From: Bacteroidia bacterium
GTDB lineage: Bacteria; Bacteroidota; Bacteroidia; AKYH767-A; OLB10
Assembly (NCBI GenBank): GCA_016788165.1
Contig: JAEUTH010000038.1
Location: forward strand, 62,001-126,000
DNA length: 64,000 bases
Direction of reading: 5' to 3'
Positions 1-64,000 of the stretch are shown piece after piece (the first letter of the stretch is position 1; every line of letters starts with the position of its first letter). A program made the translations under genes and the position numbers. The notes beneath the pieces are model-generated. The model did no database searches, was not told the DNA's origin, and saw nothing but the letters and a program-made list of their open reading frames with translations.

Positions 1-769
1 TCGATTTTTTTTCGGTTAAAAATAATTTCACATAACAGCCGGTTTTACTAAATATTATTTGTGCCGGTTTGGTTGCCGATAGATAACTTATTTCGCGGGT
101 GCGCGTATTAATGCTTTGCATAAGCGCTTCATTATAAATATCGCCCGGCTTAATACTTAAATAATTGTATAAAATAGCTTTTGATATTTTAGCATTGCCT
201 TCTATACTCATACTATCCACCACTAACCTGTTGCCGACTTGTATCATGTAGTCAGCAAATATTTTATCGTCTGATATTACCACACTATCCAAATAAACTT
301 GTGCAAATGGGTAGCCATTGTTTTCGTAATAACGTAACACTTTATCGTGTAGCTGACTTAGTTGTGCCGGTGTAAATGCTCCCTGCATATAAGTAGCAAT
401 ACCCAACATACGATATAAATATTCTTTATCGGACTGAAACCTTAAACCTGCCCATTTATACTTGGCACCAACTGTAACTGTTACTATGTATGTAGTATCA
501 TTTAACATGCTATCCGAAATCGAAGCAGCCAAATATCCATCGGCTTGCAATTTAACCAGCATACGCCATTGCGCTTGTTTAAGTTGCAGCGTATCAAAAT
601 ATTGTAACGGAATTTTTTCTTTGGCTATCAGGTACTTTATGTCCGGGGTAGTTGCACCATCCTGATTTACATAACTAGCAGTTAAAATTTGCGCATGCGT
701 TTTTATTTGTGTTATCAAACAAGTAACCCAAATAAATAGCGCTGCATAGTATGTAGCTTTTAAATTCAT
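1..769 (-). CDS. POTRA-domain outer-membrane protein, Omp85/TamA-like (partial)
   Basis: The reverse strand is open from an ATG at 769 to the window edge, about 256 codons, so the C-terminus is missing. Residues 1-27 form a signal peptide (MNLKATYYAALFIWVTCLI, then a cut after THAQ). The rest resembles tandem POTRA modules: an alpha-beta unit with NNGYPFAQV, then VDSMSIEGNAKISKAILYNY followed by KPGDIYNEALM, the usual pattern at a POTRA boundary in BamA/TamA-like proteins. By family, a 16-stranded barrel should follow beyond the edge. It would act in outer-membrane protein assembly or translocation. The start overlaps the ung stop (ATGA), so the two are translationally coupled, and no promoter was seen in between. 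Which Omp85 subfamily it belongs to cannot be judged from this half. Confidence 0.7.
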   Translation of the reverse strand, partial: MNLKATYYAALFIWVTCLITQIKTHAQILTASYVNQDGATTPDIKYLIAKEKIPLQYFDTLQLKQAQWRMLVKLQADGYLAASISDSMLNDTTYIVTVTVGAKYKWAGLRFQSDKEYLYRMLGIATYMQGAFTPAQLSQLHDKVLRYYENNGYPFAQVYLDSVVISDDKIFADYMIQVGNRLVVDSMSIEGNAKISKAILYNYLSIKPGDIYNEALMQSINTRTREISYLSATKPAQIIFSKTGCYVKLFLTEKKS

Positions 770-1452
770 GCTTGCGTAATAGCATCCCAACGTATTTCAG
801 CTACATTTTGTTGCAATAAAATATGGTTGGCTTTTGTAAAGTGTTTGCAACCTAAAAAACCACGGTATGCCGATAGTGGTGATGGATGTGGTGCTGTTAA
901 AATAAAATGTTTAAACGTATCGATTAAAACCGTTTTTGATTGTGCGTATTTGCCCCACAATAAGAAAACCAAACCGTTACACTGTTCGCTAAGGGTGCGT
1001 ATAACAGCATCGGTAAATTGCTCCCATCCAATATATTGATGTGATAATGGTTGATGCGCTTTAACTGTAAGCAACGAATTTATTAGCAAAACACCTTGCT
1101 GCGCCCAGGCAGTTAAATCGCCATTGGTTGGCAGCGGTATTTGACAATCGTCACTAAGTTCTTTAAAAATATTTTGAAGCGATGGCGGCAAATCAATGCC
1201 TTTGTTTACAGAAAAACATAGGCCATTAGCCTGCCCTGGACCATGATACGGATCTTGCCCCAATAGTACCACTTTTACTTTTGGGATTGGGGTTTGATTG
1301 AATGCTGCAAAAATTTGATTGCCGGGTGGATATATAATTTCCTGAGCAGCTTTTTCGGTTTTCAAAGCAGCTATTAATTGCTTAAAATATGGCTTGTCAA
1401 ATTCGGCTTGCATGGCATGCATCCAACTCGGCTCGATATTTATTTGGGTCAT
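766..1452 (-). CDS. ung: Uracil-DNA glycosylase, family 1
   Basis: Removes uracil from DNA to start base-excision repair. At 228 residues it has the normal family length. The water-activating motif GQDPYHG holds the catalytic Asp67. CFSVNKG contributes to the uracil pocket, LLINSLLTV follows, and the DNA-intercalation loop HPSPLSAYRG with the catalytic His lies near residue 190. All diagnostic residues are present, so it should be active. The chosen start (MTQINIEPSW) directly precedes the conserved N-terminal helix. Its last codons overlap the POTRA-protein gene downstream. No clear promoter box was seen upstream, where the tlpA terminator lies. Confidence 0.97.
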   Translation of the reverse strand: MTQINIEPSWMHAMQAEFDKPYFKQLIAALKTEKAAQEIIYPPGNQIFAAFNQTPIPKVKVVLLGQDPYHGPGQANGLCFSVNKGIDLPPSLQNIFKELSDDCQIPLPTNGDLTAWAQQGVLLINSLLTVKAHQPLSHQYIGWEQFTDAVIRTLSEQCNGLVFLLWGKYAQSKTVLIDTFKHFILTAPHPSPLSAYRGFLGCKHFTKANHILLQQNVAEIRWDAITQA

Positions 1453-1541
1453 TTTTTATCTGCTATTGGCTAATTATTAATGCAAGGATGTAATAATGCC
1501 CTAAAAATGAAAATGAAACGGGGTTGAGGTATCAAATAAAA

Positions 1542-1572
1542 AACCGGCTAAAGCTTACGCAGTTAGCCGGTT
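1542..1572 (-). terminator. Rho-independent terminator after the TlpA-like gene
   Basis: A perfect 10-bp inverted repeat (AACCGGCTAA / TTAGCCGGTT) surrounds an 11-nt loop. On the reverse strand it is followed by TTTTATTTG. It lies 29 nt past the stop of the gene ending at 1601 and insulates ung from it. Confidence 0.85.
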
Positions 1573-1600
1573 GTACGAAAATAATTATTACCCCTAATCC

Positions 1601-2122
1601 TTATTTTCTTAATTTTTCGATTGCTTGAATTAATGCATCACCGCGTAAACCTCTTGCAACAATTACACCATTTGCATCTAACAACCAGTTAGTAGGTATA
1701 GAATTAACACTATAAAGTTGCGCAGCTTTCGAATGCCAACCCGCTAAATCAGAAACATGATACGGCCATGACAAACCATCGGCTTTAATGCCATCAACCC
1801 ACTTTTGTTTTTCCTGGTCTAATGATACGCTGTAAACCGTAAATCCTTTGGCTTTACCAATTTTTTCGTCTTTATATTTATTGTATGCAGCAACTACAGC
1901 CGGGTTTTCTCTGCGGCATGGGCCACACCACGATGCCCAAAAATCTAATAAAACCACTTTCCCTTTTAGGGATGATAAGGCTATTTCTTTACCATCGGGC
2001 GATTTAAATTTTAGGTCTATAGCTTTTTGACCTACTTCGATGCCGGTTGAAACCGATTTCTTTTGCGCCATAGTTAATCCGGTTGCCAACAACAGGCATA
2101 ATGTAATTGCTACTTTTTTCAT
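1601..2122 (-). CDS. TlpA-like thioredoxin-fold disulfide oxidoreductase, exported
   Basis: A 173-residue exported thioredoxin-fold protein of the TlpA/ResA/AhpC-TSA group. Residues 1-19 are a signal peptide (MKKVAITLCLLLATGLTMA), so it acts in the periplasm. The redox site is WCGPC with Cys66 and Cys69, preceded by LLDFWAS. The cis-proline loop is NSIPTNWLL. By family it reduces or isomerises disulfides in exported proteins or apocytochromes; the partner cannot be named from the sequence. It is a single gene with its own -7 box at 2148-2155 and its own terminator. A peroxiredoxin role is unlikely because the CxxC pair is of the thioredoxin type. Confidence 0.9.
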   Translation of the reverse strand: MKKVAITLCLLLATGLTMAQKKSVSTGIEVGQKAIDLKFKSPDGKEIALSSLKGKVVLLDFWASWCGPCRRENPAVVAAYNKYKDEKIGKAKGFTVYSVSLDQEKQKWVDGIKADGLSWPYHVSDLAGWHSKAAQLYSVNSIPTNWLLDANGVIVARGLRGDALIQAIEKLRK

Positions 2123-2147
2123 AGGTTATTTTTAATTGATAAGGCTT

Positions 2148-2155
2148 CAAATATA
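2148..2155 (-). promoter_or_regulatory. Candidate Bacteroidota -7 box for the TlpA-like gene
   Basis: On the reverse strand this reads TATATTTG, a match to TAnnTTTG, with 25 nt between it and the ATG. A TTG lies at 2183-2181, slightly farther upstream than the usual -33 spacing. Confidence 0.5.
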
Positions 2156-2226
2156 CTCCTAACGATTGAAATTGAATAATCAATGTTTGAGGCAACTTGT
2201 TTTAACAATAGTTTATAATGCCGTAC

Positions 2227-3534
2227 TTATATACGTTCTATTTCTGCACCCAAGGCTGCCAGGCGTTCATCTATACGCTCATAGCCACGGTCAATTTGCT
2301 CAATGTTATGTATTACACTTTTGCCTTTGGCGCTAAGTGCTGCAATTAGTAATGAAACACCTGCACGTATATCGGGCGATGTCATTTGAATACCACGTAG
2401 CGGGTATTTACGGTTTAGGCCGATTACGGTTGCACGATGTGGGTCGCATAGAATTATTTGTGCACCCATATCAATAAGTTTATCTACAAAAAACAATCGG
2501 CTTTCGAACATCTTTTGGTGTATCAGTACAGTACCCTGTGCTTGTGTGGCAGTAACTAATAGTACACTTAATAGATCAGGCGTGAGTCCGGGCCAAATTG
2601 CATCGGCAATGGTAAGTATCGAGCCATCTATGAAAGTGTCAATTTCATAGCGTTCTTGTGCAGGTATGTAGATATCATCGTCAATAAATTCCATTTTAAT
2701 ACCTAACCGTTGAAACGTTGCCGGTATTAAGCCCAAATGTTGCAGGCCCACATTTTTTATAGTAATTTCTGATTGCGTCATGGCCGCTAATCCAATAAAA
2801 CTGCCTATTTCAATCATATCGGGCAGCATGGTATGTGTACAACCCTGTAAACTTTTTACGCCTTCTATGTTTAATAAGTTAGAGCCAATACCACTTATTT
2901 TTGCGCCCATACTATTTAGCATTTTGCAGAGTTGCTGCAAGTAAGGTTCGCATGCTGCATTGTAAATGGTTGTGGTGCCTTGCGCTAAAACTGCAGCCAT
3001 TACAATGTTGGCAGTACCGGTTACCGATGCTTCGTCAAGCAGCATGTAGGTGCCTTGTAGTTTAGTTGCATGCACTGAAAAAAAATTATCCGATGCATCG
3101 AAATTAAAGGTTGCTCCTAATTTCTGAAAACCGATAAAGTGGGTGTCTAATCGTCTTCGGCCAATTTTATCGCCACCCGGTTTGGGGATGTTTGCTTTGC
3201 CAAAACGCGCTAGTAGCGGGCCAACTATCATAATACTGCCCCGTAATGCCGATGCTAACTTTGCAAATGTTTTCGATTCTAAAAATCCCAGTTGCACATT
3301 ATCTGCCTGAAACGTATAGCTGTTGTTGCCAATTTTATTAACGCTTACTCCCATTTGTGCCAACAAATCAATCAGCTTAATTACATCAACAATGGCCGGA
3401 ATATTATGGATGGTTACCAATTTATCGGTTAACAAAACAGCGCTTATAATTTGTAAGGCTTCATTTTTTGCACCCTGCGGTGTTATGCTGCCTTTAAGTT
3501 GGGTGCCACCTGTTATTTGAAAACTATCTTTCAT
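2227..3534 (-). CDS. murA: UDP-N-acetylglucosamine 1-carboxyvinyltransferase
   Basis: Transfers enolpyruvate from PEP to UDP-GlcNAc, the first committed step of peptidoglycan synthesis, in the cytosol. At 435 residues it has normal length. The substrate-binding Lys23 lies in GAKNEALQ near the N-terminus. The active-site loop is PGGDKIGRRRLDTH: the position usually held by the fosfomycin-target Cys (Cys115 in E. coli) is Asp122. Asp here is known in other MurA enzymes, for example mycobacterial and chlamydial ones; it keeps activity but removes the alkylation target. AroA is excluded by the GAKNE motif and the MurA-like loop. It is a single gene with a -7 box at 3553-3560. Confidence 0.96.
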   Translation of the reverse strand: MKDSFQITGGTQLKGSITPQGAKNEALQIISAVLLTDKLVTIHNIPAIVDVIKLIDLLAQMGVSVNKIGNNSYTFQADNVQLGFLESKTFAKLASALRGSIMIVGPLLARFGKANIPKPGGDKIGRRRLDTHFIGFQKLGATFNFDASDNFFSVHATKLQGTYMLLDEASVTGTANIVMAAVLAQGTTTIYNAACEPYLQQLCKMLNSMGAKISGIGSNLLNIEGVKSLQGCTHTMLPDMIEIGSFIGLAAMTQSEITIKNVGLQHLGLIPATFQRLGIKMEFIDDDIYIPAQERYEIDTFIDGSILTIADAIWPGLTPDLLSVLLVTATQAQGTVLIHQKMFESRLFFVDKLIDMGAQIILCDPHRATVIGLNRKYPLRGIQMTSPDIRAGVSLLIAALSAKGKSVIHNIEQIDRGYERIDERLAALGAEIERI

Positions 3535-3552
3535 ACACTTAGTTTATTTCGA

Positions 3553-3560
3553 CAAACTTA
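3553..3560 (-). promoter_or_regulatory. Candidate -7 box for murA
   Basis: The reverse strand reads TAAGTTTG, matching TAnnTTTG, with 18 nt between it and the murA ATG. No clear TTG at -33. The rest of 3561-3759 shows nothing else recognisable. Confidence 0.5.
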
Positions 3561-3759
3561 TTTCTATACGGGTTTGAATACATACTGTTTTTTTGATTTT
3601 ATAAAGAAGCTATTAACAGCGCTTTGTAAAAGGACGGCTGCTTAACATTGCTATTCAATCTTACAGAAAAATTGCAGCATAAATCAAAAAAAAGAATTAT
3701 CAAAATATTGCCCAAGGCATCGTTATAGTTTACCTATATAGCAACAGTTACAAATCTGA

Positions 3760-5460
3760 CTAAATGACTTTTTCTTGCTTGGTTAAAAAATTTAAAATCC
3801 ATTGAATAAATAATGCCAGGCACACCACACATAAGCAACCCAAAACATTAAGCCATAAAAAAGCCATAACATCATACCACCATGAGATAACAACTAATAT
3901 TTCGGCAATTATTGCAGCATAAAATACGGCAACACTGCCTACAACCTTACAAAATATAGCCACACAAAAAATACCCAAAATGGTTCCATAAAATAATGAC
4001 CCCATTATATTTACGGCTTCAATCAAATTACCCAATCGCGATGCATACATAGCGGTTATGATGCAAAAAACACCCCAAATAAAAGTAACCCATCTGCTGG
4101 CCTTAAGGTAATGACCTGCCGATGCATTGGCAACTACAGGTTTATAAAAATCAACTATGCAGGTACTTGTTAGTGCGTTTAATCCACTTGCAGTTGCACC
4201 CATAGCCGATAAAAAAATAATGGCTACTAACAGGCCTATTATACCTTTTGGCAAATAATTTATTACAAAACCTAAAAATATATAATTCGAATCGTTGGTA
4301 TCGGCTTGCTTATTATTTTGTTTGATAAGTGTTTTTACCGAATCGCGGATTGCTATCTTATTACTTTCCAATTGCTGCATGGTATGCGTTTGATTAGCTA
4401 TAGCTGCCGCATCGTTTTGCTTTAAATTTTGTACCAGTAATAAAGCTGTGTGTTTCTGAAGTAGCTGATTACTGTCAAATACATGTTGCATTTGTTCGAA
4501 AGCTAATGGTTGGTTTTGTTTTGATTGTTCTAATACCTGTTGATTAAAGAACATGGGTGGTGTGTAAAAAATATAACATACATAAACCAATACACCAATA
4601 AGTAAGATTAAAAACTGCATGGGTATTTTTAAAAAGCCATTCATTATTAAACCCAGCCGGCTTTGATTGGCCGAACTTCCGGTTAAATATCTGCCCACTT
4701 GCGATTGGTCGGTTCCGAAATAGGAAAGCTGTAAAAAAAATCCGCCAATAATGCCTGACCATAAATTGTAACGGTTATTAAGATCAAAACTTAAATCAAT
4801 AGCATTTAGCTTTTGCATTTTGCCTGCAATTTGTAATGCTTGCACAAAACCAATTTCGGCCGGCAGTTGCTGTATAATTAATATTGCTGCTAAAAATAAG
4901 CCGGCAAAGATGATAGCCATTTGCAGCATTTGTGTGTGCGAAACTGCTTTGGTACCGCCATAAACTGTATATAATATTACCAGACATCCGGTAACTATTG
5001 TGGTGGCAACAATATCGGTTCCTAAAATGGTTGACAACACCAATGCCGGTGCATAAATGGTTACGCCTGTTGATAATGCTCGTTGAAATAAAAACAGTGC
5101 AGCAGTAAGCAAGCGCATGCGCCTGTTAAAACGTTGTTCTAAATACTCGTAGGCTGTAAAAACATGCAAACTTTTATAAACGGGTATAAACCAAATGCAA
5201 ATAGCAATCATGGCTAAAGGCAAACCAAAGTAAAACTGCACAAATCGTAAACCATCGGTAAAGCCTTGCCCCGGTGCCGATAAAAATGTGATGGCACTGG
5301 CTTGAGTAGCCATAACTGAAAAACCAACAAACCAACCATTAAATTTTCTGTCGGCTAATAAAAAGGTGTCTATGGTTTTAGTACCTCTACTTTTCCAAAT
5401 TCCATAAATCACAATTACCGTTATGGTAAATATCAATACAAACCAATCAATACTACTCAT
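3760..5460 (-). CDS. Sodium:solute symporter (SSS family)
   Basis: A 566-residue inner-membrane transporter with the LeuT-fold SSS pattern. Helix 1 starts at once (IDWFVLIFTITVIVIYGIW). The sodium-site helix contains FSVMATQASAITFLSAPGQG. The family signature YTVYGGTKAVSHTQMLQM lies in the middle, and LSAMGATASGLNALTST corresponds to the second sodium-site helix. About 13 hydrophobic segments are visible. A hydrophilic, helix-prone insertion of roughly 90 residues (about 320-410, rich in Gln/Asn/Lys) sits between two helices. The start overlaps the stop of the 35-residue peptide by ATGA, and the LmbE-type deacetylase is upstream in the same operon. The substrate is unknown; a product of that hydrolase, such as an amino sugar or acylated sugar, is an inference. 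Confidence 0.9.
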   Translation of the reverse strand: MSSIDWFVLIFTITVIVIYGIWKSRGTKTIDTFLLADRKFNGWFVGFSVMATQASAITFLSAPGQGFTDGLRFVQFYFGLPLAMIAICIWFIPVYKSLHVFTAYEYLEQRFNRRMRLLTAALFLFQRALSTGVTIYAPALVLSTILGTDIVATTIVTGCLVILYTVYGGTKAVSHTQMLQMAIIFAGLFLAAILIIQQLPAEIGFVQALQIAGKMQKLNAIDLSFDLNNRYNLWSGIIGGFFLQLSYFGTDQSQVGRYLTGSSANQSRLGLIMNGFLKIPMQFLILLIGVLVYVCYIFYTPPMFFNQQVLEQSKQNQPLAFEQMQHVFDSNQLLQKHTALLLVQNLKQNDAAAIANQTHTMQQLESNKIAIRDSVKTLIKQNNKQADTNDSNYIFLGFVINYLPKGIIGLLVAIIFLSAMGATASGLNALTSTCIVDFYKPVVANASAGHYLKASRWVTFIWGVFCIITAMYASRLGNLIEAVNIMGSLFYGTILGIFCVAIFCKVVGSVAVFYAAIIAEILVVISWWYDVMAFLWLNVLGCLCVVCLALFIQWILNFLTKQEKVI

Positions 5461-5564
5461 GCAAACCAGATTGTAAATACATACATTAATAAAATTATAA
5501 GTAGCAGGAAAAATACCAGCGCTACATATAATACCGGCCAGTTTATTTTTGGTTCGTTATTCAT
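5457..5564 (-). CDS. 35-residue single-helix membrane peptide between deacetylase and symporter
   Basis: A short ORF: ATG at 5564, TGA at 5457. It encodes a charged start (MNNEPKINWP) followed by about 24 hydrophobic residues (VLYVALVFFLLLIILLMYVF, then TIWFA). It looks like a one-pass inner-membrane peptide. Its ATG lies inside the last codons of the deacetylase gene, and its TGA overlaps the symporter ATG, so all three are coupled. This packing argues for a real gene. Some SSS transporters have small membrane partners encoded next to them (YhdT beside PanF, DUF4212 proteins), though those are longer. No homology can be claimed; a role as symporter accessory subunit is an inference. Confidence 0.65.
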   Translation of the reverse strand: MNNEPKINWPVLYVALVFFLLLIILLMYVFTIWFA

Positions 5565-8049
5565 GTTTGGGTAATGCAAGCAGGTTAGCTATTAAGCGGT
5601 ATGCGCCTGTATTACCGGCCGGTAATTGTCTGAAAAATGCCAGGCCTGTATAAACAAAATTACCCTTACCATAGGGTGCAATAAGTAAACTGCCATTACT
5701 TGCTTTTTCATTCGGGTCGGCCATGCTAAGTGGCATTACGTAATTACTATCAACTTCGGTTGCAAAGTAAATTCCGCGTTCCTGTACCCAATTTTCGAAA
5801 TCGGAGGTTGCAATTTTATTAGGCTGCTGTAACGCGATATGCGGTGTTATAAAATTTACTGCAGCATTTTCATTGGTTACTCTATCGCGTGATATGGTAA
5901 ACGGATAAGGACCTATTTTTGATTTTACCGGTCCTACTCTGCTATTGGTATTGTATTGCACTATTAAGTTACCGCCTTGCTTTATATAATCCATTAACTG
6001 TTGGTAGTGCAGCGGCAAATCGTCATGTACATTATAGGCACGTACACCGGTTATAATCGCATCAAAAGCATGCAGGTTTGTTTTGCTAATTTGAGATACT
6101 TCCAATGTAGTAATTTCAAATCCTAATTGTTTCAAACAGTCGGCTACTTCGTCACCTGCTCCATTTATATATGCAACTTTTTTACCTCCGGTTTGGCAGT
6201 TAAGTTTTACCAGTTTGGTTTCGGCAGGTGTAAGAATAAATTGGTTAGGTATATGGTCGTAGTTAATTCTTTGTATGCTTTGATTGTATTTTTTTCCTTC
6301 AATTTCTAAGTCGGCCGATAGTATTCCGTTCGTGGTTTGTGTACCGGGTTTAAGTATGGCTTCAAATATAAGCTCGTCATTTTTATTGGTGAGATTAAAT
6401 GAAAACAAACTTGTATCGGCCTGCCAGCCTTTTGGTACACGTAACAATAACTTGCCACTAACATTATGCTTATTTGCCTTTATAACAAATGAAACTTTAA
6501 CCGGCTTACCATTTGCCGAGATGCAAACTTTATCAGCCATATTTACAGTAGCAGGCGGCAGTATTTCAAATGGCCTATACACTTCACCCTTTACCGGATC
6601 GGTGTATTTATAAACCACGGGTTGCGTAATTGTAAATGGCAGCTGATTAATAGTGAGATTAAATGTAACAGTGGCGTTACTTTTATTTAACGGTTGTCCA
6701 ATAAGCTGTTGGTCTTGCACATTAAACAAGCCATAAGTTCCTGTTTCGTTAAGCCAATATGGGTTACTAAATGCAATTGTTGACGGTAATGTTTCTGTAT
6801 GTTTTACAGTAAATAGCACATTGTTTTGCAAGGGTAGTTGCACCAACGTATCGTTAGTTATGGTTATTGATTTTAAATACACCTGTGCATTGCTGCGGTT
6901 AATAGCCTGTATATTGCAAGTAAAGGCATTGCCGGCAATACCCGTAAATTCAGTAGCCGCAGCTTCAACCCACAAACCTGCACAGGCAAATATCAGTTGG
7001 GTTACTTCTTTGGTTTTTTGTGCCTGCCAGTATTTTAAACCGGCATCGGAGGTATCTAACAACTGTAACTGTTGGTATATATGCAAAAGTGTGGTAATAC
7101 TTTTATCGGGAGCAAGTGCATCAAATTGTGCAATACATTTTTCGATGGCTGATCTAATATTATTTGCATTAAAGCGCGTCCAGGTAATATCAATGCCTTC
7201 TAAAATATCGGTATTAACGTTATCGCCCTTTAGCTGTTTAAAGTATTCTAAGTTTGAACCCCTGCCCCTGGCCGATCCAAAACCCTGGCTTTTATGGTTG
7301 CTGCGGCTGTTGGCTGCAATTTCGCCATAACCGGCACCCATTAAAACGTTGTATAAGCCTACATCTACTTTTATCTGATTATCGGCTGTAGTATTGTTGC
7401 CACCAAAATTAAAGATGTTCCAAAACAAACGTTTAGCTTGCCAGGTAGTTACATACTGCAACTGATTTACAAACATTTTTGGATTGGCCGCTGCATCAAA
7501 AGCTTCCTGAGCAAGTATAGCCGATGCTGTATGATGCCCATGCCCGCCTTCGCCTGTTGTAGGGAAACGACAAATAATTATTTCGGGTCTGAATTTTCGA
7601 ATTGCCCAAACTACATCAGCCAATACCTCCTGCTTATTCCAGATTTCAAATGTTTCGTCCGGATTTTTCGAATACCCAAAATCATTGGCTCTGGTAAAAA
7701 ACTGCTCGGCACCATCAATAGCCCGTGCAGCCAGCAACTCGTTGGTACGTATTAAACCTAAAGCTGCACCTTGCTCTTTGCCAATTAAGTTTTGTCCGCC
7801 ATCACCGCGGGTTAACGAAAGGTAAGCAGTGCGCATTTTCCGTTCATTACTTAGGTAGGCAAGCAATCTTGTATTTTCGTCATCGGGGTGAGCAGCCACG
7901 TACAATACCGAACCAACGGTATTTAATTTTTGAATACCCGCTAAAATTTGTGCACTGCTTAATGCCTGCATCTGCCCCTGTACGGTTGGCAGTATCAAAA
8001 AACATATTATGGAAAATAAGCATGCAATACGGGTGCAACATGGTTTCAT
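5557..8049 (-). CDS. Secreted PIG-L/LmbE-family deacetylase with C-terminal GATase-like domain
   Basis: An 830-residue exported protein. The start at 8049 (MKPCCTRIACLFSIICFLIL) gives a proper signal peptide; an in-frame ATG at 8088 would add 13 polar residues. Residues 45-280 are an LmbE/PIG-L domain: AHPDDENT with His54, Asp56 and Asp57, and GEGGHGHHTAS with His170/172/173, the expected zinc-binding set. By family it hydrolyses N-acetyl groups from amino sugars or related conjugates. The middle part is beta-rich. The end (about 650-760) has AYINGAGDEVADCLKQLGF and ITGVRAYN, resembling a ThuA/GATase-like flavodoxin fold. It heads an operon with the small membrane peptide and the symporter, suggesting periplasmic processing then uptake. 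A -7-like TTCATTTG (one mismatch) lies at 8084-8077. Confidence 0.88.
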   Translation of the reverse strand: MKPCCTRIACLFSIICFLILPTVQGQMQALSSAQILAGIQKLNTVGSVLYVAAHPDDENTRLLAYLSNERKMRTAYLSLTRGDGGQNLIGKEQGAALGLIRTNELLAARAIDGAEQFFTRANDFGYSKNPDETFEIWNKQEVLADVVWAIRKFRPEIIICRFPTTGEGGHGHHTASAILAQEAFDAAANPKMFVNQLQYVTTWQAKRLFWNIFNFGGNNTTADNQIKVDVGLYNVLMGAGYGEIAANSRSNHKSQGFGSARGRGSNLEYFKQLKGDNVNTDILEGIDITWTRFNANNIRSAIEKCIAQFDALAPDKSITTLLHIYQQLQLLDTSDAGLKYWQAQKTKEVTQLIFACAGLWVEAAATEFTGIAGNAFTCNIQAINRSNAQVYLKSITITNDTLVQLPLQNNVLFTVKHTETLPSTIAFSNPYWLNETGTYGLFNVQDQQLIGQPLNKSNATVTFNLTINQLPFTITQPVVYKYTDPVKGEVYRPFEILPPATVNMADKVCISANGKPVKVSFVIKANKHNVSGKLLLRVPKGWQADTSLFSFNLTNKNDELIFEAILKPGTQTTNGILSADLEIEGKKYNQSIQRINYDHIPNQFILTPAETKLVKLNCQTGGKKVAYINGAGDEVADCLKQLGFEITTLEVSQISKTNLHAFDAIITGVRAYNVHDDLPLHYQQLMDYIKQGGNLIVQYNTNSRVGPVKSKIGPYPFTISRDRVTNENAAVNFITPHIALQQPNKIATSDFENWVQERGIYFATEVDSNYVMPLSMADPNEKASNGSLLIAPYGKGNFVYTGLAFFRQLPAGNTGAYRLIANLLALPKHE

Positions 8050-8203
8050 ATATCTTTTAAAAAAGGAGGTGTTTTGCAAATGAATCATTTTTAGTTATGC
8101 ACTTTCGTTTAATTAATGTTAATCGAAAACAGTTTCGGTACATTAAGCTTAAAAAAAATGTAAGGTCATTGCATTCACATCATAGTTTATTCAATTTTAC
8201 CGC

Positions 8204-9355
8204 ATGAAAATATTTTGCCTCGTATTTTTTTGTTCGATTTTTTTGCATTGCACTACTTCAAAAATGGCTTTGCATGATGGAAATTACAATCAGGCTGTAA
8301 ACCTGGCCATAAAAAAACTGAAGCATAACAGTACCAATGAAAACGAAATTGAAATATTAGTTACTGCTTATGAAAAAGCACAACAAGCTGATTTAAAAAA
8401 TATCGAAAATCTGAAAGCCACAGGCGACCCCAATAATTATGAAAAAATTTTCGACCGCTATCATCAAATAGATTTACGACAGCAAAAGGTAAAGGCATTG
8501 CCTCCACTTATTGATGCCGGTGATACCGTAATTTTTGCAATGGTAAATGTAACAGCCGGTATCGAAAAATCGCGCGAAAAAGCTGCTGCTTATTTTTATG
8601 CACAAGCAAAACAATTGCTTGCAACTAAAAGTAAAACCGATGCCCGGCAAGCTTATTATCATTTATTGAAATTAAAACAATACTACATTGAATATCGTGA
8701 TGTTGATTCGCTTATTACCCATGCAAAGCAAAGTGGCACCAGTAATGTATGGCTGTGTGTACAAAATCAAACGCAGTTTCCGTTACCGGCATACTTTAAA
8801 ACTACCTTATTGCCTGAAGATGTATCGGCACTAAATACCGAATGGATTAATTATCACCTTCAAAAACAAAATATCAATTATGATTTCATTATAAACATTG
8901 ATGTAACTACGTTAGAAATTGGCCCCGAATTGGTATCACAAATAAATTATACAGACGAAAAACAAATTTCAATTAATGAAACGCTTACCAATACAGCAAA
9001 CAATGCCGTAACCGACAGTAGTGGAAAGGTTGTTACCGTTGCAAAAACAAAAATTATAACTTGTAGTGTAAACCAAACTTTACAGCAACAAAAAGCAAAT
9101 GCTTTGGTTTTGGTAAATTACATGCAAGGGGCTACTACCTTAAAAGTTATGGATGTAGCTGGTGGCTATATTTGGGAAAACAGCTATGCATTAGCCTATG
9201 GCGATTTGCAAGCAGCAAGTGTTGCAACCATTAATCTGATTAACAATCATTACAAACCATTTTTGCCCGAAGAAGATATGTTGATGGCTTGTGCATTTCA
9301 ACTTAAAGAACAAATTTGGCAAGCGTTGTTAAACAACAAATACCTTATTAAATAA
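8204..9355 (+). CDS. Exported protein of unknown function with helical N-terminal part
   Basis: Not recognised. The 383-residue product begins with MKIFCLVFFCSIFLHCTTSK, an export signal with a Cys at residue 16. The residues before it (FLH) do not fit a good lipobox, so lipidation is uncertain. Residues 25-180 are helical and TPR-like (AVNLAIKKL, YEKAQQADLKNIENL, QAYYHLLKLKQYY). Residues 185-370 are beta-rich and include NINYDFIINIDVTTLEIGPE and a VMDVAGGYIWENSYA strand pair. It stands alone between divergent and convergent neighbours. An envelope role is the only safe inference. Confidence 0.75.
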   Translation: MKIFCLVFFCSIFLHCTTSKMALHDGNYNQAVNLAIKKLKHNSTNENEIEILVTAYEKAQQADLKNIENLKATGDPNNYEKIFDRYHQIDLRQQKVKALPPLIDAGDTVIFAMVNVTAGIEKSREKAAAYFYAQAKQLLATKSKTDARQAYYHLLKLKQYYIEYRDVDSLITHAKQSGTSNVWLCVQNQTQFPLPAYFKTTLLPEDVSALNTEWINYHLQKQNINYDFIINIDVTTLEIGPELVSQINYTDEKQISINETLTNTANNAVTDSSGKVVTVAKTKIITCSVNQTLQQQKANALVLVNYMQGATTLKVMDVAGGYIWENSYALAYGDLQAASVATINLINNHYKPFLPEEDMLMACAFQLKEQIWQALLNNKYLIK

Positions 9356-9356
9356 A

Positions 9357-9383
9357 AATGCAGGCTCTGTTTTAGCCTGCATT
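9357..9383 (-). terminator. Bidirectional hairpin between convergent genes
   Basis: A perfect 10-bp stem (AATGCAGGCT / AGCCTGCATT) with a 7-nt loop. On the reverse strand it continues into TTTATTTAAT, ending the beta-helix gene. On the forward strand the following T run is weaker but may serve the gene ending at 9355. Confidence 0.8.
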
Positions 9384-9407
9384 AATACCTGTTTTAATGA
9401 TTACGAA

Positions 9408-11246
9408 TTATTGCTTCAAAATTTTAGTACGTTCAATAATTTGTTGATTGGCATCAGATAACACAACTACGTAAACACCGGGGTTAAAATCTTGTAATGA
9501 TATGGTAGATGCAAAACCATTGGATAACATTTGCTGCCCTGCCATATTGAATAACTCCAGTTTATGCCAGATTACATCGTTGTTTTTAAACATCAGTTGT
9601 TGTGTTATATTATTATAAAACACATTGCTTTCCTGTGTTTCGAAAATGGCACCTTCATCGCGCTTCGAGTTTGCTTTAATATTTAAAGTTGATGATGGCA
9701 CAGCACCTATAACATACATCCACGATGGATCGAGTGTATAAATTACCGTTTCATTAGGTTCGGTAATACCATCGGCCATGGCATAGAGCGAATCTTTTAA
9801 ATAGGGTTCACCGGTTGGCATAATCTGGCATCCTACCAAACGGTTGCAGTCCTGGCCATTTATTGCAGTACCTGATATGCTATACGTAGCACACATAGGG
9901 AAGTACAAATTGTTGCTATGCGTACGTTCAATTTTAAAATTAGCACGGTTTGTATTGCCTTCACCGGCTACATTATCGTTACTAAAGGTTATAACCGTAA
10001 TGGTTGGCCACACCGCTAATAAACTGTCGTTAACTGTAATGTTCGAAGGATTTGCACCAAAATCGGGCGCGCTGTTTTGTTGCGGATTCCAAACCACTGT
10101 AAAGCCACTTAAACTACCTAAGCCCGGTGATGTACCTGCATTGTCTAATGATTTAAACCAAGGTTTATTGCCATTATACGTAAGTAATACATTATTAAAA
10201 TTAACACCACCGTGCCTGCCCACATTGTTGGTATAACTTGTTACTTCCGACACCATGGGATATACATTTGACTGTGCACTTTTTGCCACATTTCTAAAAA
10301 CACATTCGGTAAGGTTTAAAGCAAATTCATTGTGGTTTTTTCTTATGTATAAACCACCTGCATTACTGCTGTCAATTAAACACATGTTAAGCGTAACATT
10401 TCCGTTTACGCCATTGCTTTCGCGGCCAAGTACCTTAACTTGTTCGGCACCATTGCCCACACTATAACATCTGAAAAATGTAACCGATACAGGCCTGCTT
10501 GTATTGGTAAGATTTTGCAAATCAACTTCGATGGCATGGTTCTGATTATTTATCATACGACAACGTGTAATACCTATGTTAACCAAACTATCGTCAGCCG
10601 TTACGGGTTGTAGTTTAATACCTGAAGCATATGTTGCGCCATTGCTGTTATTAAACTCGCAGTGTTGTATCTTAACCGCTTTAGCATCGGTTATGGTAAT
10701 ACCCTCACGCAAACAATTTTGAGTTACCACATCGGTAACGGTAATTGTTTCGCTACACTTAATACTCAAATTATAATCGGCACCAATGTAAATTCCATCG
10801 CCACCGGCATCTTGTAAAAGTGCACCTGTAATGGTTACTTTTTTCGAGTTTTGCACGGCAAATGCATGGCGTTTTTCGCCCGATGTGTATTCGGATTTAT
10901 TCATAATAAATGAAGCACCATAAGCAGTTATTACCACATTTTGCGAGTTTTTTATTTCGAATAAACAATCAGTATTGTTTGGAAACATGCCCGGTAATGC
11001 ACGTACTACCACACCGGGTTTAAAAATGATTGTAATCGGGTTTTTACCGTCAATTTTTATGGGGCCAATATTCCAGTCGGCTGCTTGCACATCAACAATA
11101 ATGGGCGTGTTGCCCGAGTTAATTGCTGCTTGTAAAGCTGCAGTTGCATCGGTTGTTGTGTAGCCGTAAGTAGATGCATAAACGGTTGCTGCATGTGTTT
11201 TTAAAATACTTATACAGCAAAATAAGATGAGTAGTACTTTTTTCAT
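9408..11246 (-). CDS. Right-handed beta-helix protein with Calx-beta-like domain and T9SS sorting tail
   Basis: A 612-residue secreted protein. The signal peptide is MKKVLLILFCCISILKTHA. Residues 20-100 look like the entry to a pectate-lyase-type helix (TDATAALQAAINSG). Residues 100-410 carry parallel beta-helix rungs such as NVVITAYGASF, KVTITGALLQDAGGDGIYIG and VKIQHCEFNNSNG. Residues about 420-530 resemble a Calx-beta domain (GEGNTNRANFKIERT, DGITEPNETVIYTL). The last 75 residues are a T9SS type A tail (LELFNMAGQQ, FNPGVYVVVLS, ending ILKQ). It is probably exported to the cell surface or medium. The fold suits polysaccharide binding or cleavage, but catalytic residues cannot be named. Confidence 0.85.
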   Translation of the reverse strand: MKKVLLILFCCISILKTHAATVYASTYGYTTTDATAALQAAINSGNTPIIVDVQAADWNIGPIKIDGKNPITIIFKPGVVVRALPGMFPNNTDCLFEIKNSQNVVITAYGASFIMNKSEYTSGEKRHAFAVQNSKKVTITGALLQDAGGDGIYIGADYNLSIKCSETITVTDVVTQNCLREGITITDAKAVKIQHCEFNNSNGATYASGIKLQPVTADDSLVNIGITRCRMINNQNHAIEVDLQNLTNTSRPVSVTFFRCYSVGNGAEQVKVLGRESNGVNGNVTLNMCLIDSSNAGGLYIRKNHNEFALNLTECVFRNVAKSAQSNVYPMVSEVTSYTNNVGRHGGVNFNNVLLTYNGNKPWFKSLDNAGTSPGLGSLSGFTVVWNPQQNSAPDFGANPSNITVNDSLLAVWPTITVITFSNDNVAGEGNTNRANFKIERTHSNNLYFPMCATYSISGTAINGQDCNRLVGCQIMPTGEPYLKDSLYAMADGITEPNETVIYTLDPSWMYVIGAVPSSTLNIKANSKRDEGAIFETQESNVFYNNITQQLMFKNNDVIWHKLELFNMAGQQMLSNGFASTISLQDFNPGVYVVVLSDANQQIIERTKILKQ

Positions 11247-11404
11247 TTGTGGGGCAAGTTGTTAAATTGTTAGGGTGAGTGTTGTGTTTTGTATGGCAAA
11301 ATACAAAACCGGCAATTCAACATCTATGCCAAAAAGTGGGCAGCACTTCGGATTTAAAACTTTAACATTTAGCCCACAACATTAAAATTAAGGTTTAATA
11401 AATC

Positions 11405-11412
11405 TATTTTTG
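11405..11412 (+). promoter_or_regulatory. TAnnTTTG box only 4 nt before the radical SAM start codon
   Basis: TATTTTTG matches the -7 consensus. Transcription would begin at or within a few bases of the ATG at 11417, implying a leaderless or very short-leader mRNA. Without a -33 match this may be chance. Confidence 0.35.
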
Positions 11413-11416
11413 TTGT

Positions 11417-12448
11417 ATGAGATTACACCAATGGGCCTATTTAGATGCTGTTAACTTTTTAAGCAAGTTTACTTTTAAACGCGGCTATAATGCATGGCTT
11501 ATTTGGCTGAGCTTTTATGTTTCAAAATTTAGGGGCAAGGCTATACATTGGGGTTTACCTGTAAGCGTAAGTATTGAACCAACTACCAGTTGCAACCTAA
11601 GGTGCCCCGAGTGCCCCAGTGGTTTACGCCAGTTTACAAGGCCTACCGGAATGTTAGCTATGGATGATTACCAAATGGTAGTAAACCAATTGCATAAACA
11701 ATTATGGTATTTGATATTTTATTTTCAAGGCGAGCCTTATCTGAATAAAAATCTTTTTGAAATGATAAAGTATGCCGTGCAACATAAAATTTATACAGCT
11801 ACCAGCACCAATGGTCATTACTTAACCGATGAAAATGCGAAAGCTACCGTAACCTCGGGATTAGACCGCCTTATAATCAGTATTGATGGACTTACGCAAG
11901 AAGTGTATGAGCAATACAGAATAGGCGGTGCTTTAAATAAGGTAATTGAAGGTACAAAACGATTGGTAGCCTGGAAACAAAAATTAAAGTCGAAAACACC
12001 GCATATCATTTTTCAGTTTTTAGTGGTTAAGCCTAATGAACATCAGATTAATGAATTATACCAACTTGCCAACACATTAGGCGTTAACGAAGTAAAATTA
12101 AAAACAGCACAGGTGTATGATTACAAGCATGGCAATAAGTTAATACCAAGCATCGAAAAATATGCACGGTATGTACGGGCTGCTGATGGCACTTATTACT
12201 TAAAAAACGAAATGATAAATCATTGCTGGAAAATGTGGCACAGTTGTGTAATAACCTGGAATGGAACAGTGGTGCCTTGCTGTTTTGATAAAGATGCCAC
12301 ACACCCTTTAGGCAATTTAAAAAACCAAAGTTTTAAAACCCTTTGGCAAAGCGCTTCCTACAATCAATTCAGGCAAGACGTAATAGGTACACGCAGTAAT
12401 ATTGATATATGTGCAAATTGCTCGGAAGGTACAAAGGTATGGGTGTAA
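11417..12448 (+). CDS. Radical SAM protein with SPASM domain
   Basis: A 343-residue radical SAM enzyme. The cluster motif is CNLRCPEC (Cys59, Cys63, Cys66), introduced by SIEPTTS. GEPYLNKN and STNGHYL follow as in radical SAM TIM barrels, and LIISIDGLTQEVYEQYR is typical of the SPASM-containing branch. The C-terminal part (about 270-340) has HCWKMWHSC, VVPCCFDKD and ICANC, a SPASM domain expected to bind auxiliary iron-sulfur clusters. The family includes peptide-modifying enzymes and enzymes in cell-envelope biosynthesis. No precursor peptide is visible nearby, so the substrate is open. The N-terminal 40 residues are amphipathic and may contact the membrane. A TAnnTTTG box lies just before the ATG. 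Confidence 0.88.
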   Translation: MRLHQWAYLDAVNFLSKFTFKRGYNAWLIWLSFYVSKFRGKAIHWGLPVSVSIEPTTSCNLRCPECPSGLRQFTRPTGMLAMDDYQMVVNQLHKQLWYLIFYFQGEPYLNKNLFEMIKYAVQHKIYTATSTNGHYLTDENAKATVTSGLDRLIISIDGLTQEVYEQYRIGGALNKVIEGTKRLVAWKQKLKSKTPHIIFQFLVVKPNEHQINELYQLANTLGVNEVKLKTAQVYDYKHGNKLIPSIEKYARYVRAADGTYYLKNEMINHCWKMWHSCVITWNGTVVPCCFDKDATHPLGNLKNQSFKTLWQSASYNQFRQDVIGTRSNIDICANCSEGTKVWV

Positions 12449-12465
12449 TATTTTTCTGGCAACAG

Positions 12466-12554
12466 TAATTAGGCATTAGTAGTTAGTGGTTAGTAATTAG
12501 TGGTTAGTGGTTAGCTTTTACCAATTAACCTTTACAAGACAACTAACCATTAAC
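12466..12554 (+). repeat. TTAG(TGG) repeat tract with inverted partner
   Basis: The tract 12466-12514 is built of TTAGTGG/TTAGTAAT units, with the 12-mer GTTAGTGGTTAG at 12482 and again at 12503. A complementary arm, CTAACCATTAAC (12543-12554), can pair with either copy over 12 bp with one G-U pair. The same 11-mer TTAGTGGTTAG recurs at 16721, after the next two genes. Confidence 0.75.
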
Positions 12555-12635
12555 CCCCCTTGCAACTCTCAACTCCATTTCTATCTTTACCACCACAAAA
12601 ACCAAGTTTCCCTTAACCCTTTAATTTTATCTATT

Positions 12636-15274
<2,639 letters not shown>

Positions 15275-15278
<4 letters not shown>

Positions 15279-16720
15279 GGGCTTTTGTTTTTAATTTACT
15301 GAGCATTGTATGCGCAGTAAACTGCTTGGCACAGGGCGAGCGTAACAATTGGTTTTTTGGCGATTCGATAGGAATTACTTTTAACACAGGCAGTCCAACC
15401 TTATTAAACAATATTACGGCCCGCTCTAATGAACCTGCTGCTGCAATAAGTACAAAAAATGGAACACTTTTGTTTTATGGAACCAGTTATCATCCAAGTG
15501 TCGGCTCAGACATAACACGCTGCTACAATGCTGGCCATACAACCCTTCAAAATGCCAATGGACTATTTGGCTCATCTTCGGTAACACAAGGTCAAATAAT
15601 TTTGTCCAACCCTGCCAATAGCAACAGCTACTACCTGTTTTCTATTTCTTACCAGCAATCTTTAGGTGCTGGCCTGTTCTATAATACCATTGATATGCTG
15701 TTGGATAGTGGCTTGGGGGCTGTAGTACAAAAAAATGTGCTTTTATGTGATACTGTCGTTATTGAGAAGATGACTGCCGTTAAACATGGCAATGGGCGCG
15801 ATTGGTGGTTGTTGGTACATTCGTTTGTCTCCAATGATTTTTACGAATATTTAATTACACCTGCAGGCATAACCGGACCTACGGTATTATCGGTAGGTAG
15901 TTGTATTGGTTGCAATAACACTTATGACCAGGGGCAAATGGTGTTTTCGAAAGATGGCAGTAAATTATGTATGGCAAACACATACGGCATATTAGAAGTA
16001 TTCGATTTTGACCGGTGTACGGGCAGTTTAACATTAAATTTAAACTTAGGCATACCTTATAACCCTTTAGATGGCTGGACTACTTTTTATGGCTGCTCAT
16101 TTTCGGCCGATGGGCAGGTATTGTATGCCTCGCGTTTCGATACCTTATGGCAATACAATTTAAATGCAAGTAATGTAAAGGCATCCCGTTTATATTTAAT
16201 GGGTTTGGACAATGCACAATATTGTGTAGCCCAACACATGATAGGGCCGGATAATAAAATATACATTTGTTTATGTCGCAATAGCTTTTCAAACGATAGC
16301 TTAGATTACAAGCTATCGGTAATTAATTACCCCGATAGTGTTGGCTATGCCTGCGATTTGCGCCCGCATAGTATTTGGCTGGGGGGGCATCGCAGCAGAG
16401 GCGGCTTACCTAATTTACCGCATTATGAGTTAGGCCCTTTAACAGGCAGCTTATGCGATACACTTGCCGGTATTAACGATATAAACGATGCCAAACTATT
16501 GCTTTACCCCAACCCGGCAAATAAATGGTTAATGATAAATGGTAAATGGTTAAATGGTTTGCCGTTTACCCTTACTGTATATGATGTTTTGGGCAAAACA
16601 CACTTAGCACAAAATACCCATACCACAACAATAGATATCAGCACACTAACACCGGGCTTATACGTACTGCGTTTGCAGCAAGGTGATAAAATGTATTATG
16701 GCAGGTTTGTGAAGGAGTGA
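15275..16720 (+). CDS. Secreted protein with beta-propeller-like body and T9SS type A tail
   Basis: A 481-residue secreted protein whose ATG overlaps the TGA of the previous gene, so it is co-translated. The signal peptide is MRAFVFNLLSIVCAVNCLAQ. The body begins with NNWFFGDSIGITFNTGSP, an opening common to large Bacteroidota surface proteins. It continues with repeated blade-like segments (VTQGQIILSNPANSNSYYLF, GQMVFSKDGSKLCM, FYGCSFSADGQVLYAS, YCVAQHMIGPDNKIYI) that suggest a propeller. The T9SS tail starts at YPNPANK and ends VLRLQQGDK...RFVKE. Inside the tail, WLMINGKWLNG is encoded by repeated AAATGGTTAA-like DNA. Function unknown. Confidence 0.85.
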
Positions 16721-16754
16721 TTAGTGGTTAGTGGATAGCGGTTAGTTGTGTTAG
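16721..16754 (+). repeat. TTAGTGG-type repeat tract after the secreted-protein pair
   Basis: A run of TTAGTGG/ATAGCGG/TTAGTTG units. It shares the 11-mer TTAGTGGTTAG, in the same orientation, with the tract at 12466-12514, so the two T9SS-substrate genes lie between direct repeats. Confidence 0.7.
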
Positions 16755-16828
16755 CCTGCAATAGGTTGACTTTTTCTGAAACAGGATCCATAAATATTTG
16801 ATTGTGGTGCTTTCAAAATAAGGTGCTT

Positions 16829-18553
16829 TTATGTTGTTATCCATTGCTGCAAATGTGTAAGCGTAAGTGCCGGGATATCTAATTTCAATTTTTTACGCAT
16901 CCCACCCATATCGTTAAAAAGTTTGTTCTGGTTTTGTGCACGTAACTGAACCATATCGGTAATACCCAGTTTGCCTAAAACAGCTTGCCATGCTTCGGGT
17001 ATATGTTGCAATGTATTGGCAACATCGGACTGGCTGCTGCCAATAACCTCGGGGCGCATTTGCGGAAAAAACAGTACATCTTGTATCGAGGCTGAATTTG
17101 TCATTATCATGGCCAAACGGTCGATACCAATACCAATACCGGCTGTGGGTGGCATACCATATTCAATGGCACGCAAAAAATCTTCGTCTAATTGCATGGC
17201 TTCTTCATCGCCCCGTTTGGCAAGTTCCAGTTGTTCTTCAAATCTTAGGCGCTGGTCAATGGGGTCGTTTAACTCGCTGTAAGCATTACAAATTTCTTTG
17301 CCATTACAAATTGCCTCAAATCGCTCAACCAAGCCGGGCTTACTTCTGTGTTTTTTTGTAAGCGGGCTCATTTCCTGCGGATAATCCATAATAAAAGTTG
17401 GCTGTATTAATTTATGCTCTACGGTTTCGCCAAAAATTTCGTCAATAAGTTTAGCGCGTCCCATGGTATCATCAACTTTAATACCTAATTTTTGGCATTG
17501 CCTGCGCATTTCTGTTTCGTCCATATCAGTAATATCAATGCCTGTATAATGTGCAATGGCTTCATACATGGTAAAGCGTTTCCAGGGACGTGCAAAATTT
17601 ATTTCATTATCACCCACTTTTACATGCGTAGTTCCATGCAGTGTTATGGCAATTTTTTCGATAAGTTCTTCTACCAAATCCATCATCCAATAATAATCTT
17701 TGTATGCTACGTACAATTCAATTTGTGTAAACTCCGGGTTATGAAAACGGCTCATACCTTCGTTTCTGAAATCTTTCGAAAACTCATACACACCATCAAA
17801 GCCACCTACAATAAGTCGTTTTAAATATAACTCATTGGCTATACGCAGATACAAAGTCATATCCAACGTATTGTGATGCGTTTTAAACGGACGCGCTGCA
17901 GCACCACCATGTAAGGGTTGTAGTATGGGCGTCTCTACTTCGAGATAACCCCTTTGGTCTAAAAACGTGCGCATTACCTGCATCAGTTGCGTACGCTTTT
18001 TAAATGTATCGCGTACATGCGGGTTTACAATTAAATCAACATAACGCTGGCGGTAACGTTGCTCGGCATCGCTAAACGCATCATAAACCTGTCCGTCTTT
18101 TTCTTTAACCACTGGCAAGGGGCGCAATGCCTTCGAGAGCATGGTTAAGCCCGTAACATGAATACTTATTTCGCCCATTTTAGTACGAAAAGCATAGCCG
18201 GTTATGCCAATAATATCACCAATATCCATTAGCTTTTTAAACAGTACATCGTAGGTAGTAGTATCGCCATCTTTACTTACATCATCTCTTTTTATATAAG
18301 CCTGTATTTTTCCTTCGGCATCTTGTAAAACAAAAAAAGAAGCTTTGCCCATATCGCGCACACTCATTAACCTGCCTGCAATACTTATATGCTGCAATTT
18401 GGCATCAAGGGCATTGGTTTCAAATTTTTTTAAAATTTCGGCAGATGAAAAATTTACATCAAACAATGGTGCCGGGTAAGCATTAATGCCTAACTGGTTT
18501 AGCTCATTAAGTTTTTGTCGTCTTTGTAATTCTTGTTCGGATAATTGACTCAT
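16829..18553 (-). CDS. lysS: Lysine--tRNA ligase, class II
   Basis: Charges tRNA-Lys with lysine in the cytosol. The N-terminal OB-fold (about 55-150) includes [19 protein letters not shown]. The class II core follows: motif 1 near [20 protein letters not shown], motif 2 in [18 protein letters not shown], and motif 3 in [12 protein letters not shown]. The lysine-specific catalytic end is [10 protein letters not shown]. At 574 residues it is longer than the 505-residue E. coli enzyme because about 72 residues (from 503) follow motif 3; such tails are usual in this phylum. It has its own promoter (-7 box 18605-18612). The convergent neighbour ends 108 bp away across the repeat tract. Confidence 0.97.
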
Positions 18554-18604
18554 GCGTACTTGCTTGTTATTTAAATACCCAATTCCATTTTAGATTGAGG
18601 CGTG

Positions 18605-18612
18605 CAAATGTA
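18605..18612 (-). promoter_or_regulatory. Candidate -7 box for lysS
   Basis: The reverse strand reads TACATTTG (TAnnTTTG), with 51 nt between it and the ATG. No -33 TTG at standard distance. Confidence 0.45.
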
Positions 18613-18702
18613 AAATTTGTTGCATCTAAACGGTATGTTTTTGTCGTAAGTATAACAACTGACGGTAAGCGTATGTGTGCTTTAAATCCGAAAGTCATTT
18701 CA

Positions 18703-18710
18703 TACTTTTG
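18703..18710 (+). promoter_or_regulatory. Candidate -7 box for the heptose-phosphate adenylyltransferase gene
   Basis: TACTTTTG matches TAnnTTTG. Because it lies downstream of the first in-frame ATG (18675), it supports a start at 18729 or later. Confidence 0.5.
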
Positions 18711-18728
18711 CAGCTCATTTACTTTGCT

Positions 18729-19232
18729 ATGCGCATAGATACCCATCAAAAATTTTTTGCTCCCATAATGGGCAATATGCATCTATTACAACCGCTTATT
18801 GCCAGTTGGCATAACCTGCAAAAAAAAATAGTTTTTACCAATGGCTGTTTTGATTTGCTGCACTTAGGGCATGTTGATTATTTAAGCAAAGCGGCTGCTT
18901 TAGGCGATGTTTTGGTAATAGGCCTAAATGCCGATGCATCGGTAAGCAGACTGAAAGGCCCCGCACGCCCCATAACCGATGAAAAAAGCAGGGGTTTAAT
19001 TTTATGTGCTTTGGCTTTTGTAGATGCCGTAGTATGGTTTGGCGCGGATACGCCTTATGAATTAATAAAGCTGGTTAAACCGCATGTATTGGTTAAAGGT
19101 GCCGACTATGAGCCCCATAAAATTGTTGGTTATGATATTGTAACTGGAAATGGAGGTACGGTTAAAACCATTGATTTTTTACCGGGTTATTCCACTTCAT
19201 TGATTGAAAAAAAAATAAAGAGTCAAATTTAA
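18729..19232 (+). CDS. rfaE2: D-glycero-beta-D-manno-heptose 1-phosphate adenylyltransferase (RfaE domain II)
   Basis: A cytidylyltransferase-fold enzyme that makes ADP-heptose for lipopolysaccharide core synthesis. The nucleotide-binding signature FTNGCFDLLHLGHVDYL contains the HxGH motif. GLNADASVSRLKGPARPI binds substrate, and the C-terminal STSLIEKK replaces the ISSTxI-like motif. It covers only the second half of E. coli HldE, as usual where the kinase is separate; no kinase gene is in the window. Several starts are possible: 18675 lies upstream of the probable promoter, 18729 (167 residues) is used here, and 18765 or 18774 are alternatives. The activity is confidently of the nucleotidyltransferase type; a glycerol-3-phosphate cytidylyltransferase role is less likely. 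Confidence 0.88.
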   Translation: MRIDTHQKFFAPIMGNMHLLQPLIASWHNLQKKIVFTNGCFDLLHLGHVDYLSKAAALGDVLVIGLNADASVSRLKGPARPITDEKSRGLILCALAFVDAVVWFGADTPYELIKLVKPHVLVKGADYEPHKIVGYDIVTGNGGTVKTIDFLPGYSTSLIEKKIKSQI

Positions 19233-19249
19233 AATTGCCTTCAATTATT

Positions 19250-19257
19250 TACATTTG
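19250..19257 (+). promoter_or_regulatory. Candidate -7 box for the lipoprotein gene
   Basis: TACATTTG matches TAnnTTTG, with 23 nt between it and the ATG at 19281. Confidence 0.5.
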
Positions 19258-19280
19258 AATATATTAAAAAACGCACTGAC

Positions 19281-19721
19281 ATGAAAAGAACTTTACCTGT
19301 TGTAATTTTTTTAGTAGCAGTAATAATACTTGCCGGTTGCGACTCGAAAACATTTTTACGCTCGAAAAAAAAATACGAATCTGATTTGCAAGGTTATTGG
19401 CGTCCTATAAAAGGCACATCTATTTATGGTACATCCGTACATGATCAAAATGTGCAATGGAAGTTTGAAAGTGGAAGCTTAGAAATTGTACGTGTTAACA
19501 GCAATGGTTCCGAAACATTGTTAGATAAAGGCAATTATAGTATTGACACAAAAATTGATCAGAGTTTTTTAACTACCAGTGGATTTACCAGCAGAGACTA
19601 TGATACCATTTTAGATTTTAATTTGAAGTGGACAATCATTCAGCTTAACAATGACATACTGGATATAACAGGCCGACCCAATAATGGTGGCCAAATTGAA
19701 ATTGAATTTTACAAACAATAA
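19281..19721 (+). CDS. Small lipoprotein of unknown function
   Basis: A 146-residue lipoprotein. The signal MKRTLPVVIFLVAVIILAGC ends in a good lipobox (LAGC, Cys20). The mature part after a basic linker (SKKKYE) begins DLQGYWRPIKGTS and has alternating beta strands (VQWKFESGSLEIVRV, LKWTIIQLNNDILDITG). This resembles the lipocalin-like small lipoproteins of Bacteroidota, but no ligand can be named. It has its own -7 box and lies between unrelated genes. Confidence 0.85.
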   Translation: MKRTLPVVIFLVAVIILAGCDSKTFLRSKKKYESDLQGYWRPIKGTSIYGTSVHDQNVQWKFESGSLEIVRVNSNGSETLLDKGNYSIDTKIDQSFLTTSGFTSRDYDTILDFNLKWTIIQLNNDILDITGRPNNGGQIEIEFYKQ

Positions 19722-19771
19722 CCTGTTTCGATTTCAAGCAATGAGCAAAAGAATTTAAAACCACCTACCGA

Positions 19772-21133
19772 TTGTCGAAAGTTAAAACCGTTTTTTATTG
19801 CCAATCATGTGGCGCACAATCGCCTAAATGGGTGGGCAAATGCAACCAGTGCGGCCAATGGAATACCTTAGTTGAGGAAATTATAAGCACCCCTAAAACC
19901 AATGCCTGGACCGATAAAAACAAACCCACCAATAAGCCTGTATTATTACAAGATGTAGCCGATAATAACACACAGCGTACCACCCTGCCCGATGCCGAAT
20001 TAAGCCGAGTATTAGGAGGTGGCCTTGTTGCCGGTTCCATTACTTTATTAAGTGGCGAACCCGGCATTGGCAAATCAACCATACTGTTGCAATTGGCATT
20101 ACAACTTAAAGGCACGGTATTATACGTATCGGGCGAAGAGAGTGAACAACAAATTAAACTACGTGCACACCGCATTGGCATTGAAAATAAAGCATGTTAT
20201 ATACTTTCTGAAACCGATGTAGATTTAATATTTCAGCAAGCACAAACGCTTAAACCACACTTGGTAATTCTTGATTCGATACAAACTTTGTTTACAGGTA
20301 AAATTGAATCGGCACCGGGCAGCGTATCACAAATACGAAGCTGTGCAGCAGAGTTGATGCGATATGCCAAAGAAACCGATACTCCGGTAATGATTATTGG
20401 CCACATAACTAAAGATGGCAGTATTGCCGGACCTAAGGTTTTGGAGCACATGGTTGATACGGTATTACATTTCGAAGGCGACCGCAATCATGTATATAGA
20501 ATTTTACGTGCGCAAAAAAATCGTTTTGGCTCAACTGCCGAATTGGGCATTTACGAAATGCTAAGCAACGGGCTGAGGCAGGTATCAAACCCCAGCGAAA
20601 TATTACTAACGCAACGTAATGAGCAGTACAGTGGCATTAGCATTGCCTGTACTATGGAAGGTATGCGCCCCATTTTAATCGAAATTCAGGCATTGGTTAG
20701 CAGTGCCGTATATGGCATGCCGCAACGCAGTGCCACCGGTTTTGACTTGCGCAGGTTAGGCATGTTGTTGGCCGTTTTAGAAAAACGATGCGGCTTTAAG
20801 TTGGGTGCTAAAGATGTGTTTTTGAATATAGCCGGTGGTATTAAAGTAGAAGATCCGGCAATGGACCTGGCAGTAATATGTGCCGTGTTAAGCAGCAATG
20901 ACGATATGCCTTTGCCAACTAAAGTTTGCTTTGCAGGCGAAGTAGGACTAAGTGGCGAAATAAGACCTGTAAGCCGTATTGAACAACGTATTAAAGAAGC
21001 CGAAAAATTAGGCTTTAGTCGTTTCTTCTTTTCGAAATACCAAATGAAAATTAGTGGCTTGCAAAAAAACACACAAATAGAACTAGTACCTGTTGCCAAG
21101 GTTGACGAAGTATTTGCACAAATGTTCGGCTAA
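19772..21133 (+). CDS. radA: DNA repair protein RadA (Sms)
   Basis: A RecA-related ATPase that helps process recombination intermediates. The N-terminal zinc finger has Cys10, Cys13, Cys24 and Cys27. Walker A is GEPGIGKST (Lys101), and VILDSIQT is Walker B. The RadA-specific KNRFG motif is in RAQKNRFGSTAE, and the C-terminal third is Lon-protease-like (GMPQRSATGFDLRRL). The length of 453 residues is normal. The start codon is TTG at 19772: the zinc finger begins nine codons later and the closest upstream ATG, at 19741, is followed by an in-frame stop, so a TTG start is the best reading. Confidence 0.95.
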   Translation: MSKVKTVFYCQSCGAQSPKWVGKCNQCGQWNTLVEEIISTPKTNAWTDKNKPTNKPVLLQDVADNNTQRTTLPDAELSRVLGGGLVAGSITLLSGEPGIGKSTILLQLALQLKGTVLYVSGEESEQQIKLRAHRIGIENKACYILSETDVDLIFQQAQTLKPHLVILDSIQTLFTGKIESAPGSVSQIRSCAAELMRYAKETDTPVMIIGHITKDGSIAGPKVLEHMVDTVLHFEGDRNHVYRILRAQKNRFGSTAELGIYEMLSNGLRQVSNPSEILLTQRNEQYSGISIACTMEGMRPILIEIQALVSSAVYGMPQRSATGFDLRRLGMLLAVLEKRCGFKLGAKDVFLNIAGGIKVEDPAMDLAVICAVLSSNDDMPLPTKVCFAGEVGLSGEIRPVSRIEQRIKEAEKLGFSRFFFSKYQMKISGLQKNTQIELVPVAKVDEVFAQMFG

Positions 21134-21252
21134 TATTTGTAATCAACTTTACAGGGTAATTAAATAATTTGTATTATTGAAAGTATTAAGCACCCCGTAA
21201 CAAACTGCTGCCTGCGTATATGGCAATAGATACCAACTTAAAATTTACGGTC

Positions 21253-22260
21253 ATGAAAAAAACATTACTTCTTTTTGCATGCTGGTTTTGCATTTCGAAT
21301 GCAACTGCACAAAACTTTGAAATGGGCATTGCGCCCGGTTTTACAAATTACTTTGGCGATTTGGGTAATAACGAATTTTTTCAAAATACATCAACACGGC
21401 CTGCTGTTGCTTTAACGTTGCGCAATTTTTTGGGCAAGTCGAAAATCAGCACCAATCATTATAAAAGTTTTGATATGGAAGCACGCTTTAGCTGGCAACG
21501 CATAGCCTATGACGAAACCAAACCAATAAATGGCCGGCAGGGCGATGATTTACGCAATTATTTGCGGGGCCTTAGTTTCAGAACCGATATGTTTTCGCTC
21601 GAAAGCAGAGTTACATACACGCTTTATAAAAACAAAAAACAACCATTACACATTCAAAAATCTTGCATGTACTTTTTTACAGGCCTTGCATTGGTTTATG
21701 GCAATCCCAAAGCCGATTTGTTTAATGGCTCAATTGATTTAAACAATCGTTATTATTTTTGGAGTGATGGCAGTGTGCGTAACGCACCCGAAAGTAGTGG
21801 CACCGGTGAAATTATAGAACGCGATGGCACTTACGAAACCGAATTAAACGATTGGCACACTGAAGGCGAAAGTCAAAAAACCGGCATTGGCAAAAATGGA
21901 TTTTTAAGTTGCACCAATGTAGCCGTTCCGTTAGGATTGGGATTTAGGTTTGGCGTAAGCAAAAAAATTAATGTGGGTTTTGAAGTTGCCTATTATAAAA
22001 TGTTTACCGATGCCATTGATAATGTGAGCGACCGATATGTGTATCAAACCGAATTAGAAAATTATTTTCCGAACGATATAAACCAACAACAATTGGCTGC
22101 TTATATAAGCGACCCAACCGGTAATGGCACCAACGGTTATCCCGGGCCGCAAACCAGTCAACGCGGCAATCCATCAAAAAACGACAGTTATACCTGCATC
22201 AGTTTGGAACTATCGTACAAATTTGATTTTCTTGCCAAAAAAGTTTTTGGCATGCGTTAG
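21253..22260 (+). CDS. Outer-membrane beta-barrel protein, DUF6089-like
   Basis: The start at 21253 (MKKTLLLFACWFCISNATAQ) gives a clean signal peptide; an earlier ATG at 21220 adds 11 polar residues. The mature 316 residues alternate amphipathic strands and turns (FEMGIAPGFTNYFGDLGNN, FSLESRVTYTLYKNKK, YYFWSDGSVRN, VGFEVAYYKMFTDAIDNV). The last strand is CISLELSYKFDF. The opening resembles the DUF6089 family of small outer-membrane barrels. A surface or structural role is likely; no enzyme motif is visible. Confidence 0.8.
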   Translation: MKKTLLLFACWFCISNATAQNFEMGIAPGFTNYFGDLGNNEFFQNTSTRPAVALTLRNFLGKSKISTNHYKSFDMEARFSWQRIAYDETKPINGRQGDDLRNYLRGLSFRTDMFSLESRVTYTLYKNKKQPLHIQKSCMYFFTGLALVYGNPKADLFNGSIDLNNRYYFWSDGSVRNAPESSGTGEIIERDGTYETELNDWHTEGESQKTGIGKNGFLSCTNVAVPLGLGFRFGVSKKINVGFEVAYYKMFTDAIDNVSDRYVYQTELENYFPNDINQQQLAAYISDPTGNGTNGYPGPQTSQRGNPSKNDSYTCISLELSYKFDFLAKKVFGMR

Positions 22261-22285
22261 TTGAACAATCACTTCTGATCAAACT

Positions 22286-22315
22286 AAAGTTCATTAAAAA
22301 ATATATGAACCTTTT
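22286..22315 (+). terminator. Imperfect hairpin after the beta-barrel gene
   Basis: Arms AAAGTTCAT and ATGAACCTTTT pair with one bulged base, and the right arm ends in a T run. It lies 25 nt past the stop at 22260. Confidence 0.5.
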
Positions 22316-22378
22316 AAAAGTGGTGTAACTATCAATTACAATTTACCGTCAAATGCCATATAACTGCAAAAAGAATTT

Positions 22379-24841
22379 ATGCGCATTTACAACTTACTCC
22401 TGTTTGGTTTTTTTTTAAGTATCAACGTTAGTGCTTATCAGATTACCGGCACCATTTACGATGAAAACAAACAAGTAATGCCTTTTGTAAGTGTTTTTAT
22501 TAAAGGCACCACACAAGGCACCACCAGCAACAGTGAAGGTAAATATCAAATAGAAGTTACAGCAGGTAATGTTACTTTAATTTATAAACTCATTGGCTAT
22601 AAACAGTTCGAAAAAACCTATACAGTAACTGTTACTAACATACAACAAGATGTGTATATGGTGCCCGAACATTATGAATTAAAAGAAGCCATTGTAAAAG
22701 GCAATGAAGATCCGGCCTACGAAATTATCAGACAAGCTATAATCAAGCGGAGGTTTTATTTAGAGCAGGTGCAAGCATACAAAGCCGATGTGTATATAAA
22801 AGGCTGGCAACGCATAACCAAACATCCCGAAAAAATATTCGGTCAAAAAGTAGATCTCTCCGAAGTGCTCGATACCGCTACAGGCGTGGTTTATTTAAGC
22901 GAAAGCGTATCGAGTTTTAATTTTAAGCGCCCCAATCAAATACGCGAAACCATTAAATCGAGTAAAGTTAGTGGCAGTAATCGCTCATTTAGTTTTAACC
23001 GGGCCAGTTTTTTTCTGTTCAATTTTTATGAGAACATAATGGAAATAAGCCTATGCCCGCGTGGCGCAATTTCGCCCATTGCCAACAATGCCATGATGTA
23101 TTATAACTACAAGCTGGCAGGTTCATTTTTCGAAAACGATCACTGGGTGCATAAAATCGAAGTTAAAAACAAACGTACTTACGATCCGGCTTTCAGCGGT
23201 TATATATACATACAAGACAATACATGGCGCATACACAGTTTAGATTTATACCTGAGTAAAAATAACCAGCTACAGTTTGTTGATACGTTTAAAGTAAATC
23301 AGGTAATGTTGCCTGCAAATCAAAACAGTAATATATGGATGCCGGTAACCAATACCTTTTATTATGCCTTTAAAATTTTTGGTTTCGAAGGCGATGGCGT
23401 TTATACAGGCATTGCCAGTAATTACGAAGTAAACCCAAATTTTGAAACAAAATTTTTTAATGGTGATGTTATTACCATTGAAGAAGGCAGCAATAAAAAA
23501 GATAGTTTGTACTGGAACGCCATCAGGCCAATACCACTTACACAATTAGAGCAAAAGGATTATCTGTTCAAGGATTCGGTTGCTGTTATAAAAGAATCGA
23601 AACCTTATATGGATTCAGTGGATGCCGTACATAACAAATTAGATGTTATGAAATTGCTTATGAGCGGCTATCAGCACAATAACCGTTACAAAAAGTTTAA
23701 ATGGGGTTTAGCACCGCTAATGGAACATATTGTATTTAATACCGTTGAGGGTCTTAATATTGGTGGTGCATATAACTTTACAAAACGTTACGAAGTTCCG
23801 AAACGAACACTTTATGGCAAAGCAGCAGTACGCTATGCATTTGCTGCCGGGCAGGTATATGGCCAGGCATCGGTAAACTACTACTTCAATCGTAAAAATT
23901 TTTCAGACATCGGTTTTGTAGCCGGCAGCGATGCCGTGCAATACAATCCGCGCAACCCAATACGCGCATCGGTTAACTCATTTTATACCTTAGCATTAGA
24001 AAAAAACTATATGAAGCTGTATCAGAAAGATTTTGCGCAGCTAAACTTTAAACGCGAAATTGCCAAGGGATTATTTTTTGCTTCACTACTCGAATATAGT
24101 TGGCGCAAAGCATTGGTAAACAACACAACTTATGTAATGTTTCCGTCTGATGCACGTAGTTATAGCAGTAATAACCCACAAAACAGTACCGATGATGCGC
24201 CTGCATTTGATACACATCAATCATTACATTTTGCAGGTTTGGTACGCTATACGTTTCGCCAACAATATTACAACGACCCTGAAAATCGGCACATGATTCA
24301 ATCGCCTTATCCGGTGGCCGTATTTCGCTTTAAGCAAGGGATTCCAAAAACATTTGGTAGTGATGTAAACTACACCTATGTGCATTTAAGTATCGAAGAC
24401 GAATTAAAACTGGGCATGTTAGGTAATGTGCAAATCAATGTAGGAGCAGGTAAATTTTTAAGCAATAAATCTGATTACTTTTTAGACTACCGTCATTTTA
24501 ATGGCAATAAAACGTATGCTTCCGAGTTCAGACTAACCGATTTTAATATGCTGCCCTATTATAGTTATAGCACAACAGGTGCGTTTTACGAAGCACATGC
24601 CGAGTACAACTTAGGCGGACTATTGTTTAACAAAATACCGGTTTTACGTAAAGCATTTTTTAATGAGATAGTAAGTGCGCATTATTTAAAAGTACCTAAT
24701 AATCCACAACACTTTGAATTTGCAGTAGGTGTTGAAAAATTAGGTGCCATCAGATTAGATGTAGTAAGTGCCGTAGCCAAAGGCTTTAAGCCGGTAGTAG
24801 GTGTTAGGTTTGGTGTTCGTGGTGGCCCCTTTGGCGATTAA
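22379..24841 (+). CDS. DUF5686 outer-membrane protein with carboxypeptidase-regulatory-like domain
   Basis: An 820-residue envelope protein. The signal peptide ends at SINVSA. Residues 20-100 are a CarboxypepD_reg-like beta-sandwich (ITGTIYDENKQVMPFVSVFI, TTSNSEGKYQIEV), as at the front of many TonB-dependent receptors. The rest matches DUF5686: helical AYEIIRQAIIKRRFYLEQV, an extended middle, then barrel-like strands such as GLFFASLLEYSWRKA to the C-terminus (VGVRFGVRGGPFGD). No TonB plug is seen, so it is not a classic receptor. Its stop overlaps the stop of the convergent MFS gene by 4 bp. Function in the family is not established. Confidence 0.85.
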   Translation: MRIYNLLLFGFFLSINVSAYQITGTIYDENKQVMPFVSVFIKGTTQGTTSNSEGKYQIEVTAGNVTLIYKLIGYKQFEKTYTVTVTNIQQDVYMVPEHYELKEAIVKGNEDPAYEIIRQAIIKRRFYLEQVQAYKADVYIKGWQRITKHPEKIFGQKVDLSEVLDTATGVVYLSESVSSFNFKRPNQIRETIKSSKVSGSNRSFSFNRASFFLFNFYENIMEISLCPRGAISPIANNAMMYYNYKLAGSFFENDHWVHKIEVKNKRTYDPAFSGYIYIQDNTWRIHSLDLYLSKNNQLQFVDTFKVNQVMLPANQNSNIWMPVTNTFYYAFKIFGFEGDGVYTGIASNYEVNPNFETKFFNGDVITIEEGSNKKDSLYWNAIRPIPLTQLEQKDYLFKDSVAVIKESKPYMDSVDAVHNKLDVMKLLMSGYQHNNRYKKFKWGLAPLMEHIVFNTVEGLNIGGAYNFTKRYEVPKRTLYGKAAVRYAFAAGQVYGQASVNYYFNRKNFSDIGFVAGSDAVQYNPRNPIRASVNSFYTLALEKNYMKLYQKDFAQLNFKREIAKGLFFASLLEYSWRKALVNNTTYVMFPSDARSYSSNNPQNSTDDAPAFDTHQSLHFAGLVRYTFRQQYYNDPENRHMIQSPYPVAVFRFKQGIPKTFGSDVNYTYVHLSIEDELKLGMLGNVQINVGAGKFLSNKSDYFLDYRHFNGNKTYASEFRLTDFNMLPYYSYSTTGAFYEAHAEYNLGGLLFNKIPVLRKAFFNEIVSAHYLKVPNNPQHFEFAVGVEKLGAIRLDVVSAVAKGFKPVVGVRFGVRGGPFGD

Positions 24842-26085
24842 TTTAATTTATTGCCACGCTCCATTATTTCGTAGTTCAATAATTTAGGTGCTTTCCAGGT
24901 AGTAACGGCTACCACTGTAATGCTGGCTAAACCGCCAATAATTACCGATGGTATCAGCGTAAAAGCACGTGCCATACTACCACTAACAAAACTGCCAATT
25001 TCATTTGATGAGCCAATAAAAATTGAATTGATGGATGCAACCCTGCCGCGCATATTATCAGGTGTTTGCAATTGCAGAATAGTACTTCTAATCATCACAC
25101 TAATGTTGTCTAACATACCGGCAACTACTAAGATAATAAAAGTGAGTACAAACATTTTCGAAAGGGCAAAAACTATCATACATAAACCAAAACCGGCAAC
25201 TGCCAACAATAATTTTTTGCCTGTATTTTTTAAAGGTGGATGGTAGGCCAACACAACTGCCATAGCCAAAGCACCTAATGCCGGTGCCGCACGTAAGTAA
25301 CCCATTTCTTTAGCCCCAATATGCAAAACATCGTTTGCAAAGGCAGGCAACAATACAATGGCATCGCCAAACAATACAGCAAACAAATCGAGTGTAATTG
25401 CACTTAATAATATTTTGTTTCGATAAACATAAACAATTCCTGATTTAAGGCTTTGCATCAATGGCTCTGTTAATTTATTAGCTACAGGTTTTGAAGCAAT
25501 CATTACATAACAACACATGGCCAAAAACATCAAGGCGGTAAAAGTAAAACAGGCTACAGCCGGATTAAACCAGGCATATATTAATCCACCAATAGCAGGA
25601 CCCATGATAGCACCCATATACCAGGCACTGCTACTCCATGAAATCATATTTGGATAAACACTTATGGGTACTAATTGTGCACCAAAAGCACTAACCGATG
25701 CCGACAAAAACCCGCGACAAATGCCCATTATTGCAACATAAACATAAATGGTAGTAAGTGCAAAAACAGCTTCATTAATTTGGCAATACAAAATATAAGC
25801 ACTTAACAGGAGCGATGCCAGACTTAAAGAAGCGATTGAAGTTATTATAATTTTTTTGCGGGAGTAAATATCAGCCAAATAGCCACCATACAATGCAACT
25901 ACTAAAGTCGGTATTGCCTCAATAAGTCCGGTAAGTCCTAATTTCCATGGGTCTTTGGTGTACTCATAAACCAACCAGCCTACTAAAACACTTTGCATTA
26001 AAATAGCCATGGTTAAACTGAATCTTGCTAAAATAAACCACCTGAATTCAGTAAATTTCCATGCTTCGAAGGGTTGCTTTTGCAT
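24838..26085 (-). CDS. MFS transporter, EntS-like
   Basis: A 415-residue inner-membrane protein with about 12 hydrophobic segments. The loop between helices 2 and 3 has GGYLADIYSRKKI, an MFS motif A variant (G-x-L-A-D-x-x-x-R-K). It resembles the MFS_3/EntS branch, which exports siderophores and other small molecules. The substrate is not predictable. A partner motif A-like stretch lies in the second half (MLDNISVMIRSTILQLQTPDNMRG). No promoter box was seen between its start and the terminator of the upstream DUF2795 gene. Confidence 0.88.
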   Translation of the reverse strand: MQKQPFEAWKFTEFRWFILARFSLTMAILMQSVLVGWLVYEYTKDPWKLGLTGLIEAIPTLVVALYGGYLADIYSRKKIIITSIASLSLASLLLSAYILYCQINEAVFALTTIYVYVAIMGICRGFLSASVSAFGAQLVPISVYPNMISWSSSAWYMGAIMGPAIGGLIYAWFNPAVACFTFTALMFLAMCCYVMIASKPVANKLTEPLMQSLKSGIVYVYRNKILLSAITLDLFAVLFGDAIVLLPAFANDVLHIGAKEMGYLRAAPALGALAMAVVLAYHPPLKNTGKKLLLAVAGFGLCMIVFALSKMFVLTFIILVVAGMLDNISVMIRSTILQLQTPDNMRGRVASINSIFIGSSNEIGSFVSGSMARAFTLIPSVIIGGLASITVVAVTTWKAPKLLNYEIMERGNKLN

Positions 26086-26107
26086 ATTTTGATTAGTTGT
26101 TATAATA

Positions 26108-26148
26108 AAAAAAGGCTTACACCTTTATATTTTGTGCAAGCCTTTTTT
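26108..26148 (-). terminator. Rho-independent terminator after the DUF2795 gene
   Basis: Two 15-nt arms (26108-26122 and 26134-26148) pair with one mismatch around an 11-nt loop. A-runs on the left give a U-tract on the reverse strand. Confidence 0.85.
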
Positions 26149-26171
26149 GTAAGCATTATATAAACCGGAGT

Positions 26172-26393
26172 TTAATACTCATCTTCATTAAAAAAGAAAT
26201 CGTCTTTGGTTGGATAGTCAGGCCAAATCTCCTCAATATTTTCATAAGGTTCGCCTTCATCCTCAAGCTCTTGCAAGTTTTCGATAACTTCCATAGGCGC
26301 ACCTGTTCTGATGGCAAAATCAATTAACTCATCTTTAGTTGCCGGCCAGGGTGCATCTTCAAGGTGCGATGCGAGTTCAAGTGTCCAGTACAT
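26172..26393 (-). CDS. DUF2795 domain protein
   Basis: A 73-residue acidic protein that matches the DUF2795 family: MYWTLELASHLEDAPWPATK, then ELIDFAIRTGAP, followed by a Glu/Asp-rich C-terminus (LEDEGEPYENIEEIWPDYP). It is small, soluble and conserved in Bacteroidota, with no established biochemical role. It has its own -7 box (26442-26449) and its own terminator, so it is a single-gene unit. Confidence 0.85.
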   Translation of the reverse strand: MYWTLELASHLEDAPWPATKDELIDFAIRTGAPMEVIENLQELEDEGEPYENIEEIWPDYPTKDDFFFNEDEY

Positions 26394-26441
26394 ATTTATT
26401 GGTATTTAATAATAAAGCCTTGGCATTTTTTTAAAGGCGTG

Positions 26442-26449
26442 CAAAAGTA
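26442..26449 (-). promoter_or_regulatory. Candidate -7 box for the DUF2795 gene
   Basis: The reverse strand reads TACTTTTG (TAnnTTTG), with 48 nt between it and the ATG. The rest of 26450-26598 shows nothing recognisable. Confidence 0.45.
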
Positions 26450-26598
26450 TTGAAATATTAATGCGATTAGCAAACGCTTTAAAAAAGTTTACTCTTCAAT
26501 GTTTACAATGCTTTCGAGCGTATTTAACTTAACATTTTATCGTTTCAGTTGTCACCGGTCTTATTATAATACCTGCAATAATTGCTTATACGACAGTA

Positions 26599-27162
26599 TT
26601 AAATTTTGTCCTTATGTCTGGGTTTCCAGACTACCTCTAAGGCATTGTTTTGCATACCAATAAAACGCGAGAGCACAAATAAATAATCGCTTAACCTGTT
26701 TAAATACTTGCCAATTATCGGTTCTACCATTTCATTCGAAGACAAAAAAGAAACGCATCGTTCGGCACGCCTGCAAACACAACGTGCTATGTGGGTATAG
26801 GATACAACTACGTTTCCGCCAGGCAAAACAAATGCGCGCATTTCGGGTAATTGCTCATTCATAGCATCTATTTCTTTTTCCAGAAAGATTACATCTTCTT
26901 CAAATATTTCAGGCAGCTTCATTTTTGATTTTTCGGGATGTGCAGCCAAATGCGACCCAAGGGTAAACAACCTGTCCTGAATTTCAATTAATACATCAAA
27001 AAGGTGGCCTTGATTATGGTCACGTAATAAGCCAATGTGCGCATTTAGCTCATCAACGGTTCCGTATGCTTCAATACGTGCATTATGTTTGGCAATACGC
27101 ACACCACCAATAAGTGAGGTTAAGCCGGAATCGCCAGTTTTGGTATATATTTTCATAGTCAT
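26599..27162 (-). CDS. Cob(I)yrinic acid a,c-diamide adenosyltransferase, PduO type
   Basis: Transfers the adenosyl group of ATP to cob(I)alamin to make adenosylcobalamin. At 187 residues it shows the PduO/MMAB pattern: the ATP-binding N-terminus KIYTKTGDSGLTSLIGG, RIEAYGTVDELNAHIG, the helix HIARCVCRRAERCV and YLNRLSDYLFVLSRF. All main ATP- and corrin-binding segments are present. The start may be 27162 (MTMKIYT) or 27156 (MKIYT). It implies a coenzyme-B12-dependent enzyme elsewhere in the genome; none is in the window. Confidence 0.94.
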   Translation of the reverse strand: MTMKIYTKTGDSGLTSLIGGVRIAKHNARIEAYGTVDELNAHIGLLRDHNQGHLFDVLIEIQDRLFTLGSHLAAHPEKSKMKLPEIFEEDVIFLEKEIDAMNEQLPEMRAFVLPGGNVVVSYTHIARCVCRRAERCVSFLSSNEMVEPIIGKYLNRLSDYLFVLSRFIGMQNNALEVVWKPRHKDKI

Positions 27163-27181
27163 CTTTTCTATTTTGAGCCTG

Positions 27182-27189
27182 CAAACTTA
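27182..27189 (-). promoter_or_regulatory. Candidate -7 box for the cobalamin adenosyltransferase gene
   Basis: The reverse strand reads TAAGTTTG, the same 8-mer as at murA, with 19 nt between it and the ATG. Confidence 0.5.
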
Positions 27190-27222
27190 TTCAACTTAAG
27201 CTTACATTATTGGTATAAAAAC

Positions 27223-27254
27223 AATAAAGGCCGGTTTTTATGCCGGCCTTTATT
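27223..27254 (-). terminator. Rho-independent terminator after the 2728-codon gene
   Basis: A perfect 12-bp stem (AATAAAGGCCGG / CCGGCCTTTATT) with an 8-nt loop, followed on the reverse strand by TTGTTTTTATA. It lies 17 nt after the stop. Confidence 0.9.
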
Positions 27255-27271
27255 TAAACAATTTCTACTGA

Positions 27272-30200
27272 TTATTTAACAACCAGTTTGTTTACCCATT
27301 GTTTGTCAAGCGTGGTGTAACGCATTGAGTATATACCTTTAGGTAAATGCGACAAGTCTATGCTAAACGCTTGGTTTTGACCATCGGCATGATACTTATT
27401 CTGATAAACCAATTCGCCTGCCATCGAATAAATTTCAAGGTTGATGTTATCAGTTAATTTATCGAATGAGATTGTAGCATAGCCCGAAGTTGGGTTTGGA
27501 TAAACCGTTGAATAAACTTCGCTGTTTGTAACTGCCACGATACGTGCCGGTGGTTGTGTTATATGTACATTTCCTGTTACAGTACAACCTTTCGAATCGG
27601 TAACTGTTACTGTATAGGTTAATGCATATAAACCGGTTGCGGTTTGTGTAGTTTGTACAGGAGTTGTATTCCAGCTATAAGAATATCCGGGCGAACCTCC
27701 ACTTGCATTTGCTGTTGCTGTACCATTATTACCTCCATTTATTGTAACATTGGTTTTAGATATACTAACCAGCAATTTAGATGGTTGCGTAATGCTTACA
27801 GCTACGATGCGAACACAGCCCTTTGAATCGGTAATGGTGCAACTATAATTACCTTTTTTAAGTCCGGTAGCTGTAACGGTTGTTTGAACAGGTACACTAT
27901 TCCACGAATAGGTGTAGCCTGGTGTACCACCGCTGGCTGTAACTGTTGCTGTACCATCATTTCCATTAAAGCATGAAACATTGGTTTTAGTAACTGTACC
28001 AATTAACAACGGTGGTTGCGTAATAGTTACTGACCAAGTGCCGGTACAACCACCAGCCGATGTAACTGTTACCGTATAAGTACCAACACCTAAGTTACCA
28101 CGGTTCTTACTGGTAAGTCCATTACTCCATAGGTAAGTATAAGGACCTGGGGCACCACTAATGCTAATGGTGGCAGTACCATTACTTAAGCCATTACATG
28201 TAATATTGGTACTGGTGCCTGTTACAGTTAAATTACTACTTGATGATACCGCAGCAGTTGCAGTACGTGTACAACCATTTGCATCGCCTACGGTAACAGT
28301 GTAAACGCCTGCAGCTAACCCGGTTGCCATTGCATTGGTTTGAACCGGTGTCGTATTCCAACTGTAGGTATAAGGCATGGTGCCACCTGTTGCTGTTACG
28401 GTTGCTGTGCCATTATTGCTGCCACATGAAGCATTGGTTGCTGTTGCAGATGCATTAAGCAATGCAGGTTGCGTTAATGTGATTTGCGTTGTATTGGTAC
28501 AACTGCCAAACTGAACCGTAAGGGTGTAAGTGCCTGCCGCCAAACCTGTTAGGTTCTGAGTGGTAGCACCATTACTCCAGGTATAATTGTAAGCGCCTGC
28601 ACCGGGTGTAACTACTACGTTTATACTGCCATTCGATTCGCCATAACAACGGATGTTTTTACCTCCGGCATATACAGGACTCGAAACAGCAATATTAATT
28701 GTTGTTGTATGCGGCACAACCACTGTATCAATTATCGAACAACCTGTAGCAATATCAGTAACAATGCAGTAGCTGTTAAAGCCATATGATAAACCGGTAC
28801 CGGTTGCTGTTGTTTGTACAGGCGATGTTAACCACTGGTATGAATAGCCGGTACCACCACTTGCGTTAACGGTTACAATACCATTATTAGTTGAACATGT
28901 TGCATTTTGAACTACTGTATTGGTTGCACTAACAACACACTTTAATACCAGTGTAATAGTTGCTTGTGCAATACATCCATTGGCATCTGTAACAGTTACT
29001 ATATAGGTACCTGCCATTAAACCGCCAATATCCTCCGTAGTTTCACCATTGCTCCATAAATATGTATAAGGTGCAACACCTCCTGTGGTAGTCATATCAA
29101 GCGAACCACTTGATGGTAAAGCTGAAGTAGGTTGTACAAAACTATTAACAGCAATACCTAACTTATTGGGTTGTGTAACTGTAAATACATGTACACTGCT
29201 ACAACCGTTACCTTCTGTTATAGTAACAATGTAGGTTGAAGCAGGTAAATTGGTAAGGTCCTCATCTGTCGAACCATTTGACCAAAGGAATGTAAATGAT
29301 GGTGTGCCATCAGTTAAGGTAAGGTCAATTGCACCTGTATTGTCATTATAACAACTTAAATCGGTTATTGATGCCGCTACGATTAATGCCATGGGTTGGT
29401 TAATTACAGCAGTAGCTGTAGTGCTACATCCATTTGCATCTGTTACTGTTACTGTATAGGTTCCAACATTTAATCCTCCGGCAATTTGTGTGGTTTGACC
29501 ATCACTCCATAAGTAGCTGTAAGGCGCTGTGCCTCCACTACCAAAGCCGGTTGCAATACCATCTCCGGCATTATTACAACTTGCATCGTTTGCCGTTGTT
29601 GATGCCACTAAAACTGTTGGTTCGGTAACGGTAAATGTAGCTACACCTGTACAGCCCAAACCATCGGTTACTGTAACGGTGTAGTTACCTGCTGCCAACC
29701 CTGAAATGGTTTGCGTTGTTTGTCCATCATTCCATAAATACCCATACGATAAATTACCACCAGCGGGTATCACTTGTATGCTTCCGTTTGCATCGCCATT
29801 GCATAATGCATGTGAAATATTGGCTGTAGCCGATACATTGTCGTTACGGATTACATTAAACGAACATGAACTGGTATTGCCCGATGGGTCGGTGGCAGTC
29901 CAAGATATACCTGTTGTGCCTACTGGGAAAGTGCTTCCACTTGGTAAGCCAGCGGTTTGTGTAACGGTAGCCGAACAGTTATCGGTGGCACTTACAGTAA
30001 AGGTAGCAACACCATTACAGTCGGCTATAATATTACCCGGACATGAAAGCACCGGTACCTCTGTATCGTTAACGGTTACGTCAAAACTGCAAACTGCAGT
30101 ATTGCCACAACCATCAGCAGCGGTATAGGTTACCGTTGTAGTTCCTATAGCAAAGAAATCGCCTGAGTTGTGTGTGCTTGTTACAGTAACATTACAGTTA

Positions 30201-33200
30201 TCAAATGCTGTGGGTGGCGTGTAAACTACGTTTGCTCCGCAAATTCCGGCATCGTTACTTACTGTAATATTAGAAGGACATGTACTGGAACCTGTTTGGC
30301 AACCCTGTATGCCACTAACTACACCTACATTTACATTACCACAAGTTTGTCCACTGAAACTACCACGCACACAACTTGTGGCAACTATATTACCGTTACA
30401 TCTTACCGTAAAGGTTGCATCGTTATCGTCAAAGTTGGTTCCGGCAAACATGTTTAGCGTAAACGGACCACCCGTTGCAGGAACAGATGCAGAAGTTACG
30501 TTTGTTGCGGAGCCATAAGGACCACCACTTAAAACAATAACATTAGCTGCATTTCGTAAATTCCAGGTTACTTCATCGGCAAAACCAACACTGGTAATTT
30601 GTACGTTAATTGAACCTGCTACAAAGTTTGAAAATACAGGTGCCTGATTATCAGTACATGCAACGGTATATGAAGCTGAAACCGTACAGCCATTCGCATC
30701 TGTTACAGTTACCGTATAGGTGCCTGCACTAAGGTTGCTTAAATCTTCGGTGGTGGCACCATTACTCCAACTAAAATTGTATGGCGTTGTGCCGCCTGTT
30801 GGCGTAATATTTACGTTGGCAGTATTACTTTCAGCACATACAACTGAAGTGTTTGTACCGGTAACTGCAAGTACAGCGGGTTCGGTAACCGTGTACATAC
30901 ATGTAGCTGTACAACCATTTGCATCTGTAACTGTTACAGTATAGGTTCCTACAGTCAAACCTGTTGCAGTAGCTGTTGTTTGAACAGGTGTCGTATTCCA
31001 TGAGTAATAATAAACCGAGGGTGCTAAACCGCTTACATGCATGCGTGCATACACATCGCCTGCAATATCCCATGCAGGGTTACCTAATATGCCTTCGAAG
31101 TTTACAAAGTTTAGTTTAATGCGTATGTTATTGGTGCCACCGGCTACATAAGAAACAGCACCATCATCAAGGTTTGCAGTATTCACAACTAATGGTGAAC
31201 CACAACCCGAACAAGCGGTACCTGCCGGAATCATTAAACCGGCACTATCATTATTAACAGTTGTTTCACGACCTGCGTATCCATTACAATTTAAATAGTT
31301 TGCAATTTCCATTGTAATACCTGTAATAGGCGTTGCAGGCGGAAATAAATCTGTATAAGTAAACCCGTAATCAGGGCCTGTCCAACTTGTTGCATAAGCT
31401 TGCGTATTTGCAGGGCAACTAATATTAAATCCGATAGTAGATAGATTTGCATTACGCATTAAATAAGTATTAGTTACAGGGCCAATAGCCATAGTGCCAC
31501 CACCGGCAACAACGGTTGCAGAGCCATTACTGCCTCCATTACACGATATATTAGTACCACTACAATTGGCGGTTAATAAGGCTGGTTGGGTTACGGTTAT
31601 CATGCCTGTAGCTAAACAACCGGTACCCAAATCGTTAACCGTTACGGTGTATGTACCTGCTGGTATGCCATTGTTAGTTGCAGTAGTAACACCGTTTGAC
31701 CACATATAAGTAAACGGACCGGTAATGTTGCCTTGTGGGGCAGCAGAAACGCTACCAGTACTGTTACCAAAACAATTAACATTACTATTTAATGTTGTTG
31801 CTACGCTAAGCGTACAACCTTGCGCAACTACGGTAGCACAAGCTGAAGTTGTACAACCATTGGCATCGGTTACAGTTATACAATAAAAACCACTTACCAA
31901 ACCGGTTAAATTGGAGTAAGAATATGGCAAAGTGCCACCGGTAACCGAACTTATTGAAACACTTCCATCAGCACAAATGGGACATGAAGAATCGGTTGAA
32001 GTAGCTGTAGCTGATAATGCTACGGGTTCATTTACTACATAACAACATGTAGCGGTGCAGCCATTGGCATCAGTTACGGTTACACAATAAGTACCTGCAC
32101 TTAAGCCATTTATTGTTGCAGTAGTCCCACCGTTGCTCCAAGCATAGGTAAACGGACTTGCACCTGTTGCATTAACACTGGCCATACCATCATTACCACC
32201 ATTACATGATACACTATCGCCTGAGCAATTTACAACAGGAGGCGCATTAACTACAAATGTAACCGGTATGCGTGTACTGGGGCAACTATTTGAGCCCGGG
32301 CAGCTGCTATAAAAAGTTGTACTACTTGCCGAAGCTGTACTTACACCACCATTGGTTATTGGGTTGAAATTTGTGAAAGAACCCAAGTAGTTTCCGCCTG
32401 ATGCGGCATCGTACCAATCACTTGCTACTGTTCCACTCGTATCAGCAGTAATGTTTATGTTTAAATCCTCAACCGAACCTCCATCACCACCAACTCCATC
32501 TGAAACTGTCAATGTCCAAACACCATTGGGATCGAAACCATTAAATAAGGCAAAATTACCTTGTGGAGCATACGGGCCGGGCGATGCAACTACTCCGGAA
32601 CCCGGTAATGCAGCACCTCCAATATTAAAAGTATAAGGTAATGTAACTCCGGTACCATTACTGGTTCCATAATCTAAGTTAGGATCACCCGGATTATTTA
32701 AAACTGAAACTGATGGGCCACCATTAGGTGCTTGTAAAGTCATAATAATATCACCACCCCAAGTATGGCGGATGTTTACTGTAACCTGAACATTGGTAAT
32801 TACCGAAGCCGGAGGAAATGCAGTTACGGTTAAACTTGCACTAGAAGCCGGCAAGGTGCTGGTCCAGGTAAATGGCAAACCTGAGGCGCCATTTGTATTA
32901 GCTGTTTTTGAACCGATAACACTACATGAACTTACAAAATCAGCACTGGAAACAGCACCCTGACAAACAGCAATGCTGGTAGGTGTTGGTGCTGGAGGCG
33001 CTGTTGAAGTAACCACTGTAACTGCAACCGGTGCCGACTCGGCACTACATCCGTTTTCAGTAACTACAACACTATAATTTCCGCTGGCAGATACATTTAA
33101 TGTAGCACCTGTTTGAGCCGGAATTATAGCTGTTCCATTATTATTCCAAACATAAGTAGGCAAAGTTGCACTGGTTGATGCATTAAGTACTAAAGGCAAA

Positions 33201-35458
33201 TCGTTACTACAAACGGTAACAGGTCCGGCAGGCGTAACTGTGGCTGTTGGTGTAGGATTTACGGTATAAGTTAATGAGGCACTGCAGGTAGCAGCACAAT
33301 TATCGGTAACGGTTACAGTTACTGTATAGGTTCCTGCATTACTATTTTGAGTGATGGCGCTTGTAGTATTTCCATCATTCCATAAATAAGTATATGGGGC
33401 ACCACCTCCCGAAGGGCTAATGCTAATCGAGGCATTACCACCACTGCAATAATTTGCAGGGCCTTGAATGCTGCCGCAATTTAATGGTGCGCCCGCTGAA
33501 ATGCTTGCAGTGCCACTTGCTGTACAACCATTGGCTGCACTAACCAAAACTGTATATGTCTCACTTGAGGTAACTGCAACAGCAGTGGTTGGATTGCTTG
33601 TTGTTGATGATAAGAAAGTAGCTGGCGACCATGCATAAGTATATGCTGCAGCACCACCGGTTATAGTTACATCATAATCTTGTGTTTCGCCAAATGTACT
33701 TGATGAAGCACCACAAGGTTGTGTAGCAGTAACGGGGCTATCATTACCACCTACGATGCGCAAACGTGTTACTCCATTGGTAGCACCACCGGGTACAGTA
33801 AACGCAACGGTAATTGTACCATTGGCCCCGGCATTAGCCGAAGCGCCTAAAAACTCACTTGCTTCAAACGATCCACTTTGATTATAATCAATCCAGGCAC
33901 CAAAATATTGGTTACCATCGCTACCAAATGAAACACTTAAAGAGTATGTAGATGATGCTGTTAAAGAAGTTGTTTGCGCACCACCACCATTGAAATAGGT
34001 AAAACGCGAAACACCACCGCAACCCGATGTTGGATTATTGATATTGTCAAGAACTACCAGGGTAATGTTATCGCCTGAACAACCGCTTGTATGCGTAGAG
34101 ACACAATAGCTAAGTGATGGCGCAGTTATATTAGCTGTTAACGTACTATTGTTGCCTGAACAAACACTAGACGGTGATGCAGTAACAGATGTGAGGTTAA
34201 CACCTTGGTTATAAACTATGGATGTTGTACCTGTTGCTGTACAACCATTACCATCGGTTCCGGTAACGGTATAATTGGTACTTGCAACAGGTGTGGCGGT
34301 TACCGAACCTCCCGTAGATGCCGAAAGTGTAGCGGCCGGTGCCCATGTATAAGTAGAAGCTCCCGAAGCTGCTAATGCTATGGAAGGGCTACCTGGATTA
34401 CATACCGAACCGCTGTTTGGTGTAACTGCTACGGAAGGCAGTGAATTCACTACAACTGTAACTTCATTGGATAAAATGCTGCAGGGGCCACAATTGGCAC
34501 ATGTATTTTCCATAACATAATAATAAGTGCCTGCAATCAAAGCACCTGTTCCGTGCGAAGTTGTGGTAGCTCCTGTACCCCCTGAAACATTGGTGTAAGG
34601 TCCACCTGGTGTTGACGAAACCTTCCATTGATGTGTTGACCCAACATCATTTAAAGCTCCGGTAGCAGTTAAGGTAGTTGAACCTCCGGCACACAGTGTA
34701 ACTGTTGACGGTGTGATACTACCACTTATAGCTGTAACACAGGCAGGCGGTGGGTTAAAATTATATACCGTACCACTTGGAAAATTAGTTGCACTGCTAA
34801 TGCTGTTATTGGCAGTACTGGTCGAATAGGTTGCATTTGGCGATGCCGGTGTTACACTTAAAAAATTGCCAATGTTACCCGAAATACCAATTGAAGCAGT
34901 AGTGCTTACCAATGCTGCACTGGTACCGCCATATATTATTTGTATTGCATTAGTTGTTTCGAATAAAACAACCTGAAAAGTTGCTGTTGGGTTGGTATTA
35001 CTCCCTGTACCACCAATATGGATGTTAGTCCATTGCATGGTAAAAGTACGGTTAGGTGCTGTGCCATTAGTAGCATAAATTATGCTTCCGCCTGTAGCAT
35101 TGTTATCATCCCAAATACCGGCAATCACATCAGAATTACCACTTAAGCTATTAGAAAAACTTGGAGCTGCACCCGTTCCGGGTCGTATTGCACCATTGGT
35201 GGTAACACCAACTGCCGTATGGGTAACATTGTTATACACAAAGTTAAAGCCTATAGGGATGCCTGTTTGTGTACCATCATCACCAACTGCAGTACTTGCT
35301 GTACCTGTTATGGGCGTGTAGGTTGTACTGGTTTGTGAAAACGAGTAAGTGGATGGCACTTGCGCCCAGGCAAATTGAATACTGCTTAGCAGTATTGCAA
35401 ACACCCAAGACATACCTATCCGATACGTAGTGTTTTTTTGTTGTAGTTTGTTATGCAT
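27272..35458 (-). CDS. Giant SprB-repeat adhesin-like protein with T9SS type A tail (2728 residues)
   Basis: A multidomain surface protein. The signal peptide ends at SIQFAWAQ (33). Residues 34-240 are a beta-sandwich module also found in the next giant protein. Ig-like domains follow (SGSITPSTVTLCAGGSTTLT). A GEVED-like domain is near 456-600 (GAWIDYNQSGSFEASEFLG). A proprotein-convertase P-domain lies near 886-1000 (GFDPNGVWTLTVSDGVGGDG), without a protease. About 15 SprB-type units (AGTYTVTVTDANGCT) run from about 1080 to 2630. They are interrupted near 1730-1876 by HYR-like domains (SATDNCSATVTQTAG). The tail VYPNPTSGYATISF, ending NKLVVK, directs T9SS export. SprB itself is a gliding adhesin in Flavobacterium; here adhesion or gliding is an inference. 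No usual -7 box was found upstream. Confidence 0.92.
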   Translation of the reverse strand: MHNKLQQKNTTYRIGMSWVFAILLSSIQFAWAQVPSTYSFSQTSTTYTPITGTASTAVGDDGTQTGIPIGFNFVYNNVTHTAVGVTTNGAIRPGTGAAPSFSNSLSGNSDVIAGIWDDNNATGGSIIYATNGTAPNRTFTMQWTNIHIGGTGSNTNPTATFQVVLFETTNAIQIIYGGTSAALVSTTASIGISGNIGNFLSVTPASPNATYSTSTANNSISSATNFPSGTVYNFNPPPACVTAISGSITPSTVTLCAGGSTTLTATGALNDVGSTHQWKVSSTPGGPYTNVSGGTGATTTSHGTGALIAGTYYYVMENTCANCGPCSILSNEVTVVVNSLPSVAVTPNSGSVCNPGSPSIALAASGASTYTWAPAATLSASTGGSVTATPVASTNYTVTGTDGNGCTATGTTSIVYNQGVNLTSVTASPSSVCSGNNSTLTANITAPSLSYCVSTHTSGCSGDNITLVVLDNINNPTSGCGGVSRFTYFNGGGAQTTSLTASSTYSLSVSFGSDGNQYFGAWIDYNQSGSFEASEFLGASANAGANGTITVAFTVPGGATNGVTRLRIVGGNDSPVTATQPCGASSSTFGETQDYDVTITGGAAAYTYAWSPATFLSSTTSNPTTAVAVTSSETYTVLVSAANGCTASGTASISAGAPLNCGSIQGPANYCSGGNASISISPSGGGAPYTYLWNDGNTTSAITQNSNAGTYTVTVTVTDNCAATCSASLTYTVNPTPTATVTPAGPVTVCSNDLPLVLNASTSATLPTYVWNNNGTAIIPAQTGATLNVSASGNYSVVVTENGCSAESAPVAVTVVTSTAPPAPTPTSIAVCQGAVSSADFVSSCSVIGSKTANTNGASGLPFTWTSTLPASSASLTVTAFPPASVITNVQVTVNIRHTWGGDIIMTLQAPNGGPSVSVLNNPGDPNLDYGTSNGTGVTLPYTFNIGGAALPGSGVVASPGPYAPQGNFALFNGFDPNGVWTLTVSDGVGGDGGSVEDLNINITADTSGTVASDWYDAASGGNYLGSFTNFNPITNGGVSTASASSTTFYSSCPGSNSCPSTRIPVTFVVNAPPVVNCSGDSVSCNGGNDGMASVNATGASPFTYAWSNGGTTATINGLSAGTYCVTVTDANGCTATCCYVVNEPVALSATATSTDSSCPICADGSVSISSVTGGTLPYSYSNLTGLVSGFYCITVTDANGCTTSACATVVAQGCTLSVATTLNSNVNCFGNSTGSVSAAPQGNITGPFTYMWSNGVTTATNNGIPAGTYTVTVNDLGTGCLATGMITVTQPALLTANCSGTNISCNGGSNGSATVVAGGGTMAIGPVTNTYLMRNANLSTIGFNISCPANTQAYATSWTGPDYGFTYTDLFPPATPITGITMEIANYLNCNGYAGRETTVNNDSAGLMIPAGTACSGCGSPLVVNTANLDDGAVSYVAGGTNNIRIKLNFVNFEGILGNPAWDIAGDVYARMHVSGLAPSVYYYSWNTTPVQTTATATGLTVGTYTVTVTDANGCTATCMYTVTEPAVLAVTGTNTSVVCAESNTANVNITPTGGTTPYNFSWSNGATTEDLSNLSAGTYTVTVTDANGCTVSASYTVACTDNQAPVFSNFVAGSINVQITSVGFADEVTWNLRNAANVIVLSGGPYGSATNVTSASVPATGGPFTLNMFAGTNFDDNDATFTVRCNGNIVATSCVRGSFSGQTCGNVNVGVVSGIQGCQTGSSTCPSNITVSNDAGICGANVVYTPPTAFDNCNVTVTSTHNSGDFFAIGTTTVTYTAADGCGNTAVCSFDVTVNDTEVPVLSCPGNIIADCNGVATFTVSATDNCSATVTQTAGLPSGSTFPVGTTGISWTATDPSGNTSSCSFNVIRNDNVSATANISHALCNGDANGSIQVIPAGGNLSYGYLWNDGQTTQTISGLAAGNYTVTVTDGLGCTGVATFTVTEPTVLVASTTANDASCNNAGDGIATGFGSGGTAPYSYLWSDGQTTQIAGGLNVGTYTVTVTDANGCSTTATAVINQPMALIVAASITDLSCYNDNTGAIDLTLTDGTPSFTFLWSNGSTDEDLTNLPASTYIVTITEGNGCSSVHVFTVTQPNKLGIAVNSFVQPTSALPSSGSLDMTTTGGVAPYTYLWSNGETTEDIGGLMAGTYIVTVTDANGCIAQATITLVLKCVVSATNTVVQNATCSTNNGIVTVNASGGTGYSYQWLTSPVQTTATGTGLSYGFNSYCIVTDIATGCSIIDTVVVPHTTTINIAVSSPVYAGGKNIRCYGESNGSINVVVTPGAGAYNYTWSNGATTQNLTGLAAGTYTLTVQFGSCTNTTQITLTQPALLNASATATNASCGSNNGTATVTATGGTMPYTYSWNTTPVQTNAMATGLAAGVYTVTVGDANGCTRTATAAVSSSSNLTVTGTSTNITCNGLSNGTATISISGAPGPYTYLWSNGLTSKNRGNLGVGTYTVTVTSAGGCTGTWSVTITQPPLLIGTVTKTNVSCFNGNDGTATVTASGGTPGYTYSWNSVPVQTTVTATGLKKGNYSCTITDSKGCVRIVAVSITQPSKLLVSISKTNVTINGGNNGTATANASGGSPGYSYSWNTTPVQTTQTATGLYALTYTVTVTDSKGCTVTGNVHITQPPARIVAVTNSEVYSTVYPNPTSGYATISFDKLTDNINLEIYSMAGELVYQNKYHADGQNQAFSIDLSHLPKGIYSMRYTTLDKQWVNKLVVK
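27560..32230 (-). repeat. Coding array of SprB-type repeats, interrupted by HYR domains
   Basis: About 15 degenerate units of roughly 75 codons, each ending in a variant of GTYTVTVTDANGCT with a Cys near its start and end. The last seven to eight keep the same order as in the neighbouring giant gene. Confidence 0.85.
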
Positions 35459-35875
35459 AATATAAGGTTTAAGGATTTTTTTATTATTCTAAATTGAAGC
35501 TGTTCGTAATTTAGGATTACGAGAAAGGTTTAGCGAATAAATAAAAAGCTATAGCTGTTAAGCCAAAGTAGGGGTAATTACTCATAAGTAGAATTAGGGG
35601 GTAATTTTGAAAAAGAGCTACAAAATAGTAATTATTTTTAATTCCAAATTTTATTGGCAACAAATTCAAAAACTTTTTAATTCAAAAAACCAGCGTTTAA
35701 ACGTATCTAATCAGTAATATGGCAGCTATCTTAAATTTAAACTTTTCTTTAAGCACCTATAAACGTTAAACCACTAAACACTTTAAAAACAAATTTTTTT
35801 GATTTCATGCCTATTTAAAGCATAAAAAAAGCTGCTCCAAAAATTTGAAGCAGCCTTTCAAAACCTAAAACCAAA
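35459..35875. other. 417-bp intergenic region between the two giant genes
   Basis: It holds the terminator of the larger gene (35831-35854) and a short palindrome CGTAAT-ttagg-ATTACG at 35505-35521, 46 nt upstream of the 2728-codon gene, which could be a leader hairpin or operator. I saw no ORF, RNA gene or convincing TAnnTTTG box. Confidence 0.6.
35831..35854 (-). terminator. Rho-independent terminator after the 5091-codon gene
   Basis: On the reverse strand, GCTGCTTC pairs with GGAGCAGC (8 bp including one G-U) around an 8-nt loop, and a run of seven T follows. It lies 21 nt beyond the stop. Confidence 0.75.
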
Positions 35876-38800
35876 TTATTGAACAATCAATTTCTCATGC
35901 CATTGATTATGTGATGTTCGATATTTTATTGTATAAACACCTTTTGAAAGCGTAAACAAATTCAACTCAAACAGATTTGAATCCGTATTCACCTTTAATG
36001 ATGTTTGATAAACTTGTTCTCCGGTTACGTTTATAATTTCAACGGTTACAGTTTCCAATACAGCCTCATCAAACTGTACCATCACCTTACCATTAGTTGG
36101 GTTCGGGTAAACTACTGAGTGTACATCTGTTACCTGACTAAATGCCAAACGCGCAACCGGTTGTGTAATATTTATGCTCTTAGTTTTAGTACAGCCGTTA
36201 AAGTCTGTAACAGTTACTGTATAGGTACCAGCGACTAATGCAGAGGCTATTTGTGTTGTTTGTCCATTGCTCCATAAATATGCGTAAGGACTTACTCCAC
36301 CGCTGACATTGGCTGTCGCAGTACCGTTATTACCTCCAAATATGGTTACATTGGTTTTCGAAATACTTAAAACAATTGAAGGTGGTTCCGTAACTACTGC
36401 AGTAGCAAACTTTAAGCACCCTTTACTATCTGTAATAGTGCACGTATAGGTACCTTTTTTCAATCCGGTTGCCGTAGCTGTTGTTCGTATCGGTGCCGAA
36501 TTCCAAGAGTAAGTATAGGGTGGTGTACCGCCACTTACCGCTACCGATGCCGTACCTGTAAAGCTGCCATTACAAATTGCTGGCGATGCCGATGGAATTG
36601 CAACCATAGCTGTAGGTTGGGTAATGGTTACTGATACCGTACCCGTACAACCATTACTTGCTGTTGCCGTTACTGTATAGGTGCCAGCAGCCAATGCAAG
36701 TTGGTTCTTATTAGTAGCTCCATTACTCCATAAGTAACTATAAGGAGCTGTGCCACCTGAAGTTGTAGGTATAGCAGATCCGTTATTACCACCATAACAA
36801 TTAGCATTAGTTGTTACTGCGGTTAATGTTAAGCCTGATAATCCACTTACTGTAGCCGAAGCAGTTGCTGTACATCCATTTGCATCACCCACAGTTACCG
36901 TATAAGTGCCGGCAGGCAAACCTGTTACCGTTTTAGTTGTTGCAACCGGTGAGGTATCCCAGCTATATGTATAAGCACCTTTGCCGCCTGTTGCATTAAC
37001 TGTAACTGTTCCGTTACTGGCTCCACATCCTGCTGGTGTAGCTGTAGCTGAAGCTGTGAGCAAAGCCGGTTGTTTCAATTGAACCATACTAACTAAAGTA
37101 CAACCACCATTTGTAATTGTTACTGTGTAAGTACCTGCGCTTAATCCGGTTAAACTTGCTGTAGTTGCACCATTGCTCCATAAATAGGTAAACGGGCCTG
37201 AACTGCCGGAAACTGAAACAGAGGCGCTACCATCATTACCACCATAACATCTAATGTGTACACCACCTGCATAAGTTGGTACTGTAAAGTTGGCTTTTAA
37301 ACCTTTACTGTGCGGCACTACAACGGTATCAATTATAGTACACCCACTCGCTACATCTGTAATAATACAATAACTGTTGAAAGCATAAGCCAAACCGGTA
37401 CCGGTAGCAGTAGTTTGTACAGGGGTTGTAAGCCATTGGTAGGTATATGATGTACCACCACTTGGTATTGCAGTCATAATTCCGTTATCCTGATAGCAGC
37501 TTGCTTGTTGTACTAATTGATTTACAACGGTTAATCCGCATTCGTACGAAAGTTCGATGGTAATTTCGCTGGTGCAACCATTGGCATCAGTTACGGTAGC
37601 CGTATAGCTGCCACCGGGTATGCCCGTTCTGTCGGCAGTAGTAGCACCATCATTCCACATATAACTTAATGGCAATGTACCACCAACAGTTGATGTGGTT
37701 ATTGAGCCGCTATTGGGTAATGATGAGGTAGGATTTACAGAGCCTATGATTTTATAAATCAATTCAGCAGGTTGTGTTACTGTAATGCTACATAAAGCGG
37801 TACATCCATTTGCATCGGTAACAGTTACGGTATAGGTACCGGGCATTAAACCCATTATATTATCGGTTGTTGAACCGTTACTCCACAAATAACTATAAGG
37901 TAATGTACCACCGGTAGTCGATACACTTCCGGTTGCATTATGTGCCTCATAACATGTTGAGTTAGTTGAACTACATGTAACTTCTAACAAGGCAGGCTCC
38001 GTAATTGTTGCTGTGCAAGAGTCCACACACCCATTGGCATCGGTAACTACAAATGTATAAGTTCCGGCAACCAATCCGCTAGGTGTAGGCACTATACTAT
38101 ATGGTGCTGTACCACCGCTTGAAGCTACATTTACAACTCCGTTATTTCCTCCGAAACAACTTACATTATTTATAACACTACAATTAACGCTTAACACCAA
38201 TGGCTCGGTAATAGTTACCGAAGTTGATGTTGAGCATCCATGCAAATCTGTAACGGTTACTGTATAGGTGCCGATAATTAATCCGCTATTATCTTCAACC
38301 GTGCTTCCATTACTCCAATTGTAAGTATAAGGTTGCGTGCCACCATTGATATCAATATCAACAGACCCATTGGCTTGCCCGTTGCACAATACATTCTGAT
38401 GGTTTGCAATGTTTTCGGTGGCAGATAATACTGCAGGTTCGTAAACAGTTACGGGGAAAATATCCGGTGTACAATACGGTGGTACTGCAACACCTTGGTG
38501 ATCGGTTAAAACCAAATAATAATCACCAGGAGCCAAACCTGAAAGTGTATCAACCAATTCAGCATTGGTTACGTCTCGCAATAATGTGTTACTTGGCGAT
38601 GCATACCATCTCCAGCGATAATTAGGTGTACCCGAGAAAGTACTATCAATATAACCTATTACCATTCCATTGCTTTGTCCGTTACAATCCACACTATCGG
38701 TAACAAAATAGGTAACCGGTGTAAATACCGAACCAAAGTCAATAGTTGATGTAGTTGTAGTTGCTGTTAAGTTACCCAATGTTGGTGGCAAGGTTACAAT

Positions 38801-41800
38801 TACAAATACAGCGGCAGTCGAGTTTACAACAATAAACGAATCGGTTGTTGGGAAACCCGGGCCATAAATACCCCAATCGAACAAAGTTCCTAATGGCCAT
38901 CCTCCGGCATAGGCTGCCGAATCGGCTGCGCGTACATAAAACTCAAATATATTAGAGCATAATGACGTATCGCCCACATTTAAGAATGGCTTGGGTTTAG
39001 GTGCAACTTGTAAACTTACTGTGCCTGTTGCAGAACAGCCTGTACCCGACTCAGCTACTGTTACCGTGTAAACAGTGCTTGTAAGCGGAGCTGCCATTGG
39101 GTTGTTAATTGTTGCATTGTTTAATGCACCTGATGGCAGCCAAGAATAGGTTAATGCGCTGCCAGGCAATGGATTAAAGCGATACCCATTTCCAACGCCA
39201 GGCCATGCAGATGATGTTGTTGTTGCGTTAGATGTGCCTGTTAAAGCATTAATATAATTACCGGTTCCGCCTGTACTATTTTCAATACCAATTGAAGCCG
39301 CAGTTGCCAGTGTGTTAACTTGTGGACCATACAAATACTCAATCCGACCCGGAGCAATTGATGCGGGGCCATAAATACTTACCTGGAATGAAATTAAGTT
39401 GGTTGACCCATCGCTAAAGCCACTGCCAACAGCATTATCCCACTGGAATGTATATACATCTGCTCCGGTTAAGCCATGGCGTAAACTGCCCGTACCTAAT
39501 GGGAAATTTGCACCCATATCTTTAAACCATGCCGCCATGGTTTGGTTAGGTACGGTACCGGTAAACAAATTGCCTGCAGCACGTGAACTTACAGCATCAA
39601 TGGTACTAAAATTACCGGCAGCTATCCAACCATTGGTTGACATGGTAATTTGATTGTAAGCTACACCATCGTAAGTAAATGTAAATGGAATACTTATTAG
39701 CACACCTCCATCATCCTGTGTTACACTTCCCATACCTGCTGTAAGTTGTGCATCGGTATTGATGATGGTAATACCGCCACCAGAGAGTGGCGCATAACTT
39801 AATCCGGTTAAACTACTTAAGCTGTATTTAGAAGCAAAAGTTGGTTGTATAAAAGGAGTTGCAACAACTGCCAGTTGCGATGAATCGCCTTGCCCAACAA
39901 AGCCGGGCGTGGCAGTAATACTGTTAATCACAGGATTAGGAGTTACTGTAACCGTTACAGTTTGTATATCCTGACATCCGTTATTAGCGCCACCCGAACT
40001 ATCAACTGCAGTTAATGTATAAGTTGTAGTTACTGCAGGTGTAACCAAATAGGTTGATCCTACAAAACCACCGGGATTCCATGTATATGTGTAATTTGGG
40101 TCATTTATGCTGGATGCTGTTAACACGGTACTCGAGCCTTCGCATTGTATTACATTGGGCGAAACTGTAACTGTTGGTGCCGATGTAACTGTTGCTATAA
40201 CGGCTGTACGTGTGCTAGAGCAACCGGTGCTAATAACCCAATTATAAAACCAATAATAAGCAGATGTTGTTTGCGCACCGGCTGATCCATTAGCGCCAGC
40301 CGTAATCGAAATGGCCGAAGATGGGGCATTGTATGGGAATGTAACACCGCCTGACTCACGAACCATAGAAGTGATATTGGTGAACGTCATACCCATTTTA
40401 TAATTGCCGGGTGCAACGTTTATATTAACAGGTATCACATAATCGGCTAAGGCATTGGTTATAGTAAAATTGTGCAAGGTACCTGTATATAAAACCACAT
40501 CATTCAAATCGCTCACTTTAATTTGAATGCTTGCAGCTCCGGGAGAAGAGCTTAAAGCTCTTACGGTAACTGAACTAATAGTAGCGGCTGAGTTTGCGGT
40601 AAATCTTAAACCCCAACCCGTGGTAGCTGTAATAAAAGTAGAAGTGCCAATGTTTGGCGAGGCCACATTTTCTGACGAAGAACCTGCTCCGGCAGCAACA
40701 TAAAATGTATCCGTTACGCTGATGTTAGGCGTATTAAATGTGGTGCCGGTGCCTAACGGAGCACCGCCAGTTGCATTGGCATACCAACTAAGACCTGCAC
40801 CTGAAGATGCAGTAGCATTTAGTGCCACACTTCCGATACCACAACGGCTACCACCCAAAGTAGTTAATACCTGAGGCTGATCATAAGTAATGGTTACTGG
40901 TACTGATGGCGAGCCCGGTATGGGTGTACCGCTACACAATATCACACATCTGAAATCGGTATTAGCAGTTATTTCGCTTACTAACGGTGTGTATGTTGCC
41001 GAGGTTGCACCTGAAATATCAACAAATGCATTAGCGTTTGCCGGTGAAATTTGCCATTGATATGTTGCGCCTGCAAAAGAGGGTACAACTGATAATAATG
41101 GCATAACCGGTCCGTATGCACAAACACTTGAAGCCGATGTAGTTGTTGTAAATACAGGTGTATTTATTGTAACACTACCTAAGTTAGTTGAACAAGCCGG
41201 TACGGCAACATAACGTGCATCTACTGTATAAACACCAACACCGCTTGCCGGAATCGGATTGGTGGTTGACCAAGGTCCGGCATTTAAGCTATACTCATAA
41301 AAATTATTGTATTGAATAGTTAAATTATCAATAGCAGTACCTTGATATAATGCACCCGTACGTGATGAGAATGCATGTTTCCAGCTTGCTTTGTTTGCCG
41401 ATAAATAAGCTGCAGGCAAAGGTTGGTTATTAACTATCAAAATATTGTTTAGCCACAATGAAACCTGACCTGAACCATTTATTTTAATGGTTACATGCGT
41501 GGTTTTTCCTATAAGGTTGGTTGCGCGCCACGATACATCGGTACTGTGTGCAATAACGCCAGTGCTTGCCGGTGTTTGGTTCCAAACAGGTGTATTGTAC
41601 ATTAAATAAATACCCTCCACATTGGCTCCGTTTGAATAAGCATCAAAAGCAAGTTTTAAAGCTGTACCACTTCCGTTTTCAGGGTTTACGGTATTTGGTA
41701 CAACCACGGTTCCAACAGTAGCACTACCTGTACCAGTTGGTAACTCAACCACATCAGGGCCATAGCTGTAACTAAATCCATCGGCTGCCGGATTACTTCC

Positions 41801-44800
41801 CGGAGAGGTTATTAAATCAAAATCAATTTGAAAATCATTGTTTGCCAAGCCTGTAGTATTTGTAATTACTACGCCACCATTTTTAGCAGCAGCGCTACTG
41901 GTTAATTGCATTACACCGCCATTAATTGTAAAGTCGTTACCGGCATAAGTCATATTACCTGGTATTACCGGACTTGTAAAGTCGCTGCTAAATACGGTAC
42001 CTGCACCAATTACATTTGCAGTAATACTGCCATTTAAATTGTTACAAGATGTAATTTGTGTAGCCGACAAACTGCCCGATAAGCCCGGATAAATAGTTAC
42101 AATTTTGGTAGCATTGGCCGTACATAAGCCATCAACACCGGTTACTGAATAAACATAATTACCTTGTGTTGTGGGTGTAAATACCTGACTTGCCCCTGTT
42201 GGTGAACCCGTTACTCCACTGCCTGGCAACGGTGTAGCCGTCCATGTATAGGTATAACTGTTTAACGAGCCTACTTTAACAACATTAAATGTAACAGGAG
42301 TTCCTTCACAGGTTAAAGTATCGGATGTAATATAAATGCTGTCATAAGCAGAAACATTAGCTGTTGCTGCAACACGTGGGTTGCTTTCGCAACCATTTGT
42401 ATTTACTTCAACAACATAAAATGTGGTTGTAGCACCAATTGCATTTGTATAAGTATTGCTGGTACCGGTTTGTAGTAAAGTACCTCCGGTGAGTGCACTA
42501 TACCAATTAAAAATAGGCGTAGGCGCACCGGTAGTAGATGTAACTGAAACCGTTGGCACGCCATATCCACATTGTGTAGATGGTGCCGATGCCGTAGGTG
42601 CTGTTGGTAATGTATTTACTATCTGGTTAACCGTATCGCTAACATAAGGACAACCATTTGCTGTAATAGTACAAATATAGCCTGTGCTGATAGTTGGATT
42701 AACGGTTAGTGGACTGGTGGTACCAACCACATTACTTCCATCACTCCAAGAATATGCTGTAGCAGTTGGTGCTGTGCTTCCGTTTATTTCAATTACCGGA
42801 CGGCAATTGGTAAATCCGGTTGAGCCTCCGGCTGCTGCACTACAACCACCGGCTACTAAATTTGCCATATTGGTTTGCACCGGTGTAGTAAAGGTTTGCA
42901 GTGTAGTTCCACTTCCGCCTGTAGTTAACACATTACATGATTCAATTACCACATTATCTACTCCGTTCCACATAAATGGTGTTGTAAAGGTGTGTGTATT
43001 TAATCCAATTACCGGTGTAAATGTTGGTGCAAACCAAACATCGGTAAATGGTCCGATTTGATAAGTTGCCGTTAATGCAGTAGCTGTAGTATGACCTAAC
43101 CTTAAAGTAAAGTTACTTAATACCCCTGGTGTACTGCTGGTTAATACATAAAAACCAACACTATTCATTGCACCGGCTTGTAAACCGGCTGCCGATAATT
43201 CGGCAGCAGTAATCAAATATTGCGTACGCATTTCTAAGTTTAAAGTAGTACCCGTACGGTATAAGTTTCCGTTAGAGCCTCCAATTTTTGTTGCATTGTT
43301 GTTGGTTCCTAACACAACGGTTGCCGGTGCACCTAAAGATGCCGTTAGCACAACCGGCTGGCCTGCACACGATGGATTAGGAGTTGCCGTGGTTGCAACT
43401 GAAGCGTTTTGTTGAAATGCAACTGCAACACTTGCTGTATCAGCACAGAAAGGTGGTGCTGAGTTACTACCGGTACATGTGTAAACAATATTTGCCACTG
43501 ATGTTGATAAAACATAAACCGTATCAGCATTTGTATTGGCTGTATAAGGCGTACCTAAAGTATCCAAATACATATTGGTAACCGGTGACCATGTGTATGA
43601 GTCATAATTCCCATTAGGTGAGGTAATTGTAAGTGCAGTATAAGTATTATAACATGCATTTAAATTAGGCGTTACCGATAATGCTGGAGGTGGTGTAATG
43701 GTTGCAACAACCGGTGTTCGTGAGCTTTCGCAACCGGTACTAATGTTCCAATCGAAGAAATAGTAATATAAGTCGTTACGAGCGGTATTGGTGGGTGCAG
43801 CTGTTAGCGTACTGGTGTTAAGCGATACCACACCCGGGTAAACAAAAGGATATCCATAATTGCTAGGTCCGCCTGATGGCATAAACAATAATCCGGTAAT
43901 GCCCGTAAAACTACCCGGCCTTAATTTATAGTTCGTACCGGGCGCTATGGTAAAGTTTAGGTTTACGATTGCCGGTGTTAATGATGCAGCCGGGCTGCCT
44001 GTTACAGGTACTGTTGCCGAATGAATTATGGCTCCTGCACTATTTATAACATCAATTGTTACCGTACCTGATGCATTAGTGGCACTTACCGGATATATTT
44101 TTACGGTATTTAAAGTAAAGGTTGAATATGCATCAAACACAACTCCAAAATTGGTGGTACCTGCTCCTGATGTTGCAGTAGGAGAGGCCGATGCCAAACC
44201 TAAATTTACATTAGGGCCACCGGTACTTGCTGATGCATAAAACGTTGTGGTGTTTGATAAAACAGGTGTTATTAAGCAATTGCCTTGTGGTGCATTGCCG
44301 CCCAATGCAAAAGCATGAAAATAATTGATACTGGAAGGTGTTGTGCCCGATAATAATGTTGGTATGGTGAAAGTAACACTCTGAACCAACTTAGACTGAT
44401 TAGCTACGCTTATTGGTAACGTCATTTCAAATAAGTTTGGTTGTGCGCCACATTGTATTGCACCGGTTGGCGAAGTTCTGCCAACATTTGAAAACGCAGG
44501 CGCTGCGGCAGTAAACCAGTTTACCACGTTATTTCCCGAAATTGTTTGTGTGCTTGCATCAGTAAATGTAATTACTGCATCCACTGTAAATCCTGTTGTG
44601 GGTGTATTTGCTACTGATTCGTAAAGCACCTTTAAAACCCCATAACTTGCAGGTGTTGTTAATGTTATTGTGCCTGAATTGGCCATAGGTGATGTGTATC
44701 CGGTAGATGAATTGGCAATAGACATGGCATTGTTGCCGGTATAGCTTTGAAGCTGATAAGTTAAACCTGATGTTGTTGCACTGGCCATTAAATTATTGGT

Positions 44801-47800
44801 TGGCATAAAACAGGTTGGCAAAGCATTACCACTTGTGTATTTAAAGGTATTGTCAATAAAAGTGTATTGCGCACCATCCATACCTATAGTTGGATAGGTG
44901 GTACCTACTATGGCATTAACCCCAACTCCATCGGCCACCACATCATTATTGAAACTTGCCGGTGTAATTGCAATATTCGAGAATGGATTACTTAATGGCA
45001 CGCCACCCGTTGGGTTTGTAAACCAGTTAATGGTAGTTCCGGGCGAACCGGTAGCACATAATGTTACCGAGCCCGTGCCACAACGCGAGTCAGGTGTTGT
45101 ACTAACAATTTGTGGATTATCAACAACTACGGCTACCTCTGATGATGCAGCCGTATCGCCTCCATTGCTACAGGTAACAACACAAATGTAATAGGTGGTT
45201 GAAGTAAGCGTAGCTGTTGTATAATTGTAAGAGGTAGCACCCGTACCACCTGAAACATTGGTGTATGGACCACCGGCTGTTGCCGACTCCATCCATTGAA
45301 CCGTTATGCCCGGTATGCTAGAGGCACTTACTAAATTTAAAGTTTTAGTACCACTAACACAAACATTGCCCGCACTTGCTAATATAGCACTGCCTCCATC
45401 GGGTTTACCACTACAAACTAAACTAATAAAGTTACCTGCATCGGCACCAATATCGGTAGGCGTTAAACCGCTGCGAGTTTGATTGTCAATATCATTTGTT
45501 ACCGAAGCAATGTTAATACCAGTAGCCTCAACAATTGTTGCGCTGCCGGTATTAATATGTAAATCACCTGTAGTTGCATCTCCTGTTGCATTTATATAGT
45601 TGGGTTCGCTGTAATAACTGCTTACATCACCGGTTACCCAGTTTAATGAATATGCTGCAACATCGGCCGAACCATTAAATCCAAACACACCACCCACACT
45701 GTCAGCCTGATACACATTATTATTTAAAGTTAAGGTAGCAGTGCTGTTTAAATTTATTGCATAATGCTTACCACCCGTTGTAGCATTCGACCGGTTATTT
45801 ACGCAAATATTATTGCGCCAATCGTCAACGGCTGTGGCTGTACGTATTAATGCATAGGTGTTTGAAGTATTGGTACCAACACCACTTCCACCAATAAATA
45901 TGCTATTGTGATATATGTTTGATGTAGCTGCATTTTTTGTTATACCTCTAACCAAACATGGCGTAGTAATGCTTACACCTGCTTCGTTATATCCCAAACG
46001 AACCATATTGTTCTTAATAGTGATAAGTCCTGAGGCAATGTCCATACCCGATATGGCACCACCTGCCGCTGTTGGCGAAGCTATACTTAAGCTATGTATA
46101 TTATTTCGCTCAATTACATTAGTGCCAGTTGTTGGGCCAGCATAAAATAAACCTACATTGGTTACTCCTGCCGAAGTTGCGGGTTGTAATAAGTTTAAAC
46201 TATGTATGGTGTTATTGGCAATAGTGGCTGGTGTTGTTGTTGATGTATAAACAATACCGGATATGGCACTATTGGCCCCTCCTGCCGAGGCTTGTGTAAA
46301 GCTGTTTAGGTTTCTGATAGTATTATTAGAAACATTTGAAGCACCCACATTTATTGTAATACCGTTTAACGTGTTGCCTGATGTACCTGTACCACCAAAG
46401 TTATTATTCAGGTTTGCAATAAGGTTATTGCTTACGGTGGTGGTAACAGCCGAACCACTAACCCATACACCTAAAAAGTCAGCCGTATTTGTAGTTGTGG
46501 TTGCTCCTGATGTGCTTATATTAATACTATTTGCAAGCGTGGCACTTCCGATTGTATTACCATTAATAATGGCACTGCCACCACCCGAATAATTAATACC
46601 TGCAAAACTTGGTACAACTGTGGTGTTATTACCGCGCAGTTCAATACCACCTATCATATTATTACTAATATTTTGATTACCGGCCGAACTTGCTCTTATG
46701 GCCATAACCCCACCCAAATTAGCTGTAGTGGTAAATGTTATGCCATAGGGAACGGTATTAACCGTTGGATCACCAATAACGTTGGCTGTTGTGTTACCAA
46801 CATTGTTATTACCATTAAATATTCCTATACCAGAAAATGCATTGGTAGCAGTAGATGAGGTGGTAAAACTTATTTTATTTATGGTATTGCCTTGTATTTC
46901 AGTGGCTGTTCCTAAACCAACCGATATATCCAAACCCATAAACGTAATTGCCGATGTTGATGTAACTACATAATCGCCAGTAGCATTGGCATCATTACCA
47001 CCTATATAGTTGTTATTAATAGTGAACCCATTAGCGGCATTACTAATAGAACCGATATTGGGTGTTACCCAAATACCACGGTGCCCTACTGCCGCAGTAT
47101 GCGTTAATGCAGTAGTTTGGAATAAGCGATTGCTACTGATATTCCAAGCTGTATTACCAACATCTACTTTAATCCCCGTTGATGCTGAGCCAGCCAAAAA
47201 GTAATCATAAATATGATTATTTATTATGCTGCAATTGTCGTTATAAGTGTTGGTAGTAGTAGTGGTTCCTACTGCTGCAATACCAATTGCCGGAAACGTT
47301 GATGGAACCGTATTGGTACCATGTATCTTATTATACGATATGGTATTGTTATCATTTCCACCCAATGTGGTTGCATGCGCACTATTAATAAAAATAACAC
47401 CACCTGCCGTTGTAAGCGTTGGTGACGATACGGTATTTTGACCTTGTATATCGCAATAAGTAACCGTGTTGTTACTTGCATCATTTATAAATCTGATAGC
47501 AACACCTGCTGTACTAATGTTTATTATGCGCAACATACTGGCAGTGCCTACACCGCCCGGGCGGCCATCAATAGTTACATAATTACAACCATTTAAATCG
47601 AAACCTGCTGTTGAATTATTACAAGCAAAATCTAAGGGTGTAGTTACGGTTGCATCCGGTCTAATGGTTAGGGTATTGGTTGGATTTAAACAGCCAATAT
47701 TGTTACCAATAACAACCGGATAGCTTGATTCTGCGGCACCGTTATACGTTTGTTCTAACGATAATATTACTGGCCCGCTCATTCCATTTGTAACCAATGC

Positions 47801-50800
47801 AGTTATGGCCGAAGTAATATCAGGATAGTTGGTTGGGATTAAATAAGTACCACTTAAACCACCACCACATGAAAGCGTTGTAGCATTACCGGCTAACGGT
47901 GCCGAACTGGTAAAGTTATTGGCAACTACATGATAATAGTATGTTGTGGCACCAAATAAAGAACTTTGTGGTAAAGTATAAGTTGTACCGGTTGTGCCTG
48001 AAGTTGTAGAGCTAACCACACCTACTACTGTTGTAAACGGACCGCCAATATTTAACGAGCGATAAACAATAAAGCCCGATTCTCCAACTGAGTTATCATC
48101 CCAGGTTATATTAAAACTGGTTGTAGTTGCCGAATTAAAAGCAAAGTTTATAGGTGGTGCTAATGCTGCTGCAGCTATACCTTCCAACTCATCGGCACCA
48201 ATATCAGGGGCTGTGCCTGTACCGGTATATCCACCATTACCCTGGCGGGTTTCGTTGTCAAAGTCGTTAGTTATACCACTTATATTAGCAGCACCACTTT
48301 CAATGTTTGTAACAATAGATGGATCTATGTGTAAAAAGTTAGCAGCTGATCCGGTAGTGCTTAAAAATGTAGGGTTTTCCGTACCGGTATTTACATCGGC
48401 AGGTGTTACCCTTAATTTGTAAGCGGCAACATTTTGATCGCTATTGGTTCCATCATAAAATATCAAATTATTGGTACCAGGTGTACCGGCATACATCAGG
48501 TTATTATTTGAGGCGATAGCATGCGTACCTATAGCAGTTGATAACCTGCGATAAGCTGCTGTAAAACCTGTAGCACCATTGGGTGTTGATAGATTTACCA
48601 AAATATTATTTCGCAAGGTAAGTGTAGGCGTAGCTGATGCCGCAAGTGCACTGCTACCAAAAGCAGCACCACTACTGGTGGCATTCAGATGCACCGTATT
48701 ATACGAAACATGCATATTGGTACCTCCTGTAATATTTATACCATTAACCGGGTTAGCAGCATTTGCCACCGTAGCACGCAAATCGCCTATTATGTTATTA
48801 TAAACATTAACTACCGTACCGGCAGTAACAAAAATACCATTAACGCTTGAAGTGGCATTACTGCCCGACAAATTATAAATCTTATTATTATAAACACTTG
48901 TATTGCTTGCCCCGGTAACCGATAAACCACTAACAGCAGCACCAGCACTTGATGTTAAAGTATGTATGGTATGATTAAAAATATTTACAGCGGCCGATGT
49001 GTTCGAACAGGTTAACCCAACAACAGCACCACCTGTGCCGGTCGAGCTTAAATTATTTATGGTGTTTGATGAAATGGTTAAGGGGTTGGCATTGTTACCG
49101 CTTGCCCCAATACTTAAGCCTGTTATTGCTCCTTGTCCTGTAATATTGGTTATTGTATTATTAGAAACGGTGCCGTTGTTACCGCCCCAATAAAGATAAC
49201 TCATTACAGTGATGGCACTGGTACCACCTACCCAGTTGTTAAAAGTGTTACCAGTAACCGTTCGGCCATAAGCTATTGTAGCAAGACCATCGCTGTTACT
49301 AATACCATTTAAAGTTGTTGCACCGTTTACAGTTATATTAGAAAAATTGTTGTTTATATGACTAACACTTGCTGCGCCAATAGTTGACGAGCCCGAAGTC
49401 ATACAAGTTACGGTGCCCCCAATACCCGTTTTATTAAATGCCGTAACTATACTGTTATTCGAAATGGTTTGCGTTCCACCTACAGGTACTGTATAACTAT
49501 GAGCAATAAAAGTTACACTGCCTGTATTGCTTAATGTAAGATTGGTAAAGGTATTGCCATCAACGGTTTGGTGTAACGGTGTGCCCACTGCAGAAATTAA
49601 GGTTACTGCACCTGAAGCACCTGTGGCAGGAAATGTAATATTCTGTATGTTGTTATTACTAACCGAAGCTGTTGCTGTATTAGCTGCAGTTGAACGATTA
49701 ATTACCGTTAATGATTTGGTAGTAGTTCCGCTATAGGTGATACCATTTATGTTGTTCCCATTCACATTAACCACATTGCTTGCGGCTCCTGTTACTGCAA
49801 TACAAACAAAAGTACCGGTTGCTCCTGTACAGGTTACACCGCCTATTGTATTATTATTAATGTTAAGCGTACCAATGCCTGCCATGCCCGAACGAATGAC
49901 AGCATGATCAGAAGCTGAGGCCGAAGTGCTTGAAGATGTAAAATTAGTTATGGTATTACCATTTATGTTACAAAAGGTAGGTGCCGACTGAACCCAGATA
50001 GCAGTTAAAGCCGCTGTAGTTGCAGTACTCTTAGTTACACTTAGTGTATTGTTATTGATATTAATGGTATTACCATTAGCGCCACTCGAAGCCATTTCGC
50101 AATCAATTGTCCAATCTATTGCCGATGTAGATGCACCTCCTGTAATATTTATGGTATTGTTATTTACGTTAACACTTGCACCTGCTGAGGTGCCAAATAA
50201 AAATACACCTCTATTGGTAACGGGGTGGTTAACACCCGAACCATTGTTATTGTTTATAATGTTATATGAAATGTTTGCACCCCATTGATTGCTGTGATAC
50301 ACAGCAGCACATGCATTGGTTGCTCCCGTACCACCACCAAAGTTAATAATGGTGTTTCCGGTTGCTGCCGAATTGCCCCCAATATCATTATTCATATCGG
50401 CTAAAGTATAAGGCGAGGCATCGCCAAAACCCACCATCGAAATACCTGTATTTACATTTTGAATGGTATTACTGTAAAATTTATTGTTTGAACTTGCGCC
50501 ACTTACACTTGTTACAATGGTAACCGTAGTAGCAGCCGTAGGTGTACATGCAGCTAAGGCTATACCATTTGACCCGCTAAAAAACAAAGAACTGCTACCG
50601 GTTGTATTGTTTCGATTTAAGGTTATAACACAATTCATAATCGTGTTATTGTTGGCGCCATCTGTAGAACTGGCTTTAAACAAACCAACTGCATACTCCA
50701 TTTGCGTAGTTGGTGTAGTATTACCGGCCAGTTCGTTAAAGTTTATACCATCAATGGTAACATAGTCTGACCCATTTAAGCTCCACATACCATCAGGCGC

Positions 50801-51151
50801 AGCCGTATTGGCCAATGCCGTACCGGTGTAAGCAGTGATTACAGGATTTGCTCCTGCACCACTTTTCTGAAACACAATTTGATCGGTAACATTACCTGTG
50901 GCTGTTAAATTTAAGCGCGCTGTAAGTGCTTCGGTATGCCCTGCAGCAACGTTAAACACCACACCTCCCGCACCAACACCTTGGGCATTTAAGCTGTCAA
51001 CGGCCGATTTAATGGTTGGGTAGTTGCCTGATGGGATAGTTTGTGTGCCAGATATTTGGGCAAAAGCAACATTGCCTATAAAAAACAGTAGCAACGAAAA
51101 AATTAGCATGCAATTAGCAATACTACTACGATGGTAATAGTTAAATTTCAT
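35876..51151 (-). CDS. Giant modular surface protein with beta-helices, lectin-like domain, SprB repeats and T9SS tail (about 5091 residues)
   Basis: The start at 51151 (MKFNYYHRSS, signal ending NVAFAQ) is preferred; the frame stays open to 51370, but that part lies upstream of the likely promoter at 51242-51249. Residues 35-990 are right-handed beta-helix rungs (NTINITGGAS, NTITNITGQG). A fibronectin-III-like domain is at about 1000-1080 (SFNITWDDNSVGESGFIVYR). A second beta-helix is at about 1100-1900. Ig-like and beta-sandwich domains fill 1900-4200, including a legume-lectin-like module near 3057-3290 (NDFQIDFDLITSPGSNPAAD). About ten SprB-type units are at 4240-5000. The T9SS tail is VVYPNPTNGKVMVQF, ending EKLIVQ. 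At 15.3 kb without a break it is exceptionally long. Adhesion, gliding or prey/substrate contact is inferred. Confidence 0.92.
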   Translation of the reverse strand: MKFNYYHRSSIANCMLIFSLLLFFIGNVAFAQISGTQTIPSGNYPTIKSAVDSLNAQGVGAGGVVFNVAAGHTEALTARLNLTATGNVTDQIVFQKSGAGANPVITAYTGTALANTAAPDGMWSLNGSDYVTIDGINFNELAGNTTPTTQMEYAVGLFKASSTDGANNNTIMNCVITLNRNNTTGSSSLFFSGSNGIALAACTPTAATTVTIVTSVSGASSNNKFYSNTIQNVNTGISMVGFGDASPYTLADMNNDIGGNSAATGNTIINFGGGTGATNACAAVYHSNQWGANISYNIINNNNGSGVNHPVTNRGVFLFGTSAGASVNVNNNTINITGGASTSAIDWTIDCEMASSGANGNTININNNTLSVTKSTATTAALTAIWVQSAPTFCNINGNTITNFTSSSTSASASDHAVIRSGMAGIGTLNINNNTIGGVTCTGATGTFVCIAVTGAASNVVNVNGNNINGITYSGTTTKSLTVINRSTAANTATASVSNNNIQNITFPATGASGAVTLISAVGTPLHQTVDGNTFTNLTLSNTGSVTFIAHSYTVPVGGTQTISNNSIVTAFNKTGIGGTVTCMTSGSSTIGAASVSHINNNFSNITVNGATTLNGISNSDGLATIAYGRTVTGNTFNNWVGGTSAITVMSYLYWGGNNGTVSNNTITNITGQGAITGLSIGASGNNANPLTISSNTINNLSSTGTGGAVVGLTCSNTSAAVNIFNHTIHTLTSSAGAAVSGLSVTGASNTSVYNNKIYNLSGSNATSSVNGIFVTAGTVVNVYNNIIGDLRATVANAANPVNGINITGGTNMHVSYNTVHLNATSSGAAFGSSALAASATPTLTLRNNILVNLSTPNGATGFTAAYRRLSTAIGTHAIASNNNLMYAGTPGTNNLIFYDGTNSDQNVAAYKLRVTPADVNTGTENPTFLSTTGSAANFLHIDPSIVTNIESGAANISGITNDFDNETRQGNGGYTGTGTAPDIGADELEGIAAAALAPPINFAFNSATTTSFNITWDDNSVGESGFIVYRSLNIGGPFTTVVGVVSSTTSGTTGTTYTLPQSSLFGATTYYYHVVANNFTSSAPLAGNATTLSCGGGLSGTYLIPTNYPDITSAITALVTNGMSGPVILSLEQTYNGAAESSYPVVIGNNIGCLNPTNTLTIRPDATVTTPLDFACNNSTAGFDLNGCNYVTIDGRPGGVGTASMLRIINISTAGVAIRFINDASNNTVTYCDIQGQNTVSSPTLTTAGGVIFINSAHATTLGGNDNNTISYNKIHGTNTVPSTFPAIGIAAVGTTTTTNTYNDNCSIINNHIYDYFLAGSASTGIKVDVGNTAWNISSNRLFQTTALTHTAAVGHRGIWVTPNIGSISNAANGFTINNNYIGGNDANATGDYVVTSTSAITFMGLDISVGLGTATEIQGNTINKISFTTSSTATNAFSGIGIFNGNNNVGNTTANVIGDPTVNTVPYGITFTTTANLGGVMAIRASSAGNQNISNNMIGGIELRGNNTTVVPSFAGINYSGGGSAIINGNTIGSATLANSINISTSGATTTTNTADFLGVWVSGSAVTTTVSNNLIANLNNNFGGTGTSGNTLNGITINVGASNVSNNTIRNLNSFTQASAGGANSAISGIVYTSTTTPATIANNTIHSLNLLQPATSAGVTNVGLFYAGPTTGTNVIERNNIHSLSIASPTAAGGAISGMDIASGLITIKNNMVRLGYNEAGVSITTPCLVRGITKNAATSNIYHNSIFIGGSGVGTNTSNTYALIRTATAVDDWRNNICVNNRSNATTGGKHYAINLNSTATLTLNNNVYQADSVGGVFGFNGSADVAAYSLNWVTGDVSSYYSEPNYINATGDATTGDLHINTGSATIVEATGINIASVTNDIDNQTRSGLTPTDIGADAGNFISLVCSGKPDGGSAILASAGNVCVSGTKTLNLVSASSIPGITVQWMESATAGGPYTNVSGGTGATSYNYTTATLTSTTYYICVVTCSNGGDTAASSEVAVVVDNPQIVSTTPDSRCGTGSVTLCATGSPGTTINWFTNPTGGVPLSNPFSNIAITPASFNNDVVADGVGVNAIVGTTYPTIGMDGAQYTFIDNTFKYTSGNALPTCFMPTNNLMASATTSGLTYQLQSYTGNNAMSIANSSTGYTSPMANSGTITLTTPASYGVLKVLYESVANTPTTGFTVDAVITFTDASTQTISGNNVVNWFTAAAPAFSNVGRTSPTGAIQCGAQPNLFEMTLPISVANQSKLVQSVTFTIPTLLSGTTPSSINYFHAFALGGNAPQGNCLITPVLSNTTTFYASASTGGPNVNLGLASASPTATSGAGTTNFGVVFDAYSTFTLNTVKIYPVSATNASGTVTIDVINSAGAIIHSATVPVTGSPAASLTPAIVNLNFTIAPGTNYKLRPGSFTGITGLLFMPSGGPSNYGYPFVYPGVVSLNTSTLTAAPTNTARNDLYYYFFDWNISTGCESSRTPVVATITPPPALSVTPNLNACYNTYTALTITSPNGNYDSYTWSPVTNMYLDTLGTPYTANTNADTVYVLSTSVANIVYTCTGSNSAPPFCADTASVAVAFQQNASVATTATPNPSCAGQPVVLTASLGAPATVVLGTNNNATKIGGSNGNLYRTGTTLNLEMRTQYLITAAELSAAGLQAGAMNSVGFYVLTSSTPGVLSNFTLRLGHTTATALTATYQIGPFTDVWFAPTFTPVIGLNTHTFTTPFMWNGVDNVVIESCNVLTTGGSGTTLQTFTTPVQTNMANLVAGGCSAAAGGSTGFTNCRPVIEINGSTAPTATAYSWSDGSNVVGTTSPLTVNPTISTGYICTITANGCPYVSDTVNQIVNTLPTAPTASAPSTQCGYGVPTVSVTSTTGAPTPIFNWYSALTGGTLLQTGTSNTYTNAIGATTTFYVVEVNTNGCESNPRVAATANVSAYDSIYITSDTLTCEGTPVTFNVVKVGSLNSYTYTWTATPLPGSGVTGSPTGASQVFTPTTQGNYVYSVTGVDGLCTANATKIVTIYPGLSGSLSATQITSCNNLNGSITANVIGAGTVFSSDFTSPVIPGNMTYAGNDFTINGGVMQLTSSAAAKNGGVVITNTTGLANNDFQIDFDLITSPGSNPAADGFSYSYGPDVVELPTGTGSATVGTVVVPNTVNPENGSGTALKLAFDAYSNGANVEGIYLMYNTPVWNQTPASTGVIAHSTDVSWRATNLIGKTTHVTIKINGSGQVSLWLNNILIVNNQPLPAAYLSANKASWKHAFSSRTGALYQGTAIDNLTIQYNNFYEYSLNAGPWSTTNPIPASGVGVYTVDARYVAVPACSTNLGSVTINTPVFTTTTSASSVCAYGPVMPLLSVVPSFAGATYQWQISPANANAFVDISGATSATYTPLVSEITANTDFRCVILCSGTPIPGSPSVPVTITYDQPQVLTTLGGSRCGIGSVALNATASSGAGLSWYANATGGAPLGTGTTFNTPNISVTDTFYVAAGAGSSSENVASPNIGTSTFITATTGWGLRFTANSAATISSVTVRALSSSPGAASIQIKVSDLNDVVLYTGTLHNFTITNALADYVIPVNINVAPGNYKMGMTFTNITSMVRESGGVTFPYNAPSSAISITAGANGSAGAQTTSAYYWFYNWVISTGCSSTRTAVIATVTSAPTVTVSPNVIQCEGSSTVLTASSINDPNYTYTWNPGGFVGSTYLVTPAVTTTYTLTAVDSSGGANNGCQDIQTVTVTVTPNPVINSITATPGFVGQGDSSQLAVVATPFIQPTFASKYSLSSLTGLSYAPLSGGGITIINTDAQLTAGMGSVTQDDGGVLISIPFTFTYDGVAYNQITMSTNGWIAAGNFSTIDAVSSRAAGNLFTGTVPNQTMAAWFKDMGANFPLGTGSLRHGLTGADVYTFQWDNAVGSGFSDGSTNLISFQVSIYGPASIAPGRIEYLYGPQVNTLATAASIGIENSTGGTGNYINALTGTSNATTTSSAWPGVGNGYRFNPLPGSALTYSWLPSGALNNATINNPMAAPLTSTVYTVTVAESGTGCSATGTVSLQVAPKPKPFLNVGDTSLCSNIFEFYVRAADSAAYAGGWPLGTLFDWGIYGPGFPTTDSFIVVNSTAAVFVIVTLPPTLGNLTATTTTSTIDFGSVFTPVTYFVTDSVDCNGQSNGMVIGYIDSTFSGTPNYRWRWYASPSNTLLRDVTNAELVDTLSGLAPGDYYLVLTDHQGVAVPPYCTPDIFPVTVYEPAVLSATENIANHQNVLCNGQANGSVDIDINGGTQPYTYNWSNGSTVEDNSGLIIGTYTVTVTDLHGCSTSTSVTITEPLVLSVNCSVINNVSCFGGNNGVVNVASSGGTAPYSIVPTPSGLVAGTYTFVVTDANGCVDSCTATITEPALLEVTCSSTNSTCYEAHNATGSVSTTGGTLPYSYLWSNGSTTDNIMGLMPGTYTVTVTDANGCTALCSITVTQPAELIYKIIGSVNPTSSLPNSGSITTSTVGGTLPLSYMWNDGATTADRTGIPGGSYTATVTDANGCTSEITIELSYECGLTVVNQLVQQASCYQDNGIMTAIPSGGTSYTYQWLTTPVQTTATGTGLAYAFNSYCIITDVASGCTIIDTVVVPHSKGLKANFTVPTYAGGVHIRCYGGNDGSASVSVSGSSGPFTYLWSNGATTASLTGLSAGTYTVTITNGGCTLVSMVQLKQPALLTASATATPAGCGASNGTVTVNATGGKGAYTYSWDTSPVATTKTVTGLPAGTYTVTVGDANGCTATASATVSGLSGLTLTAVTTNANCYGGNNGSAIPTTSGGTAPYSYLWSNGATNKNQLALAAGTYTVTATASNGCTGTVSVTITQPTAMVAIPSASPAICNGSFTGTASVAVSGGTPPYTYSWNSAPIRTTATATGLKKGTYTCTITDSKGCLKFATAVVTEPPSIVLSISKTNVTIFGGNNGTATANVSGGVSPYAYLWSNGQTTQIASALVAGTYTVTVTDFNGCTKTKSINITQPVARLAFSQVTDVHSVVYPNPTNGKVMVQFDEAVLETVTVEIINVTGEQVYQTSLKVNTDSNLFELNLFTLSKGVYTIKYRTSHNQWHEKLIVQ
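36160..38430 (-). repeat. Coding array of SprB-type repeats in the larger giant gene
   Basis: About ten units ending in variants of GTYTVTVTDANGCT. The stretch 36160-37760 is colinear at protein level with 27560-29170 of the neighbouring gene, including the shared run FNSYCI-TD-GC-IIDTVVVPH. Confidence 0.85.
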
Positions 51152-51241
51152 CTTGAAGGGTTTTAAATTGTTCAAAGTAAATGATACAAATACCTTCTTA
51201 CGGTATTTGAAGGGGTTATATCTTGTAGTTAATGGGGATGC

Positions 51242-51249
51242 CAAAAGTA
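51242..51249 (-). promoter_or_regulatory. Candidate -7 box for the giant surface protein
   Basis: The reverse strand reads TACTTTTG (TAnnTTTG), with 90 nt between it and the preferred ATG at 51151. The 265-bp divergent region 51152-51416 is the only regulatory space shared with the two-component genes. Confidence 0.45.
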
Positions 51250-51416
51250 TATAAATGTATCTAACTTGAATTAAGTTTTTATCTACAACTTTCGATTTAA
51301 CATATCTAACGGTTAAATTGTTTCGGAATAGTTTAAAATCACAACTTTCATTCCTGTTAAAACTAAACATGCTAATTTTAAATTTAATTTGTCTTTAATT
51401 TTAAGGTTTATAAAAA

Positions 51417-52061
51417 ATGACACAAAAAAACATACACCTCTTAATTGCTGACGATCATGTGATTATTAGAAGGGGGTTGCGTTTTTTATTAGAAAGCATG
51501 ACACCTGCTTGTCAAATTGATGAAACAGATTCGCAAAGGGGAATCATTAATGCATTAACATCTAAAATATACACACATTTAATTTTAGATATGCAGATGC
51601 AGGATGGCAATCTGTTAGATATTATTTCAAACATTACCGGTAATTATCCCCAAATTCAGATAATGATTTATACCATGAATTCAGAAGATTTGTATGGCTT
51701 ACGGATGCTTAAATTAGGTGCTCATATTTTTCTTAATAAACAAACGCATGAAACCGATTTAAAACAGGCTTTGCAAGCATTTTTAAATAATCAACCTTAT
51801 GTAAGCAGCCATTTATCCGACTTAATAAATGACAATAAGAAAAGAAAAAACAAAGATGCTTTTGCCAGCCTTTCCGATAGAGAACTTACCGTGCTAAATA
51901 ATATTCTTGCAGGTAAGAGTTTAAAAGAAATTGCTATCAATCTCGACTTAAAAGCAAACACCGTTGCCACTTTTAAAGCCCGGATATTTGACAAATTAGG
52001 CGTTTCTAATCTGATTGACTTAAAAGCAGTAGTTGAAACGTATCAAAGAACCGGTAAATAA
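51417..52061 (+). CDS. Response regulator, NarL/LuxR type
   Basis: A 214-residue DNA-binding response regulator. The receiver has the acidic pair Asp12-Asp13 (IADDHVIIRRG), the phosphoacceptor Asp58 (LILDMQMQDG), Thr86 (YTMNS) and Lys108 (FLNKQ), so all phosphorelay residues are intact. The C-terminal LuxR-type helix-turn-helix begins LSDRELTVLNNILAGKSLKE and contains LKANTVATFKARIFDKLGV. It is followed after 7 nt by the sensor kinase gene, an evident operon. It is divergent from the 15-kb surface-protein gene, which makes that gene a plausible target (inference). Confidence 0.93.
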   Translation: MTQKNIHLLIADDHVIIRRGLRFLLESMTPACQIDETDSQRGIINALTSKIYTHLILDMQMQDGNLLDIISNITGNYPQIQIMIYTMNSEDLYGLRMLKLGAHIFLNKQTHETDLKQALQAFLNNQPYVSSHLSDLINDNKKRKNKDAFASLSDRELTVLNNILAGKSLKEIAINLDLKANTVATFKARIFDKLGVSNLIDLKAVVETYQRTGK

Positions 52062-52068
52062 AAGTAAC

Positions 52069-55000
52069 ATGCTTAAATGGTTGTGTCTGGTTCTTTTAAT
52101 AGCACTCTCAATAAATAATTTGAAGGGGCAAACAGGCTTTCATGTTTTGCATATTGATTCGCGCAAGGGTTTACCACAAAACCACATCCACTATATAACT
52201 TTTGATAAAAATGGTTTTATGTGGGGTTTAAGTGAGATGGGTATTTTTAGATATGATGGCATTCGGTTTACCGAATTTAAAGCCAATAAAAATTCGCAGC
52301 TATTAGATAATAACTATAGTGGTTTTATACAAATGTTTAATGGCGATTTAGCTATTGCCGATATACATGGTGGTGTTATTGAGATTGATTCGGCAAACAT
52401 TACAAAAGTATCCGGCTCAAACATTAACAAACATGAAGTTGTAAAAATAAATGGCCTGTTTCCCGACCTGAATACTTATTCAAGAATATTCAATGCAGAT
52501 AAAACCAATATAAATAAGGATGGTCAGATAGAACTGCCCTTAGTCTATACTTTTAACAAAAGGCAGCATCTGACTGCAAACAACCATAAAGTGTTTTTTT
52601 ATTTGGACAACAAACTATCAGACTCGATTACATTGCCTGATTCAAATTGCAATTGGATCTTTTTAAGCAATCGTTTATTCTATTTCAATAACTCAAATGA
52701 CCTTTTTGAATTAAAATTTGACGCTCCAAATTTTGTTGCAACACAACCCGTTTTTAGTGAAGCTTTAAAAAGAAAAAAAAACGATAAATTAAAAATATTT
52801 ACTAACGATGCTAAAGGCAGTTGCCTGCAAATAAACAACAGTGTTTACTATGTTACTATTGTAAACAATTTAATAGTAAGTAAACTGATAATAGATTCGT
52901 TACCGCAAAGAGTTGACATAACCAATATAATTTATTGCGATAAAAATAAGGCCGCAGTTGTTAGCACAACATCAACCGGAATTTTTATTTATAAAGCACA
53001 ACCTTTTAAAAGTATAATATATAACGGTGCTGACATTAATGCAACCAATTCCTTTTACAGTCAGGTGTATTTAGATAGTACAACCATATTAACCGACTGG
53101 AATCTGGAAGTAAACAGAAATGGAGCACAAAAATCGAAACGCAACATTCATCGCAATTATGAAGAAAACATTTTGCGTCACAATAATTTTCTTTACTACT
53201 GCCATGGTGATAGCCTATTAAAATTCGACTTAAAAACGCATACTAAAAAGTTAGTCAGTTACTCAAAACAAAGTCGGCCTTACACTTTTACAGTACATGC
53301 CGATTCGATAATTGTGGGCTATCGTAAAAAAATTTGTGTATTAAGGCATGATACTATTCAAACATTAATTGATTTTTCGAAGTACCGTTATAGTAATAAC
53401 CCATTCCGGATTTATGTACTTGATAAGGATCACTTGTTTTTTTGTGCTTATAAAGGTGCTTATATCTGTAATTTGCAAACACAAATTATTGACACATTAA
53501 AACCACTACAAAACCAACTGGTGCATAATGCAGAAATGCATCAAGGTTTTTTGATAATCGGCACTTATGCTAATGGTTTTTATCTTTATATAAACAAGCA
53601 GCTAGTAAAAATGCCGCTGGATGAAGCCGGTTATCTTGCAACTACAAACAGTTTTTTAATTGATAGCCAAAATAATATATGGATAGGGACTAATAAGGGC
53701 CTTTATAAAACGGATTTTAATACCTTAATAAAATACTTTTACGACAATACAACAACCGTTTACTACACATACTACAATGAAGATGACGGCATGCTTACGT
53801 CCGAATTTAACGGAGGATGCACTTCATCGGCACTGCAATTAAAAAATGGTTATGCCAGCATGGTTTCTATGAATGGCTTGGTATGGTTTAAGCCCGAGCA
53901 AATGCAACATGCTACACTTAATAACAATATATACATAGACAAAATTTGGTTTGATAATGCGCTTACCGATAAAGCACTTGAAACAATACCCAAACAAACG
54001 GAACATATAAATATTGAACTGGCAACCGCTTATTGGGGTCATCCTCAAAATTTACAGTTAGCGTATCGTATAAAAGGGTTTAGCAAAATTTGGAAACCAA
54101 TAGATGCCGAACGAAAATCTATTTACTTTTACAAACCGCCTGCAGGCAATTATGTTTTAGAAATCAGAAAATGTATTGGTAACAAAGCCAATGAATTTGC
54201 TTTACTTTCTATACCGTTTAGCGTAGAACAGAAACTTGTTGAGTCAAATATTTTTATTGTTGCAATATGCCTTGCTATTTTAACTTTCATTTTGGTGGTG
54301 GTAAAATTAGTTACTCAAAATATTCAACGTAAAAATAGACTACTTGAAAACAAAGTATTGCAACGTACAAATGAATTGCAAGTTGCAAACAACCAGCTAA
54401 AACAATCCATTGTAGCAAAAGATAAACTCATTTCCATTGTATCGCACGAAATTGTAACACCGCTTCGGTTTTTAGCAATGGTAGCCAAACAAACCGGCTC
54501 GAAACCCATGTCAGAAAAAAACTGGCTGCCGGCAATGAATGATATTAAAAATACCAGCGAAAGTTTATATAACAATGCGCAAAACATTCTGAACTGGATT
54601 AAACATCAGAACAAGCGTTTTAATGTTACAATAAACCATATTGCTTTAAGCGGCTTTTGTGATGAAATTACTACGGTATTTAACGAAATGGCGTTTGCTA
54701 AAAACATTCATTTTAAAAATGAAATTGCAGACGATACCATTATCAAATCAGATAAAAATATTTTAGGAATAATTGTAAACAACTTATTTAGCAATGCTGT
54801 AAAATTTACCGAAAATGGCACCATCACAATAACTTGCCAAATGCAAACCGAAAACTTTACGCTCACAATTACCGACACCGGAACCGGTATAAACCAACAA
54901 CAAATGAATCGGATTCACGGTATCATCCAAAAAAACAATACAGAGGTTTCGTTTCACTCCGATAGCAGTGGCAATAATGGCTTGGGGTATTTAATAATTG

Positions 55001-55092
55001 TTGATTTGCTGTCGCTTTTAAATGGCAGCATAGCTATAAGCAGTAAATTAAACGAAGGAACCAAAGTAACTTTAACATTACCTATACAGTAA
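52069..55092 (+). CDS. Sensor histidine kinase with periplasmic beta-propeller (Reg_prop/Y_Y_Y)
   Basis: The start at 52069 (MLKWLCLVLLIALS) gives a signal peptide; the frame is open slightly farther upstream inside the regulator gene. The 1007-residue product has a periplasmic two-component propeller (GLPQNHIHYITFDKNGFMWG, NNIWIGTNKGLYKTDFNTL), a Y_Y_Y-like domain (LAYRIKGFSKIWKP), a transmembrane helix near 735-760, a HisKA domain with phosphoacceptor His793 in VSHEIVTPLRF, and a HATPase with N-box NNLFSNAVKFTENG, G1 DTGTGI and G2 NGLGYLIIV. It has no receiver and no AraC domain, so it is not a hybrid HTCS. By family, the propeller may sense a glycan or another extracellular ligand. Confidence 0.92.
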   Translation: MLKWLCLVLLIALSINNLKGQTGFHVLHIDSRKGLPQNHIHYITFDKNGFMWGLSEMGIFRYDGIRFTEFKANKNSQLLDNNYSGFIQMFNGDLAIADIHGGVIEIDSANITKVSGSNINKHEVVKINGLFPDLNTYSRIFNADKTNINKDGQIELPLVYTFNKRQHLTANNHKVFFYLDNKLSDSITLPDSNCNWIFLSNRLFYFNNSNDLFELKFDAPNFVATQPVFSEALKRKKNDKLKIFTNDAKGSCLQINNSVYYVTIVNNLIVSKLIIDSLPQRVDITNIIYCDKNKAAVVSTTSTGIFIYKAQPFKSIIYNGADINATNSFYSQVYLDSTTILTDWNLEVNRNGAQKSKRNIHRNYEENILRHNNFLYYCHGDSLLKFDLKTHTKKLVSYSKQSRPYTFTVHADSIIVGYRKKICVLRHDTIQTLIDFSKYRYSNNPFRIYVLDKDHLFFCAYKGAYICNLQTQIIDTLKPLQNQLVHNAEMHQGFLIIGTYANGFYLYINKQLVKMPLDEAGYLATTNSFLIDSQNNIWIGTNKGLYKTDFNTLIKYFYDNTTTVYYTYYNEDDGMLTSEFNGGCTSSALQLKNGYASMVSMNGLVWFKPEQMQHATLNNNIYIDKIWFDNALTDKALETIPKQTEHINIELATAYWGHPQNLQLAYRIKGFSKIWKPIDAERKSIYFYKPPAGNYVLEIRKCIGNKANEFALLSIPFSVEQKLVESNIFIVAICLAILTFILVVVKLVTQNIQRKNRLLENKVLQRTNELQVANNQLKQSIVAKDKLISIVSHEIVTPLRFLAMVAKQTGSKPMSEKNWLPAMNDIKNTSESLYNNAQNILNWIKHQNKRFNVTINHIALSGFCDEITTVFNEMAFAKNIHFKNEIADDTIIKSDKNILGIIVNNLFSNAVKFTENGTITITCQMQTENFTLTITDTGTGINQQQMNRIHGIIQKNNTEVSFHSDSSGNNGLGYLIIVDLLSLLNGSIAISSKLNEGTKVTLTLPIQ

Positions 55093-55119
55093 CTGTTACA
55101 GTGTGTATTAATTACGCAA

Positions 55120-56163
55120 CTACTTTACTTCTTTAAGCATTAATAAATACGTTGGAAAATGGTCGCTATAACCTGCTATGTAAATATTAAAATCGTAGGT
55201 GCGTTTTGCATAACCTTTATATCGGCCTGTTTGCTGCAACATAAACTGCTTCTTAAAAATCATTGCTTTCTGAAAATGAAACCCTGTTTGTTTGGTATCT
55301 AACCAGGCTTTTGAAACAATAATCTGATCAAATAAATTCCAGGCATCGTTATAAGCTAAGGTGCCAATACCATTTTTGTATAAATCAACCCAGGGATTAA
55401 AAAACCCTCCTTCTTTTACCTTTTCCAGATCACCGGTTGCTCCAATTACATGCGTAACACTGGGGCTAACCGGGTCGTCATTTAAATCGCCCATGAGTAC
55501 AATTTTGGCTTGTAAATTTACTTTCAATATCGAATCCATTTTTGCCTTGGCAACACTTGCAGCTAATGCACGCCATGGTGCGCTGGCCTCTTCGCCTCCC
55601 CGTCTGGATGGCCAATGGTTAACAAACACGTGCATGTCTTCCCCATCAAGCAAGCCATTAACGTATAAAATATCGCGCGTTTTGCGGGCTGTGCCATCAT
55701 CATTTTTTAATGGCACATTAAGGCTTTCGCTATAAAGTGGTTTAAAATATTTTGGGTTGTACAACATAGCCACATCCACACCACGTTCGTCAGGCGAATG
55801 GTAATGCACGGTTTGCCAGTTTCGTTTTTTAAGTTTATGTGTTTGCGCCAAATCTTTAAGTACTTGCTCATTTTCAACTTCGGCAACGCCCATTATTGCA
55901 GCACCATCGGGTGTATAGTCGGTTCCTATTTGTGATAGGACATCTGATAAATGCTCCAACTTATCCAGATATACTTTTGGGGTATAATTTTTTTGACCTT
56001 CGGGTGTAAACTCTTCATCATTTACCAACGGATCATTAATCGTATCGTATAAGTTTTCTAAATTATAAAAGCCGATAACGGCTACCTTATACTTTTTATC
56101 CTGGCCACTAGCAATCAGTACCAGAAAAAATCCAAAAAACAATAAACAATTACGTAACAACAT
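55120..56163 (-). CDS. Secreted endonuclease/exonuclease/phosphatase-family protein
   Basis: A 347-residue exported protein of the EEP superfamily, which includes DNase I-like nucleases and phosphodiesterases. The signal peptide is MLLRNCLLFFGFFLVLIASG. The core motifs are in order: FYNLENLYDT (Asn), MGVAEVEN (metal-binding Glu), VNHWPSRRGG (His), LMGDLNDDP (Asp/Asn) and the catalytic GYSDHFP near the C-terminus. All expected metal and catalytic residues are present. It is divergent from the TonB receptor gene, with which it may form a nucleic-acid or phosphate scavenging locus (inference). The promoter box is at 56180-56187. Confidence 0.9.
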   Translation of the reverse strand: MLLRNCLLFFGFFLVLIASGQDKKYKVAVIGFYNLENLYDTINDPLVNDEEFTPEGQKNYTPKVYLDKLEHLSDVLSQIGTDYTPDGAAIMGVAEVENEQVLKDLAQTHKLKKRNWQTVHYHSPDERGVDVAMLYNPKYFKPLYSESLNVPLKNDDGTARKTRDILYVNGLLDGEDMHVFVNHWPSRRGGEEASAPWRALAASVAKAKMDSILKVNLQAKIVLMGDLNDDPVSPSVTHVIGATGDLEKVKEGGFFNPWVDLYKNGIGTLAYNDAWNLFDQIIVSKAWLDTKQTGFHFQKAMIFKKQFMLQQTGRYKGYAKRTYDFNIYIAGYSDHFPTYLLMLKEVK

Positions 56164-56179
56164 ATTTAGGTATTTGCAG

Positions 56180-56187
56180 CAAACATA
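56180..56187 (-). promoter_or_regulatory. Candidate -7 box for the EEP-family gene
   Basis: The reverse strand reads TATGTTTG (TAnnTTTG), with 16 nt between it and the ATG at 56163. Confidence 0.5.
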
Positions 56188-56325
56188 TAAAAGCCATTAC
56201 ATTGAACTAAAAAATTTTTGTATAATCTGGCAGCTGCTAATTCTTATCAATATCATCTTGTTTTATTAAGGTTTTGGTAACCATATTTAATATTACTTTG
56301 CCGCCCATTTAACTGATTTGAATTT

Positions 56326-59091
56326 ATGTTTAAAAAATACTTGCTATTAATTTTAGGGCTTTTGGTTTTTGAAACCCTATATGCGCAAAATGCATTGTTA
56401 AAAGGCGTTTTGATAGACGAAGAACATAACACGATTATTACCAAAGCCACCGTTAGTTTAAGGGGCACATCCTATGTTGCCGAAGTAAATGCCAATGGTT
56501 ATTTTGAAATAAAAGAGTTGCCTTACGGTAGCTATACCTTGCTTATTGAAGCCAATGCTTTTATTGATTATAATAAAGATGTGGTTATAAATAAAGCTGT
56601 GGTTGATTTAGGTAATTTGGCTTTACAACATGCTAACCCACAAGAAACCACACAAGATATACCGGTAGTTACCCTCACCGAAAGCGATTTAAAAGACAAT
56701 GGTTCGCAAAACGTTGCAAGCAGTTTATCGGCAAGTCGTGATGCATTTTTATCGGCCATTACTTTTTCGTTTTCAGTGGCACGTTTTCAGGCACGTGGCT
56801 ATGATAATGATAACGTACCCACGTATATGAATGGCGCACCCATGCAGGACTTAACCTCGGGACGTACACAATTTTTTACCTGGACAGGGTTAAATGATGT
56901 AATGCGTGGCCGCGAAAATACGTATGGCTTGGCCGCAGGCACGTATGCATTTGGTGGTGTTGGCGGATCGTTTTTTATTGACTCGCGCGCCTCACATCAA
57001 CGCAAACAATTTCAAGTGAGTTTTGCCAAAGGCAACCGTAGCTACGACAATCGTTTAATGGCTACATACGGTAGCGGTTTGTTAAAAGGTGGTTGGAGCG
57101 TGGCTGCAACTTTTTCGCGCAGGTGGGCTGACGAAGGTTATGTAAAAGGTACTTTTTATGATGGTACTTCTTACTTCTTATCCGTTGAAAAAATAATAAA
57201 CAACAAACACTTTCTTTCGCTTACGGGCTTTGGCGCACCGGTAACTAATGGCCGTACATCGCCCGCTGTACAAGAAATGCTCGACCTTGCCGGCACTAAC
57301 TATTACAATGCCAACTGGGGTTATCAAAACGGCAAAGTGCGTAACGTAAGTGTAGCACAAAATCACTTACCTACAGCCATATTAAGTTGGGAATGGAAAC
57401 CAACCCCAACATCAAACCTGATGACTGCCATAAGCACCGTTAACGGTAAAAGTAAAGTATCTGCTTTCGACTGGTTTAATGCAACCGATCCGCGAGCCGA
57501 TTTTTATCGCAAATTGCCCAGTTTTATTGAAGACAGTGCAACGGCTGCTCAGGTTGCGCAACTGTTACGCGATAACGAAGCCGAGCGTCAAATTAAATGG
57601 GATGAATTATATCACACCAACTATAACAGCATTGCCACCATTTATAATGTTGATGGCATTGCCGGAAATAACGTTACCGGTGTACGTTCCAGGTATATTG
57701 TAGAAGATCGCATCACCAAAATAAATAAACTTAATTTCAATACATACTATAACAACATTATAAACGACAAGCTAACACTTACTGCCGGTGCTACACATCA
57801 AAGGCAAAACAGTGCTTTTTACAAGGAAGTTAACGATTTATTGGGAGGCGAATTTTATGTTGATTACAATCAGTTTGCCGAGCAAGATTATCCGGGCAAC
57901 ACCGATGCATTACAAAACGATTTAAATAACCCCAACCGCATTTTAAAAGTAGGCGATAAGTTTGGCTACCATTATGTAGCACATGTAAATCGAACCAATG
58001 CATGGATACAACCCCAGTTAAAACTTAATAAGGTTGATTTATTTATTGCATTAGATGTTTCGCATACAGCATTTTATCGCGATGGCAAAGTACGTAACGG
58101 TATTTTTAGCGAAAACTCTTATGGCAAATCCGATAAACAAAGCTTTACCAATGCAGCCATTAAAGGCGGTGCTACTTATAAAATTAATGGGCGTAATTAT
58201 GTATTTGCCAATGTAGCCACGCTTACACGTGCACCCCTTTTCGAAAACGCATTTGTATCGGCACGCACACGCAACAGTATTATTGACAACTTAACGGACG
58301 AAAAAATAACTTCGGTTGAAGGTGGTTATATGCTTAAAGCGCCCAAACTTAAAGCACGCGTTGTTGGTTACTACACGCAATTTAACGATGGCGTTAATGT
58401 GATGAGTTTTTATCATGACGATTTCCGAACGTTTGTAAACTACTCGTTAACCAATATTGATAAAGTTAACACCGGTTTAGAATTGGCAGTTGATGCAAAT
58501 TTAGGCAAAGGTTTTAGCGCTGTTGCTGTAGCTTCTATAGGCCAAAACCGTTATACATCGCGGCAGTTTGGAACGCTTACACAAGACAACAGCGACACCG
58601 TACTTGCCAGCGAAACTATTTACATTAAAAATTTTAAAGTTGGTGGTACACAAGCCGCTTATATGTTGGGCATATCATATCGCTCACCTAAATTTTGGTT
58701 CTTAAGTTTAAATGTAAATTATTTCGATAAAATTTTTGTAGAAGCCAACCCGGCTCGCAGAACACAAGCTGCTGTTGATTTAGTGGACCCACAAAGCGAA
58801 AACTGGGACAAAATTATTAACCAACAACAACTTGACGGACAACTAACAGTTGATTTCTTTGGTGGCTATTCTTACAAGCTAAATAATAAATTTAAAAACT
58901 TAAAACGTCAATCGTTTATTGTTCTAAACATTGGTGTAAACAACTTGCTAAACAACACCGATTTCAGAACCAGTGGTTTCGAGCAATTACGCTACGACTT
59001 TAATGATAAAAACCCCGAAAAATTTCCGGCAAAATATTTTTACAGTTTCGGAACAACCTTTTTTGCCAACCTCACTTTACGTTTCAATTAA
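56326..59091 (+). CDS. TonB-dependent outer-membrane receptor
   Basis: A 921-residue outer-membrane receptor. The signal peptide ends at LYAQ (21). Residues 22-100 are a CarboxypepD_reg-like domain (LLKGVLIDEEHNTIITKATV). The plug follows (PVVTLTESDLKDNG, VASSLSASRDAFLSAITFSF, ARGYDNDNVPTYMNGAPMQD). The rest is a 22-strand type barrel (LKARVVGYYTQFNDGVNVMS, FGTTFFANLTLRFN) ending in an aromatic-rich strand. No SusD gene follows; the next gene is a DUF5689 lipoprotein 33 nt downstream. The substrate is unknown; the nuclease-like neighbours suggest products of nucleic-acid or phosphodiester breakdown. A TATTACTTTG near-match lies at 56291-56300. Confidence 0.92.
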   Translation: MFKKYLLLILGLLVFETLYAQNALLKGVLIDEEHNTIITKATVSLRGTSYVAEVNANGYFEIKELPYGSYTLLIEANAFIDYNKDVVINKAVVDLGNLALQHANPQETTQDIPVVTLTESDLKDNGSQNVASSLSASRDAFLSAITFSFSVARFQARGYDNDNVPTYMNGAPMQDLTSGRTQFFTWTGLNDVMRGRENTYGLAAGTYAFGGVGGSFFIDSRASHQRKQFQVSFAKGNRSYDNRLMATYGSGLLKGGWSVAATFSRRWADEGYVKGTFYDGTSYFLSVEKIINNKHFLSLTGFGAPVTNGRTSPAVQEMLDLAGTNYYNANWGYQNGKVRNVSVAQNHLPTAILSWEWKPTPTSNLMTAISTVNGKSKVSAFDWFNATDPRADFYRKLPSFIEDSATAAQVAQLLRDNEAERQIKWDELYHTNYNSIATIYNVDGIAGNNVTGVRSRYIVEDRITKINKLNFNTYYNNIINDKLTLTAGATHQRQNSAFYKEVNDLLGGEFYVDYNQFAEQDYPGNTDALQNDLNNPNRILKVGDKFGYHYVAHVNRTNAWIQPQLKLNKVDLFIALDVSHTAFYRDGKVRNGIFSENSYGKSDKQSFTNAAIKGGATYKINGRNYVFANVATLTRAPLFENAFVSARTRNSIIDNLTDEKITSVEGGYMLKAPKLKARVVGYYTQFNDGVNVMSFYHDDFRTFVNYSLTNIDKVNTGLELAVDANLGKGFSAVAVASIGQNRYTSRQFGTLTQDNSDTVLASETIYIKNFKVGGTQAAYMLGISYRSPKFWFLSLNVNYFDKIFVEANPARRTQAAVDLVDPQSENWDKIINQQQLDGQLTVDFFGGYSYKLNNKFKNLKRQSFIVLNIGVNNLLNNTDFRTSGFEQLRYDFNDKNPEKFPAKYFYSFGTTFFANLTLRFN

Positions 59092-59124
59092 TATAAACAT
59101 TTGCTTAGTATAAAATCACATTGC

Positions 59125-60534
59125 ATGAAAAGCTTTATTAAATCATTAACCGGTTTGCTATTTATTTTAATGATGTCGGGTGTTACATCCTGTGTAAAAA
59201 AAGAATATGACGAACCACCAACCGATGGTACCAACCCCAACATTACAGTTACGCATACCATTGCCCAAATAAAAGCAATGTATGCCGGCACACCTTTGCG
59301 TATCGACTCCGATTATGTTATAAGTGGTGTGGTAATAGCCGATGATAAATCGGGCAATTTTTATAAATCTGTAGTCATTCAAGACTCAACAGCCGGTATC
59401 GCTATCAGGTTAGATCAGAGTGATTTTTACACCGATTTTCCGGCAGGCAGGTTGTTATTCATCAAATGTAAAGGCCTATATATTGGCGATTATGGCGGCC
59501 TGATTCAAATGGGAGGTTATGTAGATAACAGCGGCAGTACACCCAGTGTTGAACCGATACCCAATTCGCTTATCAGCAGTATTATTTTAAAAGGTACGTA
59601 TAATATGCCCGTTACACCAAAGGTGGTTACCATCAATCAGCTTACCAGCAACTTACAAAACACGTTAATTCAGCTTAACGATGTACAGTTTGCAAACAGC
59701 GATTTGGGTAAAACCTATGCCGATGCAGTAAATCAAATGTCGGCCAACCGCACTGTTGAAGACTGTAATGGCAATACAACCATATTGCGCAGCAGTGGCT
59801 TTGCATTGTTTGCATCACAAGTATTGCCTGCTAAAAAAGGTAAATTGGTTGCAGTGTATCAGGAGTTTAATGGCGATGCACAATTGCTGATACGCGATGT
59901 AACTGATGTAATGTTTGATTCGGCACGCTGTGGCTCTACACCACCAACGGGCGCTATGGATTTAAATGACTTTAGAGCTGCATTTGCCACCAGTAGTACC
60001 TGCCCTTCGGTTACAGTTAAAGGCATTGTTATTTCCGACAGAGCTAATGGCAATATAGACAGCAAAAACTTAGTAATACAAGATAGTACCGGTGGTATAA
60101 CGGTGCGGTTTACAGCAGCACATAGTTTTAATAAAGGCGATGAGGTAGAAGTAGTAGCGGCAGGCTTATCGTTTAATGAGTTTAATGGCTTACTTCAAAT
60201 AAACAATGCCCCGTTAACTAATGCTACATTTAAAAGCAGTGGCAATAATGTTACACCACGCATTGCAACATTTGCACAAATAAATACCAATGCCGAGGCA
60301 TGGGAATCAACGCTAATTCAAATAAATACAGTATCGTTTCCGTCAAGTGGTGGCAATTATTCAGGCACCGTTACATTAACCGATGCATCGGGCACCATGC
60401 CATTATACACGCGTACCGGAGCCACTTTTGCAAATACAGCATATCCCAATACCGGTACACACAGTGTAACAGCCGTATTATACCCATTTAATGGGCCACA
60501 GCTAACCATACGCAGCACTACAGATGTGCAATAA
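59125..60534 (+). CDS. DUF5689 lipoprotein with two OB-like modules
   Basis: A 469-residue lipoprotein from the ATG at 59125; the frame is open to 59101, but only a TTG is there. The signal MKSFIKSLTGLLFILMMSGV ends in TSC, an acceptable lipobox. The DUF5689-type region (about 35-265) includes DYVISGVVIADDKSGNFYKS and VIQDSTAGIAIRL. A second copy follows (about 280-390): VTVKGIVISDRANGNIDSKN and VIQDSTGGITVRF. Both look like OB-fold beta-barrels. It follows the TonB receptor by 33 nt, in the place a SusD would take, so it is probably a surface partner of the receptor. The ligand is not known. Confidence 0.88.
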   Translation: MKSFIKSLTGLLFILMMSGVTSCVKKEYDEPPTDGTNPNITVTHTIAQIKAMYAGTPLRIDSDYVISGVVIADDKSGNFYKSVVIQDSTAGIAIRLDQSDFYTDFPAGRLLFIKCKGLYIGDYGGLIQMGGYVDNSGSTPSVEPIPNSLISSIILKGTYNMPVTPKVVTINQLTSNLQNTLIQLNDVQFANSDLGKTYADAVNQMSANRTVEDCNGNTTILRSSGFALFASQVLPAKKGKLVAVYQEFNGDAQLLIRDVTDVMFDSARCGSTPPTGAMDLNDFRAAFATSSTCPSVTVKGIVISDRANGNIDSKNLVIQDSTGGITVRFTAAHSFNKGDEVEVVAAGLSFNEFNGLLQINNAPLTNATFKSSGNNVTPRIATFAQINTNAEAWESTLIQINTVSFPSSGGNYSGTVTLTDASGTMPLYTRTGATFANTAYPNTGTHSVTAVLYPFNGPQLTIRSTTDVQ

Positions 60535-60549
60535 ATAGCAACACTTAAT

Positions 60550-60582
60550 AAGAAAAGCGCGTCAAATTGATGCGCTTTTCTT
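60550..60582 (+). terminator. Rho-independent terminator after the receptor/DUF5689 unit
   Basis: A perfect 11-bp stem (AAGAAAAGCGC / GCGCTTTTCTT) with an 11-nt loop, ending in a T-rich arm. It separates the following secreted PLD-like gene, which therefore has its own promoter or depends on read-through. Confidence 0.85.
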
Positions 60583-60619
60583 TTGAATACATTCTTGTTA
60601 CACTTACTATATAGGACTA

Positions 60620-62833
60620 ATGACTATTAAAAAAAATTTTACGGCTCTTTTCTTGCTGTTACAAACCTTTGCCCATGCACAAAGTATTAATGTGGTGCGT
60701 AGTATGCCAACAGGCAGTACGGTTACCGTATCGGGTATTGTAACCAACGGTGCTGAGTTTGGCAATAACACACGCTATCTGCAAGATGCTACAGCAGGTA
60801 TAAACGGCTTTAGCAACAGTTTAAGCAATGTACAGCGTGGCGATGAAGTAACACTAACGGGTGTGCTATACGATTTTAATGGTTTACTCGAGCTTTCGCC
60901 TGTATCGTTAGTGGTTGTAAATTCGAATGGTAACACATTACCACAACCGGTATCAATTACACCTACACAAATGGGCGAAACCTACGAGTCGCAATTGGTA
61001 CAAATTCAAAATGCTGTTTTTACCAATGGGGGTCAAACATTTAATGGAAGTACAAATTACACTTATAGCGCCAATGGCCAATCCGGTACCATACGCATAA
61101 ATGGCAACAGCAATTTAGTGGGCACTATAATACCTACACAACCTGTTAGTATTACCGGCATTTGCTCACAGTTTTTTGCAAACTATCAGCTATTACCGCG
61201 CGATGTTAGCGATATTAGTTTATCGAGCAGTTTAATAATGACTCAGTTACCCGAAGCATCCAACATCAGCACCACAGGCTTTAGGGTATCGTGGCAAACC
61301 AATTTACTGCCAGCACAATCGTACATTGTTTATGGTAAAACACCTGCTTTAGAATTGGGTATGGCACCTGCAATAGCAGGAACCACCAGCGAAGTGTTTG
61401 TAACCGGTGCCATGCCCAGCGAATTGTATTACATGCGTTGTTTTTCGGTTTTAGGTACCGATACCGCTGCAAGCGCTGTGGGTGTTTTTATAACTCAATC
61501 GGTAAGCAGTGGCAAAACCATTTGTTACTTTAATAAGAGTGTTGATAACAGTGTATCCACAACAACGCCAGCCATTACATTACCTAATACCATTGACGAT
61601 ACTTTAATCGCATATATCAATCGTGCCAAACAAAGTATTGATGTAGCCATATATAATTTTAATCAAACCAACCTGAGCGATATTGCCGGTGCGTTAAACA
61701 ATGCTTACACAAGCGGCAAAACCGTGCGCTTAATTTATAACAGCAATACCAGCAATACAGCTTTAACTTTATTAAATCCCGGCATTAATTTAATAGGTAG
61801 CCCCAATGCACCGGGCTATGGCATTATGCACAATAAATTTGTAGTTATTGATGCTTATTCGAACAATGCAAACGATGCTTTGGTATGGACTGGTAGCACC
61901 AACTGGACTGAAGGACAGATTAATGATGATGCCAATAATGTAATAATTATTCAGGATAAAAGTTTGGCTATTGCTTATACATTAGAGTTTAATGAAATGT
62001 ATGGCAGCCCTACATCAACGCCTAATACAACTGCTGCTAAATTTGGTTTCGATAAAGGTGACAATACACCGCATGAATTTGTAGTTGGTGGTAAGCGTTT
62101 GCAGTGTTATTTCAGCCCAACTGATAATGTAAACAACAGGATTATTGAAACATTAAATACAGCACAATCAACCTGCTATTTTGCATTGCTGTCGTTTACA
62201 CGTTTCGATGTTGCTTCTACGATTGATGTTTTAACACAGCAAATATTTTTAACGGCTGGCATCATTGATGATTCGTCAGGCAGTGCCAGTACTGCTTATA
62301 ATATTATGAGTCCGGTTATGGGCAATAAATTGCAAGTATATAACCATGCCATTCATACAGGCGTTATGCATCATAAATATGCCATTATAGATGAAAGTGC
62401 AGTTAACAGCGATCCACAAGTATTAACCGGTTCGCATAACTGGAGTAGCTCGGCAACGCAACGTAATGATGAGAACACTGTAATTGTGCATGATGCTACA
62501 ATTGCCAATCAGTATTATCAGGAGTTTTACAAACGGTTTTATGAGAACGGTGGCGTTTTGGCAATAGATAATAATAATAGCCTGTTACAAAGTTTTATAC
62601 TGTATCCCAATCCTTCGAACGGTACATTTAAACTTCAGGTTAATTTAGCTCAAGTTTCAAATATCAAAGTAACTGTTATTGATATGCATGGCCGTGTGGT
62701 ATTTCAGAATGAAACAGAAACAACTGAAAAAATCTGGCAGCAAAATTTAACTTTAAATGTAACAGCCGGCATATACGTAGTTAAAGTAACAGCCGGAACC
62801 GAAGTGCTTACACAAAAATTATTAGTTCAATAA
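60620..62833 (+). CDS. T9SS-secreted phospholipase-D-superfamily protein (nuclease-like)
   Basis: A 737-residue secreted protein. The signal peptide ends at TFAHAQ. Residues 22-200 are an OB-like module as in the upstream DUF5689 protein (STVTVSGIVTNGAEFGNNTR, LQDATAGINGFS). A fibronectin-III-like domain is at about 210-290 (GFRVSWQTNLLPAQSYIVYG). Two PLD catalytic HKD motifs follow: HNKFVVID (His404, Lys406, Asp411) with GSTNW, and HHKYAIID (His584, Lys586, Asp591) with GSHNW. The T9SS type A tail is LYPNPSNGTFKLQV, ending QKLLVQ. Small two-HKD proteins of this kind include the Nuc-type endonucleases; phospholipase activity is the main alternative. It is likely released or surface-attached. 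Confidence 0.9.
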   Translation: MTIKKNFTALFLLLQTFAHAQSINVVRSMPTGSTVTVSGIVTNGAEFGNNTRYLQDATAGINGFSNSLSNVQRGDEVTLTGVLYDFNGLLELSPVSLVVVNSNGNTLPQPVSITPTQMGETYESQLVQIQNAVFTNGGQTFNGSTNYTYSANGQSGTIRINGNSNLVGTIIPTQPVSITGICSQFFANYQLLPRDVSDISLSSSLIMTQLPEASNISTTGFRVSWQTNLLPAQSYIVYGKTPALELGMAPAIAGTTSEVFVTGAMPSELYYMRCFSVLGTDTAASAVGVFITQSVSSGKTICYFNKSVDNSVSTTTPAITLPNTIDDTLIAYINRAKQSIDVAIYNFNQTNLSDIAGALNNAYTSGKTVRLIYNSNTSNTALTLLNPGINLIGSPNAPGYGIMHNKFVVIDAYSNNANDALVWTGSTNWTEGQINDDANNVIIIQDKSLAIAYTLEFNEMYGSPTSTPNTTAAKFGFDKGDNTPHEFVVGGKRLQCYFSPTDNVNNRIIETLNTAQSTCYFALLSFTRFDVASTIDVLTQQIFLTAGIIDDSSGSASTAYNIMSPVMGNKLQVYNHAIHTGVMHHKYAIIDESAVNSDPQVLTGSHNWSSSATQRNDENTVIVHDATIANQYYQEFYKRFYENGGVLAIDNNNSLLQSFILYPNPSNGTFKLQVNLAQVSNIKVTVIDMHGRVVFQNETETTEKIWQQNLTLNVTAGIYVVKVTAGTEVLTQKLLVQ

Positions 62834-62836
62834 ATA

Positions 62837-63592
62837 CTACTGTAAAAAATCATTAACGGTACCAAACATCCAATTTGGCGATTCGGCATGCACCCAATGG
62901 CCTACATTGGGTTCGGTTGCAAATGTGGCAAACGGAAAAAGTATATTAATTAAATTAGAATCGTTGGAGGTTATATAATTCGATTTGCCCCCATTTATAA
63001 ACAGTGCCGGCCTTTGAAACGGCTTACCTGTTACAGCAGCACCAACCTGATCAATATTTGAAGCTATTGCATCTAAATTAAAGCGCCATGCTAATTGTGT
63101 GTCAGTTTTCCAGTATAAATTTTTGAGCAGAAACTGCCGCGTTCCTGCATCATCAATAAATGGTTCTAAAAATGGTTCGGCCATATTGCGTGATGTAAGT
63201 TGGTGTAATGGCACAGCATATAATCCATTTATAATACTTTGATGATGTGGCTTATAATATCGGGGGGCAATATCAACTACAATAAGTTTTTGTATAGCCT
63301 GATAATTTAACGCCACATACATGGCAACTTTACCGCCCAATGAATGGCCCATTAAAGTTACATCCTGCAAACTATTGCGCTCGATAAACGCAACTACATC
63401 CTGTGCCATGGCCGCATGTGTAAACACAATATCGTGAGGCGATTTGCCATGATTACGCAAGTCAATAACATATACCGTATGCGTAGTTGCCCACCGCTTG
63501 GCAAGTGTAAGCCAATTGTCGCTTTGGCCAAACAAGCCGTGCAAAATTAATAGCGGCTTGCCGCTGCCTAACTGGTAATAATTTAATTCCAT
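62837..63592 (-). CDS. Alpha/beta hydrolase, YbfF-like
   Basis: A 251-residue cytosolic alpha/beta hydrolase. The oxyanion segment is LLILHGLFGQSDNW, the nucleophile elbow GHSLGG has Ser84, and the catalytic His lies in NVGHWVHAESP near residue 235. DLRNHGKSPHD matches the usual strand-4 loop of the YbfF/epoxide-hydrolase-like group. It is probably a small-ester or thioester hydrolase; the substrate is unknown. It converges on the PLD-like gene with only 3 bp between the stops. The promoter box is at 63614-63621. Confidence 0.9.
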   Translation of the reverse strand: MELNYYQLGSGKPLLILHGLFGQSDNWLTLAKRWATTHTVYVIDLRNHGKSPHDIVFTHAAMAQDVVAFIERNSLQDVTLMGHSLGGKVAMYVALNYQAIQKLIVVDIAPRYYKPHHQSIINGLYAVPLHQLTSRNMAEPFLEPFIDDAGTRQFLLKNLYWKTDTQLAWRFNLDAIASNIDQVGAAVTGKPFQRPALFINGGKSNYITSNDSNLINILFPFATFATEPNVGHWVHAESPNWMFGTVNDFLQ

Positions 63593-63613
63593 GTGCTATT
63601 ACTTTATCCAACA

Positions 63614-63621
63614 CAAATCTA
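63614..63621 (-). promoter_or_regulatory. Candidate -7 box for the alpha/beta hydrolase gene
   Basis: The reverse strand reads TAGATTTG (TAnnTTTG), with 21 nt between it and the ATG. Confidence 0.5.
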
Positions 63622-63729
63622 TTGAAGCGAATTTAAAAAATGGATGTATGCATATCAGAATTAGCAAATGGATTTATTAGATATAATTGTATTTAAATTT
63701 TTATCAGCATTAATACTTAAAAAATATAC

Positions 63730-64000
63730 ATGCATACAAACATCGAAATAACGCCAGGCACAACAGCACATGTGGAAGCAGCTTTTGCCCTGGTTAAGGA
63801 ATTAGCCGAATTTGAAAACGGATTAGATCAGGTAAGTAACACGGCATCGCAAATGTTGCTTGATGGATTTGGCCCTGACCCATGTTTTAGTTTACTGGTA
63901 GCGTTAGAAAACCAGGTTGTGGTAGGTATTGCCATTTACTTTACCAAATACTCGACCTGGAAAGGCAAAGGCATTTACCTTGAAGATATTGTTGTTACAA
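63730..64000 (+). CDS. GNAT family N-acetyltransferase (partial)
   Basis: The ATG at 63730 opens a frame of 90 codons running off the window. The translation starts MHTNIEITPGTTAHVEAAFA and includes LVKELAEFENGLDQV, FSLLVALENQVVVGIAIYF and GKGIYLEDIVV. This is the N-terminal half of a GNAT domain of the diamine-acetyltransferase-like type, with the acetyl-CoA-binding loop still to come. The substrate cannot be judged. The 137-bp gap before it holds the hydrolase promoter. Confidence 0.85.
   Translation, partial: MHTNIEITPGTTAHVEAAFALVKELAEFENGLDQVSNTASQMLLDGFGPDPCFSLLVALENQVVVGIAIYFTKYSTWKGKGIYLEDIVVT

Follow-up and report, generated by a model that had tools for sequence, protein, structure and literature searches.

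In the 64,000-nucleotide stretch of Bacteroidia bacterium DNA analysed here (contig JAEUTH010000038.1, hereafter the window), the genes for a TonB-dependent receptor and a DUF5689 lipoprotein, separated by a gap of 33 bp, form the core of a locus together with a divergently oriented gene for an EEP enzyme, and a gene for a T9SS-secreted PLD protein follows the lipoprotein gene after a further 85 bp (Table 1). The first-pass annotation had placed these four families side by side as one set, and Pfam matches for EEP, receptor, DUF5689 and PLD/T9SS confirm all of them in the window, but the EEP gene is divergent and does not share an operon with the others. A promoter search of the gap that separates the EEP gene from the receptor gene did not find the full Bacteroidota consensus, and the response regulator and sensor kinase encoded near the locus in the window had no relatives found at the other loci compared.

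Table 1. Genes and intergenic features of the locus, in window coordinates.
Feature	Position	Strand	Remark
EEP (Exo_endo_phos_3, PF19580) enzyme	55120..56163	-	predicted soluble periplasmic nuclease
Divergent intergenic region, EEP and receptor genes	56164..56325	.	162 bp
TonB-dependent receptor, 921 aa	56326..59091	+	proposed outer-membrane DNA channel
DUF5689 lipoprotein, two DUF5689 domains	59125..60534	+	proposed surface DNA-binding partner of receptor
Terminator-like hairpin between DUF5689 and PLD genes	60550..60582	+	-21.6 kcal/mol
T9SS-secreted protein: DUF5689, two PLD (HKD), type A sorting tail	60620..62833	+	

The EEP protein (347 aa; PF19580, E 5e-117) begins with a signal peptide, judged by eye, and carries neither a lipobox nor a T9SS tail, on which grounds it is predicted to be a soluble periplasmic nuclease. 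Residues N34, E97, H183, D226, N228, D334 and H335, to which catalytic roles are assigned by analogy with DNase I, are invariant in all 21 aligned sequences, and a profile search with the EEP alignment against solved structures returned nothing at 1e-3. The receptor matches CarbopepD_reg_2 (3e-9) and, just below the Pfam cut-off, a Plug domain (1.7e-4), and has only one match in its own genome. The lipoprotein, 469 aa from the ATG, contains two copies of DUF5689 (PF18942, E 1.5e-103). Its lipobox cysteine, at alignment residue 23 and followed by VKKEYDE, is invariant in 23 of 23 sequences, most of which have acidic residues after it; acidic residues in this position are a rule for surface export, with which the lipoprotein is thus consistent. 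In a search of the DUF5689 alignment against solved structures the sole match was a DUF4955 protein, through the C-terminal part (4e-5), so that an OB fold for DUF5689 is a tentative idea, while a single-sequence structure prediction of the lipoprotein (pLDDT 33) was set aside. The DUF5689 profile is also matched by a Bacillus subtilis control protein, for which the nuclease YhcR is a candidate.

The fourth protein (737 aa) combines PLDc_2 in two stretches (7e-32) with a Por_Secre_tail (1e-12). Both of the intact HKD motifs ascribed to it by the earlier annotation were recovered (HNKFVVID...GSTN from residue 404 and HHKYAIID...GSHN from residue 584), giving two copies of the HxK(x)4D ... GSxN signature of the NucT/Nuc/MitoPLD subfamily; the protein matches MitoPLD, NucT and Nuc, with an NCBIfam NucT score below cut-off. 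This likeness suggests nucleic acid as its substrate, without settling the matter. The protein also bears a DUF5689 domain of its own (PF18942, E 5e-14), a feature absent from the earlier description. The terminator-like hairpin that separates its gene from the lipoprotein gene (z -5.05, with 0 of 200 shuffles equally stable) speaks for separate transcription of the PLD gene, although a terminator pattern scan did not report this hairpin.

Insight into what the receptor and lipoprotein may carry comes from Riemerella anatipestifer, a bacterium of ducks. A full-text literature search for DUF5689 found a single paper, describing a transposon screen of 3000 R. anatipestifer mutants for natural transformation genes, in which unmarked deletion of either RA0C_RS04915 (receptor-like) or the adjoining RA0C_RS04920 (DUF5689) left zero transformants (PMC8459023). 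In the authors' model, DNA binds RS04920 and passes through RS04915, and "an unidentified protein" makes it single-stranded (PMC8459023). By means of a comEC primer printed in PMC8383284 we located the corresponding R. anatipestifer contig, on which the genes follow the window order of EEP(-), receptor(+), DUF5689(+). No DUF5689 gene other than the one at this locus turned up in the genome, and the comEC primer site lies about 7.5 kb away; for both reasons the gene fits RA0C_RS04920, and the locus tags used here are accordingly assigned by family, order and distance to comEC rather than taken from annotation. Window and Riemerella proteins share 36% identity for EEP (1e-85), 30% for the receptor (2e-124) and 34% for the DUF5689 lipoprotein (3e-36), and a receptor tree separates 19 orthologues, including those of the window and Riemerella, from 10 paralogues with support of 100/100. 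Judged by these comparisons, the window receptor is an orthologue of RA0C_RS04915, and the lipoprotein encoded next to it an orthologue of RA0C_RS04920.

The Riemerella literature also contains observations that bear less directly on the pair. Transformation is reduced in tonBA and tonBB mutants, an effect that the authors put down to iron uptake in the case of tonBB (PMC8383284); TonB mutants have broad effects, an observation that counts against a DNA-uptake reading. Homologues of RS04915/RS04920 are reported in F. johnsoniae (PMC8459023), a species that could not be transformed in the conditions used (PMC7965970), which is a further result against that reading. For RS04910, identified by gene order as the EEP homologue, the relevant passages of PMC8459023 give a transcript level only; they assign it no role, nor is it named there among the genes hit in the screen. 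Our search of the open-access literature turned up no paper in which the EEP gene is assigned a part in transformation.

It is also conceivable that the main task of the lipoprotein and receptor lies in assembling the surface, through LPS or the display of antigens, so that loss of transformation would be a side effect on the envelope. The Riemerella lipoprotein fits the NCBIfam M949_1556 family (590.8 bits, cut-off 475), which has been tied to LPS, antigenicity and pathogenicity (PMC12566107, PMC4976936) and reported among LPS-synthesis-associated genes (PMC4976936), and this lipoprotein may therefore be pleiotropic or serve a different function; the window lipoprotein scores 174.7 bits against NCBIfam NF052645, below the cut-off of 475 for that subfamily. 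However, the conserved nuclease-fold partner, the receptor fold and the full loss of transformation reported for both genes fit a DNA pathway better, as do the fusion of DUF5689 to PLD domains and the match of the Bacillus subtilis protein, and we regard an assembly role as quite improbable.

We compared the genome of origin and 40 relatives (41 genomes). The receptor is present in 29 of these, each time as one copy, full or split. The lipoprotein, counted as DUF5689 outside the PLD protein, accompanies it in 29 of 29 genomes and occurs in 1 of the 12 without a receptor, there as a fragment in a genome 85% complete; 28 of the 29, and 2 of the 12, carry the EEP gene. In the one genome with a receptor and no EEP gene (G007) the receptor lies at a contig end, and the two genomes with EEP only (G008, G024) are 88% and 79% complete. 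Seven receptor-less genomes at least 92% complete (G003, G027, G028, G030, G031, G033, G036) are without both EEP and lipoprotein, and two of them, G003 and G036, belong to families that mostly carry the trio. A sample of 158 genomes across the phylum gave a similar pattern at cut-offs chosen after the score gaps had been seen (receptor E<1e-80, 24 genomes; EEP >450 bits, 25 genomes): 23 genomes have both, 1 the receptor only, 2 EEP only and 132 neither. Twelve of the 21 rows of the EEP profile come from genomes of this sample, and unlinked copies outside the profile also exceed 450 bits. Distant EEP relatives (about 205-400 bits) are common in receptor-less genomes of the sample, so the EEP family overall is not transformation-specific, and it is only its high-scoring group that co-occurs with the receptor.

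Of the 23 other receptor loci in the phylum sample, 22 have DUF5689 next to the receptor, and 15 have an EEP gene that is adjacent and divergent. Where the locus is without EEP, a search of 13 such genomes found one copy elsewhere in 12 and EEP fragments only in the other (G020); the unlinked match has an internal stop in G078 and G148, and in G148 is also weaker. Across 45 loci, which were picked by the receptor so that its 45/45 holds by construction, DUF5689 is present at 44 and EEP at 32, and the next commonest neighbour at 10, a count from which loci that are short or at a contig edge were omitted (L007, L040, L042, L048, L050-L055). The recurrence of the receptor, DUF5689 and EEP families is more than chance. 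Fisher p values (6e-7, 4e-9, 3e-24) ignore relatedness and are not relied upon. The PLD family, in contrast, adjoins DUF5689 in 5 of 45 loci, in three genera, such that the conserved neighbourhood expected of four families holds for three of them. Full-length or near-full-length PLD relatives occur in 11 of the 41 genomes, and G033 has a PLD protein without the receptor. The PLD protein, predicted to be a surface or released nuclease, is best treated as an accessory outside the core.

These distributions bear on the purpose of the locus, which had been described as a candidate surface system for degrading and importing a phosphodiester polymer. An outer-membrane importer, a surface lipoprotein and two phosphodiesterase-family proteins are indeed present, and the guess of nucleic acid as substrate is probably right; it is the polysaccharide-utilisation-like feeding, or phosphate scavenging, that finds no support. 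Under such a scheme extracellular nucleic acid would be degraded and oligonucleotides imported to supply phosphorus, nitrogen or nucleosides, as the PUL-like anatomy of receptor, surface lipoprotein and exported phosphodiesterase folds might suggest, together with the resemblance of the PLD protein to NucT, implicated in purine salvage as well as transformation in H. pylori (PMC5714352). Yet the neighbour families recurring in at least 5 of the 45 loci, judged by their first residues, include no recognisable nucleotidase, phosphatase or nucleoside transporter, and the PLD protein is rarely linked. Moreover, the only cargo-relevant phenotype that we found for the orthologous pair, in the mutant descriptions of PMC8459023, is loss of natural transformation, which in R. 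anatipestifer is lowered, not raised, by removal of phosphate (PMC8383284). Feeding is unlikely to be the main purpose, although the two roles could coexist. Since order and sequence match the Riemerella pair needed for transformation, a gateway for gene acquisition is more likely than a feeding system, with genetic exchange as the likelier purpose.

A further clue comes from ComEC, whose metallo-beta-lactamase domain is a strand-degrading nuclease; in pneumococcus this domain is likely inactive and EndA is used instead (PMC12455585). The ComEC proteins of the genome of origin (718 aa) and of Riemerella (586 aa) comprise DUF4131 and Competence domains, and Pfam detected no Lactamase_B in either. 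The nuclease motif H.[HD].DH, sought after the Competence domain, is absent from every one of the 32 complete ComEC sequences of genomes that have both receptor and EEP (ComEC being taken from 12 of the 28 relatives with both, and G014, truncated, and G156, with no intact ORF, being left out of the count), from the single receptor-only genome (G148) and from 4 of 4 EEP-only or incomplete ones (G008, G024, G175, G128). It is equally missing from 21 of 21 in-class genomes with neither gene, and its absence is therefore a trait of the class rather than of the locus. Outside the class, the motif is present in 9 of 9 genomes with neither receptor nor EEP and in 6 of 12 with a distant EEP. If degradation of one strand is required, carriers may still have to rely on a different nuclease. 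ComEC (37 of the 41 genomes; 158 of 158 in the phylum sample) and HHH proteins (HHH_3 in 41 of 41) occur with or without the trio and do not discriminate.

For such a separate DNA-processing nuclease the EEP enzyme, of putative activity, is the best candidate, a proposal to which we give slightly less than even odds. The enzyme might instead restrain transformation by degrading DNA as it arrives in the periplasm, and the balance would then be set by the divergent promoter region. Vibrio has secreted nucleases with such an inhibitory effect. The EEP gene is divergent and not co-transcribed with the pair; it lies beside the pair in 15 of 23 class-sample loci, and some of the other genomes carry it at a different place. 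Its near-strict co-occurrence with the receptor and their joint absence, also in genera nested among carriers, nevertheless fit a partner better, and a ComEC without its strand-degrading domain likewise speaks against an inhibitor, which we consider rather unlikely.

Together, these findings lead us to propose, with a probability of about 0.63, that the trio of EEP enzyme, TonB receptor and DUF5689 lipoprotein makes up the outer-membrane and periplasmic stages of a machine that takes up DNA for natural transformation independently of a pilus. The surface lipoprotein would capture extracellular double-stranded DNA, the TonB-energised receptor would move it into the periplasm, the EEP nuclease would cut it or strip one strand, and ComEC, here without a nuclease domain of its own, would pass the remaining strand into the cytoplasm, where it could recombine. 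In those genera that have it as an accessory, the T9SS PLD protein may trim DNA at the surface. Gene order, orthology, co-occurrence, the intact EEP residues and a ComEC without the nuclease motif were computed here, and it is by analogy that receptor and lipoprotein would act in the window organism as in R. anatipestifer, with DNA passing via the receptor. More tentatively still, a pilus-free, TonB-powered machine may be widespread in the sampled class, beyond the family of Riemerella, with EEP as its strand-processing nuclease in place of the metallo-beta-lactamase domain of ComEC.

For the entry of DNA through the outer membrane of Gram-negative bacteria without a clear competence pilus, the Riemerella screen named two surface proteins. 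The same pair is present in distant relatives, and the locus singles out one conserved gene for the double- to single-strand step; this conserved EEP partner, with a clear testable role, and the accessory PLD protein are the new content of this study. If the proposal is true, a common route to transformation may be open to many environmental Bacteroidota, with implications for gene flow and genetic tractability.

Among known systems, the locus resembles SusC/SusD loci in that a TonB receptor gene is followed by one for a surface lipoprotein, with a secreted hydrolase close by, but the lipoprotein matches DUF5689, with no SusD family among its Pfam matches at E up to 0.1. The conserved co-transcribed degradative enzymes of a Sus-like system are likewise not seen in the gene layout, where only the divergent EEP recurs widely. 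H. pylori NucT, an exported nuclease, shares the PLD fold with the window PLD protein, itself a predicted nuclease, and has been linked to the scavenging of DNA and, to a mild degree, to transformation, but it is a periplasmic and membrane-associated dimer with a single PLD domain (PMC5714352), whereas the window protein has two, along with DUF5689 and a T9SS tail. Pneumococcal EndA offers a parallel in the proposed use of a separate exported nuclease beside a ComEC without an active metallo-beta-lactamase domain (PMC12455585), a ComEC state found here too, though class-wide; EndA is a membrane-bound beta-beta-alpha-metal nuclease, in contrast to the predicted soluble EEP (DNase I-like) enzyme. 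In the case of R. anatipestifer RS04915/RS04920, the lipoprotein has one DUF5689 and a choice-of-anchor J domain rather than two DUF5689 copies, and no relative of the window PLD protein was found at the locus, but the adjacent TonB-receptor-like protein and DUF5689 lipoprotein are shared with the window, as is the divergent EEP gene in the same place.

The metallo-beta-lactamase motif, the nuclease motif of ComEC, was absent from ComEC of all genomes examined from the window's class, regardless of whether the locus was present (ComEC loci L090 and L093-L151), and was kept in most of the genomes sampled outside that class.

Beside the locus itself, BLAST recovered no relatives of the adjoining response regulator and sensor kinase in the other loci; on this distribution, therefore, the two regulators probably lie outside the locus. 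In two genomes an additional EEP gene was identified, so that one EEP gene borders the receptor-DUF5689 pair at each end. A further group of TonB receptors (L080-L089; 23-30% identical), found in some locus-carrying genomes and in two genomes outside the class, formed a clade of its own with no adjoining DUF5689 gene. One relative of the PLD/T9SS protein was encoded in a genome possessing neither the receptor nor the EEP gene. Elsewhere in the window, the longer of two giant ORFs looks as if it encodes an adhesin-like surface protein.

Coordinates of features within the window and in loci (L) or a genome (G; contig, C) used for comparison
Feature	Location	Strand	Remark
Giant ORF, 2728 aa	window 27272-35458	-	
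Giant ORF, 5164 aa	window 35876-51370	-	Repeat-rich; C-terminal end resembles a T9SS sorting tail (judged by eye)
LuxR-type response regulator and large Reg_prop/Y_Y_Y sensor kinase	window 51417-55092	+	Adjoin locus
Second, distinct EEP-family gene	L073:4929-5897		Far side of DUF5689 gene
Second, distinct EEP-family gene	L078:12463-13437		Far side of DUF5689 gene
PLD/T9SS protein	G033:C457:2127-4298		50% identical; one in-frame TGA in match
R. anatipestifer transformation lipoprotein	L026:12387-13796		Matches NCBIfam family M949_1556

In the portions of the literature searched, we found no linking of the transformation phenotype of this lipoprotein with the LPS, antigenicity and pathogenicity phenotype of M949_1556; the reported effect of the M949_1556 gene on the latter three properties comes from publications apart from the transformation work (PMC12566107, PMC4976936).
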